DNA of 64,000 nt from Pararhizobium sp. IMCC3301 (GTDB taxonomy: Bacteria; Pseudomonadota; Alphaproteobacteria; Rhizobiales; GCA-2746425): NCBI RefSeq assembly GCF_030758315.1, contig NZ_CP132336.1, positions 62,001-126,000 of the forward strand, written 5' to 3'. Below the pieces are notes generated by a model that worked only from the letters and a program-made list of their open reading frames with translations, had not been told where the DNA came from and ran no database searches. Made by a program: the position numbers and the translations under genes. Shown here piece after piece: positions 1 to 64,000 of the stretch (position 1 is the first letter of the stretch; the number at the start of each line of letters is the position of its first letter).

Positions 1-886
1 TGACCTCGACATCAAGAGCGCGCAATTTTTCAAGTCCTTCTGCATCGTTGCGGGCGCAGACTTCAGCCGTCACTTCGGACCATTCACTGCCCATTTCTTT
101 CAAAATGACCTGAACGTCTTCCGGCAGCCGGTCCCAGCTGTCCTTGTTGATCGTCACGGCGTTGAGATATTGCGCGCCGAAATCGGTTTTTGTGAAATAC
201 GGTGCGACTTCATTCAGCTTGAATTTGTGCCACCATGCAGAGGCGCTCAAATAGCCTTCATAAACCCCTGACTGGATCGACTGATAGGCTTCGTTGAGGT
301 TTGAGGAGACAGCGGTTGCGCCGACAATCCAGTCAAGATTGGTTCCGGCACCGGCAATTTTGTGGCCTTCAAGATCAGAAAAACTCTCCCACGCGAAATT
401 CGAGCCAAGGCCGTAATTCTCAAGGCAGGCCCCGCCCAGATAGATCTGATTGTGCTCCTTTTCGAACGAGGTATAGAGCTCGGGAAATTCCTCAAAGGTC
501 GCTTTTGCGGCTGCCGTAACGGTTTTGGCATCGGGCGAATTGAACGGCAGGAACAGAGTGAAGGTCTGCAGGTAACCGTTGGATGGTTCGAAGATCAGGG
601 AAATGAAACCGATGTCCAGAATACCGTCACGTGTGGCTTCCAGCACCTCGGTGACTTTTGCCACCTGTCCGGCGTGAAGTTCCTGAAGGTTGACGGTGTG
701 ATCGGTGCGCTCTTCGATACGCTTTTTGAGCTCCGGTGCGAACCATTCACTGGCACTTTCAGTATAGGCCAGAAGACCGATCGGATGACCCGACCCCATG
801 CGCAGATTGATTACATCCGCGCTGGATAGACTTGTGGTTGAAAGCAGGGCTGCTGAGGCGATGAGGCTTTTGACGAGATGCGACAT
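1..886 (-). CDS. TRAP transporter substrate-binding protein, DctP family (C-terminus outside window)
   Basis: Periplasmic solute-binding subunit of a TRAP transporter, which would deliver a carboxylate-type substrate to membrane subunits lying beyond the left edge. Reading leftward from an ATG at 886, the frame is open to the window edge, giving about 295 residues. The first 22 or so residues form a signal peptide (MSHLVKSLIASAALLSTTSL then SSADV). The mature part begins INLRMGSGHP and contains stretches typical of DctP proteins, for example GHKIAGAGTNLDWIVGATAV and AYQSIQSGVYEGYL. The gene is divergent from the LysR gene at 1098, with about 210 bp between them, so that regulator may control it. 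The substrate cannot be read from the sequence. The family assignment is firm from the overall pattern; the C-terminal end is missing. Confidence 0.85.
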   Translation of the reverse strand, partial: MSHLVKSLIASAALLSTTSLSSADVINLRMGSGHPIGLLAYTESASEWFAPELKKRIEERTDHTVNLQELHAGQVAKVTEVLEATRDGILDIGFISLIFEPSNGYLQTFTLFLPFNSPDAKTVTAAAKATFEEFPELYTSFEKEHNQIYLGGACLENYGLGSNFAWESFSDLEGHKIAGAGTNLDWIVGATAVSSNLNEAYQSIQSGVYEGYLSASAWWHKFKLNEVAPYFTKTDFGAQYLNAVTINKDSWDRLPEDVQVILKEMGSEWSEVTAEVCARNDAEGLEKLRALDVEV

Positions 887-1011
887 TAAAATCCCTTTCT
901 TGCGTTCGGTATTGATTTGGTTTATCGCCCGAAGCCGGGCTGTGGAATTTCGCCAGAAACGCAGCGTTCCAAATCCATCGCTTCTTGACAATCAGGAAAA
1001 TTTGGAAGTGT

Positions 1012-1032
1012 GATATAAAAAGGGTTTATATC
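1012..1032. promoter_or_regulatory. Perfect 8-bp dyad in the dctP/lysR intergenic region
   Basis: GATATAAA (1012-1019), five bases, then TTTATATC (1025-1032) form a perfect inverted repeat. It lies between two divergent genes, 66 bp before the LysR start, as expected for a LysR-type operator, though it is not a T-N11-A motif in the strict sense. Function is inferred. Confidence 0.4.
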
Positions 1033-1097
1033 GAGGGTCTGGGAATGCGCACGATTTTTGTGCCTGAACTGGATTTCAGAACACCGGAAAATCGTCA

Positions 1098-2027
1098 ATG
1101 GAACTCCGAGATCTGCATTCCCTGATCGGCATTGCCGAGACCGGCAGCCTGTCCGGCGCGGCGCGAAAACTCAATCTCACTCAGCCGGCCCTGAGTGCCT
1201 CGCTGAAGCGTCTTGAACAGGAACTCAATGTCCTGTTGGTACGGCGTCATTCGCGCGGTGCGGCGCTGACCGAGGAGGGCAAATATGTGCTGCAGAAATC
1301 CTATCATATCGTGCGCGATGTGGCGGAAGTTGTGTCAGTCGTCGATGGTCTCGCGGAGGAGCCGATAGGGCTGGTGCGGCTCGGCCTTCCCACCACCATT
1401 GCCGGCGGATTGATCCCGGAATTTTTCCCCATGCTGCGCTCGCGCTATCCCCAGATCAGACTGAACATTATCGAAGCGATGAGCGGACGGCTGGCGGAAT
1501 TACTGCAATTGGGAGACATCGATCTGGCGCTGCTGTTTGACATACAACCCATGTCAGGATTGCGCAGCGAGCCGATCCTGAAGGAAAAACTCTGCCTGCT
1601 GGTGCCGAGCGATCATCCCATGGCCAACAAGCCCGGCGTGCGCCTTGATGAGATTACCCAGCTCAATCTCGTGCTGCCGAGTTCCGCCAATTCAATCCGC
1701 AAACACATCAACGCTGCCTGCGAGGCGGAAGGCCTGTCACTCAATGTCGTTGCCGACATCGACTCCTTTCCCGGCCTCGTCAGCCTGGTCAAGGGCGGGC
1801 ATTGCACAATTCTTCCGACCTATCTGGCGATGCAACAGGCGCATCAAGGCAAGATCGTCGCACTTGATATCATGCGGCCGAATCTGGAATGGACCATCCA
1901 TCTTGCATCCCGGCATGATGCGACACGACCCAGAGCCAGTCTTGTCACCGGGCAATTGCTCACCCAAGCCTGCAAAACCCTGGTCCAGGACGGCATCTGG
2001 CCCGGAGAAATCATCAATCGCGCCTGA
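1098..2027 (+). CDS. LysR-family transcriptional regulator
   Basis: A DNA-binding regulator of 309 residues, the usual LysR length. The N-terminal winged helix-turn-helix (about residues 1-60) reads MELRDLHSLIGIAETGSLSG, followed by AARKLNLTQPALSASLKRLE. The rest is the periplasmic-binding-protein-like effector domain, including LCLLVPSDHPMANKPG. It is divergent from the TRAP binding-protein gene at 886 and shares an intergenic dyad with it, so control of that transporter by a small-molecule inducer is the simplest reading. The inducer is unknown. The family call is firm. Confidence 0.92.
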   Translation: MELRDLHSLIGIAETGSLSGAARKLNLTQPALSASLKRLEQELNVLLVRRHSRGAALTEEGKYVLQKSYHIVRDVAEVVSVVDGLAEEPIGLVRLGLPTTIAGGLIPEFFPMLRSRYPQIRLNIIEAMSGRLAELLQLGDIDLALLFDIQPMSGLRSEPILKEKLCLLVPSDHPMANKPGVRLDEITQLNLVLPSSANSIRKHINAACEAEGLSLNVVADIDSFPGLVSLVKGGHCTILPTYLAMQQAHQGKIVALDIMRPNLEWTIHLASRHDATRPRASLVTGQLLTQACKTLVQDGIWPGEIINRA

Positions 2028-2536
2028 TACCTGGGATTTGGCAAGGTTCTGTCCAGGAACTGGCGCAGCAGGTCGGGATGAACTTTGGCCGGAAGCTTGC
2101 GGAAATCAAAAAAACAGGGTGTTACGGTTGTTTCCTCATAAGAAAATGGCGGCCCATGCGAGACGAAAATGCGACCCATTCCTGCGCTATGGCTCTATGA
2201 TGATCTGAGAATGTGCGGATGGCAGATTCGGAGTCCTTCTTGGACCATCGATTTTTAAAGCTGATCGTCATTTCGGCCCACACCGGACCTTGGCCGATCG
2301 TGGGGCGCTGCGGTGCAGCTTTCGCATTGTAGCCATTCATGAACCGCGCAGCATTTTGGCACCTTGGATTGGTCTGCGTGCGGACTTTGTCGCTACTCGA
2401 TGGCGAATTCCTCCATTAAAAATGAGGGTTAGCCATAGAATTCGAGCGGCCTGTAAGAAGAAAGATAGCACATGCAAAGAATAGGGAGAAAACGACATAG
2501 GACCGACAAAGCGCAAGGCATGCATTCATGCTGCGA
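2028..2536. other. Intergenic stretch of about 500 bp, no supported gene
   Basis: Short open frames occur on both strands, but none has a convincing ribosome binding site, codon pattern or recognisable product. Composition becomes AT-rich from about 2400 rightward, marking the edge of the AT-rich segment that holds the next gene. Confidence 0.5.
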
Positions 2537-4006
2537 TCAAAGTAGCGCTAAATCTCTCTCCATCTCTGACGCCGACTTACCTCTCTCATTTGCACTTGTT
2601 GAATTCATTACCCATTTCGCGGCAGGAATTAACACAAAAAAGGTCAAAATACCAACTAGGATTGAGTAAAAAAATCCGAAAATAACTGCGATTGTTGACT
2701 CAGTTATATGAGCTCCGTTAGAGGTGAAAAAATATGGCTGAGAAGCACCGTAGAAAATAAATGTCCCCACGGCGAAAAGAATTGGAATCCAAGCATATTC
2801 TGGGCCATCGAATACACTTGGATTCTTTTGGCCTCTCATGCCCCTTGCTCGCTCTCGAATCTGGTTCTTTGCACTTGATAGACCATCCTCTAGACTCCTC
2901 AGGTTTTCGTCCACTGCAGACTTCATGGTCTCAAGGTCAGCAATTGGTGCTGCCTTTATCGAAGATTTTAGTTTCGTAAAAAAGGACTGCGGAGATGTAT
3001 CTAGGTTAAGACCGTAGCGTGAAAGAACGGTTTGTTTTTTGGTAAGTTCAAGTCGGTCATACAGACCAATAGCTTTAGACAAGTCTTGACGAAGCTCGGA
3101 TAGATAAGAGTTAATGCACTCTTCTACGTCCTTCCGGTATTTTAAAAAATCTTCATCAGAACCTGCTCGAAGGGCGTACTTCCAATCGTTCCGAAGAGTG
3201 TCTGAGAAGTATCTCTTGGCTTCGGGCTTGTTCCCCACATGAAAGAGCACTTTCGACAACTCGAATTTGCTTTGGTTGTCAGCCCCATTGATCTCAATCG
3301 ATCGGTTTAAGTATTTCTGAGCATCTTCCATACGACCGGCGCAATAGGAAGCCCAACCCGCAAGCCCAAAGCTCCGAGCACAATCCTTTTGGCTGTCATG
3401 CTCTGCATACCGAGCGCCCAGAAGAAAGTCTTCTGATGCGGCTTTTAAATCCAAAATTTCAGGCGTGTGGTTTTTGTAGTTTCCCAGACGGATAAGACCT
3501 CTCAGCATGTAAAATCTATGTTCTAATCGGTAGCCCGATCTGTCGCCATGCCCCAAAATAGCTCTATTTACATAGTCCAAAGCTTCTTCCGCGAAGTTCT
3601 TCCGGAAAGCGTCTGTAGCAATAGAGTACTGCTCTAGCGCCCAAGTTTGATCTGGTGTTTGCGCAATTCTGATCAGCTGCTGAATCGATTGATCGATATA
3701 GTTCAAACTCAAATCGATCTGCGCAAATCCATTCTCGCAAACAGATTTCAAATCTTCAATGGAGTGCCTAACTGCATCAATAGAAACGCTTAGCCCTTCG
3801 AACCCCTCTCGGATATCCGCTCCCAGTTGGCTGGTTGCTTGAAGTTGTGACTTTGCAAGCTCTTCGTTTGAAGCAACCAGTTTCCTAATCCCAGAATCTA
3901 CGGCGATTTCAACACGATCAAAATGGCTCTTTTTTTCTAGATAGGAGATATAGTCATAGCCCTCGCGAAAAACATATGAGAACTCGCTTGTTTGATAGGG
4001 TGCCAT
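2537..4006 (-). CDS. Unrecognised protein: coiled coil, TPR-like repeats, two C-terminal membrane segments
   Basis: 489 residues that I cannot assign to a named family. Residues about 35-115 are a heptad-rich helical region (for example LVASNEELAKSQLQATSQLG). The middle, about 120-280, looks like TPR-type helix pairs (AEEALDYVNRAILGHGDRSG; AQKYLNRSIEINGADN). Near the C-terminus are two hydrophobic segments at about 404-422 and 437-463, followed by a short charged tail, so the protein is probably anchored in the inner membrane with a large cytoplasmic part. An AAGGA precedes the ATG at a suitable distance. The coding sequence is visibly more AT-rich than its neighbours and uses codons such as TTT, AAA and ATA more often, which suggests transfer. 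A sensor, scaffold or defence role is possible, but nothing in the sequence decides it. Confidence 0.75.
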   Translation of the reverse strand: MAPYQTSEFSYVFREGYDYISYLEKKSHFDRVEIAVDSGIRKLVASNEELAKSQLQATSQLGADIREGFEGLSVSIDAVRHSIEDLKSVCENGFAQIDLSLNYIDQSIQQLIRIAQTPDQTWALEQYSIATDAFRKNFAEEALDYVNRAILGHGDRSGYRLEHRFYMLRGLIRLGNYKNHTPEILDLKAASEDFLLGARYAEHDSQKDCARSFGLAGWASYCAGRMEDAQKYLNRSIEINGADNQSKFELSKVLFHVGNKPEAKRYFSDTLRNDWKYALRAGSDEDFLKYRKDVEECINSYLSELRQDLSKAIGLYDRLELTKKQTVLSRYGLNLDTSPQSFFTKLKSSIKAAPIADLETMKSAVDENLRSLEDGLSSAKNQIRERARGMRGQKNPSVFDGPEYAWIPILFAVGTFIFYGASQPYFFTSNGAHITESTIAVIFGFFYSILVGILTFFVLIPAAKWVMNSTSANERGKSASEMERDLALL

Positions 4007-4202
4007 GAGTGTTCCTTACTTCTGGAAACAGATCGACATCCCCAATTAGAACGCCTTGGGTTGTAGGCTGCCTCAGATCCGCATTTAGAACAAGTCCGCA
4101 AACGTTACCTGCATTGTATGTCGGCTTGTCATCACAAGCGATTTTGTTTCCGCAAGCGCAGCGAACGCCAGCTCCCCGCCCATTTCGGCAATCGATGGTC
4201 AT
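3954..4202 (-). CDS. Possible small cysteine-rich protein upstream of the TPR-like gene
   Basis: An 82-codon frame from an ATG at 4202, ending inside the start of the TPR-like gene. Its product begins MTIDCRNGRGAGVRCACGNK and continues to a further CG pair, so it has four to five cysteines in a zinc-ribbon-like arrangement. It could be a small partner co-transcribed with the next gene through a 53-bp overlap. No clear ribosome binding site is seen and the family is unknown; it may equally be chance. Confidence 0.25.
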   Translation of the reverse strand: MTIDCRNGRGAGVRCACGNKIACDDKPTYNAGNVCGLVLNADLRQPTTQGVLIGDVDLFPEVRNTHGTLSNKRVLICFSRGL

Positions 4203-4398
4203 TGTAGTTCCGGACGCTTCGCCCGCCAACCGGACACTTGCCAAGGTGCGGTATCGCGCCGCATAGCCGGTTCCAAACCCTTTGAAGGATATGCACCGTA
4301 TCCAAAGCTGCACCACAACGGTTTGCGCTAGATCAAAGTGTCCGGCTGCGCAGTGCGCTAATGTTGTTGGCAACAACAACATCCATATGGAGGTGGAT

Positions 4399-4764
4399 AT
4401 GCTGGGATTCTTGAAATCTGTTCAGAAAAGAATGCGCGCAATCAACGAAGTCGAGTCGATTGAGCCAAATGTTCTGGAGGATTTCGGGCTGAATCGCGCA
4501 CAGTTTCGACGTCTGGCGCTGACGCCCGACAGTGTCATGCGGCGGATGGGCGCGATGGCCGAACGCCATGGCGTGAGTGCGCGGGCGCTCGACTCCAACA
4601 GCCGGGACCGCGCGGCATTTGCCGGGCGCTGCGTAAACTGCAGCAAAACCCAGGAATGCGGGACGTTTCTTGCCGATCGGAATGCGGGAATCGAAGAGGC
4701 GACGTTCTGCCCCAATCAACAGGATTTCAAGTGGTTCGCGCGCGCCGTCAAGCGGGTGCGCTGA
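4399..4764 (+). CDS. DUF6455-family small cysteine-rich protein
   Basis: A 121-residue protein of unknown function. An upstream frame continues further, but the ATG at 4399 is chosen because GGAGG lies at 4389-4393 with a 5-bp gap. The C-terminal half shows the cysteine pattern of DUF6455: CVNC, then ECGTFL, then FCPNQQDFKWFA. These small proteins are common in Rhodobacterales and Hyphomicrobiales, and the cysteines may bind metal. The N-terminal third is helical and basic (MLGFLKSVQKRMRAI). It is convergent with the sarcosine oxidase operon and separated from it by a GC-rich hairpin. No functional link to its neighbours is evident. Confidence 0.7.
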   Translation: MLGFLKSVQKRMRAINEVESIEPNVLEDFGLNRAQFRRLALTPDSVMRRMGAMAERHGVSARALDSNSRDRAAFAGRCVNCSKTQECGTFLADRNAGIEEATFCPNQQDFKWFARAVKRVR

Positions 4765-4785
4765 GAATAACGGCTTGATTATGTC

Positions 4786-4816
4786 CCACCGGGCGCTTTA
4801 ACCGGCGCGCCGGTGG
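4786..4816. terminator. GC-rich hairpin between convergent genes
   Basis: CCACCGG (4786-4792) pairs with CCGGTGG (4810-4816), and the right half also contains the perfect 14-bp palindrome ACCGGCGCGCCGGT (4801-4814). It sits between the ends of two convergent genes. There is no T tract, so its role as a terminator is uncertain. Confidence 0.35.
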
Positions 4817-4818
4817 TC

Positions 4819-5214
4819 TCAGTCGTCGATGACAGCCATGGCATCGATTTCGACCAGTAAGGACGGATCGGCCAGCCCCTGCACAACCACCCCGGTGGAA
4901 CAGTGCTGTACCCCTTCAAACCAGCGGTTGATGGCTTCGTAAACCGCTGGCCGGTACGATATGTCAGTGACATAGACCGTCAGTTTGCAGACATCCTTCA
5001 GGCTGCCGCCGGCTTCTTCCATCCAGCGCTTGATGTTCTGACAGGCCTGATCGGCCTGGGCACCGGGATCGCCTTCGCCTATCAGCGTGCCATCCAGTAA
5101 TGTGCCGACCTGGCCCTGCATGAAGACAAAATCTCCGCGCGCACGGATTGCCTTGGAATAGGTCGCTTGTGCGTGATAGCGCGTCTGATAGGTGTGAATA
5201 TGAGTACGGCTCAT
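4819..5214 (-). CDS. RidA/YjgF-family protein, last gene of the sarcosine oxidase operon
   Basis: 131 residues, standard RidA length. Classical RidA proteins hydrolyse reactive enamines and imines. Family features seen are ADQACQNIKRWMEEAGGSL in the centre and the C-terminal strand LLVEIDAMAVI with its conserved glutamate. The start overlaps the end of soxG by 4 bp (ATGA), so the two are translationally coupled. Sarcosine oxidation produces glycine and formaldehyde through an imine, which makes a RidA-like partner plausible. The arginine that normally precedes the buried strand (PAR[ST]xV) is absent; the region reads QHCSTGVVVQGL. It may therefore belong to a Rid subgroup without deaminase activity. 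Confidence 0.85.
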   Translation of the reverse strand: MSRTHIHTYQTRYHAQATYSKAIRARGDFVFMQGQVGTLLDGTLIGEGDPGAQADQACQNIKRWMEEAGGSLKDVCKLTVYVTDISYRPAVYEAINRWFEGVQHCSTGVVVQGLADPSLLVEIDAMAVIDD

Positions 5215-5735
5215 GAGCGGGTTTCCTCTCCGGTTGAAGGTGCGGTGGCGCGGGCCAGATAGTCGGTAATCATGTTGCCGAAGCTTTGGTCAACGGCAAA
5301 TTCGAACCCGTCTGCCAGCCGAAGCACCAGCGCCTTGAGGCCGAACATTTCAGTGAATGTGACTGTGGTTTCGCCGAAGGCTGCGGGATGCAGATCCAGC
5401 GGACAGGCAATCGACATGATCGCGGCGGCATCCGGGCCGGTGACGTCAAAGAATGTCAGCGTGTCGGATATAAGAACGACGCTGACGTCAGCGGGTGCGG
5501 CGTCGGGTTTCAGCGCCGCCAACAGCGCTTCTTCGTGTTCAAGTTCCGCCCTCACAATCCAGTGGTTGCGCCCAACGCAGTACAGACTTGCGTGTTCTGA
5601 TCTGGTCAGCCGGTTGGCGGCATCGGGAAAAGCCGGCAGGCTCTGGCCAGCCCAACGCTCGAGGGCCTCCTGATCGCCTTTCAGATCGAACAGCGCCGAG
5701 ATGTCCTGGCGATTGATGTGCACGTCGTAGCTCAT
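5211..5735 (-). CDS. soxG: Sarcosine oxidase gamma subunit
   Basis: 174 residues, the small gamma subunit of heterotetrameric sarcosine oxidase, a cytoplasmic flavoenzyme that demethylates sarcosine with tetrahydrofolate as methylene acceptor. Recognisable features are the FDVTGPDAAAIMSIACPLDL region and the C-terminal RLADGFEFAVDQSFGNMITD, similar to the folate-binding fold of GcvT-like proteins. It begins directly after the soxA stop, and its own stop overlaps the RidA-like start. The gamma subunit is the least conserved of the four, so context carries much of the weight here. Confidence 0.85.
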   Translation of the reverse strand: MSYDVHINRQDISALFDLKGDQEALERWAGQSLPAFPDAANRLTRSEHASLYCVGRNHWIVRAELEHEEALLAALKPDAAPADVSVVLISDTLTFFDVTGPDAAAIMSIACPLDLHPAAFGETTVTFTEMFGLKALVLRLADGFEFAVDQSFGNMITDYLARATAPSTGEETRS

Positions 5736-5736
5736 G

Positions 5737-8676
5737 TCATGACCTCAGCAACTCTCCGGCCGGGTCATGAAACACCGGAGCCGTGATTTTCGCCGGGATG
5801 ACATCGTCTTTCAGCCGGGCATAGGCGGTTTCGCCATGGCGTTGCCGGCCGTTTTCCAGCAGTGCCAGGCCGACCCAGCGATTGTTGACGACACTCCAGA
5901 CACAGGCTGTGGTCAGACCTTCGGTTGCTTCCTTGCGCCCGCCGGGAGTAAGCGGCGCACCCTCTGGGATGGCGCGGTTCGGATCAACCGGCAGCAGGCC
6001 GACCAGCTCGCGCCGTGTGCGCCCGCCCGCCCGGCGCAGGTCGACGGACCGTTTGCCAAGGAAATCCGCCTTTTTCCCGGACATTACCCAGCCCATGCCG
6101 AGGTCATGAGGATCGACGGTCCCGTCAACTTCATGTCCCAGCGAGAGGAAACCTTTCTCGACGCGCAGCACATGGCTGGCCTCGGACCCGACCGGCTCAA
6201 TGCCGAAAGCGGCACCGGCCTGCATCACCCTGTCCCACAGCAAGCGCAAATGGCGGGGCGCAACGTTGATCTCGAACGACAGCTCGCCGGTAAAGCTGAC
6301 CCGCACCACGCGTGCGGGCAGGCCGGCAACAGTGCCGTCGCGGAACGCCATGAAGGGGAAGGCTTCCGGCGACAGATCGATATCGGCGCCGAGCGCCTTC
6401 ATGACCGCGCGCGCCATCGGGCCGCAGACCGTCGCATTGTTCCACTGGCTCGTGACATTGGTCAGCATCACCTGCCAGTCCGGACGCAGGGTCTGCAGGA
6501 TTTTCTGCATATGCTGGTTCATCGCATCCGCATGCCCGGTCGAGGTCGAGACCATCCAGCGCTGTTCATCAATGCGAAAGGCCACGCCGTCATCAAGGAT
6601 CAGACCGTCATCGGACAGCATCAGGCCATAGCGGCCGCTGCCCGGTTTCAGGCTCGACATGACGTTGGTGTAGACGAAGTCGAGGAACGCACCGGCATCG
6701 CGCCCCTTCAGCTCGAACGTGCCAAGCGGAGAGCCGTCATAGACACCGGACCGCTCGCGCACCGCGCGGCATTCCCGGTTGACCGTATCCTGAAAACTCT
6801 CGCCCTCATGCGGGAAATATCCGGGACGCCGCCAGCGTGCACCGGCTTCGTACATGATTGCGCCGCGAGCCTTGTTCCAGGCGGTAACCGGTGTATGGCG
6901 ATACGGGAACAGGACAGATTCTTCGCGCAGGCCCGCAATCGCACCGAACGACACCGGCGTATAGGGCGAGCGAAAGGTCGTGGTGCCGACATCCTGCAAT
7001 TCGACGCCTTTTTGCAGGGCCACCGTGCCGATAATATTGATGTTGCCGGTCTTGCCCTGATCGAGGCCCATTCCGCCCGTGGTATAGCGCTTTACGTGTT
7101 CAACATTGTCATAACCCTCGCACAGCGCGAGATGCACATCATCGACCGAGACATCATTCTGGATATCCAGAAATGCCTCGCCCCTTGGTCCGGGCGTTTC
7201 CACCCGCCACAGCGGCTCGATCCTGTAGGCGGTATCCCCGGATTCGGGCACGTCGCCCGGCCGGGCATCGAAGCCACAGGCCAAAGCTGCCTGCGCGCCC
7301 GCTTCGGCACCATTTGTCAGCGCCTCAGCCAGGGTCATCCGGCCCGTTGCGGCACCGGCGCACAGGGTTCGCTGGGCCGGAACATCCGGCACGAAGCTTG
7401 CAATCAGCTCATCATAACGCACGGTTCCGCGCGACTGTGAAAACAGATGCACCGCCGGGTTCCAGCCCCCGGAATGCGCCAGAAGATCGCATTTGATGAC
7501 CCGCTCCGCGCCGCCATCCCTGGGCGACACAGTGACGGCGCGAACTCGTTTGCGCCCTTTGGCTGCGGTGACGACATGGCCTTGCAGAACCTCAATACCG
7601 GCGACCTGCGCCAGTGCTTCGGCGGGCACCGGGTTGCGGCTGTCGACGATTGCGGGGATGACGATCCCGGCTGCTGCCATGTCTGCCGCCGCCGCATAGG
7701 CGCTGTTATTATTGGTGAAAATCACAGCGCGTTTTCCGGGGATCGCGGCATAGCGGTTCACATAGGTCTGGACGGCCGAGGCGAGCATCACGCCGGGCCG
7801 GTCATTGTTGACGAACACCATGGCACGTTCGATGGCGCCGCCCGCACAGATGACCTGCCGCGCACGCACGCGCCAACTGCGTTCCAGAACCGCGTTGTGA
7901 TTGGGCAGGCGTTCATTCACGACAAGCAAATTATGCTCGCGGTAGGCCCACACGGTGGTGTTCTGCAAATGGGTGACATTCTCCATCGCGGCCAGTTCCG
8001 AGACAATCTCGGCCACCCAGTCCATGGCCGGCCGGTCCCCGATCCAGAGCATGCGGTTCAGCAGGCTGCCACCGGCTTCAGTGCCCTCGTCAGCCAGAAA
8101 AACCCGCGCGCCGGCGCGCCCGGCAACCAGCGCCGCCATCAGACCCGCAGGGCCGGCCCCGGCAATCAGGATATCGGCATGGCCATGACGGCTTTCGAAA
8201 TGCCCGCAGGAAGGGGGGCCCACAGGGGCCGCCGCCAGTCCCGCAGCACGGCGGATCATCGGTTCGAACAGGTGCCAGTCCGGCCACTTGAAAGTCTTGT
8301 AATAAAATCCCGCCGGGATCAGACGCGCGAACAGCTGGGTGACAGCGCCAAGGTCGAACTCCGGCGAGGGCCAGCAGTTGATCGATCGGGCTCTTAGGCC
8401 GTTTCTGATTGCGACTGTCGTGACCGGATTGTTGCCCGAAGCGTCCTCGCCCTCCAGTTCGACCAGAGAAGCCGGTTCCTCGGGCCCACTGCCGATGATC
8501 CCGCGCGGGCGATGGTATTTGAAACTGCGCGCGGTCAGCGACACGCCATTCGCGATCAGTGCCGAGGCAAGACTATCGCCGTCAAACCCGTCATAAGACT
8601 TGCCGTTGAAATGGAACCGCACCTTGCGATTGCGGTCGATACGCCCGCCCGCAGGGCGCCGGAATTCATGTGCCAT
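5737..8676 (-). CDS. soxA: Sarcosine oxidase alpha subunit
   Basis: A large subunit of 979 residues, matching the family. The N-terminal part holds a [2Fe-2S]-ferredoxin-like fold (RFHFNGKSYDGFDGDSLASA) and the typical FKYHRPRGIIGSGPEEP. A dinucleotide-binding motif (ILIAGAGPAGLMAALVAG) follows near residue 170 for NAD+. The last 370 residues are a GcvT-like folate-binding half. I start at the ATG at 8676 because GGAGG lies 5 bp upstream; an in-frame ATG at 8697 has no such site. The start overlaps soxD by 11 bp. The long open frame on the opposite strand (5767-7440) is a shadow of GC-rich codon use. The assignment is firm. Confidence 0.95.
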   Translation of the reverse strand: MAHEFRRPAGGRIDRNRKVRFHFNGKSYDGFDGDSLASALIANGVSLTARSFKYHRPRGIIGSGPEEPASLVELEGEDASGNNPVTTVAIRNGLRARSINCWPSPEFDLGAVTQLFARLIPAGFYYKTFKWPDWHLFEPMIRRAAGLAAAPVGPPSCGHFESRHGHADILIAGAGPAGLMAALVAGRAGARVFLADEGTEAGGSLLNRMLWIGDRPAMDWVAEIVSELAAMENVTHLQNTTVWAYREHNLLVVNERLPNHNAVLERSWRVRARQVICAGGAIERAMVFVNNDRPGVMLASAVQTYVNRYAAIPGKRAVIFTNNNSAYAAAADMAAAGIVIPAIVDSRNPVPAEALAQVAGIEVLQGHVVTAAKGRKRVRAVTVSPRDGGAERVIKCDLLAHSGGWNPAVHLFSQSRGTVRYDELIASFVPDVPAQRTLCAGAATGRMTLAEALTNGAEAGAQAALACGFDARPGDVPESGDTAYRIEPLWRVETPGPRGEAFLDIQNDVSVDDVHLALCEGYDNVEHVKRYTTGGMGLDQGKTGNINIIGTVALQKGVELQDVGTTTFRSPYTPVSFGAIAGLREESVLFPYRHTPVTAWNKARGAIMYEAGARWRRPGYFPHEGESFQDTVNRECRAVRERSGVYDGSPLGTFELKGRDAGAFLDFVYTNVMSSLKPGSGRYGLMLSDDGLILDDGVAFRIDEQRWMVSTSTGHADAMNQHMQKILQTLRPDWQVMLTNVTSQWNNATVCGPMARAVMKALGADIDLSPEAFPFMAFRDGTVAGLPARVVRVSFTGELSFEINVAPRHLRLLWDRVMQAGAAFGIEPVGSEASHVLRVEKGFLSLGHEVDGTVDPHDLGMGWVMSGKKADFLGKRSVDLRRAGGRTRRELVGLLPVDPNRAIPEGAPLTPGGRKEATEGLTTACVWSVVNNRWVGLALLENGRQRHGETAYARLKDDVIPAKITAPVFHDPAGELLRS

Positions 8677-8920
8677 CGCGGCCTCCAGCGATATCATGCG
8701 TGCGAGTGTCGCGCCATATGGTCAGCCATTCGCCACAGCCGCGCGCGTGCCACCAGCGTTCATGGACCGGGCCGAGAGGGTTTGGCACGACGGTCAGATA
8801 ATCGACCCATTCGGCATCTGTGACAGCTGCCGGGTCCGGTCGGTCAGTCTCAACTGCGCCGCCAAAGATGAACTCACTTTCACTGCGTTCGCCGCAGAAC
8901 GGGCAGGGGATGACAAGCAT
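8666..8920 (-). CDS. soxD: Sarcosine oxidase delta subunit
   Basis: 84 residues, the zinc-binding delta subunit. The ligands are visible: CPFC near the N-terminus (residues 6 and 9), and WWHARGCGEW in the second half, giving a Cys3-His site as in characterised enzymes. It lies 13 bp after soxB and overlaps soxA, the usual order soxB-D-A-G. It helps assemble and stabilise the tetramer. Confidence 0.95.
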   Translation of the reverse strand: MLVIPCPFCGERSESEFIFGGAVETDRPDPAAVTDAEWVDYLTVVPNPLGPVHERWWHARGCGEWLTIWRDTRTHDIAGGRDGT

Positions 8921-8933
8921 ACATCTTTCCTTT

Positions 8934-10184
8934 CTAACGGGCGGTCGTGGTGCCGGATTCCATGACGAAATCCAGATGCCGGAAGCGATCGAGCGTGAAG
9001 GGCGCCATCAGCGGGTGCGGCTCGCCCCTGGCCACCAGATGCGCCAATGTCAGCCCGCCCGCCGGGATCGCCTTGTAGCCGCCCCACCAGCCGGCCGTGA
9101 CGAACAGGCCTTCGACATCGGTTTTCGACATGATCGGTGATGAATCATGCGCGATGTCCAGATGCCCGCCCCATTGCCGCATCAGCTTGAGCATCTTGAA
9201 GGACGGGAACAGCGACAGCATCGCGCAGACGGTGTCTTCGAAGACGTGCTGCTTGATGTCGCGGCGAAAACTCTGCCCCATATCAGGCGCTCCGCCGATC
9301 ACCATTTCGCCTTTGTCCGACTGGCTGAAATAGAACCCGCTATCGGGGCAGTTTACGATCACATCGACCAGAGGCTTGACCGGTTCGGAGACGAAGGCTG
9401 TCAAATTCATCGTTCTGAGCGGCAGCCGCAGCCCGGCAGTCTCGGTTACCGTGGTGGTGTGGCCGGACACCGCAACGACCACCTTTTTTGCGCGGATCAC
9501 ACCGCGGTTGGTCTCAACACCGTCAATGACGCCCTGGGCATCCCGGATCAGGGCTTTCACCGCCGTCTGCTGGTGGATCTCGACGCCCCGTGCATCGGCA
9601 GCCCGTGCATAGCCCCAGGCCACCGCGTCGTGGCGGTTGACGGCGGCATCGGTATGCACCATGCCGCCAATGATCGGCAGGCGCGCATTCTGCCCGCCAC
9701 CGGTCAGCTCCGGAATGCGGCGGCGCACTTCCGCAGTCGAAATCTGCTCATAAGTCGCGCCATGGATATCCATCGTCAGCTGGCGGCGACGCAGCTCGCG
9801 CATTTTTGGATAGGTCTGGACGACGTCCACCATGGTGCGCTTGGAGTGCATCATGTTGAAATTCAACTCGCGGGTCAGACCTTCGAACATGGCGACCGAC
9901 TTCACATAAAACGGGATCGATTCGTCGCGCATATAGTTTGAACGGATGGTGACAGTGTTGCGGGCGATGTTGCCGCCGCCCAGCCAGCCGCGTTCAAGCA
10001 CCGCAACATTGGTGATGCCGAATTCCTTTGCCAGATAGTAGGCCGTGGCCAATCCGTGCCCTCCGGCCCCGATGACGATGACATCGTAGCGATCCTTCAA
10101 CGGCGGGCTGCGCCAGGCCGGCTGCCAGTTTCTGTGGCCGCTGAGTGCATTCCGGGCGAGGGAGAGGATTGAGTAATTTTGCAT
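8934..10184 (-). CDS. soxB: Sarcosine oxidase beta subunit
   Basis: The catalytic FAD/FMN subunit, 416 residues as in the family. It starts MQNYSILSLARNALSGHRNW, which matches known SoxB N-termini, so the ATG at 10184 is well supported although no Shine-Dalgarno sequence is visible before it. The FAD-binding motif DVIVIGAGGHGLATAYYLAK lies near residue 35. ERGWLGGGNIARNTVTIRSN and TAGWWGGYKAIPAGG (C-terminal) are family signatures. It leads the leftward operon soxB-D-A-G-ridA-like. The region before the ATG holds a tandem repeat that is a candidate operator. A divergent XRE-cupin gene at 10302 is the likely regulator. Confidence 0.95.
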   Translation of the reverse strand: MQNYSILSLARNALSGHRNWQPAWRSPPLKDRYDVIVIGAGGHGLATAYYLAKEFGITNVAVLERGWLGGGNIARNTVTIRSNYMRDESIPFYVKSVAMFEGLTRELNFNMMHSKRTMVDVVQTYPKMRELRRRQLTMDIHGATYEQISTAEVRRRIPELTGGGQNARLPIIGGMVHTDAAVNRHDAVAWGYARAADARGVEIHQQTAVKALIRDAQGVIDGVETNRGVIRAKKVVVAVSGHTTTVTETAGLRLPLRTMNLTAFVSEPVKPLVDVIVNCPDSGFYFSQSDKGEMVIGGAPDMGQSFRRDIKQHVFEDTVCAMLSLFPSFKMLKLMRQWGGHLDIAHDSSPIMSKTDVEGLFVTAGWWGGYKAIPAGGLTLAHLVARGEPHPLMAPFTLDRFRHLDFVMESGTTTAR

Positions 10185-10192
10185 AACAGTTA

Positions 10193-10211
10193 TATTAGTA
10201 ACTATTAGTAA
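10193..10211. promoter_or_regulatory. Two TATTAGTAA repeats at 10-bp period before soxB
   Basis: TATTAGTAA occurs at 10193-10201 and again at 10203-10211, one helical turn apart, starting 9 bp upstream of the soxB ATG and lying between soxB and the divergent XRE-cupin gene. It occupies the place where a ribosome binding site for soxB would be expected. It is a candidate binding site for that regulator and may overlap the promoter. Confidence 0.5.
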
Positions 10212-10301
10212 TTAACCGTCAAGGAGTTTGTCGGAGGATGCCTGGCCTTGGTCGTGTCGCATCTGGCGACCGCGACCCAAGCGGGGAAAACGGAGAGCTC
10301 T

Positions 10302-10880
10302 ATGGCCGCAAGTACGGAAGTCGAAGCAGAAGTCGGGCGTGCGCTGCACCGCCTGCGCCAAGAGCGCGCCATGACCGTGACTGAGCTGGCGGCGCGGGCC
10401 AAAGTCTCATCCGCAATGATCTCCCGGATCGAAAACGGCAATGTCTCGCCGTCCTTGTCGACCCTTCATGCCCTTGCAGAAGCGATGTCTGTTTCGATCA
10501 TGGCCCTGTTCTCGAACAGTGGAAATTCGGCCGATATCCATCATGTGCGTGCCGGCGGTGGCCTGCCGGCGCGGCGGGTGACGCCGGGGCACGCGCATGA
10601 TTATCTGTTGCTCGGCAAGCATAACGGACCGGCCGGCAGCTTTCAGTCCGCCCATATCCGGATACGGCGTGAAGAAGCAGGCACCTTGCCGCGCTATCAA
10701 CATGAGGGACACATCTTCATCTATATTATTTCCGGCGAGGCAACCTATGCCTGCGGCAGCGAAAGCTTCGTGATGAAGCCGGGCGATACGCTCAGCTCCG
10801 ATGCAAAACTGCCGCACGGGTTCAGCGAGATCGTCAGTGATGCCGTCGAATTCATCACCGTTTCGGCCAGACCGGATTGA
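10302..10880 (+). CDS. XRE-family regulator with C-terminal cupin domain
   Basis: A 192-residue regulator. The helix-turn-helix covers about residues 8-65 (VGRALHRLRQERAMTVTELA, then KVSSAMISRIENGNVSPSLS). The C-terminal half is a cupin fold (HEGHIFIYIISGEATYACGS; MKPGDTLSSDAKLPHGFSEI) that probably senses a small ligand. The frame is open upstream to a TTG at 10248, but the ATG at 10302 is preceded by GGAGAG at a proper distance. Such proteins control amine and amino-acid catabolism (PuuR type). Its divergent position next to soxB suggests that it controls the sarcosine oxidase operon. Confidence 0.88.
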   Translation: MAASTEVEAEVGRALHRLRQERAMTVTELAARAKVSSAMISRIENGNVSPSLSTLHALAEAMSVSIMALFSNSGNSADIHHVRAGGGLPARRVTPGHAHDYLLLGKHNGPAGSFQSAHIRIRREEAGTLPRYQHEGHIFIYIISGEATYACGSESFVMKPGDTLSSDAKLPHGFSEIVSDAVEFITVSARPD

Positions 10881-10949
10881 GCAGGCATCACCTGTTGCCA
10901 GGACGAGCGTTCCGGTGGTCGAACCTCTGACGGCTCCGGTCCATGGCGG

Positions 10950-11819
10950 TCATCTGCCGAGCAGCTTCACGAATTCCGGCCAGACCTCGGGATCGGCGAC
11001 AGTTTTGTCGCGGCAGAAGCCATTGCAGAAGCCGAAAATACGTCCCTCATATTGCATCAGATGGGCGACGGGGTCACCTGAATACGGGCAGACAGCATTT
11101 TCCGGTGCACCATCTTCGACCGCACGTGCCGGCAAAGCTGCAGCACCGGGCCAGTCGCGGCGCGGGTTATCGTGGAAATATTCCAGCCGATCATCGCCAT
11201 CGACCAGCGCCATGGCCCGCCAGCGGCGAAACGCAGGATCGGCCAGATGAGCCTCGACATAGGCCTGCGCCGATGTGCTGACCGCCAGATTATAGCCGGC
11301 AATCCGTGCAGCGACTGGCGCGAAAAATGCGTCGGCGGCAGAATAGCCGCCGCAGAGCCATGGCCCTTCGCCACCGCAGGCTTGGCGCGCGTGAGCCCAG
11401 ATCGTCTCCAGCCTTGCAAGATTGGCCGTCACCGTCTCATCGATCGGAAATTCGCTATAGGACACCCGCAGATTCATCGTGCAGGCGCGGCGCAAGGGAA
11501 CAAAACCCGAATGCATCTCGGCTGCAAGTGATCGCGCGATCGCACGCGCCGCAGGGGCCTTCGGCCACAGCCCCGCCTCGGGGTGGCGGGTTGCCAGTTC
11601 CTCGGCGATGGCCAGGCTGTCAGCGATAGTCACTTCAGGAAAACGCACGGCAGGTACGGTTCTTGCCGGCTGGAAGTCCCGCATCAGAGTTGTGAACGCG
11701 TCGGAACCCAGCCGCGCGTGGCGCGCCTTGCAGGGTATCCCGAAATGATCAAACAGCAGCCAGCCCCGCATTGACCAGCTGGAATAGGCACGGTCTCCCA
11801 GTGCGATCTCATAAGTCAT
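10950..11819 (-). CDS. Glutathione S-transferase-like protein with C-terminal YHS-like metal-binding domain
   Basis: 289 residues. The first 80 residues resemble the thioredoxin-fold half of a GST (YSSWSMRGWLLFDHFGIPC; PARTVPAVRFPEVTIADSLA), and about residues 85-215 the helical half. A further domain (about 240-289) has CPYSGDPVAHLMQYEGRIFG followed by FCNGFCRDKTVADPEVWPEF. The Cys-Pro-x-x-Gly and Phe-Cys-x-x-x-Cys pattern with the final DP resembles a YHS domain, a small metal-binding module. The substrate is unknown. The gene is convergent with the XRE-cupin regulator, and no operon partner is seen on the left. Confidence 0.8.
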   Translation of the reverse strand: MTYEIALGDRAYSSWSMRGWLLFDHFGIPCKARHARLGSDAFTTLMRDFQPARTVPAVRFPEVTIADSLAIAEELATRHPEAGLWPKAPAARAIARSLAAEMHSGFVPLRRACTMNLRVSYSEFPIDETVTANLARLETIWAHARQACGGEGPWLCGGYSAADAFFAPVAARIAGYNLAVSTSAQAYVEAHLADPAFRRWRAMALVDGDDRLEYFHDNPRRDWPGAAALPARAVEDGAPENAVCPYSGDPVAHLMQYEGRIFGFCNGFCRDKTVADPEVWPEFVKLLGR

Positions 11820-11915
11820 TGTTTTGTCCTTGTGAACACTTCCAGGATAGGGCCTGCATTTCTTGCGCTAGTGTTGAGCCGACTGGATGTCAGGGGCCTT
11901 GCGCACCTGCGCCCC

Positions 11916-12998
11916 TCAGAGCCCGATGTTCCGGCTAGGTGCATCGAACACGGCCCTGGCGCAGGGATATTGAGCCAGAATATCCGCTCCGCCGGGCACA
12001 AGTTCAGGATGCAGCACACCATCCTTCCAGACCGCAACCCCGTCGACGACGATGGTCGGGTCAACCACGTTCCAGGAAATCTCTCCCGGCGCATAGGCAC
12101 CGCAAGTATGGAAATGCAACAGCCGCGGATTGCCGAAGGCCGCACCGCTCCAGCGCTCGTAATTGTCCGAGGCCGCGCCCGGGAACGCGCATGCCGGATG
12201 AATCCCGGCATGCCAGGAATGCACGAAATCCCTGTCGATGCCGAATTTGCCGGCCACGAGTTGATAGTGCGCTCCGGCCACCTCGATAGCTTTCTTGTCG
12301 CCGGAAAACCCGGTCATGCGGTTGTTCGCGAAGTCCGCAAACAGCGCGCCATCATATTCCACGGCATAAGGTTCATAATACATCGACCCGGTTCCGATGA
12401 GGAAGCCTGGTAACGCCACTCTGCCGGAAAATCCAGTTGCCGGAATCGGAGTAAAGACCGGCATCGGAAACCGGTAGATGCCGACATCCTGCAACGGCGT
12501 CACCGAGCCGGGACCGCTGCCGCGAAAATCCGTTCCGGCGGGGCAGCTCACATGGATCGTTTTCGCAGCGCTCAGCATTCGGTTGAGGGCGGATTTCAGC
12601 AGATCGAAGGCGCGATAGTCGGCCGTGCCATAGGCCGATCCAAGCATCTCCGCATCAAGCGCATAGGATACAAGCGCCCGGCCATTCGACGCCATGTCGG
12701 AAAACCGAAGCTGGTCACCGATGCGGGCAAGAAACACAGTCCGATCAGCTCCGCCCATCAACGTGCGGACTTCGGCGGGAACTTCTGTAGCCTGCGGATT
12801 GAATGGCACCTCCTGGACGGTGACATGCGCTCCGATCCGGCGCCCCGCTTCGGCAACAGCGGTGACGATGTCTTCGTCATAGTAACCCAGGCCGGGCTCT
12901 TCGCGGATGATCAGCAAATGATCGTCGCGTCGCGTTCCGGCACAATTGACCAGAAGGTTGGCTGCGCCTTTTTCGATAGACAGCTGTCGTATTGACAT
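11916..12998 (-). CDS. M29 aminopeptidase / NicX-like (2,5-dihydroxypyridine dioxygenase-like) protein
   Basis: About 360 residues from the ATG at 12998 (MSIRQLSIEKGAANLLVNCA). A GTG at 13043 would add 15 residues; neither has a clear ribosome binding site. The fold type is suggested by DDHLLIIREEPGLGYYDEDI, DRDFVHSWHAGIHPACAF, LLHFHTCGAYAPGEISWN and VDPTIVVDG, the order seen in M29 aminopeptidases and the related ring-opening dioxygenase NicX. Those families bind metal through a His and a His-x-Asp pair. Here the last motif reads VVDP, so the second histidine appears to be missing and activity may differ. It is divergent from a LysR gene that is followed by a Rieske oxygenase, which suggests a role in aromatic or heterocycle breakdown. 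The general family is likely; the reaction is unknown. Confidence 0.6.
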   Translation of the reverse strand: MSIRQLSIEKGAANLLVNCAGTRRDDHLLIIREEPGLGYYDEDIVTAVAEAGRRIGAHVTVQEVPFNPQATEVPAEVRTLMGGADRTVFLARIGDQLRFSDMASNGRALVSYALDAEMLGSAYGTADYRAFDLLKSALNRMLSAAKTIHVSCPAGTDFRGSGPGSVTPLQDVGIYRFPMPVFTPIPATGFSGRVALPGFLIGTGSMYYEPYAVEYDGALFADFANNRMTGFSGDKKAIEVAGAHYQLVAGKFGIDRDFVHSWHAGIHPACAFPGAASDNYERWSGAAFGNPRLLHFHTCGAYAPGEISWNVVDPTIVVDGVAVWKDGVLHPELVPGGADILAQYPCARAVFDAPSRNIGL

Positions 12999-13074
12999 TG
13001 CAGACCCGATTGTTGACTGACGCGCCAGCCTAGCGGCAGACACCGCGCTGAATCAATTTGTATTTCATTATCCG

Positions 13075-13099
13075 CAACATTAGGATGTCTAATATGTTG
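13075..13099. promoter_or_regulatory. Dyad overlapping the start of the LysR gene
   Basis: CAACATTAG (13075-13083) and CTAATATGTTG (13089-13099) form an inverted repeat with one extra base in the right arm. It covers the ribosome binding site and start codon of the LysR gene and lies in the short gap to the divergent M29-like gene. An autoregulatory site is the likely role. Confidence 0.35.
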
Positions 13100-14014
13100 C
13101 CGAACCTTCCCTTCATCGCCTTGCGCGCCTTTGAGGCTGTCGTCCGTCTGCAGGGCTTCGGCCGTGCCGCCGAAGAACTCGGCGTGACGCAAAGTTCGGT
13201 CAGCCAGCATGTAAAACTGGTCGAGGAATGGATCGGTTGCCGCCTGCTTGTCCGCGGTCCCAGAACAACTGTCGCGACCAGGGAAGGCCGGACTCTGGCG
13301 AACGCCATTGCTAGCGGTATCGGGCAGATCGGCGAGCATTGCGACAAGCTGCGCCACAAGGGCGGAGCGGACCCCACAATAACAGTATCTTGCGCACCGG
13401 GATTTGCCGTCAGCTGGCTGTTTCCGCGCCTGATCCGGTTCGATCAGCGTCACCCTGATACACCAGTATCGATTTTGACTGATCCGTCTCCTGTCGGATT
13501 TGCCACAGGGCAGGCCGATCTGGCGATCCTCTACGGTATGGGAAACCATCCGGGGCTGCATGTCGAACGGCTTCTGGATGAGCGGGTGTTTCCGGTCTGC
13601 GCGCCAGCTCTGCTCAATGCAGGTCCGCCACTGACATCGGTTGCGGATTTGGCCCATCACACCTTTCTGCTGGATGAGCTTGCCGATATTGGCGGTAATC
13701 CACCAACCTGGGCGTTCTGGGCGGAGCAGACGCGTCAGGTTCTACCACTGCCGGCGCGCAGTCGCAGGTTCGGACAGGCCAACATGGTGGTCCAGGCGGC
13801 GGTCCAGGGTTTGGGCGTCGCACTCGGGCGGGAGCCACTGGTCATCGATGCGCTGAGGGATGGCCGTCTCGTCCGACCGCTTGACGGCATTGCAGTATCC
13901 CAGTTCTCCTATTGGTTTGTTTGCCCGAAGGCGGCGATGAAATCCGATCGTATCCTGCGGTTCCACGAATGGCTGTTTCAGGAGGCCGCCAATGATCCGC
14001 AGCATCTGCTTTAG
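13094..14014 (+). CDS. LysR-family regulator, GcvA-like
   Basis: 306 residues from the ATG at 13094, chosen because AGGA at 13082-13085 lies 8 bp upstream; earlier in-frame ATGs lack this. The N-terminal domain (LPFIALRAFEAVVRLQGFGR, then LGVTQSSVSQHVKLVEEWIG) is the type seen in GcvA and AmpR regulators. The effector domain contains TITVSCAPGFAVSWLFPRLI, a signature of this subgroup. It is followed by a Rieske oxygenase gene and preceded by a divergent M29/NicX-like gene, and probably controls one or both. Confidence 0.9.
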   Translation: MLPNLPFIALRAFEAVVRLQGFGRAAEELGVTQSSVSQHVKLVEEWIGCRLLVRGPRTTVATREGRTLANAIASGIGQIGEHCDKLRHKGGADPTITVSCAPGFAVSWLFPRLIRFDQRHPDTPVSILTDPSPVGFATGQADLAILYGMGNHPGLHVERLLDERVFPVCAPALLNAGPPLTSVADLAHHTFLLDELADIGGNPPTWAFWAEQTRQVLPLPARSRRFGQANMVVQAAVQGLGVALGREPLVIDALRDGRLVRPLDGIAVSQFSYWFVCPKAAMKSDRILRFHEWLFQEAANDPQHLL

Positions 14015-14091
14015 AAAATCTAATGTCAGGCATTATGATTGTACTATTGGGGATCGGGTATCTCTGTCCTAGACTGTCCGGGTGGGCCTCC

Positions 14092-14147
14092 GAACAAGGC
14101 AACTTCGAAGGCTGATCTGAACAAGGCAACTCCGAACAAGGCAACAA
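14092..14147 (+). repeat. Three copies of GAACAAGGCAAC in a leader region
   Basis: GAACAAGGCAAC occurs at 14093-14104, 14120-14131 and 14135-14146, all in the same direction, between the LysR gene and the Rieske oxygenase start at 14152. The last copy supplies the AAGG that would serve as the ribosome binding site. Local duplication of this segment, or a protein-binding array, would both explain it. Confidence 0.7.
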
Positions 14148-14151
14148 AGTC

Positions 14152-15198
14152 ATGTATCTTAAGAACGCGTGGTACGTCGCAGGTTGGAGCAAGGACTTCG
14201 AGCGTACTTTGAAAGCCGAAACATTTCTTGGCGAAGAGATCGTCATATACCGCCGGGAAGACGGATCGCCGGTAGCGCTTGAAGATGCCTGTCCGCATCG
14301 CAAGCTGCCCTTGTCAAAGGGCAACCTGAAAGGTGATACGGTGGAATGCGGCTACCATGGCCTGACCTTCGACTGTAGCGGCACCTGTGTTTCAGCTCCA
14401 ACGCAGCCGGGGAAAATTCCCGGCCGGGCAGTTGTCAGGTCGTACCCGGTCGTCGACCGATACCGGTTGCTTTGGATCTGGATGGGCGACCCCGCGCTTG
14501 CCGACCCGGACACGATTTTCCCGATCGAGAACTTCGACAATCCCGAATGGGGATACACCGAGGGTGGGGTTCTGGATATCGAGTGCAACTATCTGTGGAT
14601 CGTCGACAATTTGCTCGATCCCAGCCATGTGGCCTGGGTCCATGTCACATCCTTCGCCGGCGCAGGTACTGACGATCAGCCGCTCGATGTTGCACGAACC
14701 GAGCGAGGTGTGATCGTGTCGCGCTGGATCTACGACCGGCCGCCGTCACCCTATTATGCCGATCTGGTGCGGTTTGAAGGAACCTGCGACAGGCTACAGC
14801 ATTACGAGATGTGCTTTCCCGCCATCGGGCTGAACAAGTCGGTCTACACGCCGACAGGCACCGGAGGCCCTGACGCGGCACCCGACGACAAGACCTATAT
14901 CAATATCTCCTATAATTTCATGACGCCGATTGATGAAGATCACAGTCGCTATTTCTGGTTCCAGCACCGCAATACCGACCCCCGGGACAAGGCGATATCC
15001 GAGAAGATGAATGCCGGCGCCCGTATGGCTTTCGAGGAAGACCGCACTGTTCTGGTCGCGGTACACAAGGGGATGAAGCACAAGCAGACGCCGAATATCG
15101 ATCTTGGTCTGGACGCTGGGGCGAAACTGTTCCGATTGCATTTGAAACGTCTGATAGATCAGGAAGCCGCTGCTGCCACGGCCGCTGCAGCACAGTAA
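14152..15198 (+). CDS. Rieske non-heme iron oxygenase, vanillate O-demethylase (VanA)-like
   Basis: 348 residues, oxygenase component of a two-component Rieske system that typically demethylates or hydroxylates an aromatic substrate. The Rieske cluster ligands are CPHR (about residues 47-50) and CGYHG (about 66-70). The mononuclear iron site is in NLLDPSHVAWVH near residue 160, with the two histidines of the D-x2-H-x4-H pattern. The N-terminus MYLKNAWYVAGWSKDF is typical of VanA and related demethylases. A reductase gene (VanB type) is not next to it, so electrons must come from elsewhere, perhaps from the ferredoxin and reductase at 30.5-32.1 kb. The C-terminus ends in an alanine-rich tail. 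The exact substrate cannot be named. Confidence 0.88.
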   Translation: MYLKNAWYVAGWSKDFERTLKAETFLGEEIVIYRREDGSPVALEDACPHRKLPLSKGNLKGDTVECGYHGLTFDCSGTCVSAPTQPGKIPGRAVVRSYPVVDRYRLLWIWMGDPALADPDTIFPIENFDNPEWGYTEGGVLDIECNYLWIVDNLLDPSHVAWVHVTSFAGAGTDDQPLDVARTERGVIVSRWIYDRPPSPYYADLVRFEGTCDRLQHYEMCFPAIGLNKSVYTPTGTGGPDAAPDDKTYINISYNFMTPIDEDHSRYFWFQHRNTDPRDKAISEKMNAGARMAFEEDRTVLVAVHKGMKHKQTPNIDLGLDAGAKLFRLHLKRLIDQEAAAATAAAAQ

Positions 15199-15300
15199 GC
15201 TGCATTATCGGCCAGACTGCCAGGCTGCCCCGACTGCCAGACTAATTGACGGCAGCTATCCGTGGCGCGAAGCGGAAACACCGATGAAGAAGGAAAGATG

Positions 15301-15882
15301 ATGTCCGCCTGGATAGAAATGATCTCGGATGAAGATGCGGATCCGGCTCTGCTTGAGGTTCTCAAAATCGCCCGGACACCGCACGGCACGGTCGACAATG
15401 TGATGCGGGTGCATTCTTTGCGCCCCAGCACGATGAAGGGCCATGTCGTGCTTTATCGCGCTGCGCTGCATGATGAGGCCAATACCTTGCCGGTGTGGCT
15501 CCAGGAAACTTTAAGTTCCTATGTGTCGATCCTCAACGACTGCACCTATTCGCTGGCCAACCACTGGGCCAATGCACGCCATCTGATCGGTGATGATGCG
15601 CGCGCCGACCGGATTGAAGCGGCGCTGCATGCCCGCAAGCCGGAAACGGCGCTTGACGGGCGGGACCTTGCCTTGATGCATTACGCCGAGAAACTGACAC
15701 TGACGCCGGGCAAAATGGTGAAATCCGACGTCGATGATCTGCGGCGCGCGGGGCTGGATGACGGCCAGATACTGGAAGCCAATCAGATCATCGGTTATTT
15801 CAACTATGTGAACCGGCTGCTGAACGGACTTGGCGTGACAACGCAAGGCGATGTCATTGGCTATTATGCGAAGGATGAATAG
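15301..15882 (+). CDS. Carboxymuconolactone decarboxylase/AhpD-like protein
   Basis: 193 residues from the second of two adjacent ATGs, 6 bp after AGGA. It has the all-helical AhpD-like fold, with the peroxidase-related pattern SSYVSILNDCTYSLANHWAN near residue 75. In AhpD-type proteins this site is CxxC followed by a histidine. Here the second cysteine is a serine (CTYS), so a disulfide-based peroxidase cycle would not work in the usual way. It lies about 100 bp after the Rieske oxygenase and is probably co-transcribed. A role in handling an oxidised product is inference. Confidence 0.8.
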   Translation: MSAWIEMISDEDADPALLEVLKIARTPHGTVDNVMRVHSLRPSTMKGHVVLYRAALHDEANTLPVWLQETLSSYVSILNDCTYSLANHWANARHLIGDDARADRIEAALHARKPETALDGRDLALMHYAEKLTLTPGKMVKSDVDDLRRAGLDDGQILEANQIIGYFNYVNRLLNGLGVTTQGDVIGYYAKDE

Positions 15883-15996
15883 GACCGCGTGACGTCCGGT
15901 CGCCGGTCCGCGTTCCAGCCGCGAAATGCCGGACATTGACATCATGTGAGATTGAACAACAGCGGCGCTGCTGATTTGCACGCCGCGCTAGATCGC

Positions 15997-16749
15997 TCAG
16001 TGCCCGAGCAGTTGACTCAGAAACAGTTGTGCACGACCGCTCTGGGGATCGTTGAAGAAGGTTTCAGGTGCCGCGACCTCAATGATTTCGCCTTCATCCA
16101 TGAAGACCACCTGATCAGCTACCTTGCGGGCGAAACCCATCTCGTGTGTTACGCAGATCATCGTCATGCCTTCCTCGGCCAGTTCGATCATCACGTCGAG
16201 CACTCCGGCGATCATTTCCGGGTCCAGTGCTGACGTAGGCTCGTCAAACAGCATGATCTTGGGTTTCATGCAGAGTGCCCGCGCAATCGCCACGCGCTGC
16301 TGTTGCCCACCGGACAGCTGCGGCGGATATTTTGCGGCTTGTTCGGCGATATGCACCCGTTCGAGGTAGCCCATGGCCAGTTCGGTGGCCTTGGCCCTTG
16401 GCATGCCGCGATTTCTCATCGGGCCGAGAATGAGATTGTCCAGTATGGTCATATGCGGAAACAGGTTGAAGCTCTGAAACACCATGCCGACTTCGCGGCG
16501 AATTTGTTCGATGTTTTTCATGCCGGGCTTCACTTCCTGCCCATCTACCCGGATCGTACCCATTTGATGCGCTTCAAGCTGGTTGATACAGCGGATCATC
16601 GTGGATTTTCCCGATCCCGAAGGTCCACAGACCACCACTTTCTCGCCCTCCGCAACCGTCAGGTTAATGTCGTGCAGCGCGCTGAATTCGCCATACCATT
16701 TGCACATATGACTGATTTCGACCAGCGGCCTTGCAGTGGGTTCAACCAT
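15997..16749 (-). CDS. Amino-acid ABC transporter ATP-binding protein
   Basis: 250 residues, the ATPase of a polar amino-acid importer (GlnQ/AapP/HisP class). Visible motifs are Walker A GPSGSGKST (about residues 39-47), the Q-loop in FQSFNLFPHM, the signature LSGGQQQRVAIARAL, Walker B IMLFDEP and the switch histidine in CVTHEMGFA. It is the last gene of a four-gene leftward operon (permease, binding protein, permease, ATPase) and starts 12 bp after the preceding permease gene. The start MVEPTARPLVEISHMCKWYG fits the family. Substrate specificity lies in the binding protein and is not resolved. Confidence 0.95.
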   Translation of the reverse strand: MVEPTARPLVEISHMCKWYGEFSALHDINLTVAEGEKVVVCGPSGSGKSTMIRCINQLEAHQMGTIRVDGQEVKPGMKNIEQIRREVGMVFQSFNLFPHMTILDNLILGPMRNRGMPRAKATELAMGYLERVHIAEQAAKYPPQLSGGQQQRVAIARALCMKPKIMLFDEPTSALDPEMIAGVLDVMIELAEEGMTMICVTHEMGFARKVADQVVFMDEGEIIEVAAPETFFNDPQSGRAQLFLSQLLGH

Positions 16750-16761
16750 ACAGATGATCTC

Positions 16762-17667
16762 CTATCGGCGGTTTCGGGCGGCGCGGCGTTCCAGCCAGCC
16801 GAACAACAGCGCAAAACTGTAGCACAGCACGAAATACATCGCGCCGACGAGAATCCATGTCTCGAAGACCTTCGTGGTCGTCGCCGCCACTTCGGTCGCC
16901 AGATATGTCAGTTCCTGGATCGAGATCAGCGACACGATTGCCGAATCCTTGATCAGGGTGATGAACTGGCCGGCCAAGGGCGGCAGGATTTTGCGCACCG
17001 CCTGAGGCAGGATCACGTCACGCTGGACATTCAGGCGCGACAGGCCGATTGCCCGTGCAGCTTCCGATTGGCCGTGGTCGATTGACTGGATGCCGGCGCG
17101 GACGATTTCGGTGATGTAGGCGCCTTCAAACATGGCAAGCACCAGAACGCCGGCCAGAAAGTTCGAAATAAGCTGCGGGTCGCCAAACAGAATGCGAAAC
17201 AGCGAATTATTGACCAGAATGTTACCCGTATCAATATCGTCGAAGCCGAGCGCGGGAAAAATCTGGCTGGAAATAAAGTAGTAGAAAATGAAAATGAAGA
17301 CGAGTGGTGGAAGGTTTCTGATAAGTTCGACATAAGTGCGGCCAAGGATGCGCAAAGTCAGGTTTTCACTGGTGCGCCAATATCCCATGACAATGCCGAT
17401 AATGCTTGCAAGGATCGTTGCCCAGAAGGCCAGTCGCAATGTGGTTGCCAGTCCGTAAAGCAGCAGATTTGCCACATACCTACCGGTATTTTCGTCATAA
17501 CGAATGAAGAAATTGAGGACACGCGACCAGTCCCAATTATAGACAAGCACGTCGTTGACGCGATAGCCCGCATAAAGAATCAACGCCGCGACCCCTGCGA
17601 AAAGGGCGATGTCGACCAGGGTCATTCGCTTCTTCGGCGGAGCGGGCGGAGGAGAAGTTCGATCCAT
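16762..17667 (-). CDS. Amino-acid ABC transporter permease (AapM-like)
   Basis: An inner-membrane permease of about 301 residues. I use the ATG at 17667 (MDRTSPPPAPPKKRMTLVDI); a GTG at 17718 would add 17 residues that look unlike a permease. A first membrane segment follows the proline-rich start, then a periplasmic loop. The His/Glu/Gln permease domain covers about residues 85-295, with AARAIGLSRLNVQRDVILPQ as the EAA loop that contacts the ATPase. The extended N-terminal part resembles AapM and AapQ of rhizobial general L-amino-acid permeases. Its partner permease is at 18611. Confidence 0.9.
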   Translation of the reverse strand: MDRTSPPPAPPKKRMTLVDIALFAGVAALILYAGYRVNDVLVYNWDWSRVLNFFIRYDENTGRYVANLLLYGLATTLRLAFWATILASIIGIVMGYWRTSENLTLRILGRTYVELIRNLPPLVFIFIFYYFISSQIFPALGFDDIDTGNILVNNSLFRILFGDPQLISNFLAGVLVLAMFEGAYITEIVRAGIQSIDHGQSEAARAIGLSRLNVQRDVILPQAVRKILPPLAGQFITLIKDSAIVSLISIQELTYLATEVAATTTKVFETWILVGAMYFVLCYSFALLFGWLERRAARNRR

Positions 17668-17737
17668 CTGGGTATCCGTTCGGCAAGGAGAGTGGCACGG
17701 GAATATTCCCGGTGCCACTCAATGTCTTTCGAACCTA

Positions 17738-18568
17738 CTACTCAGGTGCGACCATGTCCTTCCAGGCGGACTGATCCTTGAACCAGTAATCGTTGGTTTC
17801 CTGAAGCCAACCATTCGAGGAGTTGACCTGGATCCAGTTCGAGAAGAAGTTCAGCGCATCAACGTCTCCCTTGCGCAGCGCAAAAGCCTCGTCGCCGCGG
17901 GTCAGGTTTTCACCGTCATTGGCAACAAACACCTTGCCGGGGTTTGCATCGGCCCAGAACCGTGGCTTGGGTGCCGATGAGATCATGGCATGTGCGTTGC
18001 CGTTTGCAACCTCCTGGAATGCCTGGGCGTCATCATCGAACTGGCGCAAAGTCGCCTTGGGGAATCTCTTTTGCGCAAAGTTGCAGGGCGTGGCTCCGCG
18101 GCGACAGGCAATGGTCACGCTGGAATCATTATAGTCATCAATCGACTTGAACCCCCCGGACAGTTCCTGGTTGCTGGCCATCTGCTGGCCGGAATGCGCA
18201 TAGGGAATGGTGAAATTCACCGTCAGATTGCGTTGCGGCGTAATCGACATGCCACCGACGACCACATCGAATTTTTTTGCCAGCAGAGCAGGAATGATTC
18301 CACTCCAGGCTGTGGGAACGAATTCGATTTCGACGCCCATATCCTCGGCAAGTTTTTTGGCGACGTCGATTTCAAAGCCGATCAGGTTGCCTTCCTTATC
18401 GCGCATCGCCCATGGCACGAAGGTCGACATTCCTACGCGCAACTTGCCGCGCTGCAGGATTTCCTCCACCACGCTTTGCGCCGAGGCGGGGCCGGTCAGA
18501 GTGGCGACGGCCGCGATCGCGAGTGATACGGCTACGAGAAGTGCCTTCTTGAGTTTCAGAAATTTCAT
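17738..18568 (-). CDS. Amino-acid ABC transporter substrate-binding protein
   Basis: 276 residues, periplasmic. The signal peptide is MKFLKLKKALLVAVSLAIAA with cleavage near PASAQS (about residue 30). The mature part has the SBP family-3 pattern: LRVGMSTFVPWAMRDKEGNL, GFEIDVAKKLAEDMGVEIEF, FDVVVGGMSITPQRNLTVNF. It ends DYWFKDQSAWKDMVAPE. The gene lies between the two permease genes. Two cysteines (IACRRGATPCNF) could form a disulfide. The ligand is probably an amino acid or related amine; specificity cannot be read directly. Confidence 0.93.
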   Translation of the reverse strand: MKFLKLKKALLVAVSLAIAAVATLTGPASAQSVVEEILQRGKLRVGMSTFVPWAMRDKEGNLIGFEIDVAKKLAEDMGVEIEFVPTAWSGIIPALLAKKFDVVVGGMSITPQRNLTVNFTIPYAHSGQQMASNQELSGGFKSIDDYNDSSVTIACRRGATPCNFAQKRFPKATLRQFDDDAQAFQEVANGNAHAMISSAPKPRFWADANPGKVFVANDGENLTRGDEAFALRKGDVDALNFFSNWIQVNSSNGWLQETNDYWFKDQSAWKDMVAPE

Positions 18569-18610
18569 CGGTTTTCCTCCAGTGTTGATTTCTAGGCAGT
18601 TTTCTTGGTT

Positions 18611-19462
18611 TTAGCGGTTGTTTTTGTTCAGCGACCTTTCGAACTGGCTGACGCCGACCGACAGTGTGATCGTCACAGCGAGGTAGATTCCCGCCACGAG
18701 GAACCAGATTTCAAAAGCCATGAAAGTATCGGCGATGAGATTCAGTCCGGCCGTGGTTAATTCGGAGACGGCGATCACGCTGACGATCGCGGAATGTTTT
18801 ATCAGCGAGATGAGCAGCCCGGTCAGCGGCGGCAGGATCAGCGGCAGCGATTGTGGAATGACAATGTAACGGTACTTGTCGACGATGTTCAAGCCAATGG
18901 CATCGCCGCCTTCATACTGTCCCTGATCCACTCCGGTAATTCCGCCGCGAATGATTTCGGCGGCAAATGATCCCTCGAAGAACGAGAGGCAGAGCACGCC
19001 GGTCCAGAAACGGTCAATCCCGAAAATTGGCGCCAGCACAAAATAGAACAGAAAAAGCTGCACCAGCAATGGCGTGTTGCGGATCGCTTCCAGATACCAT
19101 TTCGCGATGATCCGTCCTGCAATCGAGTTCGACATCCGTGCAAAGGCGGTCACGAACCCGATCAATATGGCGAAAACTCCGCTCACCGCTGCCAGCTTTA
19201 AGGTCTGGATCAGTCCTTTGACCAGCGGTCCCCAGATCATTTCGCCGTCGATGATGCGATAGAAAAATGGCTCGACCCTGTACCACTGCCAGTTATAATC
19301 CATTGCCTGCGCGCCGCGCCAGATCAGACCGCCGAGGAGAAGAAAAACCAGCGCAGCCTGTGTCACCTGCCAGATTGTGCGCGTCAGAGCACGGACATCC
19401 AGTCCGACCTCCTCGCGCTGACGCTGTTCACGCGGTGTGGGTATTGGTGTTCGTGCCTGCAT
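18611..19462 (-). CDS. Amino-acid ABC transporter permease (AapQ-like), first gene of the operon
   Basis: 283 residues from the ATG at 19462 (MQARTPIPTPREQRQREEVG), preceded by GAGAGGGG; a TTG at 19477 is a poorer choice. One membrane segment near residue 30 is followed by a loop, then the permease domain from about 80, with EGGDAIGLNIVDKYRYIVIP as the EAA motif. It pairs with the permease at 16762 to form a heterodimeric channel. The promoter region to its right is shared with the divergent LysR gene at 19642. Confidence 0.92.
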   Translation of the reverse strand: MQARTPIPTPREQRQREEVGLDVRALTRTIWQVTQAALVFLLLGGLIWRGAQAMDYNWQWYRVEPFFYRIIDGEMIWGPLVKGLIQTLKLAAVSGVFAILIGFVTAFARMSNSIAGRIIAKWYLEAIRNTPLLVQLFLFYFVLAPIFGIDRFWTGVLCLSFFEGSFAAEIIRGGITGVDQGQYEGGDAIGLNIVDKYRYIVIPQSLPLILPPLTGLLISLIKHSAIVSVIAVSELTTAGLNLIADTFMAFEIWFLVAGIYLAVTITLSVGVSQFERSLNKNNR

Positions 19463-19509
19463 GACCCCTCTCAGCAATTCACACTGAAGACCGTGCAGAT
19501 AGTATCCGC

Positions 19510-19534
19510 TGTGTTATATAGTGTAGTCAACACA
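19510..19534. promoter_or_regulatory. Inverted repeat in the transporter/LysR intergenic region
   Basis: TGTGTT (19510-19515) and AACACA (19529-19534) form 6-bp arms 13 bp apart in an AT-rich stretch between the divergent transporter operon and LysR gene. Spacing and place fit a LysR-type operator; function is inferred. Confidence 0.35.
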
Positions 19535-19641
19535 TTTCGTAGGCTCGTATAAAAAACGATTATGGTTATAATCCGAGCTACTCCTTGCTTTAAGCCCAGC
19601 TAATGCTAACACGTCTGTCAGCGATCAGGAGGCAAAGTGCC

Positions 19642-20532
19642 ATGAAAATTACGTTCCGGCAGGTCGATGCGTTTCGCGCTGTGGTTTCGACCGGTACAGT
19701 GACAGAGGCGGCAGTGATGCTGGGAGTTTCGCAGCCTGCGGTCAGCCGGCTGATTTCCGATCTGGAATCCGAAGTTGGGTTTCAGCTTTTCCAGCGGGCA
19801 GGGCGGGTTCTGGTCCCGACCGAAGAATCCCGGCTTCTGGTCGGCGAAGTTCGCCAGGCGATCAGCGGCATGGAGCATATCAAGCAGGCGGCGGTTGCAA
19901 TCGGCAGATTTGGTCACGCGCGGCTCACCCTTGTCATCACACCAACCTTTTCGACCCAGCTTGCCCCCGATCTGATCGGCGGCTTTGCCAGGGCGCGCCC
20001 CGAAACCATGGTGCGGATGGAGATTGAGGCAAATGACGACACGGTCGAATGGATGGTCTCGCAGAACTATGATTTCGGTATCACTGCCAGCGAGCCGGTC
20101 AATCCCTCGTTCGAAAGCCTGATGATCAAAAACGACGATGTTTATTGTGTCCTTCCCAAACACCACCGGCTTGCCCGGAAATCCCTGATTCAGGCCCATG
20201 ATCTGACCGACGAAAATTTCATCTCCTACATGTCGACCTCACGGTTCCGGTTTGAGATAGACAACTTTTTCGATGCGAAGAAAATTGAACGCCGGATGCT
20301 GTATGAAACGCGCACGACCGATGCGATCTGCCGACTGGTCGCGCGCGGCCTTGGTGTCGCTGTCGTCGGCGCCAGCAAAAGCTATCTCAGTACCATGCCC
20401 GACTGCATCGTGTTGCCCTTTGCAGCACCCCTGAGCTTTCGCGCGGTGCTGTTCTGGTCGAAGAAACGGCCGCTCTCTACGGTTGCCGATACGTTCCTCA
20501 AGATCGCCCAGGAAACCGCTAGCGCCGGTTGA
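19642..20532 (+). CDS. LysR-family transcriptional regulator
   Basis: 296 residues from the ATG at 19642, with AGGAGG at 19627-19632 nine bases upstream; a frame opening at 19603 is not needed. The helix-turn-helix is at residues 1-60 (FRQVDAFRAVVSTGTVTEAA; LGVSQPAVSRLISDLESEVG), followed by the effector domain. It is related to the regulators that control amino-acid and opine catabolism (NocR/OccR type), which fits its place between an amino-acid transporter and an amino-acid catabolic operon. Its stop overlaps the end of the convergent decarboxylase gene at 20519. Confidence 0.92.
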   Translation: MKITFRQVDAFRAVVSTGTVTEAAVMLGVSQPAVSRLISDLESEVGFQLFQRAGRVLVPTEESRLLVGEVRQAISGMEHIKQAAVAIGRFGHARLTLVITPTFSTQLAPDLIGGFARARPETMVRMEIEANDDTVEWMVSQNYDFGITASEPVNPSFESLMIKNDDVYCVLPKHHRLARKSLIQAHDLTDENFISYMSTSRFRFEIDNFFDAKKIERRMLYETRTTDAICRLVARGLGVAVVGASKSYLSTMPDCIVLPFAAPLSFRAVLFWSKKRPLSTVADTFLKIAQETASAG

Positions 20533-21091
20533 GCGCTTCGCGAAAACGCTGCCGCGCGGCGGAACTGTGGATATAATCGTAGTCGCGCGGATAGGCTGCG
20601 CCCGGTACAATCTCAAGAACGGTCATCTGTGGGCCCGGCGTAGCGAGCAGGTCCGGCAATCCATCGCAAAAAGCAACGGAATCGTCAAAGCTGCGAGTGC
20701 CGGCATAGCCGGACGCGCCCGCCATGGCGGCAAAATCGATTTTATCGGCTCCCGGCAGCGGATGCGCGCCATTCACCTCATAAACCCTGTTTGCAAACAG
20801 GAAATGGTAAAAATTGGTGACACCGGCATTGGCAATGGTCACCAGTGATCCCAGATTCATCAGCAGACTGCCGTCGCCATCGAAGACGAAGATGCGGCGC
20901 TCCGGATTTGCCAGAGCAAGTCCGAGCGCGTGGGACGATGCCTGACCCATCGCGCCGACCCCGACATAGTTCAGATCGCGCGGATTCAGCGCCAGCCAGT
21001 CAAAACAACTCTGGTATACAGCAACAACAATATCCTCGTCGTTGACGTGTGGGATCAGGGATTTCAATGCATCGTCGCGGCGCAATGTCAT
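20519..21091 (-). CDS. Thiamine-diphosphate decarboxylase, pyrophosphate-binding (beta) subunit
   Basis: 190 residues, the TPP-binding half of a two-subunit 2-oxoacid decarboxylase of the sulfopyruvate/phosphonopyruvate decarboxylase type. The cofactor motif is FDGDGSLLMNLGSLVTIANA (GDG then N about 25 residues later overall), preceded by NYVGVGAMGQASSHALGLAL. It would form the active site together with the alpha subunit encoded just upstream, overlapping by 4 bp. The substrate could be sulfopyruvate, phosphonopyruvate or another small 2-oxoacid; neighbours favour a 2-oxoacid made by the aminotransferase of the same operon. Confidence 0.85.
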   Translation of the reverse strand: MTLRRDDALKSLIPHVNDEDIVVAVYQSCFDWLALNPRDLNYVGVGAMGQASSHALGLALANPERRIFVFDGDGSLLMNLGSLVTIANAGVTNFYHFLFANRVYEVNGAHPLPGADKIDFAAMAGASGYAGTRSFDDSVAFCDGLPDLLATPGPQMTVLEIVPGAAYPRDYDYIHSSAARQRFREALNRR

Positions 21092-21639
21092 GGTGCCTCC
21101 GGCGACCGGCCAATCAGGAAAATATGGGGGCGGGACCTGGTGTAGGCGGCCACGATCGCCAGAGAAATGTGGCCGACATCTTCAGGTGCTTCGATCAGCG
21201 AATGTGAAATCTGCATTGCATCGAGGACCGGGCGGACGATGCGCACGCCATATGCCGCTGACTGTTCGGGGCGAAGATGCGGTTCCTTGCCCTGAAGGCC
21301 CACCATCATCACCACCGGCAGCTCGTAATCCATTCCGATTGCACGGATTGCGTTCAGCGAATCCATCAACCCCGTCTGCTGCATCATCAGAACTGCACGC
21401 GTGCCATTATAGGACATCGCAGCGCAGATCGAGACACCTTCATCTTCCTTGCAGATCCGTGTCAGGCGAAAATCAGCATCGCTGGATATGGGCCAGAGCA
21501 GCCCCTCGCTTGTCACAATATCGGGCAGGGCAACGATTTCGCGCACGCTGGCAGCTTTGATCGCGGCAATGATGTCGGCACCGCCAGGATGAGCGACGGC
21601 CGGATCTGGTGGGCATGCGGCAGTTGAGGCAACCATCAA
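21088..21639 (-). CDS. Thiamine-diphosphate decarboxylase, pyrimidine-binding (alpha) subunit
   Basis: 183 residues matching the ComD-like alpha subunit of sulfopyruvate decarboxylase. It contains the glutamate that activates thiamine in CKEDEGVSICAAMSYNGTRA, then VLMMQQTGLMDSLNAIRAIG. It lacks the GDG cofactor motif, which is supplied by the beta subunit; the two genes overlap by 4 bp. The split form of this enzyme is known in coenzyme M synthesis and in cysteate and taurine-related metabolism of bacteria. It overlaps the upstream aminotransferase gene by 4 bp. Confidence 0.85.
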   Translation of the reverse strand: MMVASTAACPPDPAVAHPGGADIIAAIKAASVREIVALPDIVTSEGLLWPISSDADFRLTRICKEDEGVSICAAMSYNGTRAVLMMQQTGLMDSLNAIRAIGMDYELPVVMMVGLQGKEPHLRPEQSAAYGVRIVRPVLDAMQISHSLIEAPEDVGHISLAIVAAYTRSRPHIFLIGRSPEAP

Positions 21640-22730
21640 CTCTCTCCGTTCAGAAACGACGAAATCACAGCGACACAGGCGCGCAGATCATCAGGCAGGC
21701 CGATGGTGATCCGGATGCAATCACGATAGGCGGGAGAAGCGAATCTGCGCACAGCAATACCAGATGCGCGCAATGCGGCATCGGCAGCCTCAGCAGTCTT
21801 TTCAGGGTCGGGAAATCTCACCAGAACGAAATTGGCCTGGCTCGGGATCACGTCCAGGCCCAAGCCCTTCAGTTCAGAACTCAGCCAGTTGCGGCCGCTG
21901 AGAGTGGCGTTGCGGACGAATTCTGTATGGCCGCGATCCTCCAGCGCCACAATCGTCGCCGCAACAGAGGGAGATGCGACCGGGAAGGTCAAAGCGATGC
22001 GGCGCAGCGAGTCGATGACATCATCCGGGCCATAGGCCCAGCCCACTCGCGCTCCGGCTAGGCCAAAAATCTTTGAAAGTGTGCGACACATCACGACATT
22101 TTTTGCCTCCTCCACCAGCCTGTGCGCCGGCTCATAGTCGGGAGCATTGACATATTCCTCATAGGCGCTGTCGATGATCAGCAGGGCGTCATCGGGAATG
22201 GCTGCATGAAGACGGCGGACTTCGGCGCCGGACAGATAAGTGCCTGCAGGGTTTTCAGGATTGGCAAGATAGACGATCCGTGTGCGCTCGCTTATCGCGG
22301 CAATCATATGGTCGATTGACGGTTTGAAGTTGTCATCAGGCACCGAGATCACGTCGGCATCATTTGCATAGGCATAATTCGGCACTTTGAGATATCCGTT
22401 TTCGCTGCGGATCAGTTCTGTGCCGGGGCCCAGATAGGCGCGTGCCAGGCGCGCCAGCAAGTCATCCGAACCTTGCCCGACGGTGATCCGCGCGGCCTGC
22501 AGGCCAAAACGATCTGCTATCGCCGGTGCAAGCGCCGCGTCCGGATTTTCAAGATAGCGCTCGATCCCGGCGATTGCTGCGCGCGCAGCGGCAGCGGCAA
22601 GGGGGCTGGGCCCGTAAACGCTTTCGTTTGAATTCAGATGGATTGCAACAGGCGCGGCCGCGTGCCCGACTGCCTCGATCATGTGCGGGCGAATTTTGTC
22701 GATAGCTGATTTCGCGCGCATGACGGCCAT
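21636..22730 (-). CDS. Histidinol-phosphate aminotransferase-like PLP enzyme
   Basis: 364 residues from the ATG at 22730, 5 bp after GGGAGG. A fold-type I aminotransferase: NSNESVYGPSPLAAAAARAA near the N-terminus, ITVGQGSDDLLARLARAYLG, NPENPAGTYLSGAEVRRLHA, and the PLP lysine in CRTLSKIFGLAGARVGWAYG. Family resemblance is closest to HisC, but its place in a catabolic operon with a 2-oxoacid decarboxylase suggests that it transaminates an amino acid to the 2-oxoacid used by the next enzyme. It is the first gene of the leftward operon and is divergent from the hydrolase gene at 22857. Confidence 0.87.
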   Translation of the reverse strand: MAVMRAKSAIDKIRPHMIEAVGHAAAPVAIHLNSNESVYGPSPLAAAAARAAIAGIERYLENPDAALAPAIADRFGLQAARITVGQGSDDLLARLARAYLGPGTELIRSENGYLKVPNYAYANDADVISVPDDNFKPSIDHMIAAISERTRIVYLANPENPAGTYLSGAEVRRLHAAIPDDALLIIDSAYEEYVNAPDYEPAHRLVEEAKNVVMCRTLSKIFGLAGARVGWAYGPDDVIDSLRRIALTFPVASPSVAATIVALEDRGHTEFVRNATLSGRNWLSSELKGLGLDVIPSQANFVLVRFPDPEKTAEAADAALRASGIAVRRFASPAYRDCIRITIGLPDDLRACVAVISSFLNGES

Positions 22731-22750
22731 TTTCACCTCCCGGTCTCTGA

Positions 22751-22764
22751 TGGTGTATACATCA
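22751..22764. promoter_or_regulatory. TGTATACA-centred palindrome between divergent catabolic operons
   Basis: TGGTGTATACATCA (22751-22764) is a near-perfect palindrome around TGTATACA, placed between the two divergent catabolic operons. GntR-type repressors often use such ATAC-centred sites; no gntR gene is in the window, so the binding protein is unknown. Confidence 0.4.
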
Positions 22765-22856
22765 CATGAAAGATATAATTTTTCAATTCGCTTTCTATTT
22801 TATTATGCTATAAAGATTCTCGAAAGGCGCGGATGCGTCTGTCCGAAGGACTGCAA

Positions 22857-23870
22857 ATGCCCAACCATTCCTCCGAAAGCCGGTTGCGACTGACCATCGA
22901 CCTGGATCTACCCGGCCGTGTCATTGGCGATCTGATGCTGCGCTGGTCCGACAATACCAATCCCCTCGGCTATCACCCGGTTCCCGTGATCAGCATCAAG
23001 GGCGGCGTTGGTCCTGTCGTTCTGATTATCGGCGGCACCCATGGCGATGAATTCGAGGGGCCGGCCGCGATCATGCGGCTGGCGCGGCAACTGTCGCCCG
23101 ATGCGCTTGCCGGGCAGGTGATCCTGGTGCCGGCGCTGAATGCACCAGCTCTTGCTGCCTCGTCGCGGGTGAGTCCGCTGGACGGGGCCAATCTGAACCG
23201 TGCCTTTCCCGGCGATCCCGACGGTGGTCCTACTGCGATGCTGGCGCATTTTGTCGAAACCGTTCTGATGCCACGTTGCGCCGCAGTGATCGATCTGCAT
23301 TCAGGTGGCAAGGCTGCGTTCTTTCAACCCTGTGCGCTGGCGACCCGCACAGCGGATACTGGCCTTTATCAACGCAATCTGGAGCTTGCACAGGCTTTTG
23401 GCCTGCCCTTGATCTGGGTGCTGGGCGCAAATAACGACAACCGCTCTGTAAATGCCGCCGCCGAACGCGTCGGCGTACCGATGATCGCTGCTGAACTGGG
23501 CGGCGGAGGCGGTTCGGACCCCAACATTACCGGACTGGCCGAAACCGGGCTTTTGCAATGTCTTGGCCATCTCGGTCTGCTTGATGCCACTACTGTAAGC
23601 CCGCCGCCGCGTCGGGTCGAAATCGCCTCGCCTTTGGATTCGCTCTATGCACCGGCCGACGGCTTGTTTGACCGCGCAGTCGAAGCCGGACAGGAAGTCA
23701 GCGCCGGCCAGATTGCCGGTTGGTTCCACCATCCTGCCGAACCCGAACGTGCGTCACAATCCATGGTCTTGCCCGCCGCCGGGTTGGTTCTTGCCCATAC
23801 ATGCCGTGGCATGGTGCGCCGCGGCGAATTGCTGGCGCTGGTTGCCCGAGATGTTCCGGAAGGGCAGTGA
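22857..23870 (+). CDS. Succinylglutamate desuccinylase/aspartoacylase (AstE/DoeB)-family metallohydrolase
   Basis: 337 residues from the ATG at 22857, 6 bp after GAAGGA. A zinc hydrolase that cleaves N-acyl groups from amino acids or related amines. Zinc and catalytic motifs are GGTHGDEFEGPAAIMRLARQ (His and Glu ligands) and VIDLHSGG (second His). NLNRAFPGDPDGG is also typical. The closest functional class may be ectoine-pathway DoeB-type deacylases, but the ectoine genes are not here. It begins the rightward operon and is followed directly (ATG after the stop) by an aldehyde dehydrogenase. The natural substrate is unknown. Confidence 0.87.
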   Translation: MPNHSSESRLRLTIDLDLPGRVIGDLMLRWSDNTNPLGYHPVPVISIKGGVGPVVLIIGGTHGDEFEGPAAIMRLARQLSPDALAGQVILVPALNAPALAASSRVSPLDGANLNRAFPGDPDGGPTAMLAHFVETVLMPRCAAVIDLHSGGKAAFFQPCALATRTADTGLYQRNLELAQAFGLPLIWVLGANNDNRSVNAAAERVGVPMIAAELGGGGGSDPNITGLAETGLLQCLGHLGLLDATTVSPPPRRVEIASPLDSLYAPADGLFDRAVEAGQEVSAGQIAGWFHHPAEPERASQSMVLPAAGLVLAHTCRGMVRRGELLALVARDVPEGQ

Positions 23871-25340
23871 ATGAAGCAATACACGCACTTCATCGCTGGC
23901 ACCTTTACAGCCGAAACCGACGCGCAGATCGACAGTGTCGATCCGGCGACCGGCCGGGTATGGTGCCGGATTTCACGCGGCAATGCCGCCGATGCGGATC
24001 GGGCGATGCGCGCCGCTGACAGTGCCTTTCGCGCTGGCGAGTGGGCCGAATTGACGGCCAGCGGCCGGGCGGATGTTCTTGAGCGTCTGGCTGACTATCT
24101 GGAAACCCATTGGCAACAGCTTGTCGAAGCCGAAATGCGCGACAATGGCAAGCGCATCACCGAAGTGCGCGGACAGTTTTCCGGCCTGCATATGTGGTAT
24201 CGGCATTTTGCCGCAGAGGCGCGCAAGCTCGGTCCGGAGCCGCAGAGCAACCGCATTGCCGGAGTGGAAAGCGAAACGCAATTCCTGCCCTATGGCGTGG
24301 TCGTGGCGATCACGCCGTGGAATTCACCACTGATGATTCTGGCCTGGAAGCTGGGCCCGGCGCTCGCTGCCGGCAACACGGTGGTGGTGAAACCATCGGA
24401 ACTGGCATCGGCATCGACGCTGGAATTCGCAAGTCTGGCACATGAAGCGGGTCTGCCAACCGGGGTTTTGAACGTGGTTACGGGCTATGGCCATGAAGTG
24501 GGCGAGGCGCTGGTGCGCCATCCTCTAACCCGCAAGGTTACCTTTACCGGCTCGGATGCCGGGGGCCGCAAAGTGGCTGCAGCTGCAGCGGAGGGCGTGG
24601 TGCCTGCAACGCTGGAGCTGGGCGGAAAATCGCCGCAGGTGGTGTTTTCCGATGCCGAGCGCGCCAATGCGGTGAACGGAGTGCTGTCGGGTATTTTCCT
24701 GTCAAACGGGCAGACCTGCGTGGCCGGCTCGCGGCTCATTGTCGAAGCGCCGATTGCCGGCTCTTTCGTGGCGCATCTGCTGGAGCGGGCCCGCGCCCTG
24801 CGCTTCGGCGATCCGATGGACCCGGCCACCCAGGTCGGCCCGCTGGCCAATGAGGCGCATCTGCGCAAGGTGACCGCCATCATCGAACAGGCCAAAGCGC
24901 AGGGTGCCAGGTGCCTGCTGGATGGTACCCGGACGGCAGCCGGGCGTGTCGGCTTTTACCTTGGTCCTACGATTTTCACTGATGTCACCCCAAAGATGCA
25001 GCTCTGGCGTGAAGAAGTGTTCGGCCCGGTGCTGGCGGTCACAAGTTTTGACGACGAGTGTCAGGCCATCGCATTGGCCAATGACAGCGACTACGGGCTG
25101 GCCGGCGGGGTCTGGACATCAGATATCGACAAGGGCAGGCGCGTGGCAAACGCAATCAATGCCGGCACTGTCTACATCAACCATTACCGCAGCGTCGATC
25201 CCGGCAGCCCCATCGGCGGCATGAAGCGTTCCGGCTATGGCCGTGAGCTGGGCCCGGATGCGGTGAAGGATTTTCTGCAAGACAAATCCGTCTGGACCGG
25301 GCGCGCCGCCGTGGCGGACCCGTTTCCGGAGCCCGTTTGA
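23871..25340 (+). CDS. NAD(P)-dependent aldehyde dehydrogenase
   Basis: 489 residues, normal ALDH length. Motifs: PWNSPLMILAWKLGPALAAG, the glutamate in LELGGKSPQ, the catalytic cysteine in SNGQTCVAGSR, and EEVFGPVLAVTSFDDECQAI. It converts an aldehyde to an acid. The TPP-dependent decarboxylase on the other side of the divergent promoter would generate an aldehyde, so the two could act in sequence. The ATG directly follows the stop of the hydrolase gene. It is followed by a Rieske oxygenase gene after 28 bp. Confidence 0.94.
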   Translation: MKQYTHFIAGTFTAETDAQIDSVDPATGRVWCRISRGNAADADRAMRAADSAFRAGEWAELTASGRADVLERLADYLETHWQQLVEAEMRDNGKRITEVRGQFSGLHMWYRHFAAEARKLGPEPQSNRIAGVESETQFLPYGVVVAITPWNSPLMILAWKLGPALAAGNTVVVKPSELASASTLEFASLAHEAGLPTGVLNVVTGYGHEVGEALVRHPLTRKVTFTGSDAGGRKVAAAAAEGVVPATLELGGKSPQVVFSDAERANAVNGVLSGIFLSNGQTCVAGSRLIVEAPIAGSFVAHLLERARALRFGDPMDPATQVGPLANEAHLRKVTAIIEQAKAQGARCLLDGTRTAAGRVGFYLGPTIFTDVTPKMQLWREEVFGPVLAVTSFDDECQAIALANDSDYGLAGGVWTSDIDKGRRVANAINAGTVYINHYRSVDPGSPIGGMKRSGYGRELGPDAVKDFLQDKSVWTGRAAVADPFPEPV

Positions 25341-25368
25341 GGCGCAATGATAAGACTGGAGAAGCCGA

Positions 25369-26727
25369 ATGAACACCATGTTTGATATCCCTGAAGGCAA
25401 TTTTCGCGGCCATGATCGGCAGAGTGTCTGGCAACAGGAACCCGATCCGGAATTGACCGAAGTCGGACCCGGCACGCCTTGCGGCGAATATATGCGCCGC
25501 TTCTGGATGCCCGTTGCGATGACTGATCAGATTGGCGATCTGCCCTACCGGATACGGGTGCTGGGCGAGGATCTGGTGCTGTTTCGTGAAAAGAAAGAGG
25601 GCAAGCTTGGCCTGACGCATCTGCATTGCGCGCATCGCAATATGAGTCTTGAATTCGGGATCGTCGAGGAAGGCGGCATACGCTGTTCCTATCATGGCTG
25701 GAAATATGGCCTCGACGGCACAGTTCTGGAAACGCCGTGCGAGCCTCCGGCATCCCAGGTCAGGAAAAAAGCCTGCCTTGGTGCCTATCCGGTGATCGAA
25801 TTCAAAGGGATCGCCTTCGCCTATCTTGGCCCGAAGGACACAATGCCGCCATTTCCGGTGATGGATACTTTTGACGAGGCGGGCGATGACATGCTGCCTT
25901 CGCTGATCAAATCGCCCTGTAACTGGCTGCAGGTGATGGAGAACGCCTGGGACCCCTTTCATGTGGTGTATCTTCACACGCTGGCAGTGCGCAGCCAGTT
26001 CATCGACGCCTTTGCCGAAATGCCGATGATCGAATTCCACGAGGGCAAATTCGGTGATTTCTACACCAATGTGCGCCGCGTCGGAGACATTGTGTGGCTG
26101 CGCATTCATGACCACATGATGCCGGGCTTCACCCAGAACGGGGCGCATTTCCCGGTGCCGGACACGCCGCGTTACTTTGGCCGGTGTGGCCTCAGCCGCT
26201 GGGTCGTGCCTATTGATGACACCAACACCATGGTGGTGACCTGGCGGCATTTTCGCGAAGGAGACGATCCGCGCGGGCTGACCGATAAATCCAAGGTTGG
26301 TTATGGCAAGACCGACTTTTACGGCCAGGACCCGGACCGCTCTTACGAACAGCGTCAGCGCGATCCCGGCGACTATGACGCCTGGGTCAGCCAGGGACCG
26401 AAAAATATCCATGCCCGCGAAAACCTCTGCTTTACCGATCGCGGGGTGGCCAAGGTGCGGCGCATGCTACGCCGCAACATCCGCTCACTCGCCGAGGGCA
26501 ATTCCGTGCCCCATCCGACGGACTTCTATGGCGGTGTATTGCCAACCTATGCCGGCGATACGATGCTGCGCATTGCGGTGCCGGAGGGACGCGACGACGC
26601 CGCAATCTTGAAGGAAATTTCGTTCAAGGTCGCCGACATCCTGCGCGCCGGGGACGACAAGACAGGTGCGCACCGCAATCAGTTCATCAAGGACGCCTTG
26701 AAACAATATGAGGCAAGCTGGGCATGA
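25369..26727 (+). CDS. Rieske aromatic ring-hydroxylating oxygenase, large subunit (phthalate dioxygenase-like)
   Basis: 452 residues, the oxygenase component of the three-component system completed by the ferredoxin at 30511 and reductase at 30925. Rieske ligands: LHCAHRNMSLEFG (Cys-x-His) and IRCSYHGWKYGLDG (Cys-x2-His), about residues 86-108. Mononuclear iron site: NAWDPFHVVYLHTLA near residue 200. The long C-terminal domain, with the GFTQNGAHFPVPDTPRYFGR stretch, resembles phthalate 4,5-dioxygenase-type alpha-only oxygenases. The substrate is unknown. The next gene overlaps by 4 bp, so translation is coupled. The 411-codon frame on the opposite strand is a shadow. Confidence 0.92.
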   Translation: MNTMFDIPEGNFRGHDRQSVWQQEPDPELTEVGPGTPCGEYMRRFWMPVAMTDQIGDLPYRIRVLGEDLVLFREKKEGKLGLTHLHCAHRNMSLEFGIVEEGGIRCSYHGWKYGLDGTVLETPCEPPASQVRKKACLGAYPVIEFKGIAFAYLGPKDTMPPFPVMDTFDEAGDDMLPSLIKSPCNWLQVMENAWDPFHVVYLHTLAVRSQFIDAFAEMPMIEFHEGKFGDFYTNVRRVGDIVWLRIHDHMMPGFTQNGAHFPVPDTPRYFGRCGLSRWVVPIDDTNTMVVTWRHFREGDDPRGLTDKSKVGYGKTDFYGQDPDRSYEQRQRDPGDYDAWVSQGPKNIHARENLCFTDRGVAKVRRMLRRNIRSLAEGNSVPHPTDFYGGVLPTYAGDTMLRIAVPEGRDDAAILKEISFKVADILRAGDDKTGAHRNQFIKDALKQYEASWA

Positions 26728-27368
26728 CACGTATCGCGATCAATCCCGGCCGTGTCGACTGGTCGGGTGAAAACCCCGGCATCTATCTGAAGCACAATGC
26801 AGGTGACGCGTCCTATTCCACGCTCGCCGTGTTCTTTCGCGTCGTGCTGTCGCCCTATGGGCGCGGCCATGCGGCCATCGTTCTTGGCGCGCCCGAGATG
26901 GCGAAGGGCTGGCCGGAGGTGCCCAATCTGATCATGACTGACAACCAGCGTATGATGCGCTGGATCGTCGATGGCTGGGTGGCGAAGATGCCTACTTTTC
27001 GCGGCAAGGATGGACTGGGTGCGATGACATGGCTGGATTGCGACTCTGTTGAAAAGCGCCCGGGCGATCTGAAATCACGCTACAGCGAAACTCTGCGTGG
27101 TTCAGGTGTGACGCTGGAGATGGTCTGGCGCGATCTGGGGCCGCCATTGCCGGTCGAAGTGACGCAACAGAATTCGGCCACCCGGGAGCACGAGATGTAT
27201 TCGGTGTTTCTGGAGGCGCGGGAAGCACAGGTCATTTTGAACGGCACGCCACTTGCGGGCGTGGTAGCCGAGCGGCAATTCTTCGGCCGCACCATGAGCA
27301 CTGCATTTCTGGCGTTTTCCGAAACCTGGGTCACCCCGCCGCCCGCATCACGACAGGGAGGTGCATGA
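26724..27368 (+). CDS. Unrecognised protein, first of a tandem paralogous pair
   Basis: 214 residues, no family recognised. It shares with the next gene a start region around [RG][IV]VDW[ST]GENPGI, an [SA]LALFFRV-like strand, an NLIMTDN/NVMLTDN motif, YSETLRGSGVTLEMVW against YTETVSGEGVTVELVW, and a final FSETWV/ITPP. No signal peptide or membrane segment is seen, so it is probably cytoplasmic. It is coupled by 4-bp overlaps to the Rieske oxygenase before it and the paralogue after it. It could be a small subunit or an enzyme acting on the oxygenase product. It does not look like the SnoaL-fold beta subunits of dioxygenases. Confidence 0.85.
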   Translation: MTRIAINPGRVDWSGENPGIYLKHNAGDASYSTLAVFFRVVLSPYGRGHAAIVLGAPEMAKGWPEVPNLIMTDNQRMMRWIVDGWVAKMPTFRGKDGLGAMTWLDCDSVEKRPGDLKSRYSETLRGSGVTLEMVWRDLGPPLPVEVTQQNSATREHEMYSVFLEAREAQVILNGTPLAGVVAERQFFGRTMSTAFLAFSETWVTPPPASRQGGA

Positions 27369-27994
27369 TGCCACTCACGCAACCCGTCACCCCCGGAATC
27401 GTCGACTGGACCGGCGAAAATCCCGGCATTCTTTTGAAAGACGAGCGCGGCAATTTTTCGTCCATGGCGTTGTTTTTCCGCGTCGCCTGGTCGCCTGTGG
27501 GGCAGGGCCAGGTTCTATTGCTCTATGGCACACCGGGGGAGGTCAACGGCACGCACGCGGCCCCAAATGTGATGCTGACCGACAACATGCCGCTGGCCGC
27601 TTTCCTGAAGCAAAGCTTCATCGGCAAACTGGCCGCCTTTCGCGCAGCGCCGGCGTTTGATTCACTGCCGGTGAAGCTGGCAAAGACGGTGCGCAGCACC
27701 GGCGACCCGATGGGGCATCGCTACACCGAAACTGTCTCGGGCGAGGGGGTGACAGTCGAACTGGTCTGGGAGGGTCTGGAGCCGCCCAAAGCGCTTGAAT
27801 TGACGCCCGATCAGGTCGGCACCGGTGCACATACCATGTTCACCCTTCTGGTTCCGGCCCGCGATGCGCAGATCATCGTCAACGGACAGCGGCTGCCCGG
27901 TGCCGTTGGCGAAAGGGTGCAGGCCGGATTTAAAACCACAACGGCGTTTCTCTATTTTTCGGAAACCTGGATCATTCCACCGGAGGCGACATGA
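27365..27994 (+). CDS. Unrecognised protein, second of a tandem paralogous pair
   Basis: 209 residues, clearly homologous along its whole length to the preceding protein, with about one third of positions matching by eye. Shared motifs include VDWTGENPGILLKD, ALFFRVAWSPVGQG, NVMLTDNMPLAAFL, GHRYTETVSGEGVTVELVWE and TAFLYFSETWIIPP. The pair probably arose by duplication and may form a heterodimer. It overlaps both neighbours by 4 bp within the Rieske/DUF1116/amidase operon. No catalytic motif is recognised and the function is unknown. Confidence 0.85.
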   Translation: MMPLTQPVTPGIVDWTGENPGILLKDERGNFSSMALFFRVAWSPVGQGQVLLLYGTPGEVNGTHAAPNVMLTDNMPLAAFLKQSFIGKLAAFRAAPAFDSLPVKLAKTVRSTGDPMGHRYTETVSGEGVTVELVWEGLEPPKALELTPDQVGTGAHTMFTLLVPARDAQIIVNGQRLPGAVGERVQAGFKTTTAFLYFSETWIIPPEAT

Positions 27995-29180
27995 TACTTC
28001 ATCCCGCCGACCGGCTCGCCTTTGATCGCGCGATGGTAACCCAACCGGTCTGGAACCGGTTCAACACTGCCGCCGAGGCGCTGGACTTGCCGCAGAACGT
28101 CCTGCTGCATGCCGGACCGGCCTTTTCCGCGCCGGATCTGATCACCGCTCCCATTCTCAATTCATCCTGTGTCGCCGCTGTCTATGAGGGCATCGCAAAA
28201 GATTTTGATCAGGCCGAAGCCATGATCATGGCTGGCGAGATCGAGCTGAAATCCGCTCAGGATCATGATGTTGTCACGCCGCTGGCCGCTGTCGTCAGCG
28301 CCTCGATGCCGCTGCATACGGTCTATGATGCCTGGCGCGGACTGCAGCGGGTTTATGCTCCCATCAACGCCGGATCGCGGCCTGCAATGCGGCTTGGGCT
28401 GCGTTCGGAGGCGGTGCTCCAACATATCCGCTGGCTCAACACACGCTTTCTCGATGTGTTGCAAAACGGCATGGCTGAAGGCATCGCGCTGGTTCCTCTT
28501 GCGGTGTGCGGTCTGCTGGGCGGCGATGATTGCCATGGCCGCACCCAGGTTGCCACCAGTGCACTGATCGCCGAACTGAAGGATCGTACAAAGGGCGCAA
28601 TTTCTGACGAGAACGCGCTGGAATTCATGGCCAACTCTCCATCGCTGTTCCTCAATCTGTGGATGGCGGCAACGAAGTGCATGATGAAACTGGCGGAAGG
28701 CATCGAAGGGTCAAGCTTTGTCACCGCTGCCGGTGGCAACGGGCGAGATGCGGGAATTCAGATATCCGGGCTGCCGGGCCGCTGGTTTACCGTTCCTGCA
28801 GAGCCGCCGAAGGGAAAATTCGAGATCGATCTGCCGAAAGGACGCGCGCTGGGTGCAATCGGCGACAGTGCCGTGGTCGAAGCCTTCGGCCTTGGCGCCA
28901 TGGCCATTGATCTCAGCCCGGCACAACAGACCGCGCTTGGTAACTATCTGCCCGGCGACAGCGAGGCGCGCACAACCGGTCTGTCGGTTGGCACTCACCC
29001 CTATTTCCGATCACTTCAGCTGCGCCTGGGAAGCACCGCGCGAGGCGCTGTGGCGGCCGGCGCCGGTCCGGTTGTCGGACTTGGCATTCTCGACCGGCTG
29101 GGAATCGCCGGACGGCTTGGCGGCGGGATCTATGACATGCCGGTGACGCCGTTTGCACAGGCCATGAAGGCGCTAGAAGG

Positions 29181-29184
<4 letters not shown>
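27991..29184 (+). CDS. DUF1116 (YahG/YlbE-like) protein
   Basis: 397 residues. The match to DUF1116 is by motif order: LLHAGPAF, then HDVVTPLAAVVSASMPLHTV, GDDCHGRTQVATS, GGNGRDAGIQISGLPGRWFT with VPA following. E. coli YlbE (AllG) of this family is reported as part of oxamate carbamoyltransferase together with FdrA and YlbF; YahG is its paralogue. No FdrA or YlbF homologue is in this window, so it may work in a different complex. The start overlaps the upstream paralogue by 4 bp, and its end overlaps the amidase gene by 4 bp. A part in breaking down a nitrogen-containing compound is likely from context. Confidence 0.82.
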
Positions 29185-30834
<1,650 letters not shown>

Positions 30835-30924
30835 AATGGTCAAATCGGTGCCGGATCATGACGCGGCATGGCGTGACCACCAGCGACGGGCTACACACGA
30901 TCAGAAACCATAAGGAATTTTGCC

Positions 30925-32130
30925 ATGAATGGTATTGTCATCGTTGGTGCTGGTCAGACGGGAGCGTCACTCGCGGCGAAGCTGAGAACGCTTGGCTATA
31001 ACGACAATATCACCATGATTGGCGAGGAGCCGGTGCCGCCCTACCAGCGTCCGCCGCTCTCGAAAGGCTATCTTCTCGGCGAAATGGCGCTTGAACGGAT
31101 CTATCTGCGGGGCCCCTCGTTCTGGGAGGATCAGAAGGTTAACTTGCGTCTCGGCGCGGCAGCCACTGCAATCGACCGCACCGCGAAATCCGTTCGTGTC
31201 GGCGGCCAGAGCATTCCCTACGGCCAGCTCGCGCTGGCCACCGGCTCGCGCCCGCGCCGCCTGCCGGCAGCGATCGGCGGCGATCTGACCGGTATCTATA
31301 CCGTGCGTACGCTTGCCGATGTTGACGCCATGGCGCCGGACTTCGTGAAAGGCCGCCGGCTCCTCGTCATTGGCGGCGGCTATATTGGGCTGGAAGCGGC
31401 GGCAGTGGGCGCGAAGCTGGGGCTTCAGGTCACCCTGATCGAAATGGCGCCGCGCATCCTGCAGCGGGTGGCCGCGCCCGAGACTTCGGATTATTTCCGC
31501 AAGCTCCATACCGAGCATGGTGTGACGATCCTTGAAAATACCGGTGTCGACCGGCTGACCGGCAAGGGCCGGGTCGCGGGCGCGGTACTCTCGGACGGCA
31601 GCGAGATTGCGGTCGATTTCGTCATTGTCGGCGTCGGCATCACACCGCTGACGCTGCTCGCCGAGGAGGCCGGGCTGGACATCGACAACGGTATCCGCAC
31701 CGACGAATTCGGCCGTACTTCGGACCCGGATATCTGGGCTGCCGGCGACTGCGCTTCGTTTCCCTACAAGGGCGGGCGGGTCCGGCTGGAAAGCGTCGGC
31801 AACGCCATAGGGCAGGCAGAAGTGGTGGCTGAAAACATGCTTGGCGCTGGCAAGTCATACGAGGCAAAGCCATGGTTCTGGTCCGACCAGTACGACGTCA
31901 AACTGCAGATCGCCGGGCTCAACACCGGCTACGACCAAATCGTCACAAGGGGCGGGGGCGATGCGGTCAGCTTCTGGTATTACGCCGCCGAGAAGCTTCT
32001 GGCCGTCGACGCCATGAACGACGCCCGCGCCTACATGATCGGCAAACGGCTGATCGAGATGGGCAGGTCCCCGGACCCGGCAATGATCGCCGATCCGGCA
32101 GCTGACCTGCGCATATTGTTGAAAACATGA
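30925..32130 (+). CDS. NAD(P)H:ferredoxin reductase, putidaredoxin/rhodocoxin reductase type
   Basis: 401 residues. FAD motif GIVIVGAGQTGASLAAKLR at the start, PPYQRPPLSKGYL, the NAD motif LLVIGGGYIGLEAAAVGAKL near residue 150, and IWAAGDCASFPYKG. It moves electrons from NAD(P)H to the ferredoxin encoded just upstream. A GGAA lies before the ATG in the 90-bp gap after the ferredoxin gene. It is the last chromosomal gene before the integrated element, 129 bp away from attL. Confidence 0.95.
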   Translation: MNGIVIVGAGQTGASLAAKLRTLGYNDNITMIGEEPVPPYQRPPLSKGYLLGEMALERIYLRGPSFWEDQKVNLRLGAAATAIDRTAKSVRVGGQSIPYGQLALATGSRPRRLPAAIGGDLTGIYTVRTLADVDAMAPDFVKGRRLLVIGGGYIGLEAAAVGAKLGLQVTLIEMAPRILQRVAAPETSDYFRKLHTEHGVTILENTGVDRLTGKGRVAGAVLSDGSEIAVDFVIVGVGITPLTLLAEEAGLDIDNGIRTDEFGRTSDPDIWAAGDCASFPYKGGRVRLESVGNAIGQAEVVAENMLGAGKSYEAKPWFWSDQYDVKLQIAGLNTGYDQIVTRGGGDAVSFWYYAAEKLLAVDAMNDARAYMIGKRLIEMGRSPDPAMIADPAADLRILLKT

Positions 32131-32259
32131 GGAACGTTAAGACAACACCGTGTGAGGCGTATCCGCAAGCACCGAGAAGGATCGACAACTCGTTCAGTAC
32201 GAAATCGTCACCCATGTCTCGGGTCGCTCAACCTATGTCTCCGGGTCGGACAACGAGAA

Positions 32260-32276
32260 AAATGGCGGATGGGGTG
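32260..32276. repeat. attL, 17-bp copy of the tRNA-Ser 3' end
   Basis: AAATGGCGGATGGGGTG, identical to 44613-44629. No other tRNA sequence is present here, as expected for the distal junction of an element inserted in a tRNA 3' end. Confidence 0.9.
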
Positions 32277-32349
32277 TCCGCTTACCCGATAGGGCAGTCA
32301 GTAATTACACAATAAAATCAATAACATATAAATTTCATGCTTTGCAAAA

Positions 32350-32393
32350 TGTGCAGCACTGTGTGCAGCAAATTCTAAACTTCGCGTTTAGAA
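32350..32393. promoter_or_regulatory. Candidate integrase arm sites and a hairpin near attL
   Basis: TGTGCAGCA occurs at 32350-32358 and 32362-32370 (12-bp period). The same 9-mer recurs near the other end at 44516-44524. Just inside is a perfect dyad: TTCTAAAC (32373-32380), TTCGC, GTTTAGAA (32386-32393). Placement about 75-95 bp inside each att suggests arm-type binding sites for the integrase; the hairpin may be a terminator or operator. Confidence 0.5.
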
Positions 32394-32420
32394 CCAAGCC
32401 CCCACAAGTCAAAAAGAGAA

Positions 32421-32460
32421 CGCCGCTCGGACTAGGAATCCGAACGGCGCTTGTCTCGTT
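32421..32460. terminator. Strong hairpin upstream of the primase gene
   Basis: CGCCGCTCGGA (32421-32431) pairs with TCCGAACGGCG (32439-32449) with one mismatch and a 7-base loop. A T-rich run follows on the plus strand, and an A-rich run precedes it, so it could end transcription in both directions. It may protect the element from chromosomal readthrough or act as an attenuator for the primase gene. Confidence 0.55.
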
Positions 32461-32501
32461 TCGCAATGACACCTGGACACCCCAATTTAAGGAAAAACAA
32501 G

Positions 32502-34805
32502 ATGCACCAGACCTCAAAAACCTACCACAAAACAAGCGTCTCTGACAAGCCTTCGCTTCCTTTGAGCGATCTAGCCGACGCCCTGATCTGGGTCGCGTGG
32601 CGCGAAACCAATGAGGGCCGAAAGCTGCCCGTTAATCCTGCGACAGGACGCGCGGCTAAATCGGATGATCCCGATTCTTGGGGAACCCGAAAGGCTGCCT
32701 ATAAGCGCACACAGAACAGCCGTTGGAAGCGCGAGAAAACAGGCCAGGTGGGTGTCGGTGTCATGTTCGGCCCGCTCGCCCAGGAGGAAGGTTGGCGGCT
32801 TTGCGGCGTCGATCTGGATGGCTGCCGTGATCCTGACACTTGCGACCTGGAGCCGTGGGCCGAAGTCGTGGTGGACCGCTTTGCCAGCTTCACCGAAACT
32901 TCTCCCAGCGGGACAGGTGTCCACATTCTGTTCCTTGCCAGCGAGTCCGACTTTGCGAAGCTGCGGGACAGCGGCCTGGTCACGGATAAGGGCGGCGCGG
33001 AGTTCTCCCTGGGCGATCACACCGAAATCGCGCTGTTCATGGGTGGCCGCTATTTCACCGTTACCGAAGATTTAATCAGGGAGGAATCGGCGATCCGTGC
33101 TGTTCCGCTCAAGACCTTGCGCTGGCTTGTCCGGGACCACGGCCCCGCGTTCAAGCGGGGCGCGGGCAAAGCTGCCACTGCGGGTAGTGGCGATGATTCC
33201 GGGTCCGGCCTTGGCTTCAAGTTCCTGTGTGACCGATTCCGCGAAGGCTTTGACGAAGACGAAGCCCGCGCCGCCATTGGCGAAGATGCTGGGGACGCGG
33301 GAGCCTGGTGGCAGCGCGCAGGGGACAGGCAACAGGACAGGACCGTCCAGAACGCGCGCAAGCGGATCACCGGGGAAGGCGCGGAGATTATCGACTTGTT
33401 TGACGATCTGGACGACCCGGATGTGGAAGCCGCCTATATCCTTGGAGTCGAACCAGACACGGACTCGGATTTTGAACTAGACGAAGACGGTGTGATCCGG
33501 GCGTTCACGGCAGCCCACAAGGACGAACTGCGGTTCGATCATGCGGCGGGGTCTTGGTTCCGGTTCGACGGCAATTCCTGGCGGCGTGAGGAGACGAAGC
33601 TGGCCCACCACTACGCCCGCAAGCTGGCAACGGACATGGCCGACGACGATCCAAAGGCCAAGGCGCTGCGCAAGGTCAGCGTATGGGAAGCGATTGAACG
33701 GGGCGCGCGCACGGTGCGCGAGTTCGTGGCAACAGCGGCGGACTGGAACCGCGACCCGTGGCTATTGGGGACGCCCAGGGGGACGGTTGATCTGCGGACG
33801 GGCAGCCTGTCACCCGGACGCCCAGACGATCACATATCGCGCCTGACTGCCGTCGCACCGATCCCGCTGGAAAGGTTCGACGCGGAGCGTGATTGCCCGC
33901 GTTGGCTGGCCTTCCTGGACGAAGCCCTGGACGGCGACGCCGAAGCGATCCGTTTCCTTCGCATGTGGGGTGGCTATTCTTTGTCAGGCGAGACCAAGGA
34001 ACACGCGCTGGTGTTCGTCTACGGCCCAGGCGGTTCCGGCAAATCGACGGCGATCAACACCGTTGCCGACATCCTGGGCGAATATGCGATCAACGTGGCG
34101 ACCTCGACTTTGACGGCAGCAAGGCACGATGCACACCCGGAAGAAATTGCCCGTCTTGATGGCGCGCGGTTGGCCTGGGCCTCGGAGACTGAGAAGGGGC
34201 GGGCCTGGGCAGAAAACCGGATCAAGTCGCTGACGGGCGGGGACAAGATTACGGCGCGATTCATGCGCCAGAACTCTTTCGAATTTACGCCACAAATGAA
34301 GCTGGTGATCGTGGGTAACAATGCCCCGACGCTGACCAGCGTAGACGAAGCCGTGAAGCGGCGGTTCATCATTCTGCCGTTCGACCATCCCCCCAAATCA
34401 AAGGACACGAATCTGCCTGCCAAACTTCGCGAGGAGTGGCCAGGAATCCTGTCATGGATGATCGAAGGGTGTCTGGACTGGCAGGCTCATGGGCTGGTTC
34501 GTCCGGCGGTCGCGGAGCGCGCAACAGAAGCCTACTTCGCAGAACAGGACATTTTCGCCCAGTGGATTGAGGATTGCTGCACCACAGGGAAGCATGAAGC
34601 GGACACGACAGGGAATCTCTGGGATTCCTGGAGCGCCTACGCCTATGAGAATGGCGAAGCCCCCGGAACACGGAAGCGCAGTTTTCCAGAGACACTTTCG
34701 CAGCGCGGATTTGAGGCGATCAAGAACACTAACAGCATTCGGGGTCGAGGCTATCGCGGAATCCGTGTGGCCGTGGGACAAGTGGGTGATTTCGATGTTC
34801 TGTAA
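32502..34805 (+). CDS. P4/D5-type primase-helicase
   Basis: 767 residues from the ATG at 32502, preceded by AAGGA; the open frame starts further left. N-terminal bifunctional primase-polymerase-like domain: GVGVMFGPLAQEEGWRLCGV leading to the acidic VDLDGC, then FTETSPSGTGVHIL, the usual metal and catalytic region. The C-terminal half is an SF3 helicase of the D5/P4 family, with Walker A GPGGSGKST near residue 510, then VIVGNNAPTLTSVDEAVKRR. It would start and drive replication of the excised element. It is the leading rightward gene and is followed by the 248-bp repeat-bearing gap and the terminase genes. Satellites such as P4 and the PICIs carry related proteins. Confidence 0.9.
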   Translation: MHQTSKTYHKTSVSDKPSLPLSDLADALIWVAWRETNEGRKLPVNPATGRAAKSDDPDSWGTRKAAYKRTQNSRWKREKTGQVGVGVMFGPLAQEEGWRLCGVDLDGCRDPDTCDLEPWAEVVVDRFASFTETSPSGTGVHILFLASESDFAKLRDSGLVTDKGGAEFSLGDHTEIALFMGGRYFTVTEDLIREESAIRAVPLKTLRWLVRDHGPAFKRGAGKAATAGSGDDSGSGLGFKFLCDRFREGFDEDEARAAIGEDAGDAGAWWQRAGDRQQDRTVQNARKRITGEGAEIIDLFDDLDDPDVEAAYILGVEPDTDSDFELDEDGVIRAFTAAHKDELRFDHAAGSWFRFDGNSWRREETKLAHHYARKLATDMADDDPKAKALRKVSVWEAIERGARTVREFVATAADWNRDPWLLGTPRGTVDLRTGSLSPGRPDDHISRLTAVAPIPLERFDAERDCPRWLAFLDEALDGDAEAIRFLRMWGGYSLSGETKEHALVFVYGPGGSGKSTAINTVADILGEYAINVATSTLTAARHDAHPEEIARLDGARLAWASETEKGRAWAENRIKSLTGGDKITARFMRQNSFEFTPQMKLVIVGNNAPTLTSVDEAVKRRFIILPFDHPPKSKDTNLPAKLREEWPGILSWMIEGCLDWQAHGLVRPAVAERATEAYFAEQDIFAQWIEDCCTTGKHEADTTGNLWDSWSAYAYENGEAPGTRKRSFPETLSQRGFEAIKNTNSIRGRGYRGIRVAVGQVGDFDVL

Positions 34806-34929
34806 GTCATTGATTTCTTTGAGTTGGGACAAGTGGGACAAGTCTCCGCTTATATCGCCCTACGCGCGCGAGGCTAAGGGTTTCCCATCTCTAGGGGCTT
34901 ATATGGAAGACATGTCCCACTTGTCCCAA
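34773..34929. repeat. GGGACAAGT repeats with a perfect 17-bp inverted repeat; candidate origin or packaging site
   Basis: GGGACAAGT occurs at 34775-34783 (inside the primase end), 34826-34834 and 34835-34843, and inverted (ACTTGTCCC) at 34919-34927. TTGGGACAAGTGGGACA (34824-34840) and TGTCCCACTTGTCCCAA (34913-34929) are perfect inverted copies 72 bp apart. No gene occupies 34806-35053. The place, between the replication gene and the small terminase gene, fits iterons of a replication origin or binding sites of the small terminase at a cos/pac site. Confidence 0.75.
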
Positions 34930-35053
34930 GGGTCCTTCCCCGTCTGCTCGAATCGGGGGGAGCGCGGAGCCCCGGGAATCCACTCACAACAGAAAAATTC
35001 AAATCAGAAACCCGTTCTGGAGTTTCCAGAAATCCTGGAAAGGGAATGCCGCC

Positions 35054-35548
35054 ATGCAAGCATATGATGACGACATAGAAGCAATCCTTGGCGGTTCCCC
35101 TCTGGGCGATACTGTGACCGCTGCCGAATTGGGGTCCTGGCTTGGCCTGTCTGCAAATCGGGTGAATGCCTTGGCGCGGGACGGTGCGATCTCCCGTGAC
35201 GACCAAAAACGCTTCGATCTGAAACCCGCAATCCGTGCCTATGCCAAACACATGCGCGATGGTCAGACGGGCCGTCTTGCCAGCAATCCTGATCTGGCAG
35301 CCCAGAAGCTACGGCTGGCCCAGGAACAGGCGGACAAGCTGGCAATCGCCAATGCCAGGACGCGGGGCGAGATGCTGGACGCAAAACAGGTGGCGGCCAC
35401 CTGGGCGGGCATCCTGACCGACCTACGGGCGGCGGTGCTGGCTATCCCCCAGCGGGTGGCTGGACGCTGCGCTCTTGATCGCGCCACGACCCAAGTCCTG
35501 GACGAAGAAATCCGCGCTAGCCTGGAGGCTATTGCAGATGAAACATGA
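35054..35548 (+). CDS. Phage terminase small subunit (Nu1-like)
   Basis: 164 residues. An N-terminal helix-turn-helix (VTAAELGSWLGLSANRVNAL, then RDGAISRDDQKRFDLKPAIR) is followed by a long helical part (NPDLAAQKLRLAQEQADKLA), the layout of lambda gpNu1-type small terminases. It should bind the packaging site and hand DNA to the large subunit, whose gene overlaps its end by 11 bp. AGGGAATGCCGCC precedes the ATG. It follows the repeat-bearing gap, the expected place for its target site. Confidence 0.85.
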   Translation: MQAYDDDIEAILGGSPLGDTVTAAELGSWLGLSANRVNALARDGAISRDDQKRFDLKPAIRAYAKHMRDGQTGRLASNPDLAAQKLRLAQEQADKLAIANARTRGEMLDAKQVAATWAGILTDLRAAVLAIPQRVAGRCALDRATTQVLDEEIRASLEAIADET

Positions 35549-37313
35549 CCCTCTAAACCGCTTACGCCGTGAAGCTCTACAGGTCCTGCGACCGCCCCGG
35601 AAAATGGCTCTTTCCGATTGGGTGGAGCGGAATGTTTATCTGCCGTCGTCCATTGCAGCACATCCTGGGCGGATGCGCCTCTGGCCACACCAAGTTGCAA
35701 TCGCCGACTCCATCGGTGATCCGAACGTCGAACGGGTCAGCGTCCTAAAGAGCGTGAGAATTGGATATACCCAGCTTCTGACAGCGGCTATTGGGCACTA
35801 TGCCGTGAACGATCCAAGCCCGCTTCTGGTGGTGGTCCCTGCGGAGCAAGACGCCCGTGACCTCATGGTGGGCAACATCGAACCGACCTTTGCGGAGTCG
35901 CCTGTTCTGCGGGCCGCTCTGGCAGCGGATGACGGCGGGCGGGACACGCTATTCCAGCGCCGCTTCCGCGGCGGATCGCTCAAGCTGGTCAGCGCCCGCG
36001 CCCCGCGCAATCTGAGGGGCCACACGGCGCGTGTGTTGCTACTGGATGAGGTTGACGGGTTCGAGATCAGCGCGGGCGGTGAAGGCGACCCCGTGACGCT
36101 GGCAGAGCGACGGACCCTTTCTTATGGCGACCGTAAGATCGTTATGGGGTCAACGCCAGTGGATGAGGCTACCAGCCGAATCGTGCGGGCATATGAACGA
36201 TCCGATCAGCGCGTGTTCGAGTGCGCCTGCCCAGAATGTGGGGCTTTGACGGAACTCACCTGGGCCATGATTGAATGGCTACCGGATGAACCCGAAACCG
36301 CCGCGTTCCGCTGCCCACACTGCGAAGAATTGATTGATGAGCGCCACAAGCCCGGAATGGTCCAGGACGGCGCATGGCGGGCCACCAGGCCAGACGTGCT
36401 GGGGCATCACGGCTACCGCATGAACGCTCTTATCAGTCTCTTGCCTAACGCCTCATGGGGCAAGCTGGCGACGGAGTTCCTGGAGGCGAAGAAAAGCCCG
36501 GAAACCCTAAAGGCGTTCACGACGACGCTGCTGGCGGAACCGTGGCGCGACCTTGGCGAAGAAATTGATGACGCCAGCCTCATGGCGCGGCGCGAACAGT
36601 TCAATCTGTCCAACATCCCGCCGGAAGTGCTGGTGCTGTCTGTTGGCATCGACGCCCAGGACGACCGATTGGAAATCTCGACCGTGGGCTGGACGCGGGA
36701 CGGGGACGCGCTTGTCCTGGCCCATGAGATCGTCTGGGGTAACGTCCTGGATGATGAAACCTGGCAAGAGGCGGACGATCTCTTGCGCCGTGACTTCAAA
36801 CACCCTCTGGGCGGCACCCTTCGGATTGATTCAGCAATCGTGGACTCCGGCTCTGGGGGTCACACGGATATGGTCTATGCGTTTTGCCGACCACGTATTG
36901 CGCGGCGGATCATGGCCGGGAAGGGCGTGGCCGGATTTCAGCGCCCAGCGATCCAGCTATCGAAGACCCGCGCGGCGCGGTTGATCCTGGTCGGGGTTGA
37001 CACGATCAAATCCCAAGTGATGAACAGGCTCCAGACAGGTCGCACAATCCGATTCAGTCATGATCTGGATGCCACCTATTTTGAGCAACTGACCGGCGAA
37101 CGCCGGATCGTGAAGTATCGGCGGGGCGCACCTGTACGGGCATTTGAGCGGATACCTGGAAGGCGAGTAGAAACACTGGATTGCTTGGTTTATGCTTGGG
37201 CAGCACGTCAGCTTGTGGGGTTGGACTTGGAGCGCCGTGAAACCGATCTTTCACGGGCCAACGGACCTGAGAAACGCCCAGCGATTATTCGGTCAAGTTG
37301 GATGGAACGGTGA
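35538..37313 (+). CDS. Phage terminase large subunit, GpA family
   Basis: 591 residues from the ATG at 35538 (MKHDPLNRLRREALQVLRPP). GpA-type packaging motor: ATPase region with SVLKSVRIGYTQLLTAAIGH near residue 75 and LLLDEVDGFEISAGG near 170 as Walker B; a zinc-like CPECG and CPHCEE pair in the middle; and a C-terminal nuclease domain (SVGIDAQDDRLEISTVGWTR; AIVDSGSGGHTDMVYAF). The gene is complete. It overlaps the small subunit gene and is followed by the reversed HEPN-like pair rather than by the portal gene, an interruption of the usual order. Confidence 0.92.
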   Translation: MKHDPLNRLRREALQVLRPPRKMALSDWVERNVYLPSSIAAHPGRMRLWPHQVAIADSIGDPNVERVSVLKSVRIGYTQLLTAAIGHYAVNDPSPLLVVVPAEQDARDLMVGNIEPTFAESPVLRAALAADDGGRDTLFQRRFRGGSLKLVSARAPRNLRGHTARVLLLDEVDGFEISAGGEGDPVTLAERRTLSYGDRKIVMGSTPVDEATSRIVRAYERSDQRVFECACPECGALTELTWAMIEWLPDEPETAAFRCPHCEELIDERHKPGMVQDGAWRATRPDVLGHHGYRMNALISLLPNASWGKLATEFLEAKKSPETLKAFTTTLLAEPWRDLGEEIDDASLMARREQFNLSNIPPEVLVLSVGIDAQDDRLEISTVGWTRDGDALVLAHEIVWGNVLDDETWQEADDLLRRDFKHPLGGTLRIDSAIVDSGSGGHTDMVYAFCRPRIARRIMAGKGVAGFQRPAIQLSKTRAARLILVGVDTIKSQVMNRLQTGRTIRFSHDLDATYFEQLTGERRIVKYRRGAPVRAFERIPGRRVETLDCLVYAWAARQLVGLDLERRETDLSRANGPEKRPAIIRSSWMER

Positions 37314-37322
37314 AAATCTAAT

Positions 37323-38141
37323 TTAGAATACCGACTTCAATATTTTTTCTGTTCCAGAAACTAAATCCTCAATTTCGTCTTTCGTGGGTTCCTTCCCCTT
37401 AGCGTGGTCGCAGATATTTCGAATATCAGCTAGGTGTTGAACAAAGCGCCATTGCGAAGTGGAGACGACATCTGCGTCTTTAAGAAGTTGATTTAGGTCG
37501 GAAATACCAGGGTTTTTCTTTCGAACAGTTATGTTGTGGGTCACGCAAACCTGCTTGAGATGTTTTTCGATAACAACGCCGCAAATGGCTCCAGAAGCCC
37601 GCAGGAATCCGGCTTTTGCCAAAGCGCGAGCGCTATCGACCTCGGAGTCGAAAAGGTCAGCTTGAAGAATGGCCGTTAAGTCAAGCAAAGAGCTGTTCAG
37701 TTTCTTTTTTGCAGCTTTCACAATGTTAAGTTGTTGAACAAATTCTGGGATTGCCGCGCGCCCTTCTACAACCACTTCATTTTCCCAGCCTCGCGTAATG
37801 TGCAAGCCTTGGAGGTAGTCGCGGATCATGTAGTTTTGGAAGGTAATGTCTTTTCTGACACGAGGTAATTCGTAATAAGATATAAAGTCATTCAGTCGAT
37901 CTGGGAAAATTTGTTTAACTACCGCCCGTGCTTCTGAATACCAAGCCTGATAGTCGGTTTTGAAATCTGGCAATTCCTCTAGGTATTTTTTGATTTTTTC
38001 TTCATTCCCTTTGAACATCTTGGAGGTCGCATCTTCAAAAGCTTCTCCAACGCATTCGTGTTGAATAGCCATATAGAGCATATTTCCGTCAGCTATCAGT
38101 GTATCTAGTTCATCTTCAAACCGCTTAGACTTCTCAGACAT
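37323..38141 (-). CDS. HEPN-like protein with C-terminal R-x4-H motif; possible defence cargo
   Basis: 272 residues. The N-terminal two thirds are helical and unrecognised. The last 130 residues form an all-helical segment ending in HLADIRNICDHAKGKEPTKD. R241-NICD-H246 matches the R-x4-6-H motif of HEPN ribonucleases, as in many toxins and abortive-infection proteins; a DUF4145/Abi-like fold is the closest I can name. The gene is reversed relative to the packaging genes, is visibly AT-rich, and sits between terminase and the rest of the head genes, like a phage moron. The small gene at 38153 lies 11 bp upstream in the same direction. RNase activity and defence are inference. Confidence 0.8.
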   Translation of the reverse strand: MSEKSKRFEDELDTLIADGNMLYMAIQHECVGEAFEDATSKMFKGNEEKIKKYLEELPDFKTDYQAWYSEARAVVKQIFPDRLNDFISYYELPRVRKDITFQNYMIRDYLQGLHITRGWENEVVVEGRAAIPEFVQQLNIVKAAKKKLNSSLLDLTAILQADLFDSEVDSARALAKAGFLRASGAICGVVIEKHLKQVCVTHNITVRKKNPGISDLNQLLKDADVVSTSQWRFVQHLADIRNICDHAKGKEPTKDEIEDLVSGTEKILKSVF

Positions 38142-38152
38142 AATTCTTCACC

Positions 38153-38365
38153 TCAAAATTCTTGGATCACTCGTTGTGCCGCCCGAAAGTGGGCCCGATC
38201 TGCGGGCATCTTGTACTCATTGCCGTAGAATTGGAACAGACGATTAAAGCGGCGGCGCATAGGGCGCGTGAACCCATGCGGCGCGATGGAATAGTCTATG
38301 TCTTCGGGCTTAACGGGAACAACGGTCCCGTCTGCCAAAACATCAACTGAAACGACGTAGTGCAA
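38153..38365 (-). CDS. Small 70-residue protein upstream of the HEPN-like gene
   Basis: 70 residues starting at a TTG (38365) that has GGAGG five bases upstream. Begins MHYVVSVDVLADGTVVPVKP and is basic in the second half (TRPMRRRFNRLFQFYGNEYK). It ends 11 bp before the HEPN-like gene, so both are probably on one leftward transcript. It could be an antitoxin-like partner or an unrelated phage protein. No family is recognised. Confidence 0.6.
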   Translation of the reverse strand: MHYVVSVDVLADGTVVPVKPEDIDYSIAPHGFTRPMRRRFNRLFQFYGNEYKMPADRAHFRAAQRVIQEF

Positions 38366-38385
38366 GGAAGCCTCCGAAATGAGTT

Positions 38386-38415
38386 GGGGGCGAGACCTGC
38401 AAAAGCCCCGCCCCC
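38386..38415. other. GC-rich hairpin in the gap left of the 221-residue gene
   Basis: GGGGGCG (38386-38392) pairs with CGCCCCC (38409-38415), loop of 16 bases, no T tract. It lies just upstream of the leftward small gene. The remaining gap to 38611 is AT-rich and probably holds promoters for both directions. Confidence 0.35.
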
Positions 38416-38611
38416 TTGAGAAAGGTTCCTGTTATGACCGACAGGCACCTTGAGCTATACATATCGGAATAATTTACACTGATCAAGTCAAAATATCCTT
38501 CTAAACTGACAGGACACTTAATGTAACTCGCTGTTTATAAACGAATTGTTTAATAGACAGCCTTGCAGAATCAGAATATGTTGCCCCAAGTAAAACCACC
38601 TGGAGGCTACT

Positions 38612-39277
38612 ATGACAACCACCGATGATACCCCCGTCCTGGAATATTGCCCGCCCATTGAACGAAAGCCGGGGCATTTGACAATCAAAACCCTGACAGA
38701 CCGATGCCATGAAGTCCCGATCGAATGGGATTTCGTCTATGGAATCGCGAAAAAGTGCATTCAAGAACAACATTTAACCCCCCTGGGCGTAGACGCGAAC
38801 GATGGGCGGAACCCCTTCCTGTTTGGTCAGGACTCCGCCCTGATCCTCAAAGTCATGACCACGCTGGTACTGACAACGGCGAAGGTGTTCGGGGCTGAAG
38901 GCCCGGATAGTTTGGGCCGCGCGGTTTCTAATGCTCTGAAATATCACAATGTCAGTGACCACTTCCCGGACGGTGTGCCGAAGGGCGAGAACGTCCAGGC
39001 CTACTTCCGGCAATTCGGTCGGAATCCAGCGTCATGGGTGATCCTGGACGATGAACGCGGCGTCAAAGGCTGGTCCCTGCATGTGCGCTGGTTCTTTGAC
39101 GACGACGGGCAGAAGCGTTGCGCGGCCAAGCTGTGGAACGTCACAACGGGCTTCATGCCTGACTTCCTGCCCAATGCGGATGGTCTTGAAGCGCTTCCCC
39201 ATGCTGAGATCATCATGCCGATGGACCGGATTTTGCCGATCCTCAAGTTCAACCGCGACCGCAGCAGGATGAACTGA
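38612..39277 (+). CDS. Unrecognised 221-residue phage-element protein before the portal gene
   Basis: 221 residues, starting at an ATG after GGAGG (GGAGGCTACTATG). Begins MTTTDDTPVLEYCPPIERKP; the centre has GQDSALILKVMTTLVLTTAK and VRWFFDDDGQKRCAAKLWNV. No signal peptide or clear domain is recognised. It ends two bases before the portal gene and is co-directional with the head genes. In lambda-like phages the small connector gpW sits here, but in this element gpW lies after the capsid gene, so this protein is an extra. It could be an accessory head factor or a satellite-specific factor. Confidence 0.8.
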   Translation: MTTTDDTPVLEYCPPIERKPGHLTIKTLTDRCHEVPIEWDFVYGIAKKCIQEQHLTPLGVDANDGRNPFLFGQDSALILKVMTTLVLTTAKVFGAEGPDSLGRAVSNALKYHNVSDHFPDGVPKGENVQAYFRQFGRNPASWVILDDERGVKGWSLHVRWFFDDDGQKRCAAKLWNVTTGFMPDFLPNADGLEALPHAEIIMPMDRILPILKFNRDRSRMN

Positions 39278-39279
39278 GA

Positions 39280-40674
39280 ATGTCCATCTGGTCCCGATTC
39301 ACGAAACCGTTTCGGCACACCGCCGAACCTGTCCAGCGCCGCAGCTTTGAAGCGGCTTCCGGGCGGCGCTTTGGTGGTGTTGCAAGCTACGGCCCCCACG
39401 GCCCCGAAACGACTTCAGCGGGACCAGTGGTGCGGGGCAGGGCACGCCATGCCTTCGCCAACAATGGCTATATCCGCAACGCCGTTTCCGGGACTGTTGC
39501 GGAGACTGTCGGCGCTGGCATCGAAGCCAATTCCGCACATCCCGACCCGACGATCAGACGCGCAATCGACACCACCTTCCTTGAGGCTGCGACTGCTATC
39601 GACGCCGATGGCCGCACCGATCTGCGCGGTCTGACGGCGGCTGCGGTGCAAGCTGAGTTTGTGGACGGGGAAGCCTTTTTTGCCTTGGAATATCGCGAAG
39701 GCCGTTTGGCTTTGCGCCAGATTCCTGCCGAATGGATCGATGAATCCCACACTACCGAACTGACCGGCGGCGGCTACATTGTCGCTGGCATCGAGTTCAA
39801 CCCTCTGGGCGAGCGTATGGCATATCATGTGCGGCCTTCACGCCCTACAGACCTCTATCCGACAGCTGGCGAACGTATACGCATTGCTGCGGAGGATATG
39901 CTGCATGTGTTCCGGTCTCTTGGACCTGGCCAAGTCAGGGGCGTTTCCCAATTAGCGCCTGTCTTGCTGGCCTTGAACGAAGCCGATCAGCTACAGGATG
40001 CGCGGCTGGTCGGCAGCAAGGTCGCTGCTATGTTTGCTGGTTTTATTACAGATATGAACGCGACCGGCGGCTTGCAGTTTGATGGCGACCAGACCGGAAA
40101 CATCCTTGAAAGTGGTCTCGAACCGGGCACCCTAAAAGTGTTACCGGCGGGTGTGGATATCAAATTCAGTGCGCCAGATCAGGCGCGGGACTCCAATGCT
40201 TTCGCCGAAGAAATCCGGGGCCTGATCGCTGCGGGTCTGGGCTGCCCACGCCATATCCTGGACGGGGATTTGACAGGGGCGAATTATTCGAGCCTGCGGG
40301 CGGGTCTTCTGCCTTGGCGGGCCAAGATTGAGCAATACGTCTACCAAACCCTGATCCCGCAATTTCTCGACCCGATCTTCAAGCGCATTGTCACAGACGC
40401 CTACCTGTCAGGGCGGCTGGATGCGCCTGATTTGATGGACGCGATCAAGGCTGAATGGCTACCCCCACGCCCGATGCAGGTTGACCCGCAAAAAGACGCC
40501 AAGGCGCTGCGGGAACTTCTGTCTTTGGGTCTCACAAGCCGCCGCCAGGCCGTGGCATCCCTTGGCTGGAATATCGACGATCTGGATGCGGAAATCGCTG
40601 CCGACCGCGAGCGCGAAACCGTTTTGGGATTGAGTTTCAGCGACCCCAAAAAGGACCAGTCCGATGCCGCATGA
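39280..40674 (+). CDS. Phage portal protein, lambda GpB family
   Basis: 464 residues. Family features are the early HAFANNGYIRNAVSGTVAET, GIEANSAHPDP, the VDGEAFFALEYREGRLALRQ region, IDESHTTELTGGGYIVAGIE, and LTGANYSSLRAGLLPWRAKI near the C-terminus. It forms the dodecameric vertex for DNA entry and head-tail joining. It overlaps the protease-capsid gene by 11 bp. The gene appears intact. Confidence 0.93.
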   Translation: MSIWSRFTKPFRHTAEPVQRRSFEAASGRRFGGVASYGPHGPETTSAGPVVRGRARHAFANNGYIRNAVSGTVAETVGAGIEANSAHPDPTIRRAIDTTFLEAATAIDADGRTDLRGLTAAAVQAEFVDGEAFFALEYREGRLALRQIPAEWIDESHTTELTGGGYIVAGIEFNPLGERMAYHVRPSRPTDLYPTAGERIRIAAEDMLHVFRSLGPGQVRGVSQLAPVLLALNEADQLQDARLVGSKVAAMFAGFITDMNATGGLQFDGDQTGNILESGLEPGTLKVLPAGVDIKFSAPDQARDSNAFAEEIRGLIAAGLGCPRHILDGDLTGANYSSLRAGLLPWRAKIEQYVYQTLIPQFLDPIFKRIVTDAYLSGRLDAPDLMDAIKAEWLPPRPMQVDPQKDAKALRELLSLGLTSRRQAVASLGWNIDDLDAEIAADRERETVLGLSFSDPKKDQSDAA

Positions 40675-42448
40675 TGAATCCAAAACCGTTTTGGTTCGTG
40701 CCGCCCTGACGCGACCGAATTCTTATGATCCCCAGACCCGCACTGTGTCTGCCGTGATCGCTACTACAAACCCCGTCCAAAGGCGGGACGCCCGTGGCCC
40801 CTATCTCGAAATCCTGACCGCTGACACGCTTGATCTGTCCGCAGTCGCCGGGTTGCCCGTCCTCGATTCCCACAGAACCCAGACAGTGCGTGACCAGATC
40901 GGACGGGTGCGGTCCATCGCGGTGGAAGGCGAAGCTGTTGTCGCCCTTCTTGAGCTTACTTCGGCTGAAGACGCAGTTCCAGTTGTCCAGCGGATTGCAG
41001 ATGGCACAGTTAGCGGAGTCAGCATCGGTTATCGCGTGGCAGGCTGGATCGAAACACAAACCCCACAGGGCCGGGTCAAAACCCCGTCAGGCTGGCGCAT
41101 TTCTGAAGTCACATTAACAAGCAATCCGGCGGACCCCTCCGCCCGTCTGAGGCAAGAGGAGTCAACCATGCCTGATCCCGTAATTGAAACCCAAACCGTT
41201 CCGACCCCGGAAGCGGTCGAAACCCAACGCCGAAGCGATATTCGTGGCCTTGTCCGCTCTGCCGGTCTTGGCCCTGAAATTGCGGACGATTTGATTGATG
41301 CAGGATCGGATATGACTGCTGCGAAAGCCACTGTCTTCGATGCTTTGGAAGAGAAGCGCCGCAGCGCTCCGATTATCCGCACTCATGCTCCAGCAAATGA
41401 CGACCCTGCCGTTGTGTTGGGCCGTCAAGCTCAAGCCCTGCACATTCGTATGACCGGCGGTGACTGCCCGGAAGAGTCCCGTCAATACATGGGCGAAAGC
41501 CTGTTGGATATGGCCCGTGGCAGCCTTGCCCGTGCTGGTGTGTCAACCCGTGGCTTAAGCGCCGATGAAGTCTTCACGCGGGCCGCTACGCACACAACAT
41601 CGGACTTCCCGCTGACAGTCAGCAACGCCATGAACAAAACAGCCTTGTCCTCTTACCAAGCGGCTGAGTCCCCGCTCAAGACGCTCTGCCGTCAGCGCAC
41701 CTTGCCGAACTTCAAAGAGTCCACGGCGATCCGTCTGGGCGAAATGGGTCGGCTGGAGCCTTTGGACGAAAACGGCGAGATCACACACACCAGCCGCGGG
41801 GAAAACGGCGAGAAAATGAACCTGAAAACCTTTGCGCGGGGTATCACGGTATCCCGCAAGCTGATGATTGATGACGATCTTGGCCTTCTGGGCGATATGA
41901 CTTCGGCAATGGGTGAGGCTGCCGCGCAGACAGAAGCCGACATTCTTGTGGCGCTGGTTATCGATAATCCAAACCTGTCGGACGGCACACCTGTTTTTGA
42001 CGCAAGCCGGGGCAACGTCGGAGCGGTGGCTGCTCCGACTGTAGCGGCCCTGACCGAGTCCCGTCAGGCTATGCGAACTCGGACAGGCCTGGACGGCGAG
42101 ACGATAATCAGCGCCGCGCCACGCTACGTTTTGGTTCCTGCTGATCTGGAAACGGAGGCCGAACAGGTCCTCGCTTCGATTCAGCCAAATGCTACTGCCG
42201 ATGTAAACCCGTTCGGCGGCAAGTTGTCTCTTCTGGTGGAGCCTCGGCTTCCTGCGGCGACGTGGTACGTGTTCGCAGACCCCGTGCGTTTGGCAGCGAT
42301 GCAATACGCCTACCTGTCCAGTGCCCAAGGCGTCCAAATCCAACGGACAGAGGCCTGGGACACGCTGGGCATGAAGTATCGCGCGTTCCTGGATTTCGGC
42401 GCAGGCTGGCTGGACTGGCGCGGCACGCACCAGATTCCGGGGGCATAA
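40664..42448 (+). CDS. Prohead protease fused to major capsid protein
   Basis: 594 residues. Residues 1-165 resemble a U35-type prohead protease, with the catalytic histidine in GLPVLDSHRTQ (His70) and serine in TVSGVSIGYRV (Ser117 or Ser120). A linker rich in Pro, Thr and charged residues follows (about 165-220). The rest is a Mu gpT/HK97-fold-type capsid protein: LGEMGRLEPLDENGEITHTS, KTFARGITVSRKLMIDDDLG, and ending FLDFGAGWLDWRGTHQIPGA. Fusions of this type are known in prophages of Proteobacteria. Self-cleavage would free the capsid protein. The reading frame is continuous, so it is a true fusion and not a frameshift. Confidence 0.9.
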   Translation: MPHDESKTVLVRAALTRPNSYDPQTRTVSAVIATTNPVQRRDARGPYLEILTADTLDLSAVAGLPVLDSHRTQTVRDQIGRVRSIAVEGEAVVALLELTSAEDAVPVVQRIADGTVSGVSIGYRVAGWIETQTPQGRVKTPSGWRISEVTLTSNPADPSARLRQEESTMPDPVIETQTVPTPEAVETQRRSDIRGLVRSAGLGPEIADDLIDAGSDMTAAKATVFDALEEKRRSAPIIRTHAPANDDPAVVLGRQAQALHIRMTGGDCPEESRQYMGESLLDMARGSLARAGVSTRGLSADEVFTRAATHTTSDFPLTVSNAMNKTALSSYQAAESPLKTLCRQRTLPNFKESTAIRLGEMGRLEPLDENGEITHTSRGENGEKMNLKTFARGITVSRKLMIDDDLGLLGDMTSAMGEAAAQTEADILVALVIDNPNLSDGTPVFDASRGNVGAVAAPTVAALTESRQAMRTRTGLDGETIISAAPRYVLVPADLETEAEQVLASIQPNATADVNPFGGKLSLLVEPRLPAATWYVFADPVRLAAMQYAYLSSAQGVQIQRTEAWDTLGMKYRAFLDFGAGWLDWRGTHQIPGA

Positions 42449-42451
42449 TCC

Positions 42452-42670
42452 ATGGCTCTGAGCCCCGATCAGCTAACCGCGCTGCGCGATGATCTTCTGG
42501 ACGCCCGTTTGTCGGGCATGCGGCGGGTGCGTGACCAGAACGGCGAAGAGATCGAATATAAATCCGACGCCCAGATGGCCGCCGCATTGGCTGCCCTGGA
42601 ACGTGAGATCGCGAACCTGTCCAGGCAAGCGCCTCACACCATCCGGTTCAATACCTCGAAAGGAATTTGA
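42452..42670 (+). CDS. gpW-like head-tail joining protein
   Basis: 72 residues, MALSPDQLTALRDDLLDARL then SGMRRVRDQNGEEIEYKSDA, the length and pattern of lambda gpW (helical start, beta hairpin, helical end). gpW plugs the DNA-filled head and prepares it for tail attachment. Its presence in an element with no tail genes suggests that heads are meant to join tails provided by another phage. It starts 3 bp after the capsid stop. Confidence 0.85.
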   Translation: MALSPDQLTALRDDLLDARLSGMRRVRDQNGEEIEYKSDAQMAAALAALEREIANLSRQAPHTIRFNTSKGI

Positions 42671-42672
42671 GA

Positions 42673-43002
42673 ATGAGAAATTATGTTCAGGTAGGTGACA
42701 ATATCACCATTACAGCCGCCGCCGCTGCCCTTTCCGGGGATATTGTGAAGATCGGCAGTCTTGTCGGTATTGCGTCCACTGACGCTGCCATTGGCGAGTC
42801 TGTTGTGCTGACCACAACCGGCGTCTTTGATCTCGGTAAAGTTGCTATCGATGTCCTGTCGGTCGGTGATCCGATCTATTGGCGAGCATCTGACGGCCTT
42901 GTGACCGGCACAGCAACAGCCAACACGAAAATAGGTGTGGCGGTGTCTGCAGCAGGCAACCCGTCTTCCAGTGTCCGTGTGCGGCTCAACGGCACATTCT
43001 AA
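42673..43002 (+). CDS. DUF2190-family protein, probable capsid decoration/stabilising protein
   Basis: 109 residues from the ATG at 42673, with AGGA at 42661-42664; a TTG at 42667 would add two residues. A beta-rich protein: NYVQVGDNITITAAAAALSG, VVLTTTGVFDLGKVAIDVLS, GDPIYWRASDGLVTGTATAN. DUF2190 proteins are found next to capsid genes and probably stabilise or decorate the shell. It overlaps nothing and is followed by a 66-codon gene after 4 bp. Confidence 0.85.
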   Translation: MRNYVQVGDNITITAAAAALSGDIVKIGSLVGIASTDAAIGESVVLTTTGVFDLGKVAIDVLSVGDPIYWRASDGLVTGTATANTKIGVAVSAAGNPSSSVRVRLNGTF

Positions 43003-43006
43003 TCCA

Positions 43007-43207
43007 ATGGGATCGGCTGTCATCACAACCGATCTGGAGCGCCTTCGGGATGCTCTTGAATTTGTCGCCAAGCTGGTGGTGGCCGATCCCGTCTATGCGC
43101 CGATATTCGTTCGCCTCGAAAATGAAATCGCAGACGAAGAGGCTTTGATTGCCGGGGATGTGGTGGCCCGTGCGCGGGCTGTGGCCCGTCAGAATGCCAC
43201 GCGCTGA
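43007..43207 (+). CDS. Small 66-residue protein at the end of the head gene cluster
   Basis: 66 residues from the ATG at 43007 (MGSAVITTDLERLRDALEFV). Predominantly helical, acidic middle (RLENEIADEEALIAGDVVAR). No family is recognised. It sits where a head-tail connector or tail-junction gene would be expected, and its end overlaps the end of the convergent integrase gene by 19 bp. After it no further rightward gene occurs, so the head cluster stops before any tail gene. Confidence 0.65.
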   Translation: MGSAVITTDLERLRDALEFVAKLVVADPVYAPIFVRLENEIADEEALIAGDVVARARAVARQNATR

Positions 43208-44469
43208 ATAACACCCTGCAACGCCTCAAGTGTCGCCCCCTTCCCATACCTCTCCCTATTGAGGGCGTGTCCAAAAAGATCGCGCCTGACCCGTTCATCT
43301 ATGCCCGCAGCCAAGAGGCGATCTTCAAAACTATGTCGCAGCCCATACAAAGAATGATCCGGCGATTCCATAAGGCCATTGGCCCGAAGATATTTGTTGA
43401 CGGTCGCGCTCAAGGTGGCGCTGTCGCGGTATTTGGGGAACCCTTTAGGACATTCCTTAAAGGCGTCCAGCGAAACGCCAACAAGCGGGATGACGCGGCG
43501 TGCATTGCGGCTCTTCAACTGCCGACCGATTGGCTCAATCGAGATATGCGGCACATTGTCGTCCAGCCTGATCTGGGCGGGCGTCAGGGCCGCGCCTTCA
43601 CTGGGGCGGTAGCCCGTGTTGACCATGCCAAGGACAATGCAGCGGGCTTCCGTGTTAAGGCCGTCCAGCGCGCCCGGTGCGAGCAATTTGTCTCTGATCC
43701 AGGATTCGGAGAATGGCGGGCGCTGTTTGGCTTCGCCTTCCTTGAAGCTGAGATCGGACAGGGGCAGGACCAGCGCCAAGCGTTTCATTTTGTTGACGGT
43801 TTTCAGCACATCGCCCAGATGGATCAAATCCTTGTTCGCCGAATTGGGCGTCAGACCTTCGGACTCCAGTTTCTCGAACCACCAACTGCGAAAATCCAGC
43901 ATGTCGTCGCCAGAAATGTCCGGCAGGGCCTTGTCTCCGACCACAGATATAAAATTGCTGACAGCTTTGATTCTCGGATTTCTCCAACGGCGAAGCTGGT
44001 CATCACTTTTGCCGATACATTTATCGGCCGCAAGCTGCCAATAAAGGTCCAGCGCCCGTGTTACCGTAATAGGCGGTTGCGCAACGCCGCCAAGAACCGC
44101 AGCGGTTTCTACGGCGCGGACCTTCTCACTTTTGCCTGTATGGCTCGCCTTGGCCACGCTTACGCGCTCCAGAAGGTCTTCGCGAGGCAATTCGGCGACC
44201 CGTTGCGCTGGCAGGTATCGAAAGCCCCGCACTGCGGCCAATTCCTTCGCAGCCTCAAAGCGGCGTTCGGCGTCTTCCGAGTCACCTGCCATCTGGGCTT
44301 CCCAACCTTCGATCAGGTGTTGCCACGCGGACGGGGCTTTCTGTCTGGCAATGGATTCGGAGTCAGTGTGCAAGCTGATCCACACTGTTTGGCGTGTTTC
44401 AACAGGCTTGTATCGACGGGGTACCCGCTTGCAAAGGTGAAAAGTGTTGCTTCGCTTAATGACTTGCAT
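43189..44469 (-). CDS. Tyrosine recombinase integrase
   Basis: 426 residues. The N-terminal part (FHLCKRVPRRYKPVETRQTV) is of the DUF6538 type common in alphaproteobacterial integrases. The catalytic domain has the first arginine in GMVNTGYRPSEGAALT, the box SLYGLRHSFEDRLLAAG (arginine and histidine present, the first histidine replaced by tyrosine as often seen in this group), GHALNRER and the tyrosine in RERYGKG. It starts about 145 bp from the tRNA-Ser 3' end and is convergent with the head genes. It should catalyse integration into and excision from the tRNA. No excisionase gene is recognised. Confidence 0.94.
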   Translation of the reverse strand: MQVIKRSNTFHLCKRVPRRYKPVETRQTVWISLHTDSESIARQKAPSAWQHLIEGWEAQMAGDSEDAERRFEAAKELAAVRGFRYLPAQRVAELPREDLLERVSVAKASHTGKSEKVRAVETAAVLGGVAQPPITVTRALDLYWQLAADKCIGKSDDQLRRWRNPRIKAVSNFISVVGDKALPDISGDDMLDFRSWWFEKLESEGLTPNSANKDLIHLGDVLKTVNKMKRLALVLPLSDLSFKEGEAKQRPPFSESWIRDKLLAPGALDGLNTEARCIVLGMVNTGYRPSEGAALTPAQIRLDDNVPHISIEPIGRQLKSRNARRVIPLVGVSLDAFKECPKGFPKYRDSATLSATVNKYLRANGLMESPDHSLYGLRHSFEDRLLAAGIDERVRRDLFGHALNRERYGKGATLEALQGVIQRVAF

Positions 44470-44515
44470 GTGAAAACCCTCGGAATTGCATTGTGCTACA
44501 AGTTGTATAGCATTA

Positions 44516-44524
44516 TGTGCAGCA
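44516..44524. promoter_or_regulatory. Candidate integrase arm site near attR
   Basis: TGTGCAGCA, the same 9-mer found twice near attL. A related TGTGCTACA lies at 44492-44500. Both are between the integrase start and attR. Confidence 0.45.
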
Positions 44525-44612
44525 AAACAAGCGTTTTAATAAACCGTGAGTTTACGGATAATCCGAAAAACTATTTTATTTCAATAGGTTACATGCATAT
44601 TGGCTTGGGAGT

Positions 44613-44629
44613 AAATGGCGGATGGGGTG
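44613..44629. repeat. attR, 17-bp repeat within the tRNA-Ser 3' end
   Basis: AAATGGCGGATGGGGTG, identical to 32260-32276. Fourteen of its bases (44616-44629) belong to the tRNA gene, including the encoded CCA and acceptor stem, so integration keeps the tRNA intact. Confidence 0.9.
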
Positions 44630-44705
44630 GGATTCGAACCCACGGTACGCTTTCACGCACGCCGGTTTTCAAGACCGGTGCCTTCAACCGCTCGGCCACC
44701 CATCC
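44616..44705 (-). tRNA. tRNA-Ser(UGA)
   Basis: 90 nt including the encoded CCA. Acceptor stem GGATGGG pairs with CCCATCC; the anticodon stem CCGGT/ACCGG encloses loop CTTGAAA with anticodon TGA. A long variable arm (GCGTGCGTGAAAGCGTACC) is present as expected for serine. The T loop is TTCGAAT. It is the integration site of the element on its left. Confidence 0.97.
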
Positions 44706-44944
44706 AGCAACTCGTTAAGCGATATACAGCCCTATCTCTCAATCCGTGATGAAATGCAAGGGGTAGTGTCGGGCAATGTGGTGATGAAAGCCGTTAACAC
44801 AAAAACCACCATGAAAACGATTGTTAAAGCTCTGTTAACTGTAGTTGATTCAATTTAACGAAAATTTTGCTTCAAATTGAATCACTGCTCGCCATGCGGC
44901 AAAACTTCATGCTTAAAAGAATGCTTCTTTTGAAAGGACATTCT

Positions 44945-45787
44945 TTGCCATACCGCCAAATCAACACGGACCTCTTCAACAAAAGCAGACTTCTGGTGAT
45001 TGGTGCGCTTGCACTTTCATTGTCTGCCTGCGGCAGCAGCAGCAGCAGCCGGATTGATCCAAAATATGGTGTAGCCGCCAGCCCGCGGGTGTCCAAAGCC
45101 GCCTATATTCCCTCGGGCGGCGGCCGCTATCAGGTTGGCAAGCCTTACAAGATTGCCGGACGCTGGTATGAGCCGAAAGAAGTCAACCGCTATGAGAAAT
45201 CCGGCGTCGCATCCTGGTATGGCGATGCCTTTCATGGCCGGCGCACAGCAAATGGCGAAATCTACAATATGAACTCGTACAGCGCCGCCCATCCCACATT
45301 GCCGTTGCCGAGCTATGTCCGGGTGACAAATCTGGCCAACCGGAATTCGGTCGTTGTCCGGGTGAATGACCGCGGCCCGTTTGCCCGTGACCGCCTGATC
45401 GATCTGTCAAAACGAGCCGCCGATGCCCTGAACTTCAGAAATCAGGGTTTGGCAAAGGTTCACGTCAGTTACCTCGGCAAGGCTCCGGTAGAAGGCGGCG
45501 ACGCTGCCTTTCTGGCAGCCTCTGTCGTCATCAAAGGTCAGCCCGGACCGATGCGTCGGCGCGCCGACGCCACGCCGGACGCACCGGCACTGATGATGGC
45601 AGAGACTGGTGCCGACACCGGACCGGCTGGAGCGGCGCAGGTTCCGATTGCCTATCGGGACAACCGCCCCATTATTTCCGGCCCTGGTAGCGGATCTGGT
45701 ACCGGACCTGCGCTGCTATGGAGCGGTGATCGCCCCACAGTAGGACAATCTGTTGCTTCAATTCAGGGGTTTGGGCCTGCTCAATAG
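44945..45787 (+). CDS. rlpA: RlpA-family septal ring lytic transglycosylase lipoprotein
   Basis: About 280 residues. The frame is open from 44867, but a TTG at 44945 has AAAGGA six bases upstream and gives a compact lipoprotein signal (KSRLLVIGALALSLSAC, lipobox cysteine near residue 29). The double-psi barrel domain carries GVASWYGDAFHGRRTANGEI, the histidine in SYSAAHPTLPLP and the aspartate in VVRVNDRGPFARDRLIDLSK. RlpA cleaves glycan strands lacking stem peptides at the septum. No SPOR domain follows, unlike many family members; the tail is low-complexity. Start choice is less certain than the function. Confidence 0.88.
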   Translation: MPYRQINTDLFNKSRLLVIGALALSLSACGSSSSSRIDPKYGVAASPRVSKAAYIPSGGGRYQVGKPYKIAGRWYEPKEVNRYEKSGVASWYGDAFHGRRTANGEIYNMNSYSAAHPTLPLPSYVRVTNLANRNSVVVRVNDRGPFARDRLIDLSKRAADALNFRNQGLAKVHVSYLGKAPVEGGDAAFLAASVVIKGQPGPMRRRADATPDAPALMMAETGADTGPAGAAQVPIAYRDNRPIISGPGSGSGTGPALLWSGDRPTVGQSVASIQGFGPAQ

Positions 45788-45894
45788 AACCTGTTCGTCA
45801 ACCAGCTCTGCAGACAGCAAACCGGTTTTTGCACGAAAAAATCCGGATTCTGACGTTCTGACGTTTTAGCCCTCTTGTCTTGTTTTGACGGGCG

Positions 45895-47088
45895 ATGCAT
45901 CTTGCTGCCATGCACCAGATTTCGACCCCATTGAAAACGCTCCTGTTCGCCATGGCCTGGCTTTTGCCGGCCTGTCTTGTGCTGGCCAGCCAGCCTGCAT
46001 CCGCACAATTGTATCAAAGCCGGGCCCAGCAGGCGATTCTGATTGATATGGAAACCGGCAGCATTCTGTTTCAGCAGGATGCCGCTCGGGCAGCCCCCGC
46101 AGCTTCTCTTGTGAAGTTGATGACAGCCGCCATTGTATTTGACGCCCTGAAACAGGGCGAGATCACGATGCAGACCGAATTTGTCGTCAGTGAATATGCC
46201 TGGCGGACCGGTGGTGCACCCGCAGGTGGGTCCACCATGTTTGCCGAACTTGGGTCAAGTATTGCGGTGGCTGATCTGCTGCGCGGCCTCATCATTCAGT
46301 CCGGCAATGATTCCGCCATCATTCTGGCAGAAGGCCTGTCCGGCACCGAGCAGGAATTCGCCAAGCGCATGAACCGGTTTGCCGTGACACTGGGGTTGCA
46401 CGATTCCACCTTTGGCAATTCCAATGGCTTGCCGCATCCCGATCAGCTTCTTTCGCCGCGCGATCTGGCCAGGATCGCGCGATATATCATCGAGGACCAT
46501 CCGGATTATTACGGAATTTTCGCTGAGCGGGACTTCACCTGGAACGGCATCCGTCAGACCAACAGGAATCCGCTGCTGACTGCGCCCATTGGTGCCGATG
46601 GGCTGAAGACCGGCCGCACCGACGAGGCCGGTTATGGTCTGGTCGGGTCTGCAATGCAGAATGGCCGGCGTCTGATCGCAGTTCTGATGGGTCTGAAAAC
46701 TGAAGCGGACCGGGCGCTTGATGGAAGACGGCTGTTGGAATGGGGGTTCACCGCTTTTGACGCGGTGGAAGTGTTTCCAGCAGGGCTCACAGTCGGGCGT
46801 GTCCGGATTTATGGAGCTGCAACCGGGCGTATCGGTGCCGAAACCAAGACCCCGGTTGTCGCATTGATGCCGAAACAAAGCCGGGATGCGCTTGAGGCGC
46901 GTGTGATCTATACCGGTCCGATCTCGGTTCCGGTCACCAAGGGCGACAAGATCGCAGATCTGGAAGTCTATAGCGGCAACCGGCTGATCGTGATTGCGCC
47001 CCTGTTCGCCTCTGAGAGCGTGGCGACTGCCGGCGTTCTGAAACGGGCTGTTGGCGGCGTCGGCGAGTTTCTGTTCGGGTGGTTGTAG
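45895..47088 (+). CDS. D-alanyl-D-alanine carboxypeptidase (penicillin-binding protein 5/6, DacF type)
   Basis: 397 residues (or 392 from the ATG at 45910). An N-terminal signal (LKTLLFAMAWLLPACLVLAS) ends near PASAQL. Active-site motifs: SxxK in AASLVKLMTA, SGN in IQSGNDSAIILAE, and KTG in DGLKTGRTDEAGYG. The C-terminal 100 residues form the beta-rich PBP5 domain and an amphipathic end (GVGEFLFGWL) for membrane attachment. It trims peptidoglycan pentapeptides in the periplasm. tmk follows after one base, as in other alphaproteobacteria. Confidence 0.95.
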   Translation: MHLAAMHQISTPLKTLLFAMAWLLPACLVLASQPASAQLYQSRAQQAILIDMETGSILFQQDAARAAPAASLVKLMTAAIVFDALKQGEITMQTEFVVSEYAWRTGGAPAGGSTMFAELGSSIAVADLLRGLIIQSGNDSAIILAEGLSGTEQEFAKRMNRFAVTLGLHDSTFGNSNGLPHPDQLLSPRDLARIARYIIEDHPDYYGIFAERDFTWNGIRQTNRNPLLTAPIGADGLKTGRTDEAGYGLVGSAMQNGRRLIAVLMGLKTEADRALDGRRLLEWGFTAFDAVEVFPAGLTVGRVRIYGAATGRIGAETKTPVVALMPKQSRDALEARVIYTGPISVPVTKGDKIADLEVYSGNRLIVIAPLFASESVATAGVLKRAVGGVGEFLFGWL

Positions 47089-47089
47089 T

Positions 47090-47755
47090 ATGAGTGCGGA
47101 CAAGGCCAGAGCTATGGGCCGGTTCATAACTTTTGAAGGCGGCGAGGGCAGCGGAAAATCCACCCAGGTCAAACTTCTCGCCGGCCATCTGCGCGGTGCC
47201 GGTTATGCTGTTCTGGAAACACGGGAACCGGGCGGTTCGCCGAATGCGGAAGCGATCCGGGAATATCTGCTCAGCGGCAAGGCGGAAGACAAGGGTCCGA
47301 AAGCGGAGGCCATGTTGTTTGCTGCTGCCCGCATGGACCATCTTGAAAACACCATCCGCCCCGCCCTGCAGGCGGGAACCTGGGTTCTGTGTGACCGGTT
47401 CATGGATTCCACGCGGGTCTATCAGGGATTGGATCTGGATGCGCAGACCATTGATCTGCTGGAAAAAATCACTGTTGAAAAAACCCGCCCGGACATGACC
47501 ATCTTGCTGGATCTGCCGGCAAAGGAAGGGCTTAATCGCGCCCGGATGCGAGATCCTGATGCAGTCAGGGACCGGTTTGAGAAGGAAGAAGAGCCAGTTC
47601 ATGAAGCGCGGCGGCAGGCTTTTCTCAAGCTTGCGGATTCTGATCCGGGACGGATTTCTGTGTTTGACGCGTCCAGGCCTGCCCATATCGTTGAAACGAT
47701 GGTCTGGAAAGCGTGCCGCAGGCGGTTCGATATCAGGACGCCGATGGGAGTTTAA
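47090..47755 (+). CDS. tmk: Thymidylate kinase
   Basis: 221 residues from the ATG at 47090, which follows the carboxypeptidase stop by one base; an ATG at 47114 is also possible. P-loop FEGGEGSGKST, the DR motif in VLCDRFMDSTRVYQG, and TREPGGSPNAEAIREYLLSG are diagnostic. It phosphorylates dTMP to dTDP. In related genomes holB usually follows tmk; here a convergent secreted-protein gene is found instead. Confidence 0.95.
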   Translation: MSADKARAMGRFITFEGGEGSGKSTQVKLLAGHLRGAGYAVLETREPGGSPNAEAIREYLLSGKAEDKGPKAEAMLFAAARMDHLENTIRPALQAGTWVLCDRFMDSTRVYQGLDLDAQTIDLLEKITVEKTRPDMTILLDLPAKEGLNRARMRDPDAVRDRFEKEEEPVHEARRQAFLKLADSDPGRISVFDASRPAHIVETMVWKACRRRFDIRTPMGV

Positions 47756-47803
47756 CGCGAGATGCGTTCACTCATCGAATGCGCAATAGATATAAAAAGG
47801 TCG

Positions 47804-48322
47804 TCAATTCGCCTGTTTGCGCCAGTCCGGAACATCGAATTTGCTGCGGCAGGCTTCAACCAGCTTCGCCGTATTATATTGGGCGATTATGTCCGCTTCC
47901 CAGCTTTCAGGGTCTGCCGCCACCTTCCGAAACGTCCAGTCGGCGCGCTCAATGCTGGCGCAGGCCTGTTGACTGACACTGTTTCGGCTGGCGCGTAACA
48001 CAATGACGGCCATCGAGGATGCAGTGCGGCCCATATAGAAATAGAGCCATTTCCTGTCTTCATCTGAATATGTGCCGCTGTCGACAGCCTTGCCGAGCGC
48101 ATTATAAACCGCATTACACAGCAGATAATCGGCATTTGCAGAACTCAGCGAGTTTTCATTCTGTTTCTTCAGACATTGCATCCACAGCCCCAGGGCCTGC
48201 TCCGACACAGAAACCTCCTGATCCGCAGGGCTCGGCTCGCTTTGAGCCAATGCGGCCAAAGGCCCGAGCATCAGCGACAGCGATACAGAAGTACGCAGAC
48301 AGGCCAGACGGAACATTGTCAT
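47804..48322 (-). CDS. Unrecognised secreted protein
   Basis: 172 residues with a signal peptide (MFRLACLRTSVSLSLMLGPL, cleavage near ALAQS). The mature part has four cysteines (LWMQCLKKQ; DYLLCNAVY; QQACASIER; LVEACRSKF) that could form two disulfides, and is mostly helical. No family is recognised. It is convergent with tmk and divergent from the CoA-transferase gene. A periplasmic location is the only confident statement. Confidence 0.75.
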   Translation of the reverse strand: MTMFRLACLRTSVSLSLMLGPLAALAQSEPSPADQEVSVSEQALGLWMQCLKKQNENSLSSANADYLLCNAVYNALGKAVDSGTYSDEDRKWLYFYMGRTASSMAVIVLRASRNSVSQQACASIERADWTFRKVAADPESWEADIIAQYNTAKLVEACRSKFDVPDWRKQAN

Positions 48323-48504
48323 GTTTCCCGGTCATTTGCAGATTGGAAGAAGTAGTCAGGTTCGGGCAGAATCTGTCAATAAATTTGCGGGCTGTTCACA
48401 AAAGTTTGTCCGTTCCCTTTGACAGCAGTGAGCGGACCGGATTTTGACCTGCGCAGTGATCCTTGGCACATTACTGTGGCATTGCCTGCAAACCGGAGTA
48501 AGTC

Positions 48505-50439
48505 GTGACCAACAAGATCATTTCCCTTGAGGCCGCCGCCGGTCTTGTCGCCAGCGGAGATACCATCACAACATCCGGATTTGTTGGCATCGGTGTGCCT
48601 GAATATCTGTTGAAAGGGCTTGAAACCCGGTTTCTGCAGAGCGCGCAGCCAACCGGTTTGACCCTGTTGTTTGCTGCAGGGCAGGGCGACGGCAGTGAAC
48701 GCGGCTTGAACCATCTTGGTCACAAAGGCCTGTTGCAGCGGGTGGTCGGCGGCCATTGGGGGTTGATCCCGAAAATTGCCAGTCTGGCAATTGAGGGCAG
48801 TATTGAAGCCTATAATCTGCCCCAGGGCGTCATCAGCCACCTTTACCGTGATATTGCTGCCGGAAAACCCGGCACAATTTCCCGTGTCGGCCTGGAAACC
48901 TTTGTCGATCCGCGTGCTGACGGTGGCAAAATCAACCCGCAGACCAGTGAAGATCTTGTCACTTTGATGCAGATCGATGGCGAAAACTATCTGTTTTACA
49001 AGGCATTTCCAATTGATGTGGCATTGCTGCGCGGAACCACCGCAGATCCTGCCGGCAATATCACGATGGAACGCGAAGCTTTGATAATTGATAATCTTGC
49101 TCAGGCCATGGCGGCAAAAAATTCAAACGGCATTGTCATTGTCCAGGTGGAGCGCACCGTCGCGCCGGGATCGCTCAATCCGCGCGATGTGGAAATCCCC
49201 GGCGCTCTTGTCGATGCGGTCGTGGTTGCTCCCGCGAAGGATCATATGCAGACATTCGCAACCGCTTACTCACATGCCTATGCAGGCAAATACCGCGTTG
49301 AGGCAGATACAATGCCTGCCATGAAACTGACTGCGCGCAAGATCATTGCAAGGCGAGCAGCATTTGAACTGCCGATCAACGGTATGGTCAATCTGGGTAT
49401 TGGCATGCCCGAAGGTGTCGCGTCAGTGGCCTCGGAGGAAAAGCTGCTCAACCATCTGACGTTGTCGGCCGAACCCGGCATCATAGGCGGCCAGCCCGCA
49501 TCAGGGCTGGATTTCGGTGCCGCGGTCAATACCGATGCGATTATAAATCAGGCACAGCAATTCGATTTTTACGACGGTGGCGGGCTTGATCTTGCCGTTC
49601 TGGGAATGGCCGAGGTCGATGGCAGCGGATCGGTCAACGTCTCGCGCTTCGGACCCAGATTGGCCGGTGCAGGCGGTTTCATCAATATCAGCCAGAATGC
49701 GCGCGCGCTGGTCTATGCCGGAACCTTTACCTCCGGCGGGGCTGAATTGCGGCTGGAGCAGGGGGCACTGGTAATTGAAACAGAAGGCCGAGTGAAAAAG
49801 TTCGTTGCTGCCGTAGAGCAAATCACGTTTTCCGGTCCAAGAGCGGCCCGTCTGTCCCAGCCCGTGCTGTATGTGACGGAAAGATGCGTGTTTCGGCTGA
49901 CATCCGGCGGGCTGGAACTGCTGGAAATCGCGCCGGGGATCGATCTGGAGCGCGACATCTTGTCGCTGATGGATTTCGAACCCGTCATTCATGAAATAGC
50001 CACCATGGACCAGCGCATCTTCCAGTCAGCGCCGATGGATTTGCGGGTCGACCTGCTGCATCTGGATCTGGCCGACCGGATTGCGCTTGACCCGGCCAAA
50101 GGGCAATTGTTCATCAATTTCGAGAAAATGCGGATTCGCAACCAGCATGATGTCGCTCTGATACAGGCGCGTGTCGAGGAGATCTGTTTGAAACAGTCCG
50201 AACCGGTCGATGCCATCGTCAATTATGACGGAACCATCATTGATCCGGATATCGAAAGCGCCTATGCGCAGATGGTCAAGGATCTGGAAGACCGCTTTTA
50301 CCGCACCGTTACACGCTATTCAGGATCCGCCTTCATGCGCCTCAAACTTGGCAAAGTGTTTGAACGTGACACCGCTCCGCACATTTTTGAAACGGCCGAC
50401 GAGGCCCGGCGGTTTCTGGCCCATAAGACTGAGCCCTGA
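48505..50439 (+). CDS. Acyl-CoA:acetate/3-ketoacid CoA-transferase with C-terminal extension
   Basis: 644 residues from a GTG start preceded by CGGAG. Both halves of the CoA-transferase fold are in one chain, as in E. coli YdiF. First half: GDTITTSGFVGIGVPEYLLK. Second half: GMVNLGIGMPEGVASVASEE and the catalytic glutamate in LSAEPGIIGGQPASG (about residue 323). The conserved core ends near residue 512. About 130 extra residues follow (from DLLHLDLADRIALDPAKGQL), with VNYDGTIIDPDIESAYAQMV; I do not recognise this part. The enzyme swaps CoA between short-chain acids; exact acids are unknown. Confidence 0.9.
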   Translation: MTNKIISLEAAAGLVASGDTITTSGFVGIGVPEYLLKGLETRFLQSAQPTGLTLLFAAGQGDGSERGLNHLGHKGLLQRVVGGHWGLIPKIASLAIEGSIEAYNLPQGVISHLYRDIAAGKPGTISRVGLETFVDPRADGGKINPQTSEDLVTLMQIDGENYLFYKAFPIDVALLRGTTADPAGNITMEREALIIDNLAQAMAAKNSNGIVIVQVERTVAPGSLNPRDVEIPGALVDAVVVAPAKDHMQTFATAYSHAYAGKYRVEADTMPAMKLTARKIIARRAAFELPINGMVNLGIGMPEGVASVASEEKLLNHLTLSAEPGIIGGQPASGLDFGAAVNTDAIINQAQQFDFYDGGGLDLAVLGMAEVDGSGSVNVSRFGPRLAGAGGFINISQNARALVYAGTFTSGGAELRLEQGALVIETEGRVKKFVAAVEQITFSGPRAARLSQPVLYVTERCVFRLTSGGLELLEIAPGIDLERDILSLMDFEPVIHEIATMDQRIFQSAPMDLRVDLLHLDLADRIALDPAKGQLFINFEKMRIRNQHDVALIQARVEEICLKQSEPVDAIVNYDGTIIDPDIESAYAQMVKDLEDRFYRTVTRYSGSAFMRLKLGKVFERDTAPHIFETADEARRFLAHKTEP

Positions 50440-50458
50440 GGCAGGGCGCATTTCGGGA

Positions 50459-51259
50459 TCAGGCAGGGACCGGGGTTCCGTCCCAGGCGATCACCTGTCC
50501 GCTCTGTTTTGCTGTCAGGGATGAAAGGGATTTGAGCAGATGCGCTGCTGCCTGCTCTGTGGTGAACAGCTTGTCGTCGGGCACATTTGCCTGAAACGGC
50601 TTTGATAGACCGGTGTCCACCGTGCCGGGATGCAGGCCAACACAGATCGCCTCACTATGGGTTCTGGACAGCTCAATCGACGCGGTTTTCAGTATCTGGT
50701 TCAAGGCGGCCTTCGAGGCGCGATAGCTGTACCAACCACCCAGCCTGTTATCGGAAATGCTGCCGACACGGGCCGAGAGTGCAGCAAAAACGGATCGGCC
50801 GGATTTCGGTAGCAGTGGCAGGAAATGTTTTGCAATCAGAGCTGGCGCAACAGCATTGGCTGCATAAATTTCCTGCATATTGGCGCATGACAGATCGCGC
50901 CAGGATTTTTCCGGACCATTGCCATTGGCCGTCTGCAGTGCACCGGTAGCCACGATTATCAGACGGACAGGCGCGCAGGCGTTGCCGTCCATGCTGGATC
51001 GGACCGTTGCGGCGGCCTGCACAAGCTGAGGCTCCTCCAGTGCATCGGCGCGCAGGCACGTCACTATGCGCTCCTGCGCCGCCATATCTCGCCGGTTGAC
51101 AGCAAATATCCGGCCTTCTGGTGTATTTGAGAGGTTCCGATCTGAAAGGGCAGCGATCGCTTTCTGCATAAGAGCACTGCCAATGCCACCGCTGGTGCCA
51201 AAGATTATCGCGCTGAATGGCGTTGTGAATCCGAAATCACCAGCACCGTCTCTATTCAT
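50459..51259 (-). CDS. Short-chain dehydrogenase/reductase (C-factor-like)
   Basis: 266 residues from the ATG at 51259. The frame is open to 51364, but that start would lie inside a terminator hairpin. The NAD(P)-binding motif is AIIFGTSGGIGSALM; the catalytic YxxxK is in GWYSYRASKAALNQILKTAS. Related to cell-cell signalling C-factor type SDRs and SDR proteins of unknown substrate. It lies downstream of the 26-codon gene and its terminator. Confidence 0.85.
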   Translation of the reverse strand: MNRDGAGDFGFTTPFSAIIFGTSGGIGSALMQKAIAALSDRNLSNTPEGRIFAVNRRDMAAQERIVTCLRADALEEPQLVQAAATVRSSMDGNACAPVRLIIVATGALQTANGNGPEKSWRDLSCANMQEIYAANAVAPALIAKHFLPLLPKSGRSVFAALSARVGSISDNRLGGWYSYRASKAALNQILKTASIELSRTHSEAICVGLHPGTVDTGLSKPFQANVPDDKLFTTEQAAAHLLKSLSSLTAKQSGQVIAWDGTPVPA

Positions 51260-51349
51260 CCGGAAAATCTCGCTGTGTTCTCGATCGCAGTCAGCCGCTG
51301 TGCTGGCAAATAGCGCATTTTCTGCACAAGGCGAGTGTCTTTCATCCAC

Positions 51350-51380
51350 AAAAAAAGGGGTCACCTCGGTGACCCCTTTT
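51350..51380 (-). terminator. Rho-independent terminator after the 26-codon gene
   Basis: On the minus strand AAAAGGGGTCAC, loop CGAG, GTGACCCCTTTT, then a run of T. The 12-bp stem is perfect and the T run has about seven bases. It ends the short transcript that starts to its right. Confidence 0.9.
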
Positions 51381-51420
51381 CGTGAGATACAGGCAGGCTC
51401 ACAAAAGCCCGGACTGTGTT

Positions 51421-51501
51421 CTAGCGCGCTGCCAGAGGTTGCTCCGACACCGTTCCGTTCAACACGGCATTCCCGGCCTGCGTAAGATCTTCACTCGACA
51501 T
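51421..51501 (-). CDS. Very small gene encoding a 26-residue peptide
   Basis: ATG at 51501 is preceded by AAAGGAGGTGATCTG, an almost ideal ribosome binding site. The product is MSSEDLTQAGNAVLNGTVSE followed by QPLAAR and a TAG stop at 51421. The strong terminator 40 bp downstream makes this a self-contained transcript of roughly 200 nt. The peptide is soluble, slightly acidic and without cysteine or a membrane segment. It could be a small regulatory protein, a precursor peptide or a leader. No family is recognised. Confidence 0.65.
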   Translation of the reverse strand: MSSEDLTQAGNAVLNGTVSEQPLAAR

Positions 51502-51755
51502 CAGATCACCTCCTTTCAATTGTTGAAAACACAATTAGGCTAACACAGGATGGGCGATTCGAAACAATTTTCTCCCGCAACAGGCAAAAATCTGGAAAAA
51601 TTAAAGCAATAGGTCGGGCAGCCCGGTAATGCCTCTTTAATTTGCGCAGTGCATACCGTACATACGGCTCATAAAATGACTGCCGGCCCCTTGCGAATCC
51701 CACCTGGAAGGCGGCTCCCTAGAAGGCGGTTCTCTGAACAACAATAGGAATTCTG

Positions 51756-52406
51756 ATGTACGATCCCGTTAGCCAGGCAACGAATATGCTGATCCCCATG
51801 GTGGTGGAACAGACCAACAGAGGGGAACGCTCCTACGATATTTTTTCTCGGCTGTTGAAAGAACGCATTATCTTCATCACCGGCCCGGTTGAAGACGGGA
51901 TGTCGACTCTGGCCTGTGCGCAATTGCTGTATCTGGAAGCAGAGAATCCGAAAAAGGAAATTTCGCTTTACATCAATTCTCCAGGCGGCGTTGTCACCTC
52001 GGGTCTTGCGATCTATGACACGATGCAGTTCATCAAGCCTGCTGTGTCCACGCTGTGCATCGGCCAGGCCGCTTCGATGGGGTCATTGCTGCTGACTGCA
52101 GGAGAGAAGGGCATGCGCTTTTCGTTGCCGAATGCCCGGATCATGGTGCATCAGCCTTCGGGTGGATTTCAGGGGCAGGCGTCAGATATTGCTCGCCATG
52201 CCGACGACATCGTCAAACTGAAGCGACGCCTGAATGAAATTTATGTCAAACACACCGGTCAGGACTATGACATGGTTGAGAATACGCTCGACCGGGACCA
52301 TTTCATGACCGCTGAAGAAGCCAAGAGCTTTGGTCTGATAGACAGCGTCGTCGCAAATCGTGTTGATTCTGACGCAAACAAGGACAAATCCGGTAAATCC
52401 AAATAG
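51756..52406 (+). CDS. clpP: ATP-dependent Clp protease proteolytic subunit
   Basis: 216 residues. Catalytic serine in [19 protein letters not shown], histidine in [20 protein letters not shown], and aspartate in the following region ([20 protein letters not shown]). Starts [20 protein letters not shown], with the short propeptide seen in alphaproteobacteria. It forms the tetradecameric protease chamber served by ClpX, encoded next. The upstream 250 bp is shared with the divergent 26-codon gene. Confidence 0.97.
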
Positions 52407-52621
52407 GTTGGATTGTGCTTTGATGAAATGCAACCCGGACGTAGTGTATGGATCAACACCGATCCTTAAGACCTTCGTGGTTGGATTCTAGAATGTTTTT
52501 GTGCCACAAGTTTCTGGCGACGGTTTCCGGGGGCTGCTGCTTTTCAGCGCTTTACTCTGGTTGTGACCGTCATATGCTTGAGACCTGTGGGGCCAAACCT
52601 GTTAGTGTGAAGGTAGACTAA

Positions 52622-53911
52622 ATGAGCAAGATTTCCGGCGGGACAGGCAGCAGCGGCGGTTCGGACGCAAAGAACACGTTGTATTGTTCGTTCTGCGGCA
52701 AGAGCCAGCACGAAGTCCGCAAGTTGATCGCAGGGCCCACCGTTTTCATTTGCGATGAGTGCGTTGAATTGTGCATGGATATCATTCGTGAGGAGAGCAA
52801 GACCTCACTTGTGAAATCCAGTGAAGGTGTGCCAACGCCGCAGGATATCTGTACTGTTCTCGATGATTATGTGATCGGTCAGTTTCACGCCAAGAAGGTG
52901 TTGTCTGTCGCTGTCCACAACCACTATAAGCGGCTGCACCACGCCAGCAAGAATGCAGATGTCGAACTGGCCAAGTCAAACATCCTGCTGATCGGACCGA
53001 CCGGGTGCGGCAAGACGTTGCTGGCGCAGACTCTGGCCCGCATTCTCGATGTGCCGTTCACAATGGCAGATGCCACAACTCTGACTGAAGCCGGTTACGT
53101 CGGTGAGGATGTGGAAAACATCATTCTGAAACTGCTGCAGTCGGCAGATTACAATGTCGAGCGCGCACAGCGCGGTATCGTCTATATTGATGAAGTCGAC
53201 AAAATCACCCGTAAATCCGATAATCCGTCGATTACCCGCGACGTTTCCGGCGAGGGCGTTCAGCAAGCCCTGTTGAAAATTATGGAAGGCACCGTTGCAA
53301 GTGTGCCGCCACAGGGTGGCCGTAAACATCCGCAGCAGGAATTCCTGCAGGTTGATACGACCAACATCCTGTTCATTTGCGGGGGCGCATTTGCCGGTCT
53401 CGACAAGATCATCGCCGACCGTGGTGACACCACATCCATCGGCTTTAGTGCTGCCGTGTCTGGCCCGGATGAACGTACACCTGGTGAGCTGTTCCAGATT
53501 GTTGAACCGGAAGATCTGTTGAAATTCGGTCTGATTCCGGAATTTGTCGGTCGTTTGCCGGTTCTGGCAACTTTGACCGATCTGGATGAGGAAGCTCTGG
53601 TCAGAATCCTCTCGGAGCCGAAGAATGCCCTGGTAAAGCAGTATCAACGGCTGTTCGATATGGAGGACGTCACACTGACCTTCCACGAAGATGCGATGAA
53701 ATCCATCTCGCGCCGCGCTATTGCCCGCAAAACCGGTGCCCGCGGACTGCGCTCTATCCTGGAATCGATCCTTCTGGAAACAATGTTCGACCTGCCAGGT
53801 CTGGACGGGGTTGAGGAAGTCGTTATTTCAGCAGACGTGGTGGATGGTGACGCACGCCCTCTTTACATTTATGCAGAGCGCAAACAGGAAGATGCCGGCG
53901 CATCCGCTTAA
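52622..53911 (+). CDS. clpX: ATP-dependent Clp protease ATPase subunit ClpX
   Basis: 429 residues. N-terminal zinc finger [12 protein letters not shown] and [10 protein letters not shown]; Walker [16 protein letters not shown]; Walker [10 protein letters not shown]; and the IGF-loop-type region IGFSAAVSG used to dock on ClpP is present in family form. It unfolds tagged substrates and passes them to ClpP. About 215 bp separate it from clpP, with no gene visible, so it may have its own promoter. Confidence 0.97.
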
Positions 53912-54278
53912 GAGCGCAGGCATCGGCCTTCAATTTCTCTGCGTCGCAGCAGCCTTACATAGAGGCAACGCTGGCAAGTCACTTCCGCTTGGTGCCCTGT
54001 TGCCCAAGACCATGAGTGCAACAGCGTGGTTGCAAGAGGGGGATTGTTTGGGGAATTAGCCGCTCCAAACCTTGAATTGGCCACACAGACGCGCCATTTC
54101 TTTAACTAACCGTGCTAATCTTTGCAAAAGGCGATTCTGATTTGGTAACGGGTTGCGGGCGTCAGGCCCGAACCTGCGGCCACTTCAACTTGCCGGGGCC
54201 AGAGCCAAAGCCGGCATGATCAGTTCCTGTCTGCCTGTTCAGGGGGCGGGAGTTGAGGCTAACAAAAAGGAAAAAAAT

Positions 54279-56708
54279 ATGAGTGCAGATATCAGCACCA
54301 CCTCCAGTGACACGGTTTATCCGGTCCTGCCGCTCAGAGACATCGTGGTCTTTCCCCACATGATCGTGCCGCTGTTTGTCGGGCGTGAAAAGTCTATCAG
54401 TGCACTGGAAGAAGTCATGAAGAACGACAAGCAGATCATGCTTGTCACTCAAAAAGATTCCAATGACAGCGACCCGAAGCCGGAAGATATCTACGAAATC
54501 GGCACACTTGCAACCGTGCTTCAACTGCTGAAGTTACCAGATGGAACCGTAAAGGTGCTGGTCGAAGGTGCCAGTCGCGCCCGGGTGACTCAATTTACCG
54601 CACGTGAAGACTATTTCGAAGCTTTTGCTGAAGTCATTCCCGAAGTGCCGAGCGATGATGTCGAAGTCGAAGCGCTGTCGCGTTCCGTGGTTGCGGAGTT
54701 TGAAAATTACGTCAAGCTCAACAAAAAGATTTCACCGGAAGTCCTCGCCGCCGTGGCCAATATCGAAGATTATTCGAAACTGGCTGACACGATTGCGTCG
54801 CATCTTGTCATCAAGATTCCTGAAAAACAGTCCCTGCTCGGCGTCATTTCGGTGACGGAGCGGATCGAAGCCATTCTGGCCCTGATGGAAAGCGAAGTGT
54901 CCGTGCTGCAGGTTGAAAAGCGGATTCGCTCGCGCGTCAAACGTCAGATGGAGAAAACCCAGCGCGAATATTATCTGAATGAGCAGATGAAGGCGATTCA
55001 GAAAGAGCTTGGCGATTCAGAAGATGGCAAGGATGAGCTTGCCGAGTTGGAAGAAAAAATCAGCAAGACCAAATTCTCCAAGGAAGCGCGCGAAAAAGCC
55101 CAGGCGGAAATGAAGAAGCTGCGGCAGATGAGTCCGATGTCTGCTGAGGCAACGGTCGTGCGCAATTATCTTGACTGGCTTCTCGGTATTCCCTGGGGCA
55201 AGAAATCCAAGGTCAAGATTGATCTGAAAAAGGCCCAGGAAACTCTCGACAAGGATCATTTCGGTCTGGAGAAGGTCAAAGAGCGGATTATCGAATATCT
55301 TGCAGTTCAGAGCCGGTCGAACAAGCTGAAAGGACCAATTCTGTGCCTTGTCGGTCCTCCCGGCGTAGGCAAGACATCACTCGGCAAGTCGATCGCCCGT
55401 TCAACCGGACGCGAATTTGTCCGCATGTCCCTTGGCGGCGTGCGTGATGAAGCCGAGATCCGCGGGCACCGGCGCACCTATATCGGTTCGATGCCCGGCA
55501 AGGTCATTCAGTCAATGAAGAAGGCCAAGAAATCCAATCCGCTGTTCCTGTTGGATGAAATTGACAAGATGGGCATGGATTTCAGGGGAGATCCGTCATC
55601 GGCGCTGCTTGAGGTTCTCGATCCGGAACAGAATAACAGCTTTGCGGACCATTATCTGGAAGTGGATTATGATCTTTCGAATGTGATGTTCGTGACAACG
55701 TCAAACACTTTAAACATTCCAGGACCGCTGATGGACCGGATGGAAATCATCCGGCTCGCTGGTTACACTGAGGATGAAAAGCTGGAAATCGCCAAACGCC
55801 ATTTGCTCAGCAAGGCCGTCAAAAATCATGGACTGCGCGACGGTGAGTTTGAGATTGCCGATGACGCTTTGTTGAATTTGGTCCGGCTTTACACCAAGGA
55901 AGCCGGTGTGCGCAGCCTGGAACGTGAATTGTCCAAGCTTGCGCGTAAGGCCGTCACACGGCTGCTGACAGATGCCAGTCTGACGACAATCAGCATTACG
56001 AACGATAATCTGGAAGAGTTTCTGGGCGTTCAGAAATTCCGCTATGGCCAGGCCGAGGGTGAAGATCAGGTTGGTGTCGTCACGGGATTGGCCTGGACTG
56101 AAGTTGGCGGGGAGTTGCTGACGATTGAAGGTGTCATGATGCCTGGCAAGGGCAAGATGACGGTTACCGGCAATCTGCGCGATGTGATGAAGGAATCCAT
56201 CTCTGCTGCCGCTTCCTATATTCGCTCCCGGGCAGTGGATTTTGGCGTCGAACCGCCGATTTTCGACAAACGTGATATTCACGTTCACGTTCCCGAAGGT
56301 GCAACACCGAAGGACGGACCCTCGGCCGGCATTGGCATGGCCACAGCGATCGTCTCGATCATGACCGGTATTGCGGTGCGCAAAGACCTCGCCATGACGG
56401 GCGAGGTGACCTTGCGCGGACGGGTGCTGCCAATCGGCGGTTTGAAGGAAAAGCTGCTTGCAGCTCTTCGCGGCGGCATCAAGACCGTGCTCATTCCGGA
56501 AGAAAATGCCAAAGACCTGACGGAAATACCGGCCAATGTGACCAATGGCATGACGATCATTCCGGTCGGCCATATGGACGAAGTGCTGAAGCACGCTCTG
56601 GTTGAGGCGCCCGTTGCCATCGAATGGTCGCCGGAAGAGTTCGACAAAGCCGGCACAACGTCTGCTTCAAGTGAGTCGGAATCGTCATCGAGCATGATTG
56701 CGCACTGA
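54279..56708 (+). CDS. lon: ATP-dependent protease Lon
   Basis: 809 residues from the ATG at 54279, preceded by AAAAAGGA; the open frame extends left to 54153 but that part lacks family resemblance. N-terminal LON domain ([20 protein letters not shown]), AAA+ domain with [20 protein letters not shown], and the protease domain with the catalytic serine in [17 protein letters not shown] and lysine in [16 protein letters not shown]. It degrades misfolded and regulatory proteins in the cytoplasm. A terminator follows. Confidence 0.97.
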
Positions 56709-56749
56709 CCTCATCAGGTCAATTTTGACGTGTTTTTAGCCAAAACACC

Positions 56750-56781
56750 AACCCGGTCGGCCCTGCTGACCGGGTTTTTTG
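56750..56781 (+). terminator. Rho-independent terminator after lon
   Basis: ACCCGGTC (56751-56758) pairs with GACCGGGT (56768-56775), followed by a T run (56775-56780). Confidence 0.9.
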
Positions 56782-56915
56782 GTTTTTTGGACAGGAAAAC
56801 GCGGTTTTCTGCGGTTTTGCACTTGCCTTTCCGGTCAAGAATGAAGACTTTCGGCGCACGGAGACGAGGGGAGAATCATTAATCTCTCTGCTCCTGACAT
56901 AAAAAGGAGTTCATG

Positions 56916-57191
56916 ATGAACAAGAACGAATTGATTGCTGCCGTTGCAGACAAGTCCGGCCTGACTAAAGCAGATGCCGGAACAGCCGTAGAAGCGACAT
57001 TTAGTGCTATCAGCGATGCTCTGTCGGGCGGCGATGAAGTGCGTCTGATCGGGTTCGGTAATTTTTCCGTAGCGCACCGTGCTGCCACTGATGGCCGCAA
57101 CCCGCGCACCGGCGAAACTATCAAAATCCCGGCCTCAAAATCGCCGAAGTTCAAGGCCGGCAAAGGCCTGAAAGACGCTGTGAACACCTAA
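56916..57191 (+). CDS. hupB: DNA-binding protein HU-beta type
   Basis: 91 residues from the second of two adjacent ATGs (56916), 6 bp after [25 protein letters not shown] is the classic HU start; [20 protein letters not shown], then [20 protein letters not shown], the DNA-clasping arm and C-terminal helix. A nucleoid protein that bends DNA. It follows lon as in many Proteobacteria. A strong terminator follows. Confidence 0.97.
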
Positions 57192-57218
57192 ATTTCTGTT
57201 CCGCCGTCTGGAATAAAT

Positions 57219-57257
57219 CAACCGTCTGGCATGACATCATGCCGGGCGGTTTTTTGT
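57219..57257 (+). terminator. Rho-independent terminator after hupB
   Basis: AACCGTCTGGCATGA and TCATGCCGGGCGGTT pair with few mismatches around a two-base loop, followed by TTTTTTG. Confidence 0.9.
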
Positions 57258-57404
57258 GTGAACCGGGTTTACACCGGACCGAAGTTCGGCGGATTGACGC
57301 ATTATATTCGCTCTGAGCGCTTGCTCTGGCAATTTCCCGTCCAATTCGGCAAATTCATCTTGTCACAGAGTTTGTTTCGGGCTAACACCCGCACGCTAAG
57401 CGGC

Positions 57405-57480
<76 letters not shown>

Positions 57481-57597
57481 TCGCTTGGCAGACAGGTGGC
57501 AACCCGTTCTCGGGAAACAGCATTCGACGCTTGACGAATGAGGTTCCCCGGCGTACATCAGCCACCACTCACGCAGGAGAGTTGTCCTGTCACCCGC

Positions 57598-57674
57598 GGG
57601 GGTGTAGCTCAGTTGGTTAGAGTGCCGGCCTGTCACGCCGGAGGTCGCGAGTTCGAGTCTCGTCACTCCCGCCA
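57598..57674 (+). tRNA. tRNA-Asp(GUC)
   Basis: 77 nt with encoded CCA. Acceptor GGGGGTG/CACTCCC (one G-T pair); anticodon stem CCGGC/GCCGG with loop CTGTCAC, anticodon GTC; T loop TTCGAGT. Confidence 0.96.
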
Positions 57675-57878
57675 TTTTCATCGGTTTCCATGTTTCGTGG
57701 CGCTGATGTCTTTTGGTTTTCATCCTTACTTTTCAAGTCCATTCTGCACGGGGAAAATGCGGCTTTGGCCTGATTTCCGGCCACATCTGGCGGTGCGTCT
57801 TGCACATGTCTGTTGGCAGGCGGATACTGCTGCAGATTAAGCCGCCCCTTGCAGGGGTCATTGAGATGTGGAAGCTCT

Positions 57879-58424
57879 GTGTCCGAACATCAATTATCGC
57901 CTGAAGCCTGTCTTGAACGCATCGCCTTACAGGATCGCGCTGCATTCGGGCTATTGTACAATCTGATCTCCGCGAAACTATTGGGCGTCGTGCTGCGTAT
58001 CATTCCACAAAGGAGTCTGGCGGAGGACGTCTTGCATGATACTTTTTTGAAAATCTGGCGCTCGGCTCACCAATATGACCGCAATCGAGCCTCCGCTATG
58101 AGTTGGACTGCCACCATAGCCAGACATGCTGCAATCGATCACAAGCGCCGGCGAAAGGAACTGGATCTTCCCGACGCACAACTGGCTATGCACATGGACA
58201 GGGAGACGCTTTTTGACCGCCACAGGGATGATGAGGCCACTAAACTCACCCTGCAACACTGTCTGGCGCAGTTGGAGGAAACCAACCGCCAATGCATCGT
58301 CCTCGCTTACTGCCAGGGCCTGTCGCGCGAGGAACTGTCTGAACGGCTCAATGCTCCCGTCAATACGATCAAGACATGGCTCCGCCGCGGGCTTTTGGCT
58401 CTGCGGGAGTGTGTCTTGCAATGA
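57879..58424 (+). CDS. ECF-type RNA polymerase sigma factor
   Basis: 181 residues from a GTG at 57879; the open frame extends left to a TTG at 57813 but sequence resemblance begins here. Region 2: LEDV-type RSLAEDVLHDTFLKIWRSAH and SWTATIARHAAIDHKRRRKE. Region 4: LSREELSERLNAPVNTIKTW then LRRGLLALRECVLQ. It overlaps the anti-sigma gene by 4 bp, so the pair is coupled. It is related to the SigK group of ECF factors, which often govern redox or envelope responses. The likely target is the cupredoxin gene and itself. Confidence 0.93.
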   Translation: MSEHQLSPEACLERIALQDRAAFGLLYNLISAKLLGVVLRIIPQRSLAEDVLHDTFLKIWRSAHQYDRNRASAMSWTATIARHAAIDHKRRRKELDLPDAQLAMHMDRETLFDRHRDDEATKLTLQHCLAQLEETNRQCIVLAYCQGLSREELSERLNAPVNTIKTWLRRGLLALRECVLQ

Positions 58425-59203
58425 CCGATACACATTCAGATGATTTTGAAAATGATCCGCGTGCGGTCGCCGGTGAGTATGTTCTGGACACTTTGTCAGT
58501 CGCCGAAAGAGCTGAATTTGAAGCGCTGCTTTTGCAGGATGAAGCGCTTGTGAACCGGGTTGATGAGTGGAAACAACTTCTTGCGCCGGTTCTGGAATCA
58601 GCGCCTCCGGTGCAGCCCGGCGCCTCCGTGTGGAACCGGATTGAGGCCAGTCTCAACCGGCATCCCGGTGGAGAATCCGAGCTTCGGGATGGCGCGGCAG
58701 CGGGCGCAGATGAAACGCCGATCAATCTCGACCGGGTGCGCAAATCGCGCAATCGCTGGCGTGGTCTCAGCTTGGCAATGCTGTCTCTGGCCGCAGGTCT
58801 CACAGCCTTTGCCCTGATCGACGGCAGAGTGCTCCAGCCCGCCTCTGTGGTGCCCGATCAAATGGCCGTATTGACGGGGCCGGCATCACCTCTGCAGTTC
58901 ATCGCGATCGTCGATCCGGCGCGCCAAGGCATCTATATACGACCGTTGAATGGGGTTGCCGAAACAGCTTCATTCGCCGATGGACCGCTGGAACTCTGGG
59001 TACAGACCGCTACGTCGACCAGCTATCTTGGTCTGGTAACCTCGGCGCAATGGCGCTGGCTCGATTATGCTGCGATCATGCCGACCGAGGCATTTGCCGG
59101 TGCAACCCTGCTGTTAACCCGCATCAGCGCGCAACAGCCCACGCCTCCGGAAGTGCCGGGTGAAACAATATTTCGGGGAAAAATCATAACCGAGCGGGAA
59201 TAG
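58421..59203 (+). CDS. Anti-sigma factor, RskA family
   Basis: 260 residues from the ATG at 58421, overlapping the sigma gene. The N-terminal sigma-binding helices (VAGEYVLDTLSVAERAEFEA) are followed by a linker, one membrane segment at about 120-140 (LSLAMLSLAAGLTAFALIDG), and a periplasmic RskA-type domain (ASPLQFIAIVDPARQGIYIR; GPLELWVQTA; ATLLLTRIS). It would hold the sigma factor at the membrane until a periplasmic signal releases it. Confidence 0.9.
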   Translation: MTDTHSDDFENDPRAVAGEYVLDTLSVAERAEFEALLLQDEALVNRVDEWKQLLAPVLESAPPVQPGASVWNRIEASLNRHPGGESELRDGAAAGADETPINLDRVRKSRNRWRGLSLAMLSLAAGLTAFALIDGRVLQPASVVPDQMAVLTGPASPLQFIAIVDPARQGIYIRPLNGVAETASFADGPLELWVQTATSTSYLGLVTSAQWRWLDYAAIMPTEAFAGATLLLTRISAQQPTPPEVPGETIFRGKIITERE

Positions 59204-59210
59204 CGCTGAA

Positions 59211-59249
59211 TGTGAACAGACTGCCCGTTTCTCAAGCAGACTGTTCACA
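59211..59249. terminator. Inverted repeat between the anti-sigma and cupredoxin genes
   Basis: TGTGAACAG (59211-59219) and CTGTTCACA (59241-59249) are perfect 9-bp arms, extended inward by CTG/CAG after one mismatch. Placed between two convergent genes, it may end both transcripts, though the T tract is weak. Confidence 0.5.
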
Positions 59250-59263
59250 ATGATAGCCATCCA

Positions 59264-59581
59264 CTACTTGACGACGACTGTCGCCTTCATTTTCGGATGA
59301 ATCGCGCAGAAAAACGCATAGGTGCCTGCGGAATCAAAAGCGATGGATTTGGATTTTCCCTTGCTCAGCGTGCCGGTTTCGAATGATCCGTCGACGGCAG
59401 ATGCCGTATGCGGAGCGCCGTCACGATTGGTAAAGGCGACAGTATCGCCCACGGAAACGTTGATCTGAGCAGGTTTGAATTTAAATCCCTGGATGTCGAC
59501 CTTGATTTCTGCTGCTTGTGCGGTTCCGGCAAACAAAATGACTGCGGCTGTGGCAGTGATTGATTTGAAGATGCTGGGCAT
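59264..59581 (-). CDS. Periplasmic cupredoxin (plastocyanin/amicyanin-like blue copper protein)
   Basis: 105 residues. Signal peptide MPSIFKSITATAAVILFAGT, cleavage after AQA. Copper ligands: histidine in DGAPHTAS, then cysteine, histidine and methionine in FFCAIHPKMKA (C-x2-H-x2-M). Such small cupredoxins carry electrons or handle copper. It is convergent with the ECF/anti-sigma pair, and such neighbours are often the target of the sigma factor. Confidence 0.92.
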   Translation of the reverse strand: MPSIFKSITATAAVILFAGTAQAAEIKVDIQGFKFKPAQINVSVGDTVAFTNRDGAPHTASAVDGSFETGTLSKGKSKSIAFDSAGTYAFFCAIHPKMKATVVVK

Positions 59582-60036
59582 TGGTTCTCGTCCTTTTTCC
59601 TTGATGAAGACAGAGCGGTCTCAATTCCGCTCTCTCTGATATGTGGTACGCCAGCCGGGTTCGAAAAGTTTCAGTTCATCAAAATGTTGTGTGGCCGATT
59701 GGGTTTCGCCTTTTCTCAATTCAAATCGCTTTCACAGGCAGCTCGCCAGTGCGAGGGCACTGGACGGCCATTCCGGGTCAGGAAATCGCCGGTTTTGCAA
59801 AATTGCTCACTTTTAGGGCTTCCGGTGCCGATTTGGGGCTTGCACCCAAACAACGGCTTGGGTAAGCCTCACACCAGAATTGCCCGCATGGATTGCCGGT
59901 TGGTGGAATCAGTCCCCTTGAGGCCTTCCACCGCATTTGCAGCGCACACGATTTGCGAAGCGATTTGCCGCATTTCGCCGGACCGTTGCCGCTGTAAAGT
60001 GTGCTACACGATATGAAACTGAACGGATTTTGATCA
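59582..60036. other. Intergenic region of about 450 bp before nuoA
   Basis: No convincing gene. Frames at 59641-60149 lack ribosome binding sites and family resemblance. The region should hold the cupredoxin promoter (left) and the nuo promoter (right). No clear motif is singled out. Confidence 0.5.
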
Positions 60037-60402
60037 ATGGACGTTTTGCTCAGTCAGTATCTCCCGATCGTCATCTTCATCGGTATTTCGCTTTTTATCG
60101 GTCTGGCTTTGTTGGTAGCGCCGTTCATTGTCGCACATCGTGCACCTGACAGCGAAAAGCTGTCGGCTTATGAATGTGGCTTCAACGCCTTTGATGATGC
60201 GCGGATGAAATTTGATGTCCGGTTCTATCTGGTCGCCATCCTGTTCATCATTTTTGATCTGGAGGTGGCGTTCCTGTTTCCCTGGGCAGTAGCCTTCGGC
60301 GACATTGGACTTTATGGCTATGTGTCGATGATGATTTTCCTCGCTATCCTGACCATCGGCTTTATCTATGAGTGGAAAAAAGGGGCGATGGAATGGGATT
60401 AG
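60037..60402 (+). CDS. nuoA: NADH-quinone oxidoreductase subunit A
   Basis: 121 residues, three membrane helices. Typical features are [20 protein letters not shown] and [20 protein letters not shown]. It belongs to the membrane arm of complex I near the quinone channel. First gene of the nuo operon. A 45-codon frame begins inside its end. Confidence 0.97.
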
Positions 60403-60530
60403 ATCGTTTCCTGATTACCTTGCCCACTCTGATGGTCCAGAGCACCGAAGTTCCGGCCTTGCCGGCAGACGCGCCTACGCCTCGGGATGATTCATATGCA
60501 CAACAAATGATGCAGGACTGCGGGAACTGA
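60393..60530 (+). CDS. Possible 45-residue protein between nuoA and nuoB
   Basis: ATG at 60393, overlapping the nuoA end by 10 bp, stop TGA at 60528-60530, four bases before nuoB. Product [20 protein letters not shown], then a proline-rich region and QQMMQDCGN. The tight overlap and the fact that it fills the whole nuoA-nuoB gap support translation, but no ribosome binding site is strong and no family is recognised. Confidence 0.35.
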
Positions 60531-60533
60531 CAG

Positions 60534-61115
60534 ATGAGCGTTAACGAACAACACTCCACACTGATTGCCCCTGCGCCAAAGGGAATTATCGATCCCAATA
60601 CCGGCGAACCTGTTGGCAGCCGCGATCCCTATTTTACGGAAATCAACGCTGAACTGGCGGATAAGGGTTTTCTCGTCACGGCGACCGATGATCTGGTCAC
60701 CTGGGCCCGCACAGGCTCGCTGATGTGGATGACATTCGGCCTGGCCTGTTGCGCGGTGGAAATGATGCAGATGTCAATGCCGCGTTACGATGCAGAGCGC
60801 TTTGGTGTGGCACCCCGTGCGTCGCCCCGTCAGTCCGATGTGATGATCGTCGCGGGAACGCTGACCAACAAGATGGCACCGGCTCTGCGCAAGGTCTATG
60901 ACCAGATGCCGGAACCCAGATATGTCATTTCTATGGGGTCCTGTGCCAATGGCGGGGGCTATTATCATTATTCCTATTCCGTAGTGCGCGGCTGCGACCG
61001 GGTGGTGCCAGTGGATATTTACGTCCCCGGGTGCCCGCCCACTGCAGAAGCGCTCTTGTATGGCGTATTGCTGCTGCAAAAGAAGATCCGCCGCACTGGC
61101 ACAATTGAACGTTAA
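60534..61115 (+). CDS. nuoB: NADH-quinone oxidoreductase subunit B
   Basis: 193 residues. Carries the N2 [4Fe-4S] cluster: adjacent cysteines in [12 protein letters not shown], then [20 protein letters not shown] and [17 protein letters not shown]. It passes electrons to quinone in complex I. GGAA precedes the ATG. Confidence 0.97.
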
Positions 61116-61157
61116 TCCCTTTACCCGTATCGATTTGGGCAATAAGAGCTTGAGCAA

Positions 61158-61778
61158 ATGAGCTTAGACATGGCTGAAAATGAAGCCGCCTTGCAGGATC
61201 TGGCAGAGCATATTGCCGATAATCTTGGGGCATCTGTCCTGCACAGCACAATTACATTCGGTGAATTGACGCTGACTGTTGTCCGCGACGACATCGAGGC
61301 CGTATTGCGCTTCCTGCGGGATAATACGTCGACAAAATTTCTCAGTTTCGTGGATTTGTGCGGGGCCGATTATCCGGCGCGCACAGACCGGTTTGAAGTG
61401 GTTTATCATTTGCTCAGCCCGCAGCATAACACCCGTATAAGGGTCAAACTCAGCACCTCCGAGGATGATCCGGTGCCAAGTGTTGTCGGCGTGTTTCCGG
61501 CTGCGGATTGGTGCGAGCGTGAAGCCTATGATCTGTATGGCATCCTGTTCTCCGGTCACCCCGATCTGCGCCGGATACTGACCGATTATGGCTTTGAAGG
61601 GCATCCGCTGCGCAAGGATTTCCCGCTCACCGGCTTTGTTGAAGTGCGTTATGATGATGAGCGCAAACGTGTCGTCTATGAGCCAGTGGTACTGCCGCAG
61701 GAATTCCGCGATTTTGACTTCCTCTCGCCCTGGGAAGGCACAGATTATGTGCTGCCAGGCGATGAAAAAGCGAACTGA
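61158..61778 (+). CDS. nuoC: NADH-quinone oxidoreductase subunit C
   Basis: 206 residues (202 if the ATG at 61170 is used). The 30-kDa subunit signature ERE-type motif is seen in [20 protein letters not shown], then [20 protein letters not shown]. It forms part of the hydrophilic arm. nuoC and nuoD are separate genes here, as usual outside the enterobacteria. Confidence 0.97.
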
Positions 61779-61789
61779 GGGGCGGCACG

Positions 61790-62980
61790 ATGTCTGAAGC
61801 ACAAGTTCGCAATTTCAATATCAATTTTGGGCCGCAACACCCGGCAGCGCACGGCGTGTTACGGCTTGTGCTGGAACTCGACGGCGAGGTCGTCAAGCGG
61901 GTCGATCCGCATATCGGCCTGCTGCATCGCGGCACCGAAAAGCTGATTGAGCACAAGACCTATCTGCAGGCGATTCCCTATTTTGACCGCCTTGATTATG
62001 TGGCGCCGATGAACCAGGAGCATTCCTTTGCCCTTGCAATCGAGCGGCTGACAGGTATCGAGGTGCCAAAGCGCGGCCAGTTGATCCGCGTACTGTACTC
62101 GGAAATCGGCAGGCTCCTGTCTCATCTGCTCAATGTCACCACCCAGGCCATGGATGTTGGAGCACTGACGCCGCCCCTGTGGGGCTTTGAAGAGCGTGAA
62201 AAGCTGATGGTTTTTTACGAACGGGCCTGCGGGGCAAGGCTGCATGCCGCCTATTTCCGACCTGGCGGTGTGCATCAGGACCTTCCCGAACAACTGGTTG
62301 ATGACATTGCTGATTTCTGTGATCCATTCCTTCAGGTCTGCGACGATATCGATGAGCTGCTGACTGATAACCGCATCTTCAAGCAGCGCAACGTCGATAT
62401 TGCAGTGGTCGATCTGGAAGATGCCTGGCGCTGGGGCTTTTCCGGCGTCATGGTACGCGGCTCGGGCGCTGCCTGGGATCTGCGTAAATCCCAGCCTTAT
62501 GAATGCTATAACGAAATGGAATTCGACATTCCCATCGGCAAGAACGGTGATTGCTATGACCGTTATCTGATCCGCATGGAAGAAATGCGCCAGTCTGTCA
62601 GCATCATGAAGCAATGTATTCACAAGCTGAAATCGGCGGAAGGCCGCGGCCCGGTCTCGTCTACGGATGGAAAACTGGTGCCGCCCAGACGCGATGAGAT
62701 GAAACGCTCGATGGAAGCACTGATCCATCACTTCAAATTGTACACCGAAGGTTACAAAGTGCCAGCCGGCGAGGTCTATGCGGCGGTTGAGGCACCAAAA
62801 GGCGAATTCGGTGTCTATCTGGTGTCTGATGGCACCAACAAACCGTATCGCTGCAAGATTAAAGCACCGGGATTCGCCCATTTGCAGGCAATGGATGACA
62901 TTTGCAGAGGCCATATGCTGGCGGATGTGTCTGCGGTTATCGGATCCCTGGATATCGTATTTGGTGAGGTAGACCGGTAA
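61790..62980 (+). CDS. nuoD: NADH-quinone oxidoreductase subunit D
   Basis: 396 residues. Begins [40 protein letters not shown] and [17 protein letters not shown] are quinone-site features. It ends [12 protein letters not shown], the standard C-terminus. The last base of its stop is the first base of the nuoE ATG. A long reverse-strand frame over it is a shadow. Confidence 0.97.
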
Positions 62981-64000
62981 TGGCAGTCCGTCGTCTTCAT
63001 TCAGAACAGCCTGAGGCGTTTGCATTTACGCCGGAAAATCAGGCATGGGCTGAAGGTCAGATTTCAAAATTTCCCGAAGGCCGGCAGGCATCTGCGGTAA
63101 TCCCGCTGCTCTGGCGTGCCCAGGAACAGCATCAGGGCTGGCTTCCGGAACCGGCGATCCGCAAGGTCGGCGAAATTCTCGATATGCCGTTTATCAGGGT
63201 TCTGGAAGTTGCGACATTTTACACGATGTACCAGCTGCAGCCGGTCGGTAAAAAAGCCCATATCCAGGTGTGCGGCACTACGCCCTGCATGTTGCGTGGC
63301 GCCGGCGATATCAAGGCGGTCTGCCGCAATCGCATCGCCGATCATCCTCATGAATTGTCAGAAGACGGTAATTTTTCCTGGGAAGAAGTGGAATGTCTTG
63401 GCGCCTGCGTCAATGCTCCGATGGTGCAGATCTGGAAAGACACTTATGAGGATCTGACGCCGGAAACCTTCGAGGCTATGCTCGATGCTATTGCTGAGGG
63501 CAGGGAAATCACGCCCGGTCCGCAGAACGGAAGGCATTTTTCAGTGCCTATGGGCGGCCCGACCAGCCTTGACGCGGCTACGCGGGATTACGGCCCCAAG
63601 GGCGATGTGCCAAGGGCGCAGCTTGTCGATGGTGCGCCGCATGCCATCAGGGCAGAAGCCGGCGTTTCAATCAATGGTGGGCCACAGCCGGACGCAGCGA
63701 CAAAAAAACCAAAAGCCAGGGATTCCGGTCCGACGAAGACGGCAAAACGGCCCGACACGACCAGCCCGGAAGCAACCGGCAAGCCGGAAGACAACACTCT
63801 GCGCCCTGATGATGTTGAGGGCGGCGTAAAAGCAAAGAAGGCCAAACCTGCCCACGCTCCGGCTGGCTCGGCGAAGGATTCAGACCCGTCTGATGTGCCG
63901 GCCGCAGAATCGCTGGAGACCGATTCAAACAAACCTTCCATGCTGGCAAAGCCGCGTGATGGTGGTGCGGACGATCTGAAACGCATCAAGGGCATCGGAC
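62980..64000 (+). CDS. nuoE: NADH-quinone oxidoreductase subunit E, partial, with long C-terminal extension
   Basis: The start ([20 protein letters not shown]) overlaps the nuoD stop by one base. The 24-kDa domain holds the N1a [2Fe-2S] ligands: [11 protein letters not shown] and [14 protein letters not shown]. It ends near residue 195. Beyond it, more than 140 residues of Lys-, Pro-, Ala- and Asp-rich sequence run to the window edge, where [10 protein letters not shown] suggests the start of a helix-hairpin-helix-like element. This extension is seen in Hyphomicrobiales. The C-terminus lies outside the window. Confidence 0.95.

Follow-up and report, generated by a model that had tools for sequence, protein, structure and literature searches.

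Here we describe an element at positions 32260–44629 of a 64,000-nucleotide stretch of bacterial DNA (the whole stretch is hereafter referred to as the window) that is, with high probability, an integrated phage satellite making its own head. It would depend on a helper phage and borrow that phage's tails. Judged by sequence comparison, the element is a member of a widespread alphaproteobacterial family. Satellites that combine a head of their own with borrowed tails were described only recently. A lineage in Hyphomicrobiales and Rhodobacterales that follows the same strategy, but differs in capsid family and terminase, would demonstrate its repeated evolution.

Gene content and integration site

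The element is bounded by 17-bp att repeats at a tRNA-Ser gene and measures 12,353 bp per unit. A first-pass annotation, made from the letters alone, had proposed an element of about 12.4 kb with its named genes intact, integrated by a tyrosine integrase at tRNA-Ser, replicated by a P4-type primase-helicase and equipped with a head and packaging set (terminases, portal, protease-capsid fusion, gpW-like protein and DUF2190). Profile searches, ARAGORN and direct reading of the att pair agree with all of this, and the features are as follows.

32260–32276, no strand: att repeat, integrase-distal; 17-bp core AAATGGCGGATGGGGTG, exact repeat, read directly
32451–34805, + strand: P4/D5-type primase-helicase, 784 aa (PF08706 7e-24; PF19263; TIGR01613 263 bits)
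34930–34970, + strand: cos-like packaging site, GGGTCC N21 GGGGRRCGYGGAGC (alignment of seven elements)
35054–35548, + strand: small terminase subunit, terS (PHROG 57, 4e-22)
35475–37313, + strand: large terminase subunit, terL, lambda gpA type (PF05876; PF20454; PHROG 15)
37323–38141, − strand: HEPN-domain protein (PF05168 3e-5, over gathering score)
38153–38365, − strand: 70-aa ORF adjoining the HEPN gene (no Pfam match; weak relatives in L099 and L102)
38612–39277, + strand: 221-aa protein preceding the portal, putative MerR-like regulator (predicted model)
39280–40674, + strand: portal protein, lambda family (PF05136 3e-70; TIGR01539 over cut-off)
40664–42448, + strand: prohead protease-major capsid protein fusion (NF045541 639 bits, cut-off 525; PF25209 3e-47; PHROG 4523)
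42452–42670, + strand: gpW-like head-tail joining protein (NF047331 over cut-off; PHROG 2545)
42667–43002, + strand: capsid decoration protein, DUF2190, Phage_cement_2 (PF09956 4e-26)
43007–43207, + strand: 66-aa ORF (no Pfam match; 65% identical ORF in L099)
43189–44469, − strand: tyrosine integrase (PF00589 4e-8, over gathering score; PHROG 1)
44613–44629, no strand: att repeat, integrase-proximal; 17-bp core AAATGGCGGATGGGGTG, overlapping the tRNA-Ser 3' end
44616–44705, − strand: tRNA-Ser(tga), integration target (ARAGORN)

The element's listed genes (integrase, primase, terminases, portal, capsid fusion, gpW and DUF2190) are all intact, and portal, protease, capsid, connector, terS and terL are all its own. 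Profile matches of terL cover both the GpA ATPase and the nuclease; those of the capsid fusion also include PF10124 and PF04586, and the capsid gene is present in a single copy in the 4.58-Mb host genome. The HEPN gene (37323–38141), the gene at 38612–39277 and the cos-like site (34930–34970) are additions to the first-pass annotation. The head genes form what appears to be a full set, the last of them coding for gpW and the decoration protein. The primase is listed with a TTG start, and its real start may lie further downstream. The 66-aa ORF fills a slot that holds an AlpA-like gene in some relatives.

Distribution, tail genes and length

Searching with the capsid protein retrieved three named relatives (a Rhodobacteraceae MAG, a Marinosulfonomonas MAG and Acuticoccus mangrovi), five viral contigs, and matches in 44 of 397 genomes sampled from the host's order (E up to 1e-60). 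In Acuticoccus mangrovi B2012 (L009), an environmental carrier, the att-bounded unit is 11.5 kb long. We read the stretches around 40 of the 51 order-level matches outside the 32260–44629 locus, leaving out the other 11, and surveyed them for att sites together with this element and L007, L008, L010, L014 and L015 (n = 46), the criterion being a repeat of at least 14 bp at a tRNA. Twenty-seven are att-bounded at a tRNA; of the rest, six have a tRNA that lacks such a repeat, and in 13 no tRNA is in range. The observed repeats are at least 15 bp long in 25 of the 27, a length reached in none of 540 control windows (9/540 reach 14 bp, the longest chance match, as against 17 bp for the att core of this element). 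The att-bounded elements measure 9.2–15.3 kb (median 11,929 bp), 22 of them falling within 11.2–13.1 kb, and 20 show the standard order of terL then portal. The other seven (L054, L068, L070, L072, L077, L080 and L082) are rearranged, or their terL or portal is not recognised.

Twenty-three of the 27 stem from the order-level stretches, in 22 genomes; counting the genome of the 32260–44629 element itself, att-bounded elements with this capsid are present in at least 23 of the 397 host-order genomes, and they may for this reason have a role in gene flow among soil and marine bacteria. The remaining 17 of the 40 stretches comprise four that resemble tailed prophages (L084–L087) and 13 assignable to neither satellite nor prophage. 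A sample of the phylum gave capsid matches in 25 of 398 genomes, 11 of them outside the class, with 33–40% identity over the C-terminal part only; close satellites have 61–79% capsid identity.

The first-pass annotation had suggested looking for the same element at tRNA-Ser in related genomes. All four congeners have the tRNA-Ser, the element was found at none of them, and their genomes hold no capsid match; its left flank could not be located in the congener stretches of 9–19 kb, and no clean empty site was seen there. Elements of the same kind, by contrast, sit at 11 types of tRNA (Ser, Phe, Met, Glu, Gly, Arg, Asn, Pro, His, Gln and Val). These results bear on the idea that the head has been domesticated and is used by the host, as a gene-transfer agent or a storage capsid. 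Gene-transfer agents are well known in Alphaproteobacteria, and the head genes are maintained, as would suit such a use. Against it stand the intact integrase, att sites and primase, the element's own cos-like site, the failure to find it at tRNA-Ser in the congeners and the different tRNA genes occupied by its relatives, and we regard domestication as the least probable of the explanations weighed here.

Tail and lysis families found no match among the element's genes in Pfam, PHROG and NCBI-type profiles, in line with the first-pass annotation. Relatives were screened by tblastn (E 1e-5), the 46 queries being tail and neck proteins and their neighbours, partly hypothetical, of seven tailed sources (RcBaka, phiAP1, Pyei1, prophage L086, yong2, Vibrio phage 1.083.O and Bordetella phage PBb002); as the screen is homology-based, novel or podovirus-type tails would escape it. 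None of the 46 queries matched any of the 27 att-bounded elements, or any of the 27 viral contigs that bear the cos-like motif (see below; the two sets share one contig, L014 = L096). Relatives with tail genes, which the first-pass annotation had named as the observation that would speak against its reading, were thus not found in either set, whereas matches were obtained in four of five related prophage loci used as positive controls (L084, 13; L085, 4; L087, 16; L152, 10), with the proviso that seven of the queries derive from L086, close kin of three control loci. L086 itself encodes a tape-measure and a tail-tube protein. The fifth control, prophage L153, gave no matches, as did L079, L017 and L074, to which neither a satellite nor a prophage nature is assigned.

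In the host genome, PF10145 (tape-measure), PF13547 (GTA/siphovirus hub) and PF04984 (sheath) all went without a match, so no resident helper was found. This result would also be compatible with an autonomous tailless virus, or with an element whose capsids enter cells by a tail-free route. Such an entity is nevertheless very unlikely: the element retains both a portal and gpW, the known role of which is to join heads to tails, and no lysis gene was recognised in it.

The satellite interpretation is consistent with the length of the elements. Across the 20 standard-order elements, the length of the cargo is inversely correlated with the remaining length (rho −0.63, p 0.003; permutation p 0.0003, or 0.0057 for 14 elements dereplicated at <70% capsid identity), and the total length has an s.d. 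of 425 bp, where independent parts would give 755 bp. Total length thus appears constrained, in a test that leaves out seven of the 27 elements, among them the three most extreme in length (9.2, 9.9 and 15.3 kb). Purifying selection acts on the head genes of relatives: over eight close pairs, in which one locus is used twice, all 24 comparisons of terL, portal and capsid give a dN/dS of 0.04–0.19. Together, length and selection fit a still-working head that holds one unit-length genome. A small head of fixed size, filled by unit-length cos packaging, would account for a total that stays near 12 kb while the cargo changes, and the length pattern thereby yields a testable prediction on the capsid.

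These data also bear on a defective prophage, a chance survivor whose tail and lysis genes have been lost. Head-gene families of this kind do occur in tailed phages. The lack of recognised tails, though, is common to the whole group at many tRNA sites, the close relatives end at an integrase or a tRNA without recognised tail genes, the relatives' head genes are under selection, and length appears constrained. Gene order differs as well: the satellites have gpW after the capsid gene, whereas the annotations of RcBaka, yong2 and Vibrio phage 1.083.O place it between terL and portal. We therefore hold a decayed prophage to be highly improbable, even more so than a tailless virus. A similar-sized ORF, not annotated as gpW, lies between terL and portal in LPPA33, S1 and PBb002.

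As a satellite, the element could work in the following manner. A helper phage would trigger excision, and the primase of the element would replicate the 12.35-kb circle. The satellite terminase would then cut its own cos and load a single genome of unit length into a small satellite head, the neck of which gpW would close. The helper would supply the tail, from the head-tail attachment protein onward, and the particles would be released through helper lysis. Cargo between terL and portal, here the HEPN gene, may counter competing phages.

A cos-like motif upstream of the small terminase gene

A block upstream of terS is conserved across seven aligned elements despite differing flanks and even a differing primase type. 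Its motif is present in one copy in the 4.58-Mb genome, with 0 expected by chance in the 64-kb window, and a search of 384 other genomes sampled from the class found no exact copy. Among 2.9 million viral contigs it was found in 27, two of which (L010 and L014/L096) had served in defining it. In all 27, terS lies about 0.5 kb or less from the motif and is followed by terL; a portal match is present in 22 and a capsid match in 21, the six contigs without a capsid match all being 8.2 kb or shorter. The motif is thus a simple probe for finding the nearest family members.

The motif resembles the record ends of certain phages, and we consider it a candidate cos site. One half of it, the 10-mer GGGTCCTTCC, lies 31 bp from the end of the Serratia phage BZS1 record, in which the left cohesive end is annotated, and 29 bp from the record end of VP58.5. 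By analogy, the cut in the element would fall near 34958–34961, 29–31 bp from the left end of the motif, and that in L009 near its position 4980. BZS1 and VP58.5 are tailed phages with related terminases. Altogether, GGGTCCTTCC is located at the end of the record or a short distance before terS in five of 16 phage records with related genes (BZS1, VP58.5, VHML, phiNP and phiAP1), amounting to about three independent cases because VP58.5 and VHML are of the same genus and BZS1 and phiNP have the same post-site sequence. The other 11 records are without it, the region before terS lying outside the DNA covered for some of them. phiAP1 has a second copy far from terS, and six copies were seen in all the phage DNA read, against 0.4 expected.

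A transcription terminator was considered as another identity for the motif, given its partial self-pairing and the short T-run that follows it in some relatives; cos is favoured because the spacing is fixed, the sequence is conserved and phage ends resemble it. An RNA of the Rfam collection was set aside, the tRNA being the sole Rfam match in 32000–45000. The start of terS, as extrapolated, precedes the motif by 53–59 bp in L089 and L113, and the motif may therefore be coding in these two. Repeats of TTCCAGAA after the motif are enriched, yet they are present in only 14 of 32 elements.

We also scored a relaxed motif (up to five mismatches, within 1000 bp before terL). In the first of two TerL clades (n = 40), the exact motif is present in 24 and the relaxed one in 31, against 15 of 200 controls, at least one of which overlaps the motif; in L112, the exact motif is located just beyond the 1000-bp stretch. 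The second clade (n = 12, of which one row, L058, is unreliable) has four relaxed motifs, with 5 of 60 controls, and tailed rows have none in 14, with 7 of 70 controls. The relaxed motif is weak because control windows also reach five mismatches or fewer.

Known satellites, origin and cargo

Reportedly, the cf-PICIs described by Alqurainy et al. in 2023 encode terminases, a portal, a protease, a capsid and a connector of their own, and no tails. An AlpA-type regulator is typical of cf-PICIs. The element does not share this feature, none of its genes giving a match to such a regulator; the first-pass annotation was right on this point for the element itself, and some relatives have, ahead of the integrase, an HTH-like protein of 84 aa that is AlpA-like by eye. 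Two of these 84-aa proteins were scanned, one giving HTH_17 below cut-off and the other no match.

As far as the available text of the published descriptions goes, the element is like cf-PICIs in being integrated, of comparable length (the cf-PICI mean is 14 kb; PMC10803314) and tailless, in supplying its own terminase and head components (portal, protease, capsid and connector), and in the expected use of helper tails. It is unlike them in its capsid, which is protease-fused and of PF25209 (PF05065 gave no match at E 0.001), and in that no HNH match was found among its genes scanned with Pfam, PHROG and NCBI-type profiles. In the corresponding passages on cf-PICIs, 900 published capsids are treated as PF05065 (PMC13230959), and HNH is encoded with the terminases in islands distributed widely across Bacteria (PMC10690885). 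The gpA-type terminase, gpW and DUF2190 set the element further apart from these descriptions, and the main cf-PICI host taxa named in the available part of PMC10803314 include no Alphaproteobacteria. From its gene content, the element probably works like a cf-PICI yet fails two defining features; because the PF05065 capsid and HNH are both absent, it would be a new cf-PICI-like variant that probably evolved independently. Of the initial assignment, the capsid-forming satellite stands and the cf-PICI proper does not; the separate lineage that had been offered as an alternative fits best, since the capsid family and the HNH nuclease differ.

P4-like satellites and classical PICIs share an integrase, a P4-type primase and a comparable length with the element, but take the helper's capsid, whereas the element has its own head genes. 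The Streptomyces satellites MulchRoom and MiniFlayer, compared by their description in the available text of PMC10690885, also have their own capsid and packaging genes, and differ in their hosts, their direct terminal repeats and the absence of an obvious replicase. The phages RcBaka (Rhodobacter), yong2 (Microcystis) and S1 (Stenotrophomonas) share the capsid-fusion family (~27–31% identity) and have a large terminase and portal from related families, but in them tail genes follow the head genes. No description of this alphaproteobacterial satellite family appears among the literature matches listed (titles and abstract openings, mostly without subscription papers), and it may be described elsewhere.

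In comparisons with 50,697 phage records, the top listed match to the capsid is ~31% identical across almost the full length, and that to TerL 37.5% identical; none of the 110 and 759 matches listed, respectively, reaches 60%. One branch of a capsid tree splits 28 chosen satellites from 11 tailed rows, which would place the element among tailless elements with incomplete clade support (87/90). A quick capsid tree of 72 rows grouped the tailed phage L155 with two loci that are irregular and have long branches. The first capsid tree was built without L008, L012 and L085 and the first TerL tree without L085, L147 and L150; the second trees consist of chosen rows, other loci, including short contigs, being left out. 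Satellite TerL proteins form two groups, and a single origin was rejected (AU p 0.0001; 27 satellite and 17 tailed chosen rows, with long branches). The tree topology suggests that satellite terminases were probably acquired at least twice and, because of the two groups and the rejected single clade, that packaging modules were probably exchanged.

Taken jointly, these observations suggest a tentative scenario, to which we give slightly less than an even chance. Head-making satellites would have arisen again in Alphaproteobacteria, independently of cf-PICIs, from a phage with a protease-capsid fusion. The resulting class-wide family would have kept one head while swapping terminases and integrases, would be held at ~12 kb by unit-length cos packaging, would carry varying cargo in one slot, some of it defence-like, and would dock on diverse phage tails and so move genes between orders.

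The first-pass annotation had also stated that a repressor is lacking, which is perhaps too strong, because the gene at 38612–39277 could encode a regulator. Its 221-aa product has no Pfam or PHROG match, and a gene of low identity takes the same place before the portal in 18 other elements (alignment A2). The predicted model (pLDDT 72.9) has the MerR-type regulator CvkR as its best PDB match (E 0.06, probability 0.94), with no PDB structure matching at E 0.001.

The HEPN gene is cargo of a variable slot between terL and portal, and possibly has an anti-phage role; its product has no PADLOC or PHROG match. For a wider view of this slot, 50 cargo proteins were chosen (45 of 97 listed, plus five from this element, L010 and L012); L072, L077, L080 and L082 stand outside the set, terL not being found there. 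Their PHROG matches are to regulators and families of unknown function, with no tail-named family among the best 25 of the 27 PHROG families. PADLOC returned one TIR effector and one PDC-S33, the rest being HTH, control-protein and RmrA/capH-type matches, which is suggestive only of a defence role for the cargo. A RelA/SpoT domain is present in one of the 50 proteins (by eye, the one from L012). In L015, which is assignable to neither satellite nor prophage, the slot holds two methyltransferases and an HNH protein.

A second primase in the host genome

The host's own genome carries a second P4-type primase, which is 77-78% identical to that of the element:

L003 11456-13972 (G000:C1, about 3,325,455-3,327,971), second P4-type primase

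Transposase-like genes lie close to it, and neither head genes nor the cos-like motif, the putative packaging site conserved upstream of terS, was found around it. This locus is probably a remnant of an element related to the one in the window.

The tRNA-Ser integration site

In two congeners, DNA that displays no match to the element separates tRNA-Ser from rlpA, about 12 kb of it in L143 (genome G003) and about 5.5 kb in L144 (genome G002). This unmatched DNA lies on the opposite side of the same tRNA-Ser that the element uses, thereby suggesting that this tRNA gene is an integration hotspot.

Cargo and module order in relatives

The cargo slot, the variable interval between terL and portal, holds an HNH protein and two methyltransferases in a related locus on a Paracoccus sp. 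SMMA_5_TC plasmid (L015 7096-10497; capsid identity 40%). In L072 (4567-7906, capsid gene oriented forward), an AAA ATPase adjoins a subtilisin-like protease, as judged by eye; the two are possibly a defence pair, and the element that houses them is irregular and shortened. In L070 and L079, the terminase genes come after the head genes, a hint that modules have been rearranged in the wider group.

Capsid matches on plasmids

On the 10,690-bp Rhodovastum atsumiense plasmid RHOAph (NZ_OW485609.1; L016), a protease-capsid fusion is accompanied by a DUF3987 protein, ParA and a toxin-antitoxin pair; this small plasmid may be a capsid-bearing satellite in plasmid form. Among the matches listed in the plasmid search is a weak capsid/protease match on a small plasmid of Synechococcus elongatus PCC 6301 (NZ_CP006473.1; 7,842 bp).
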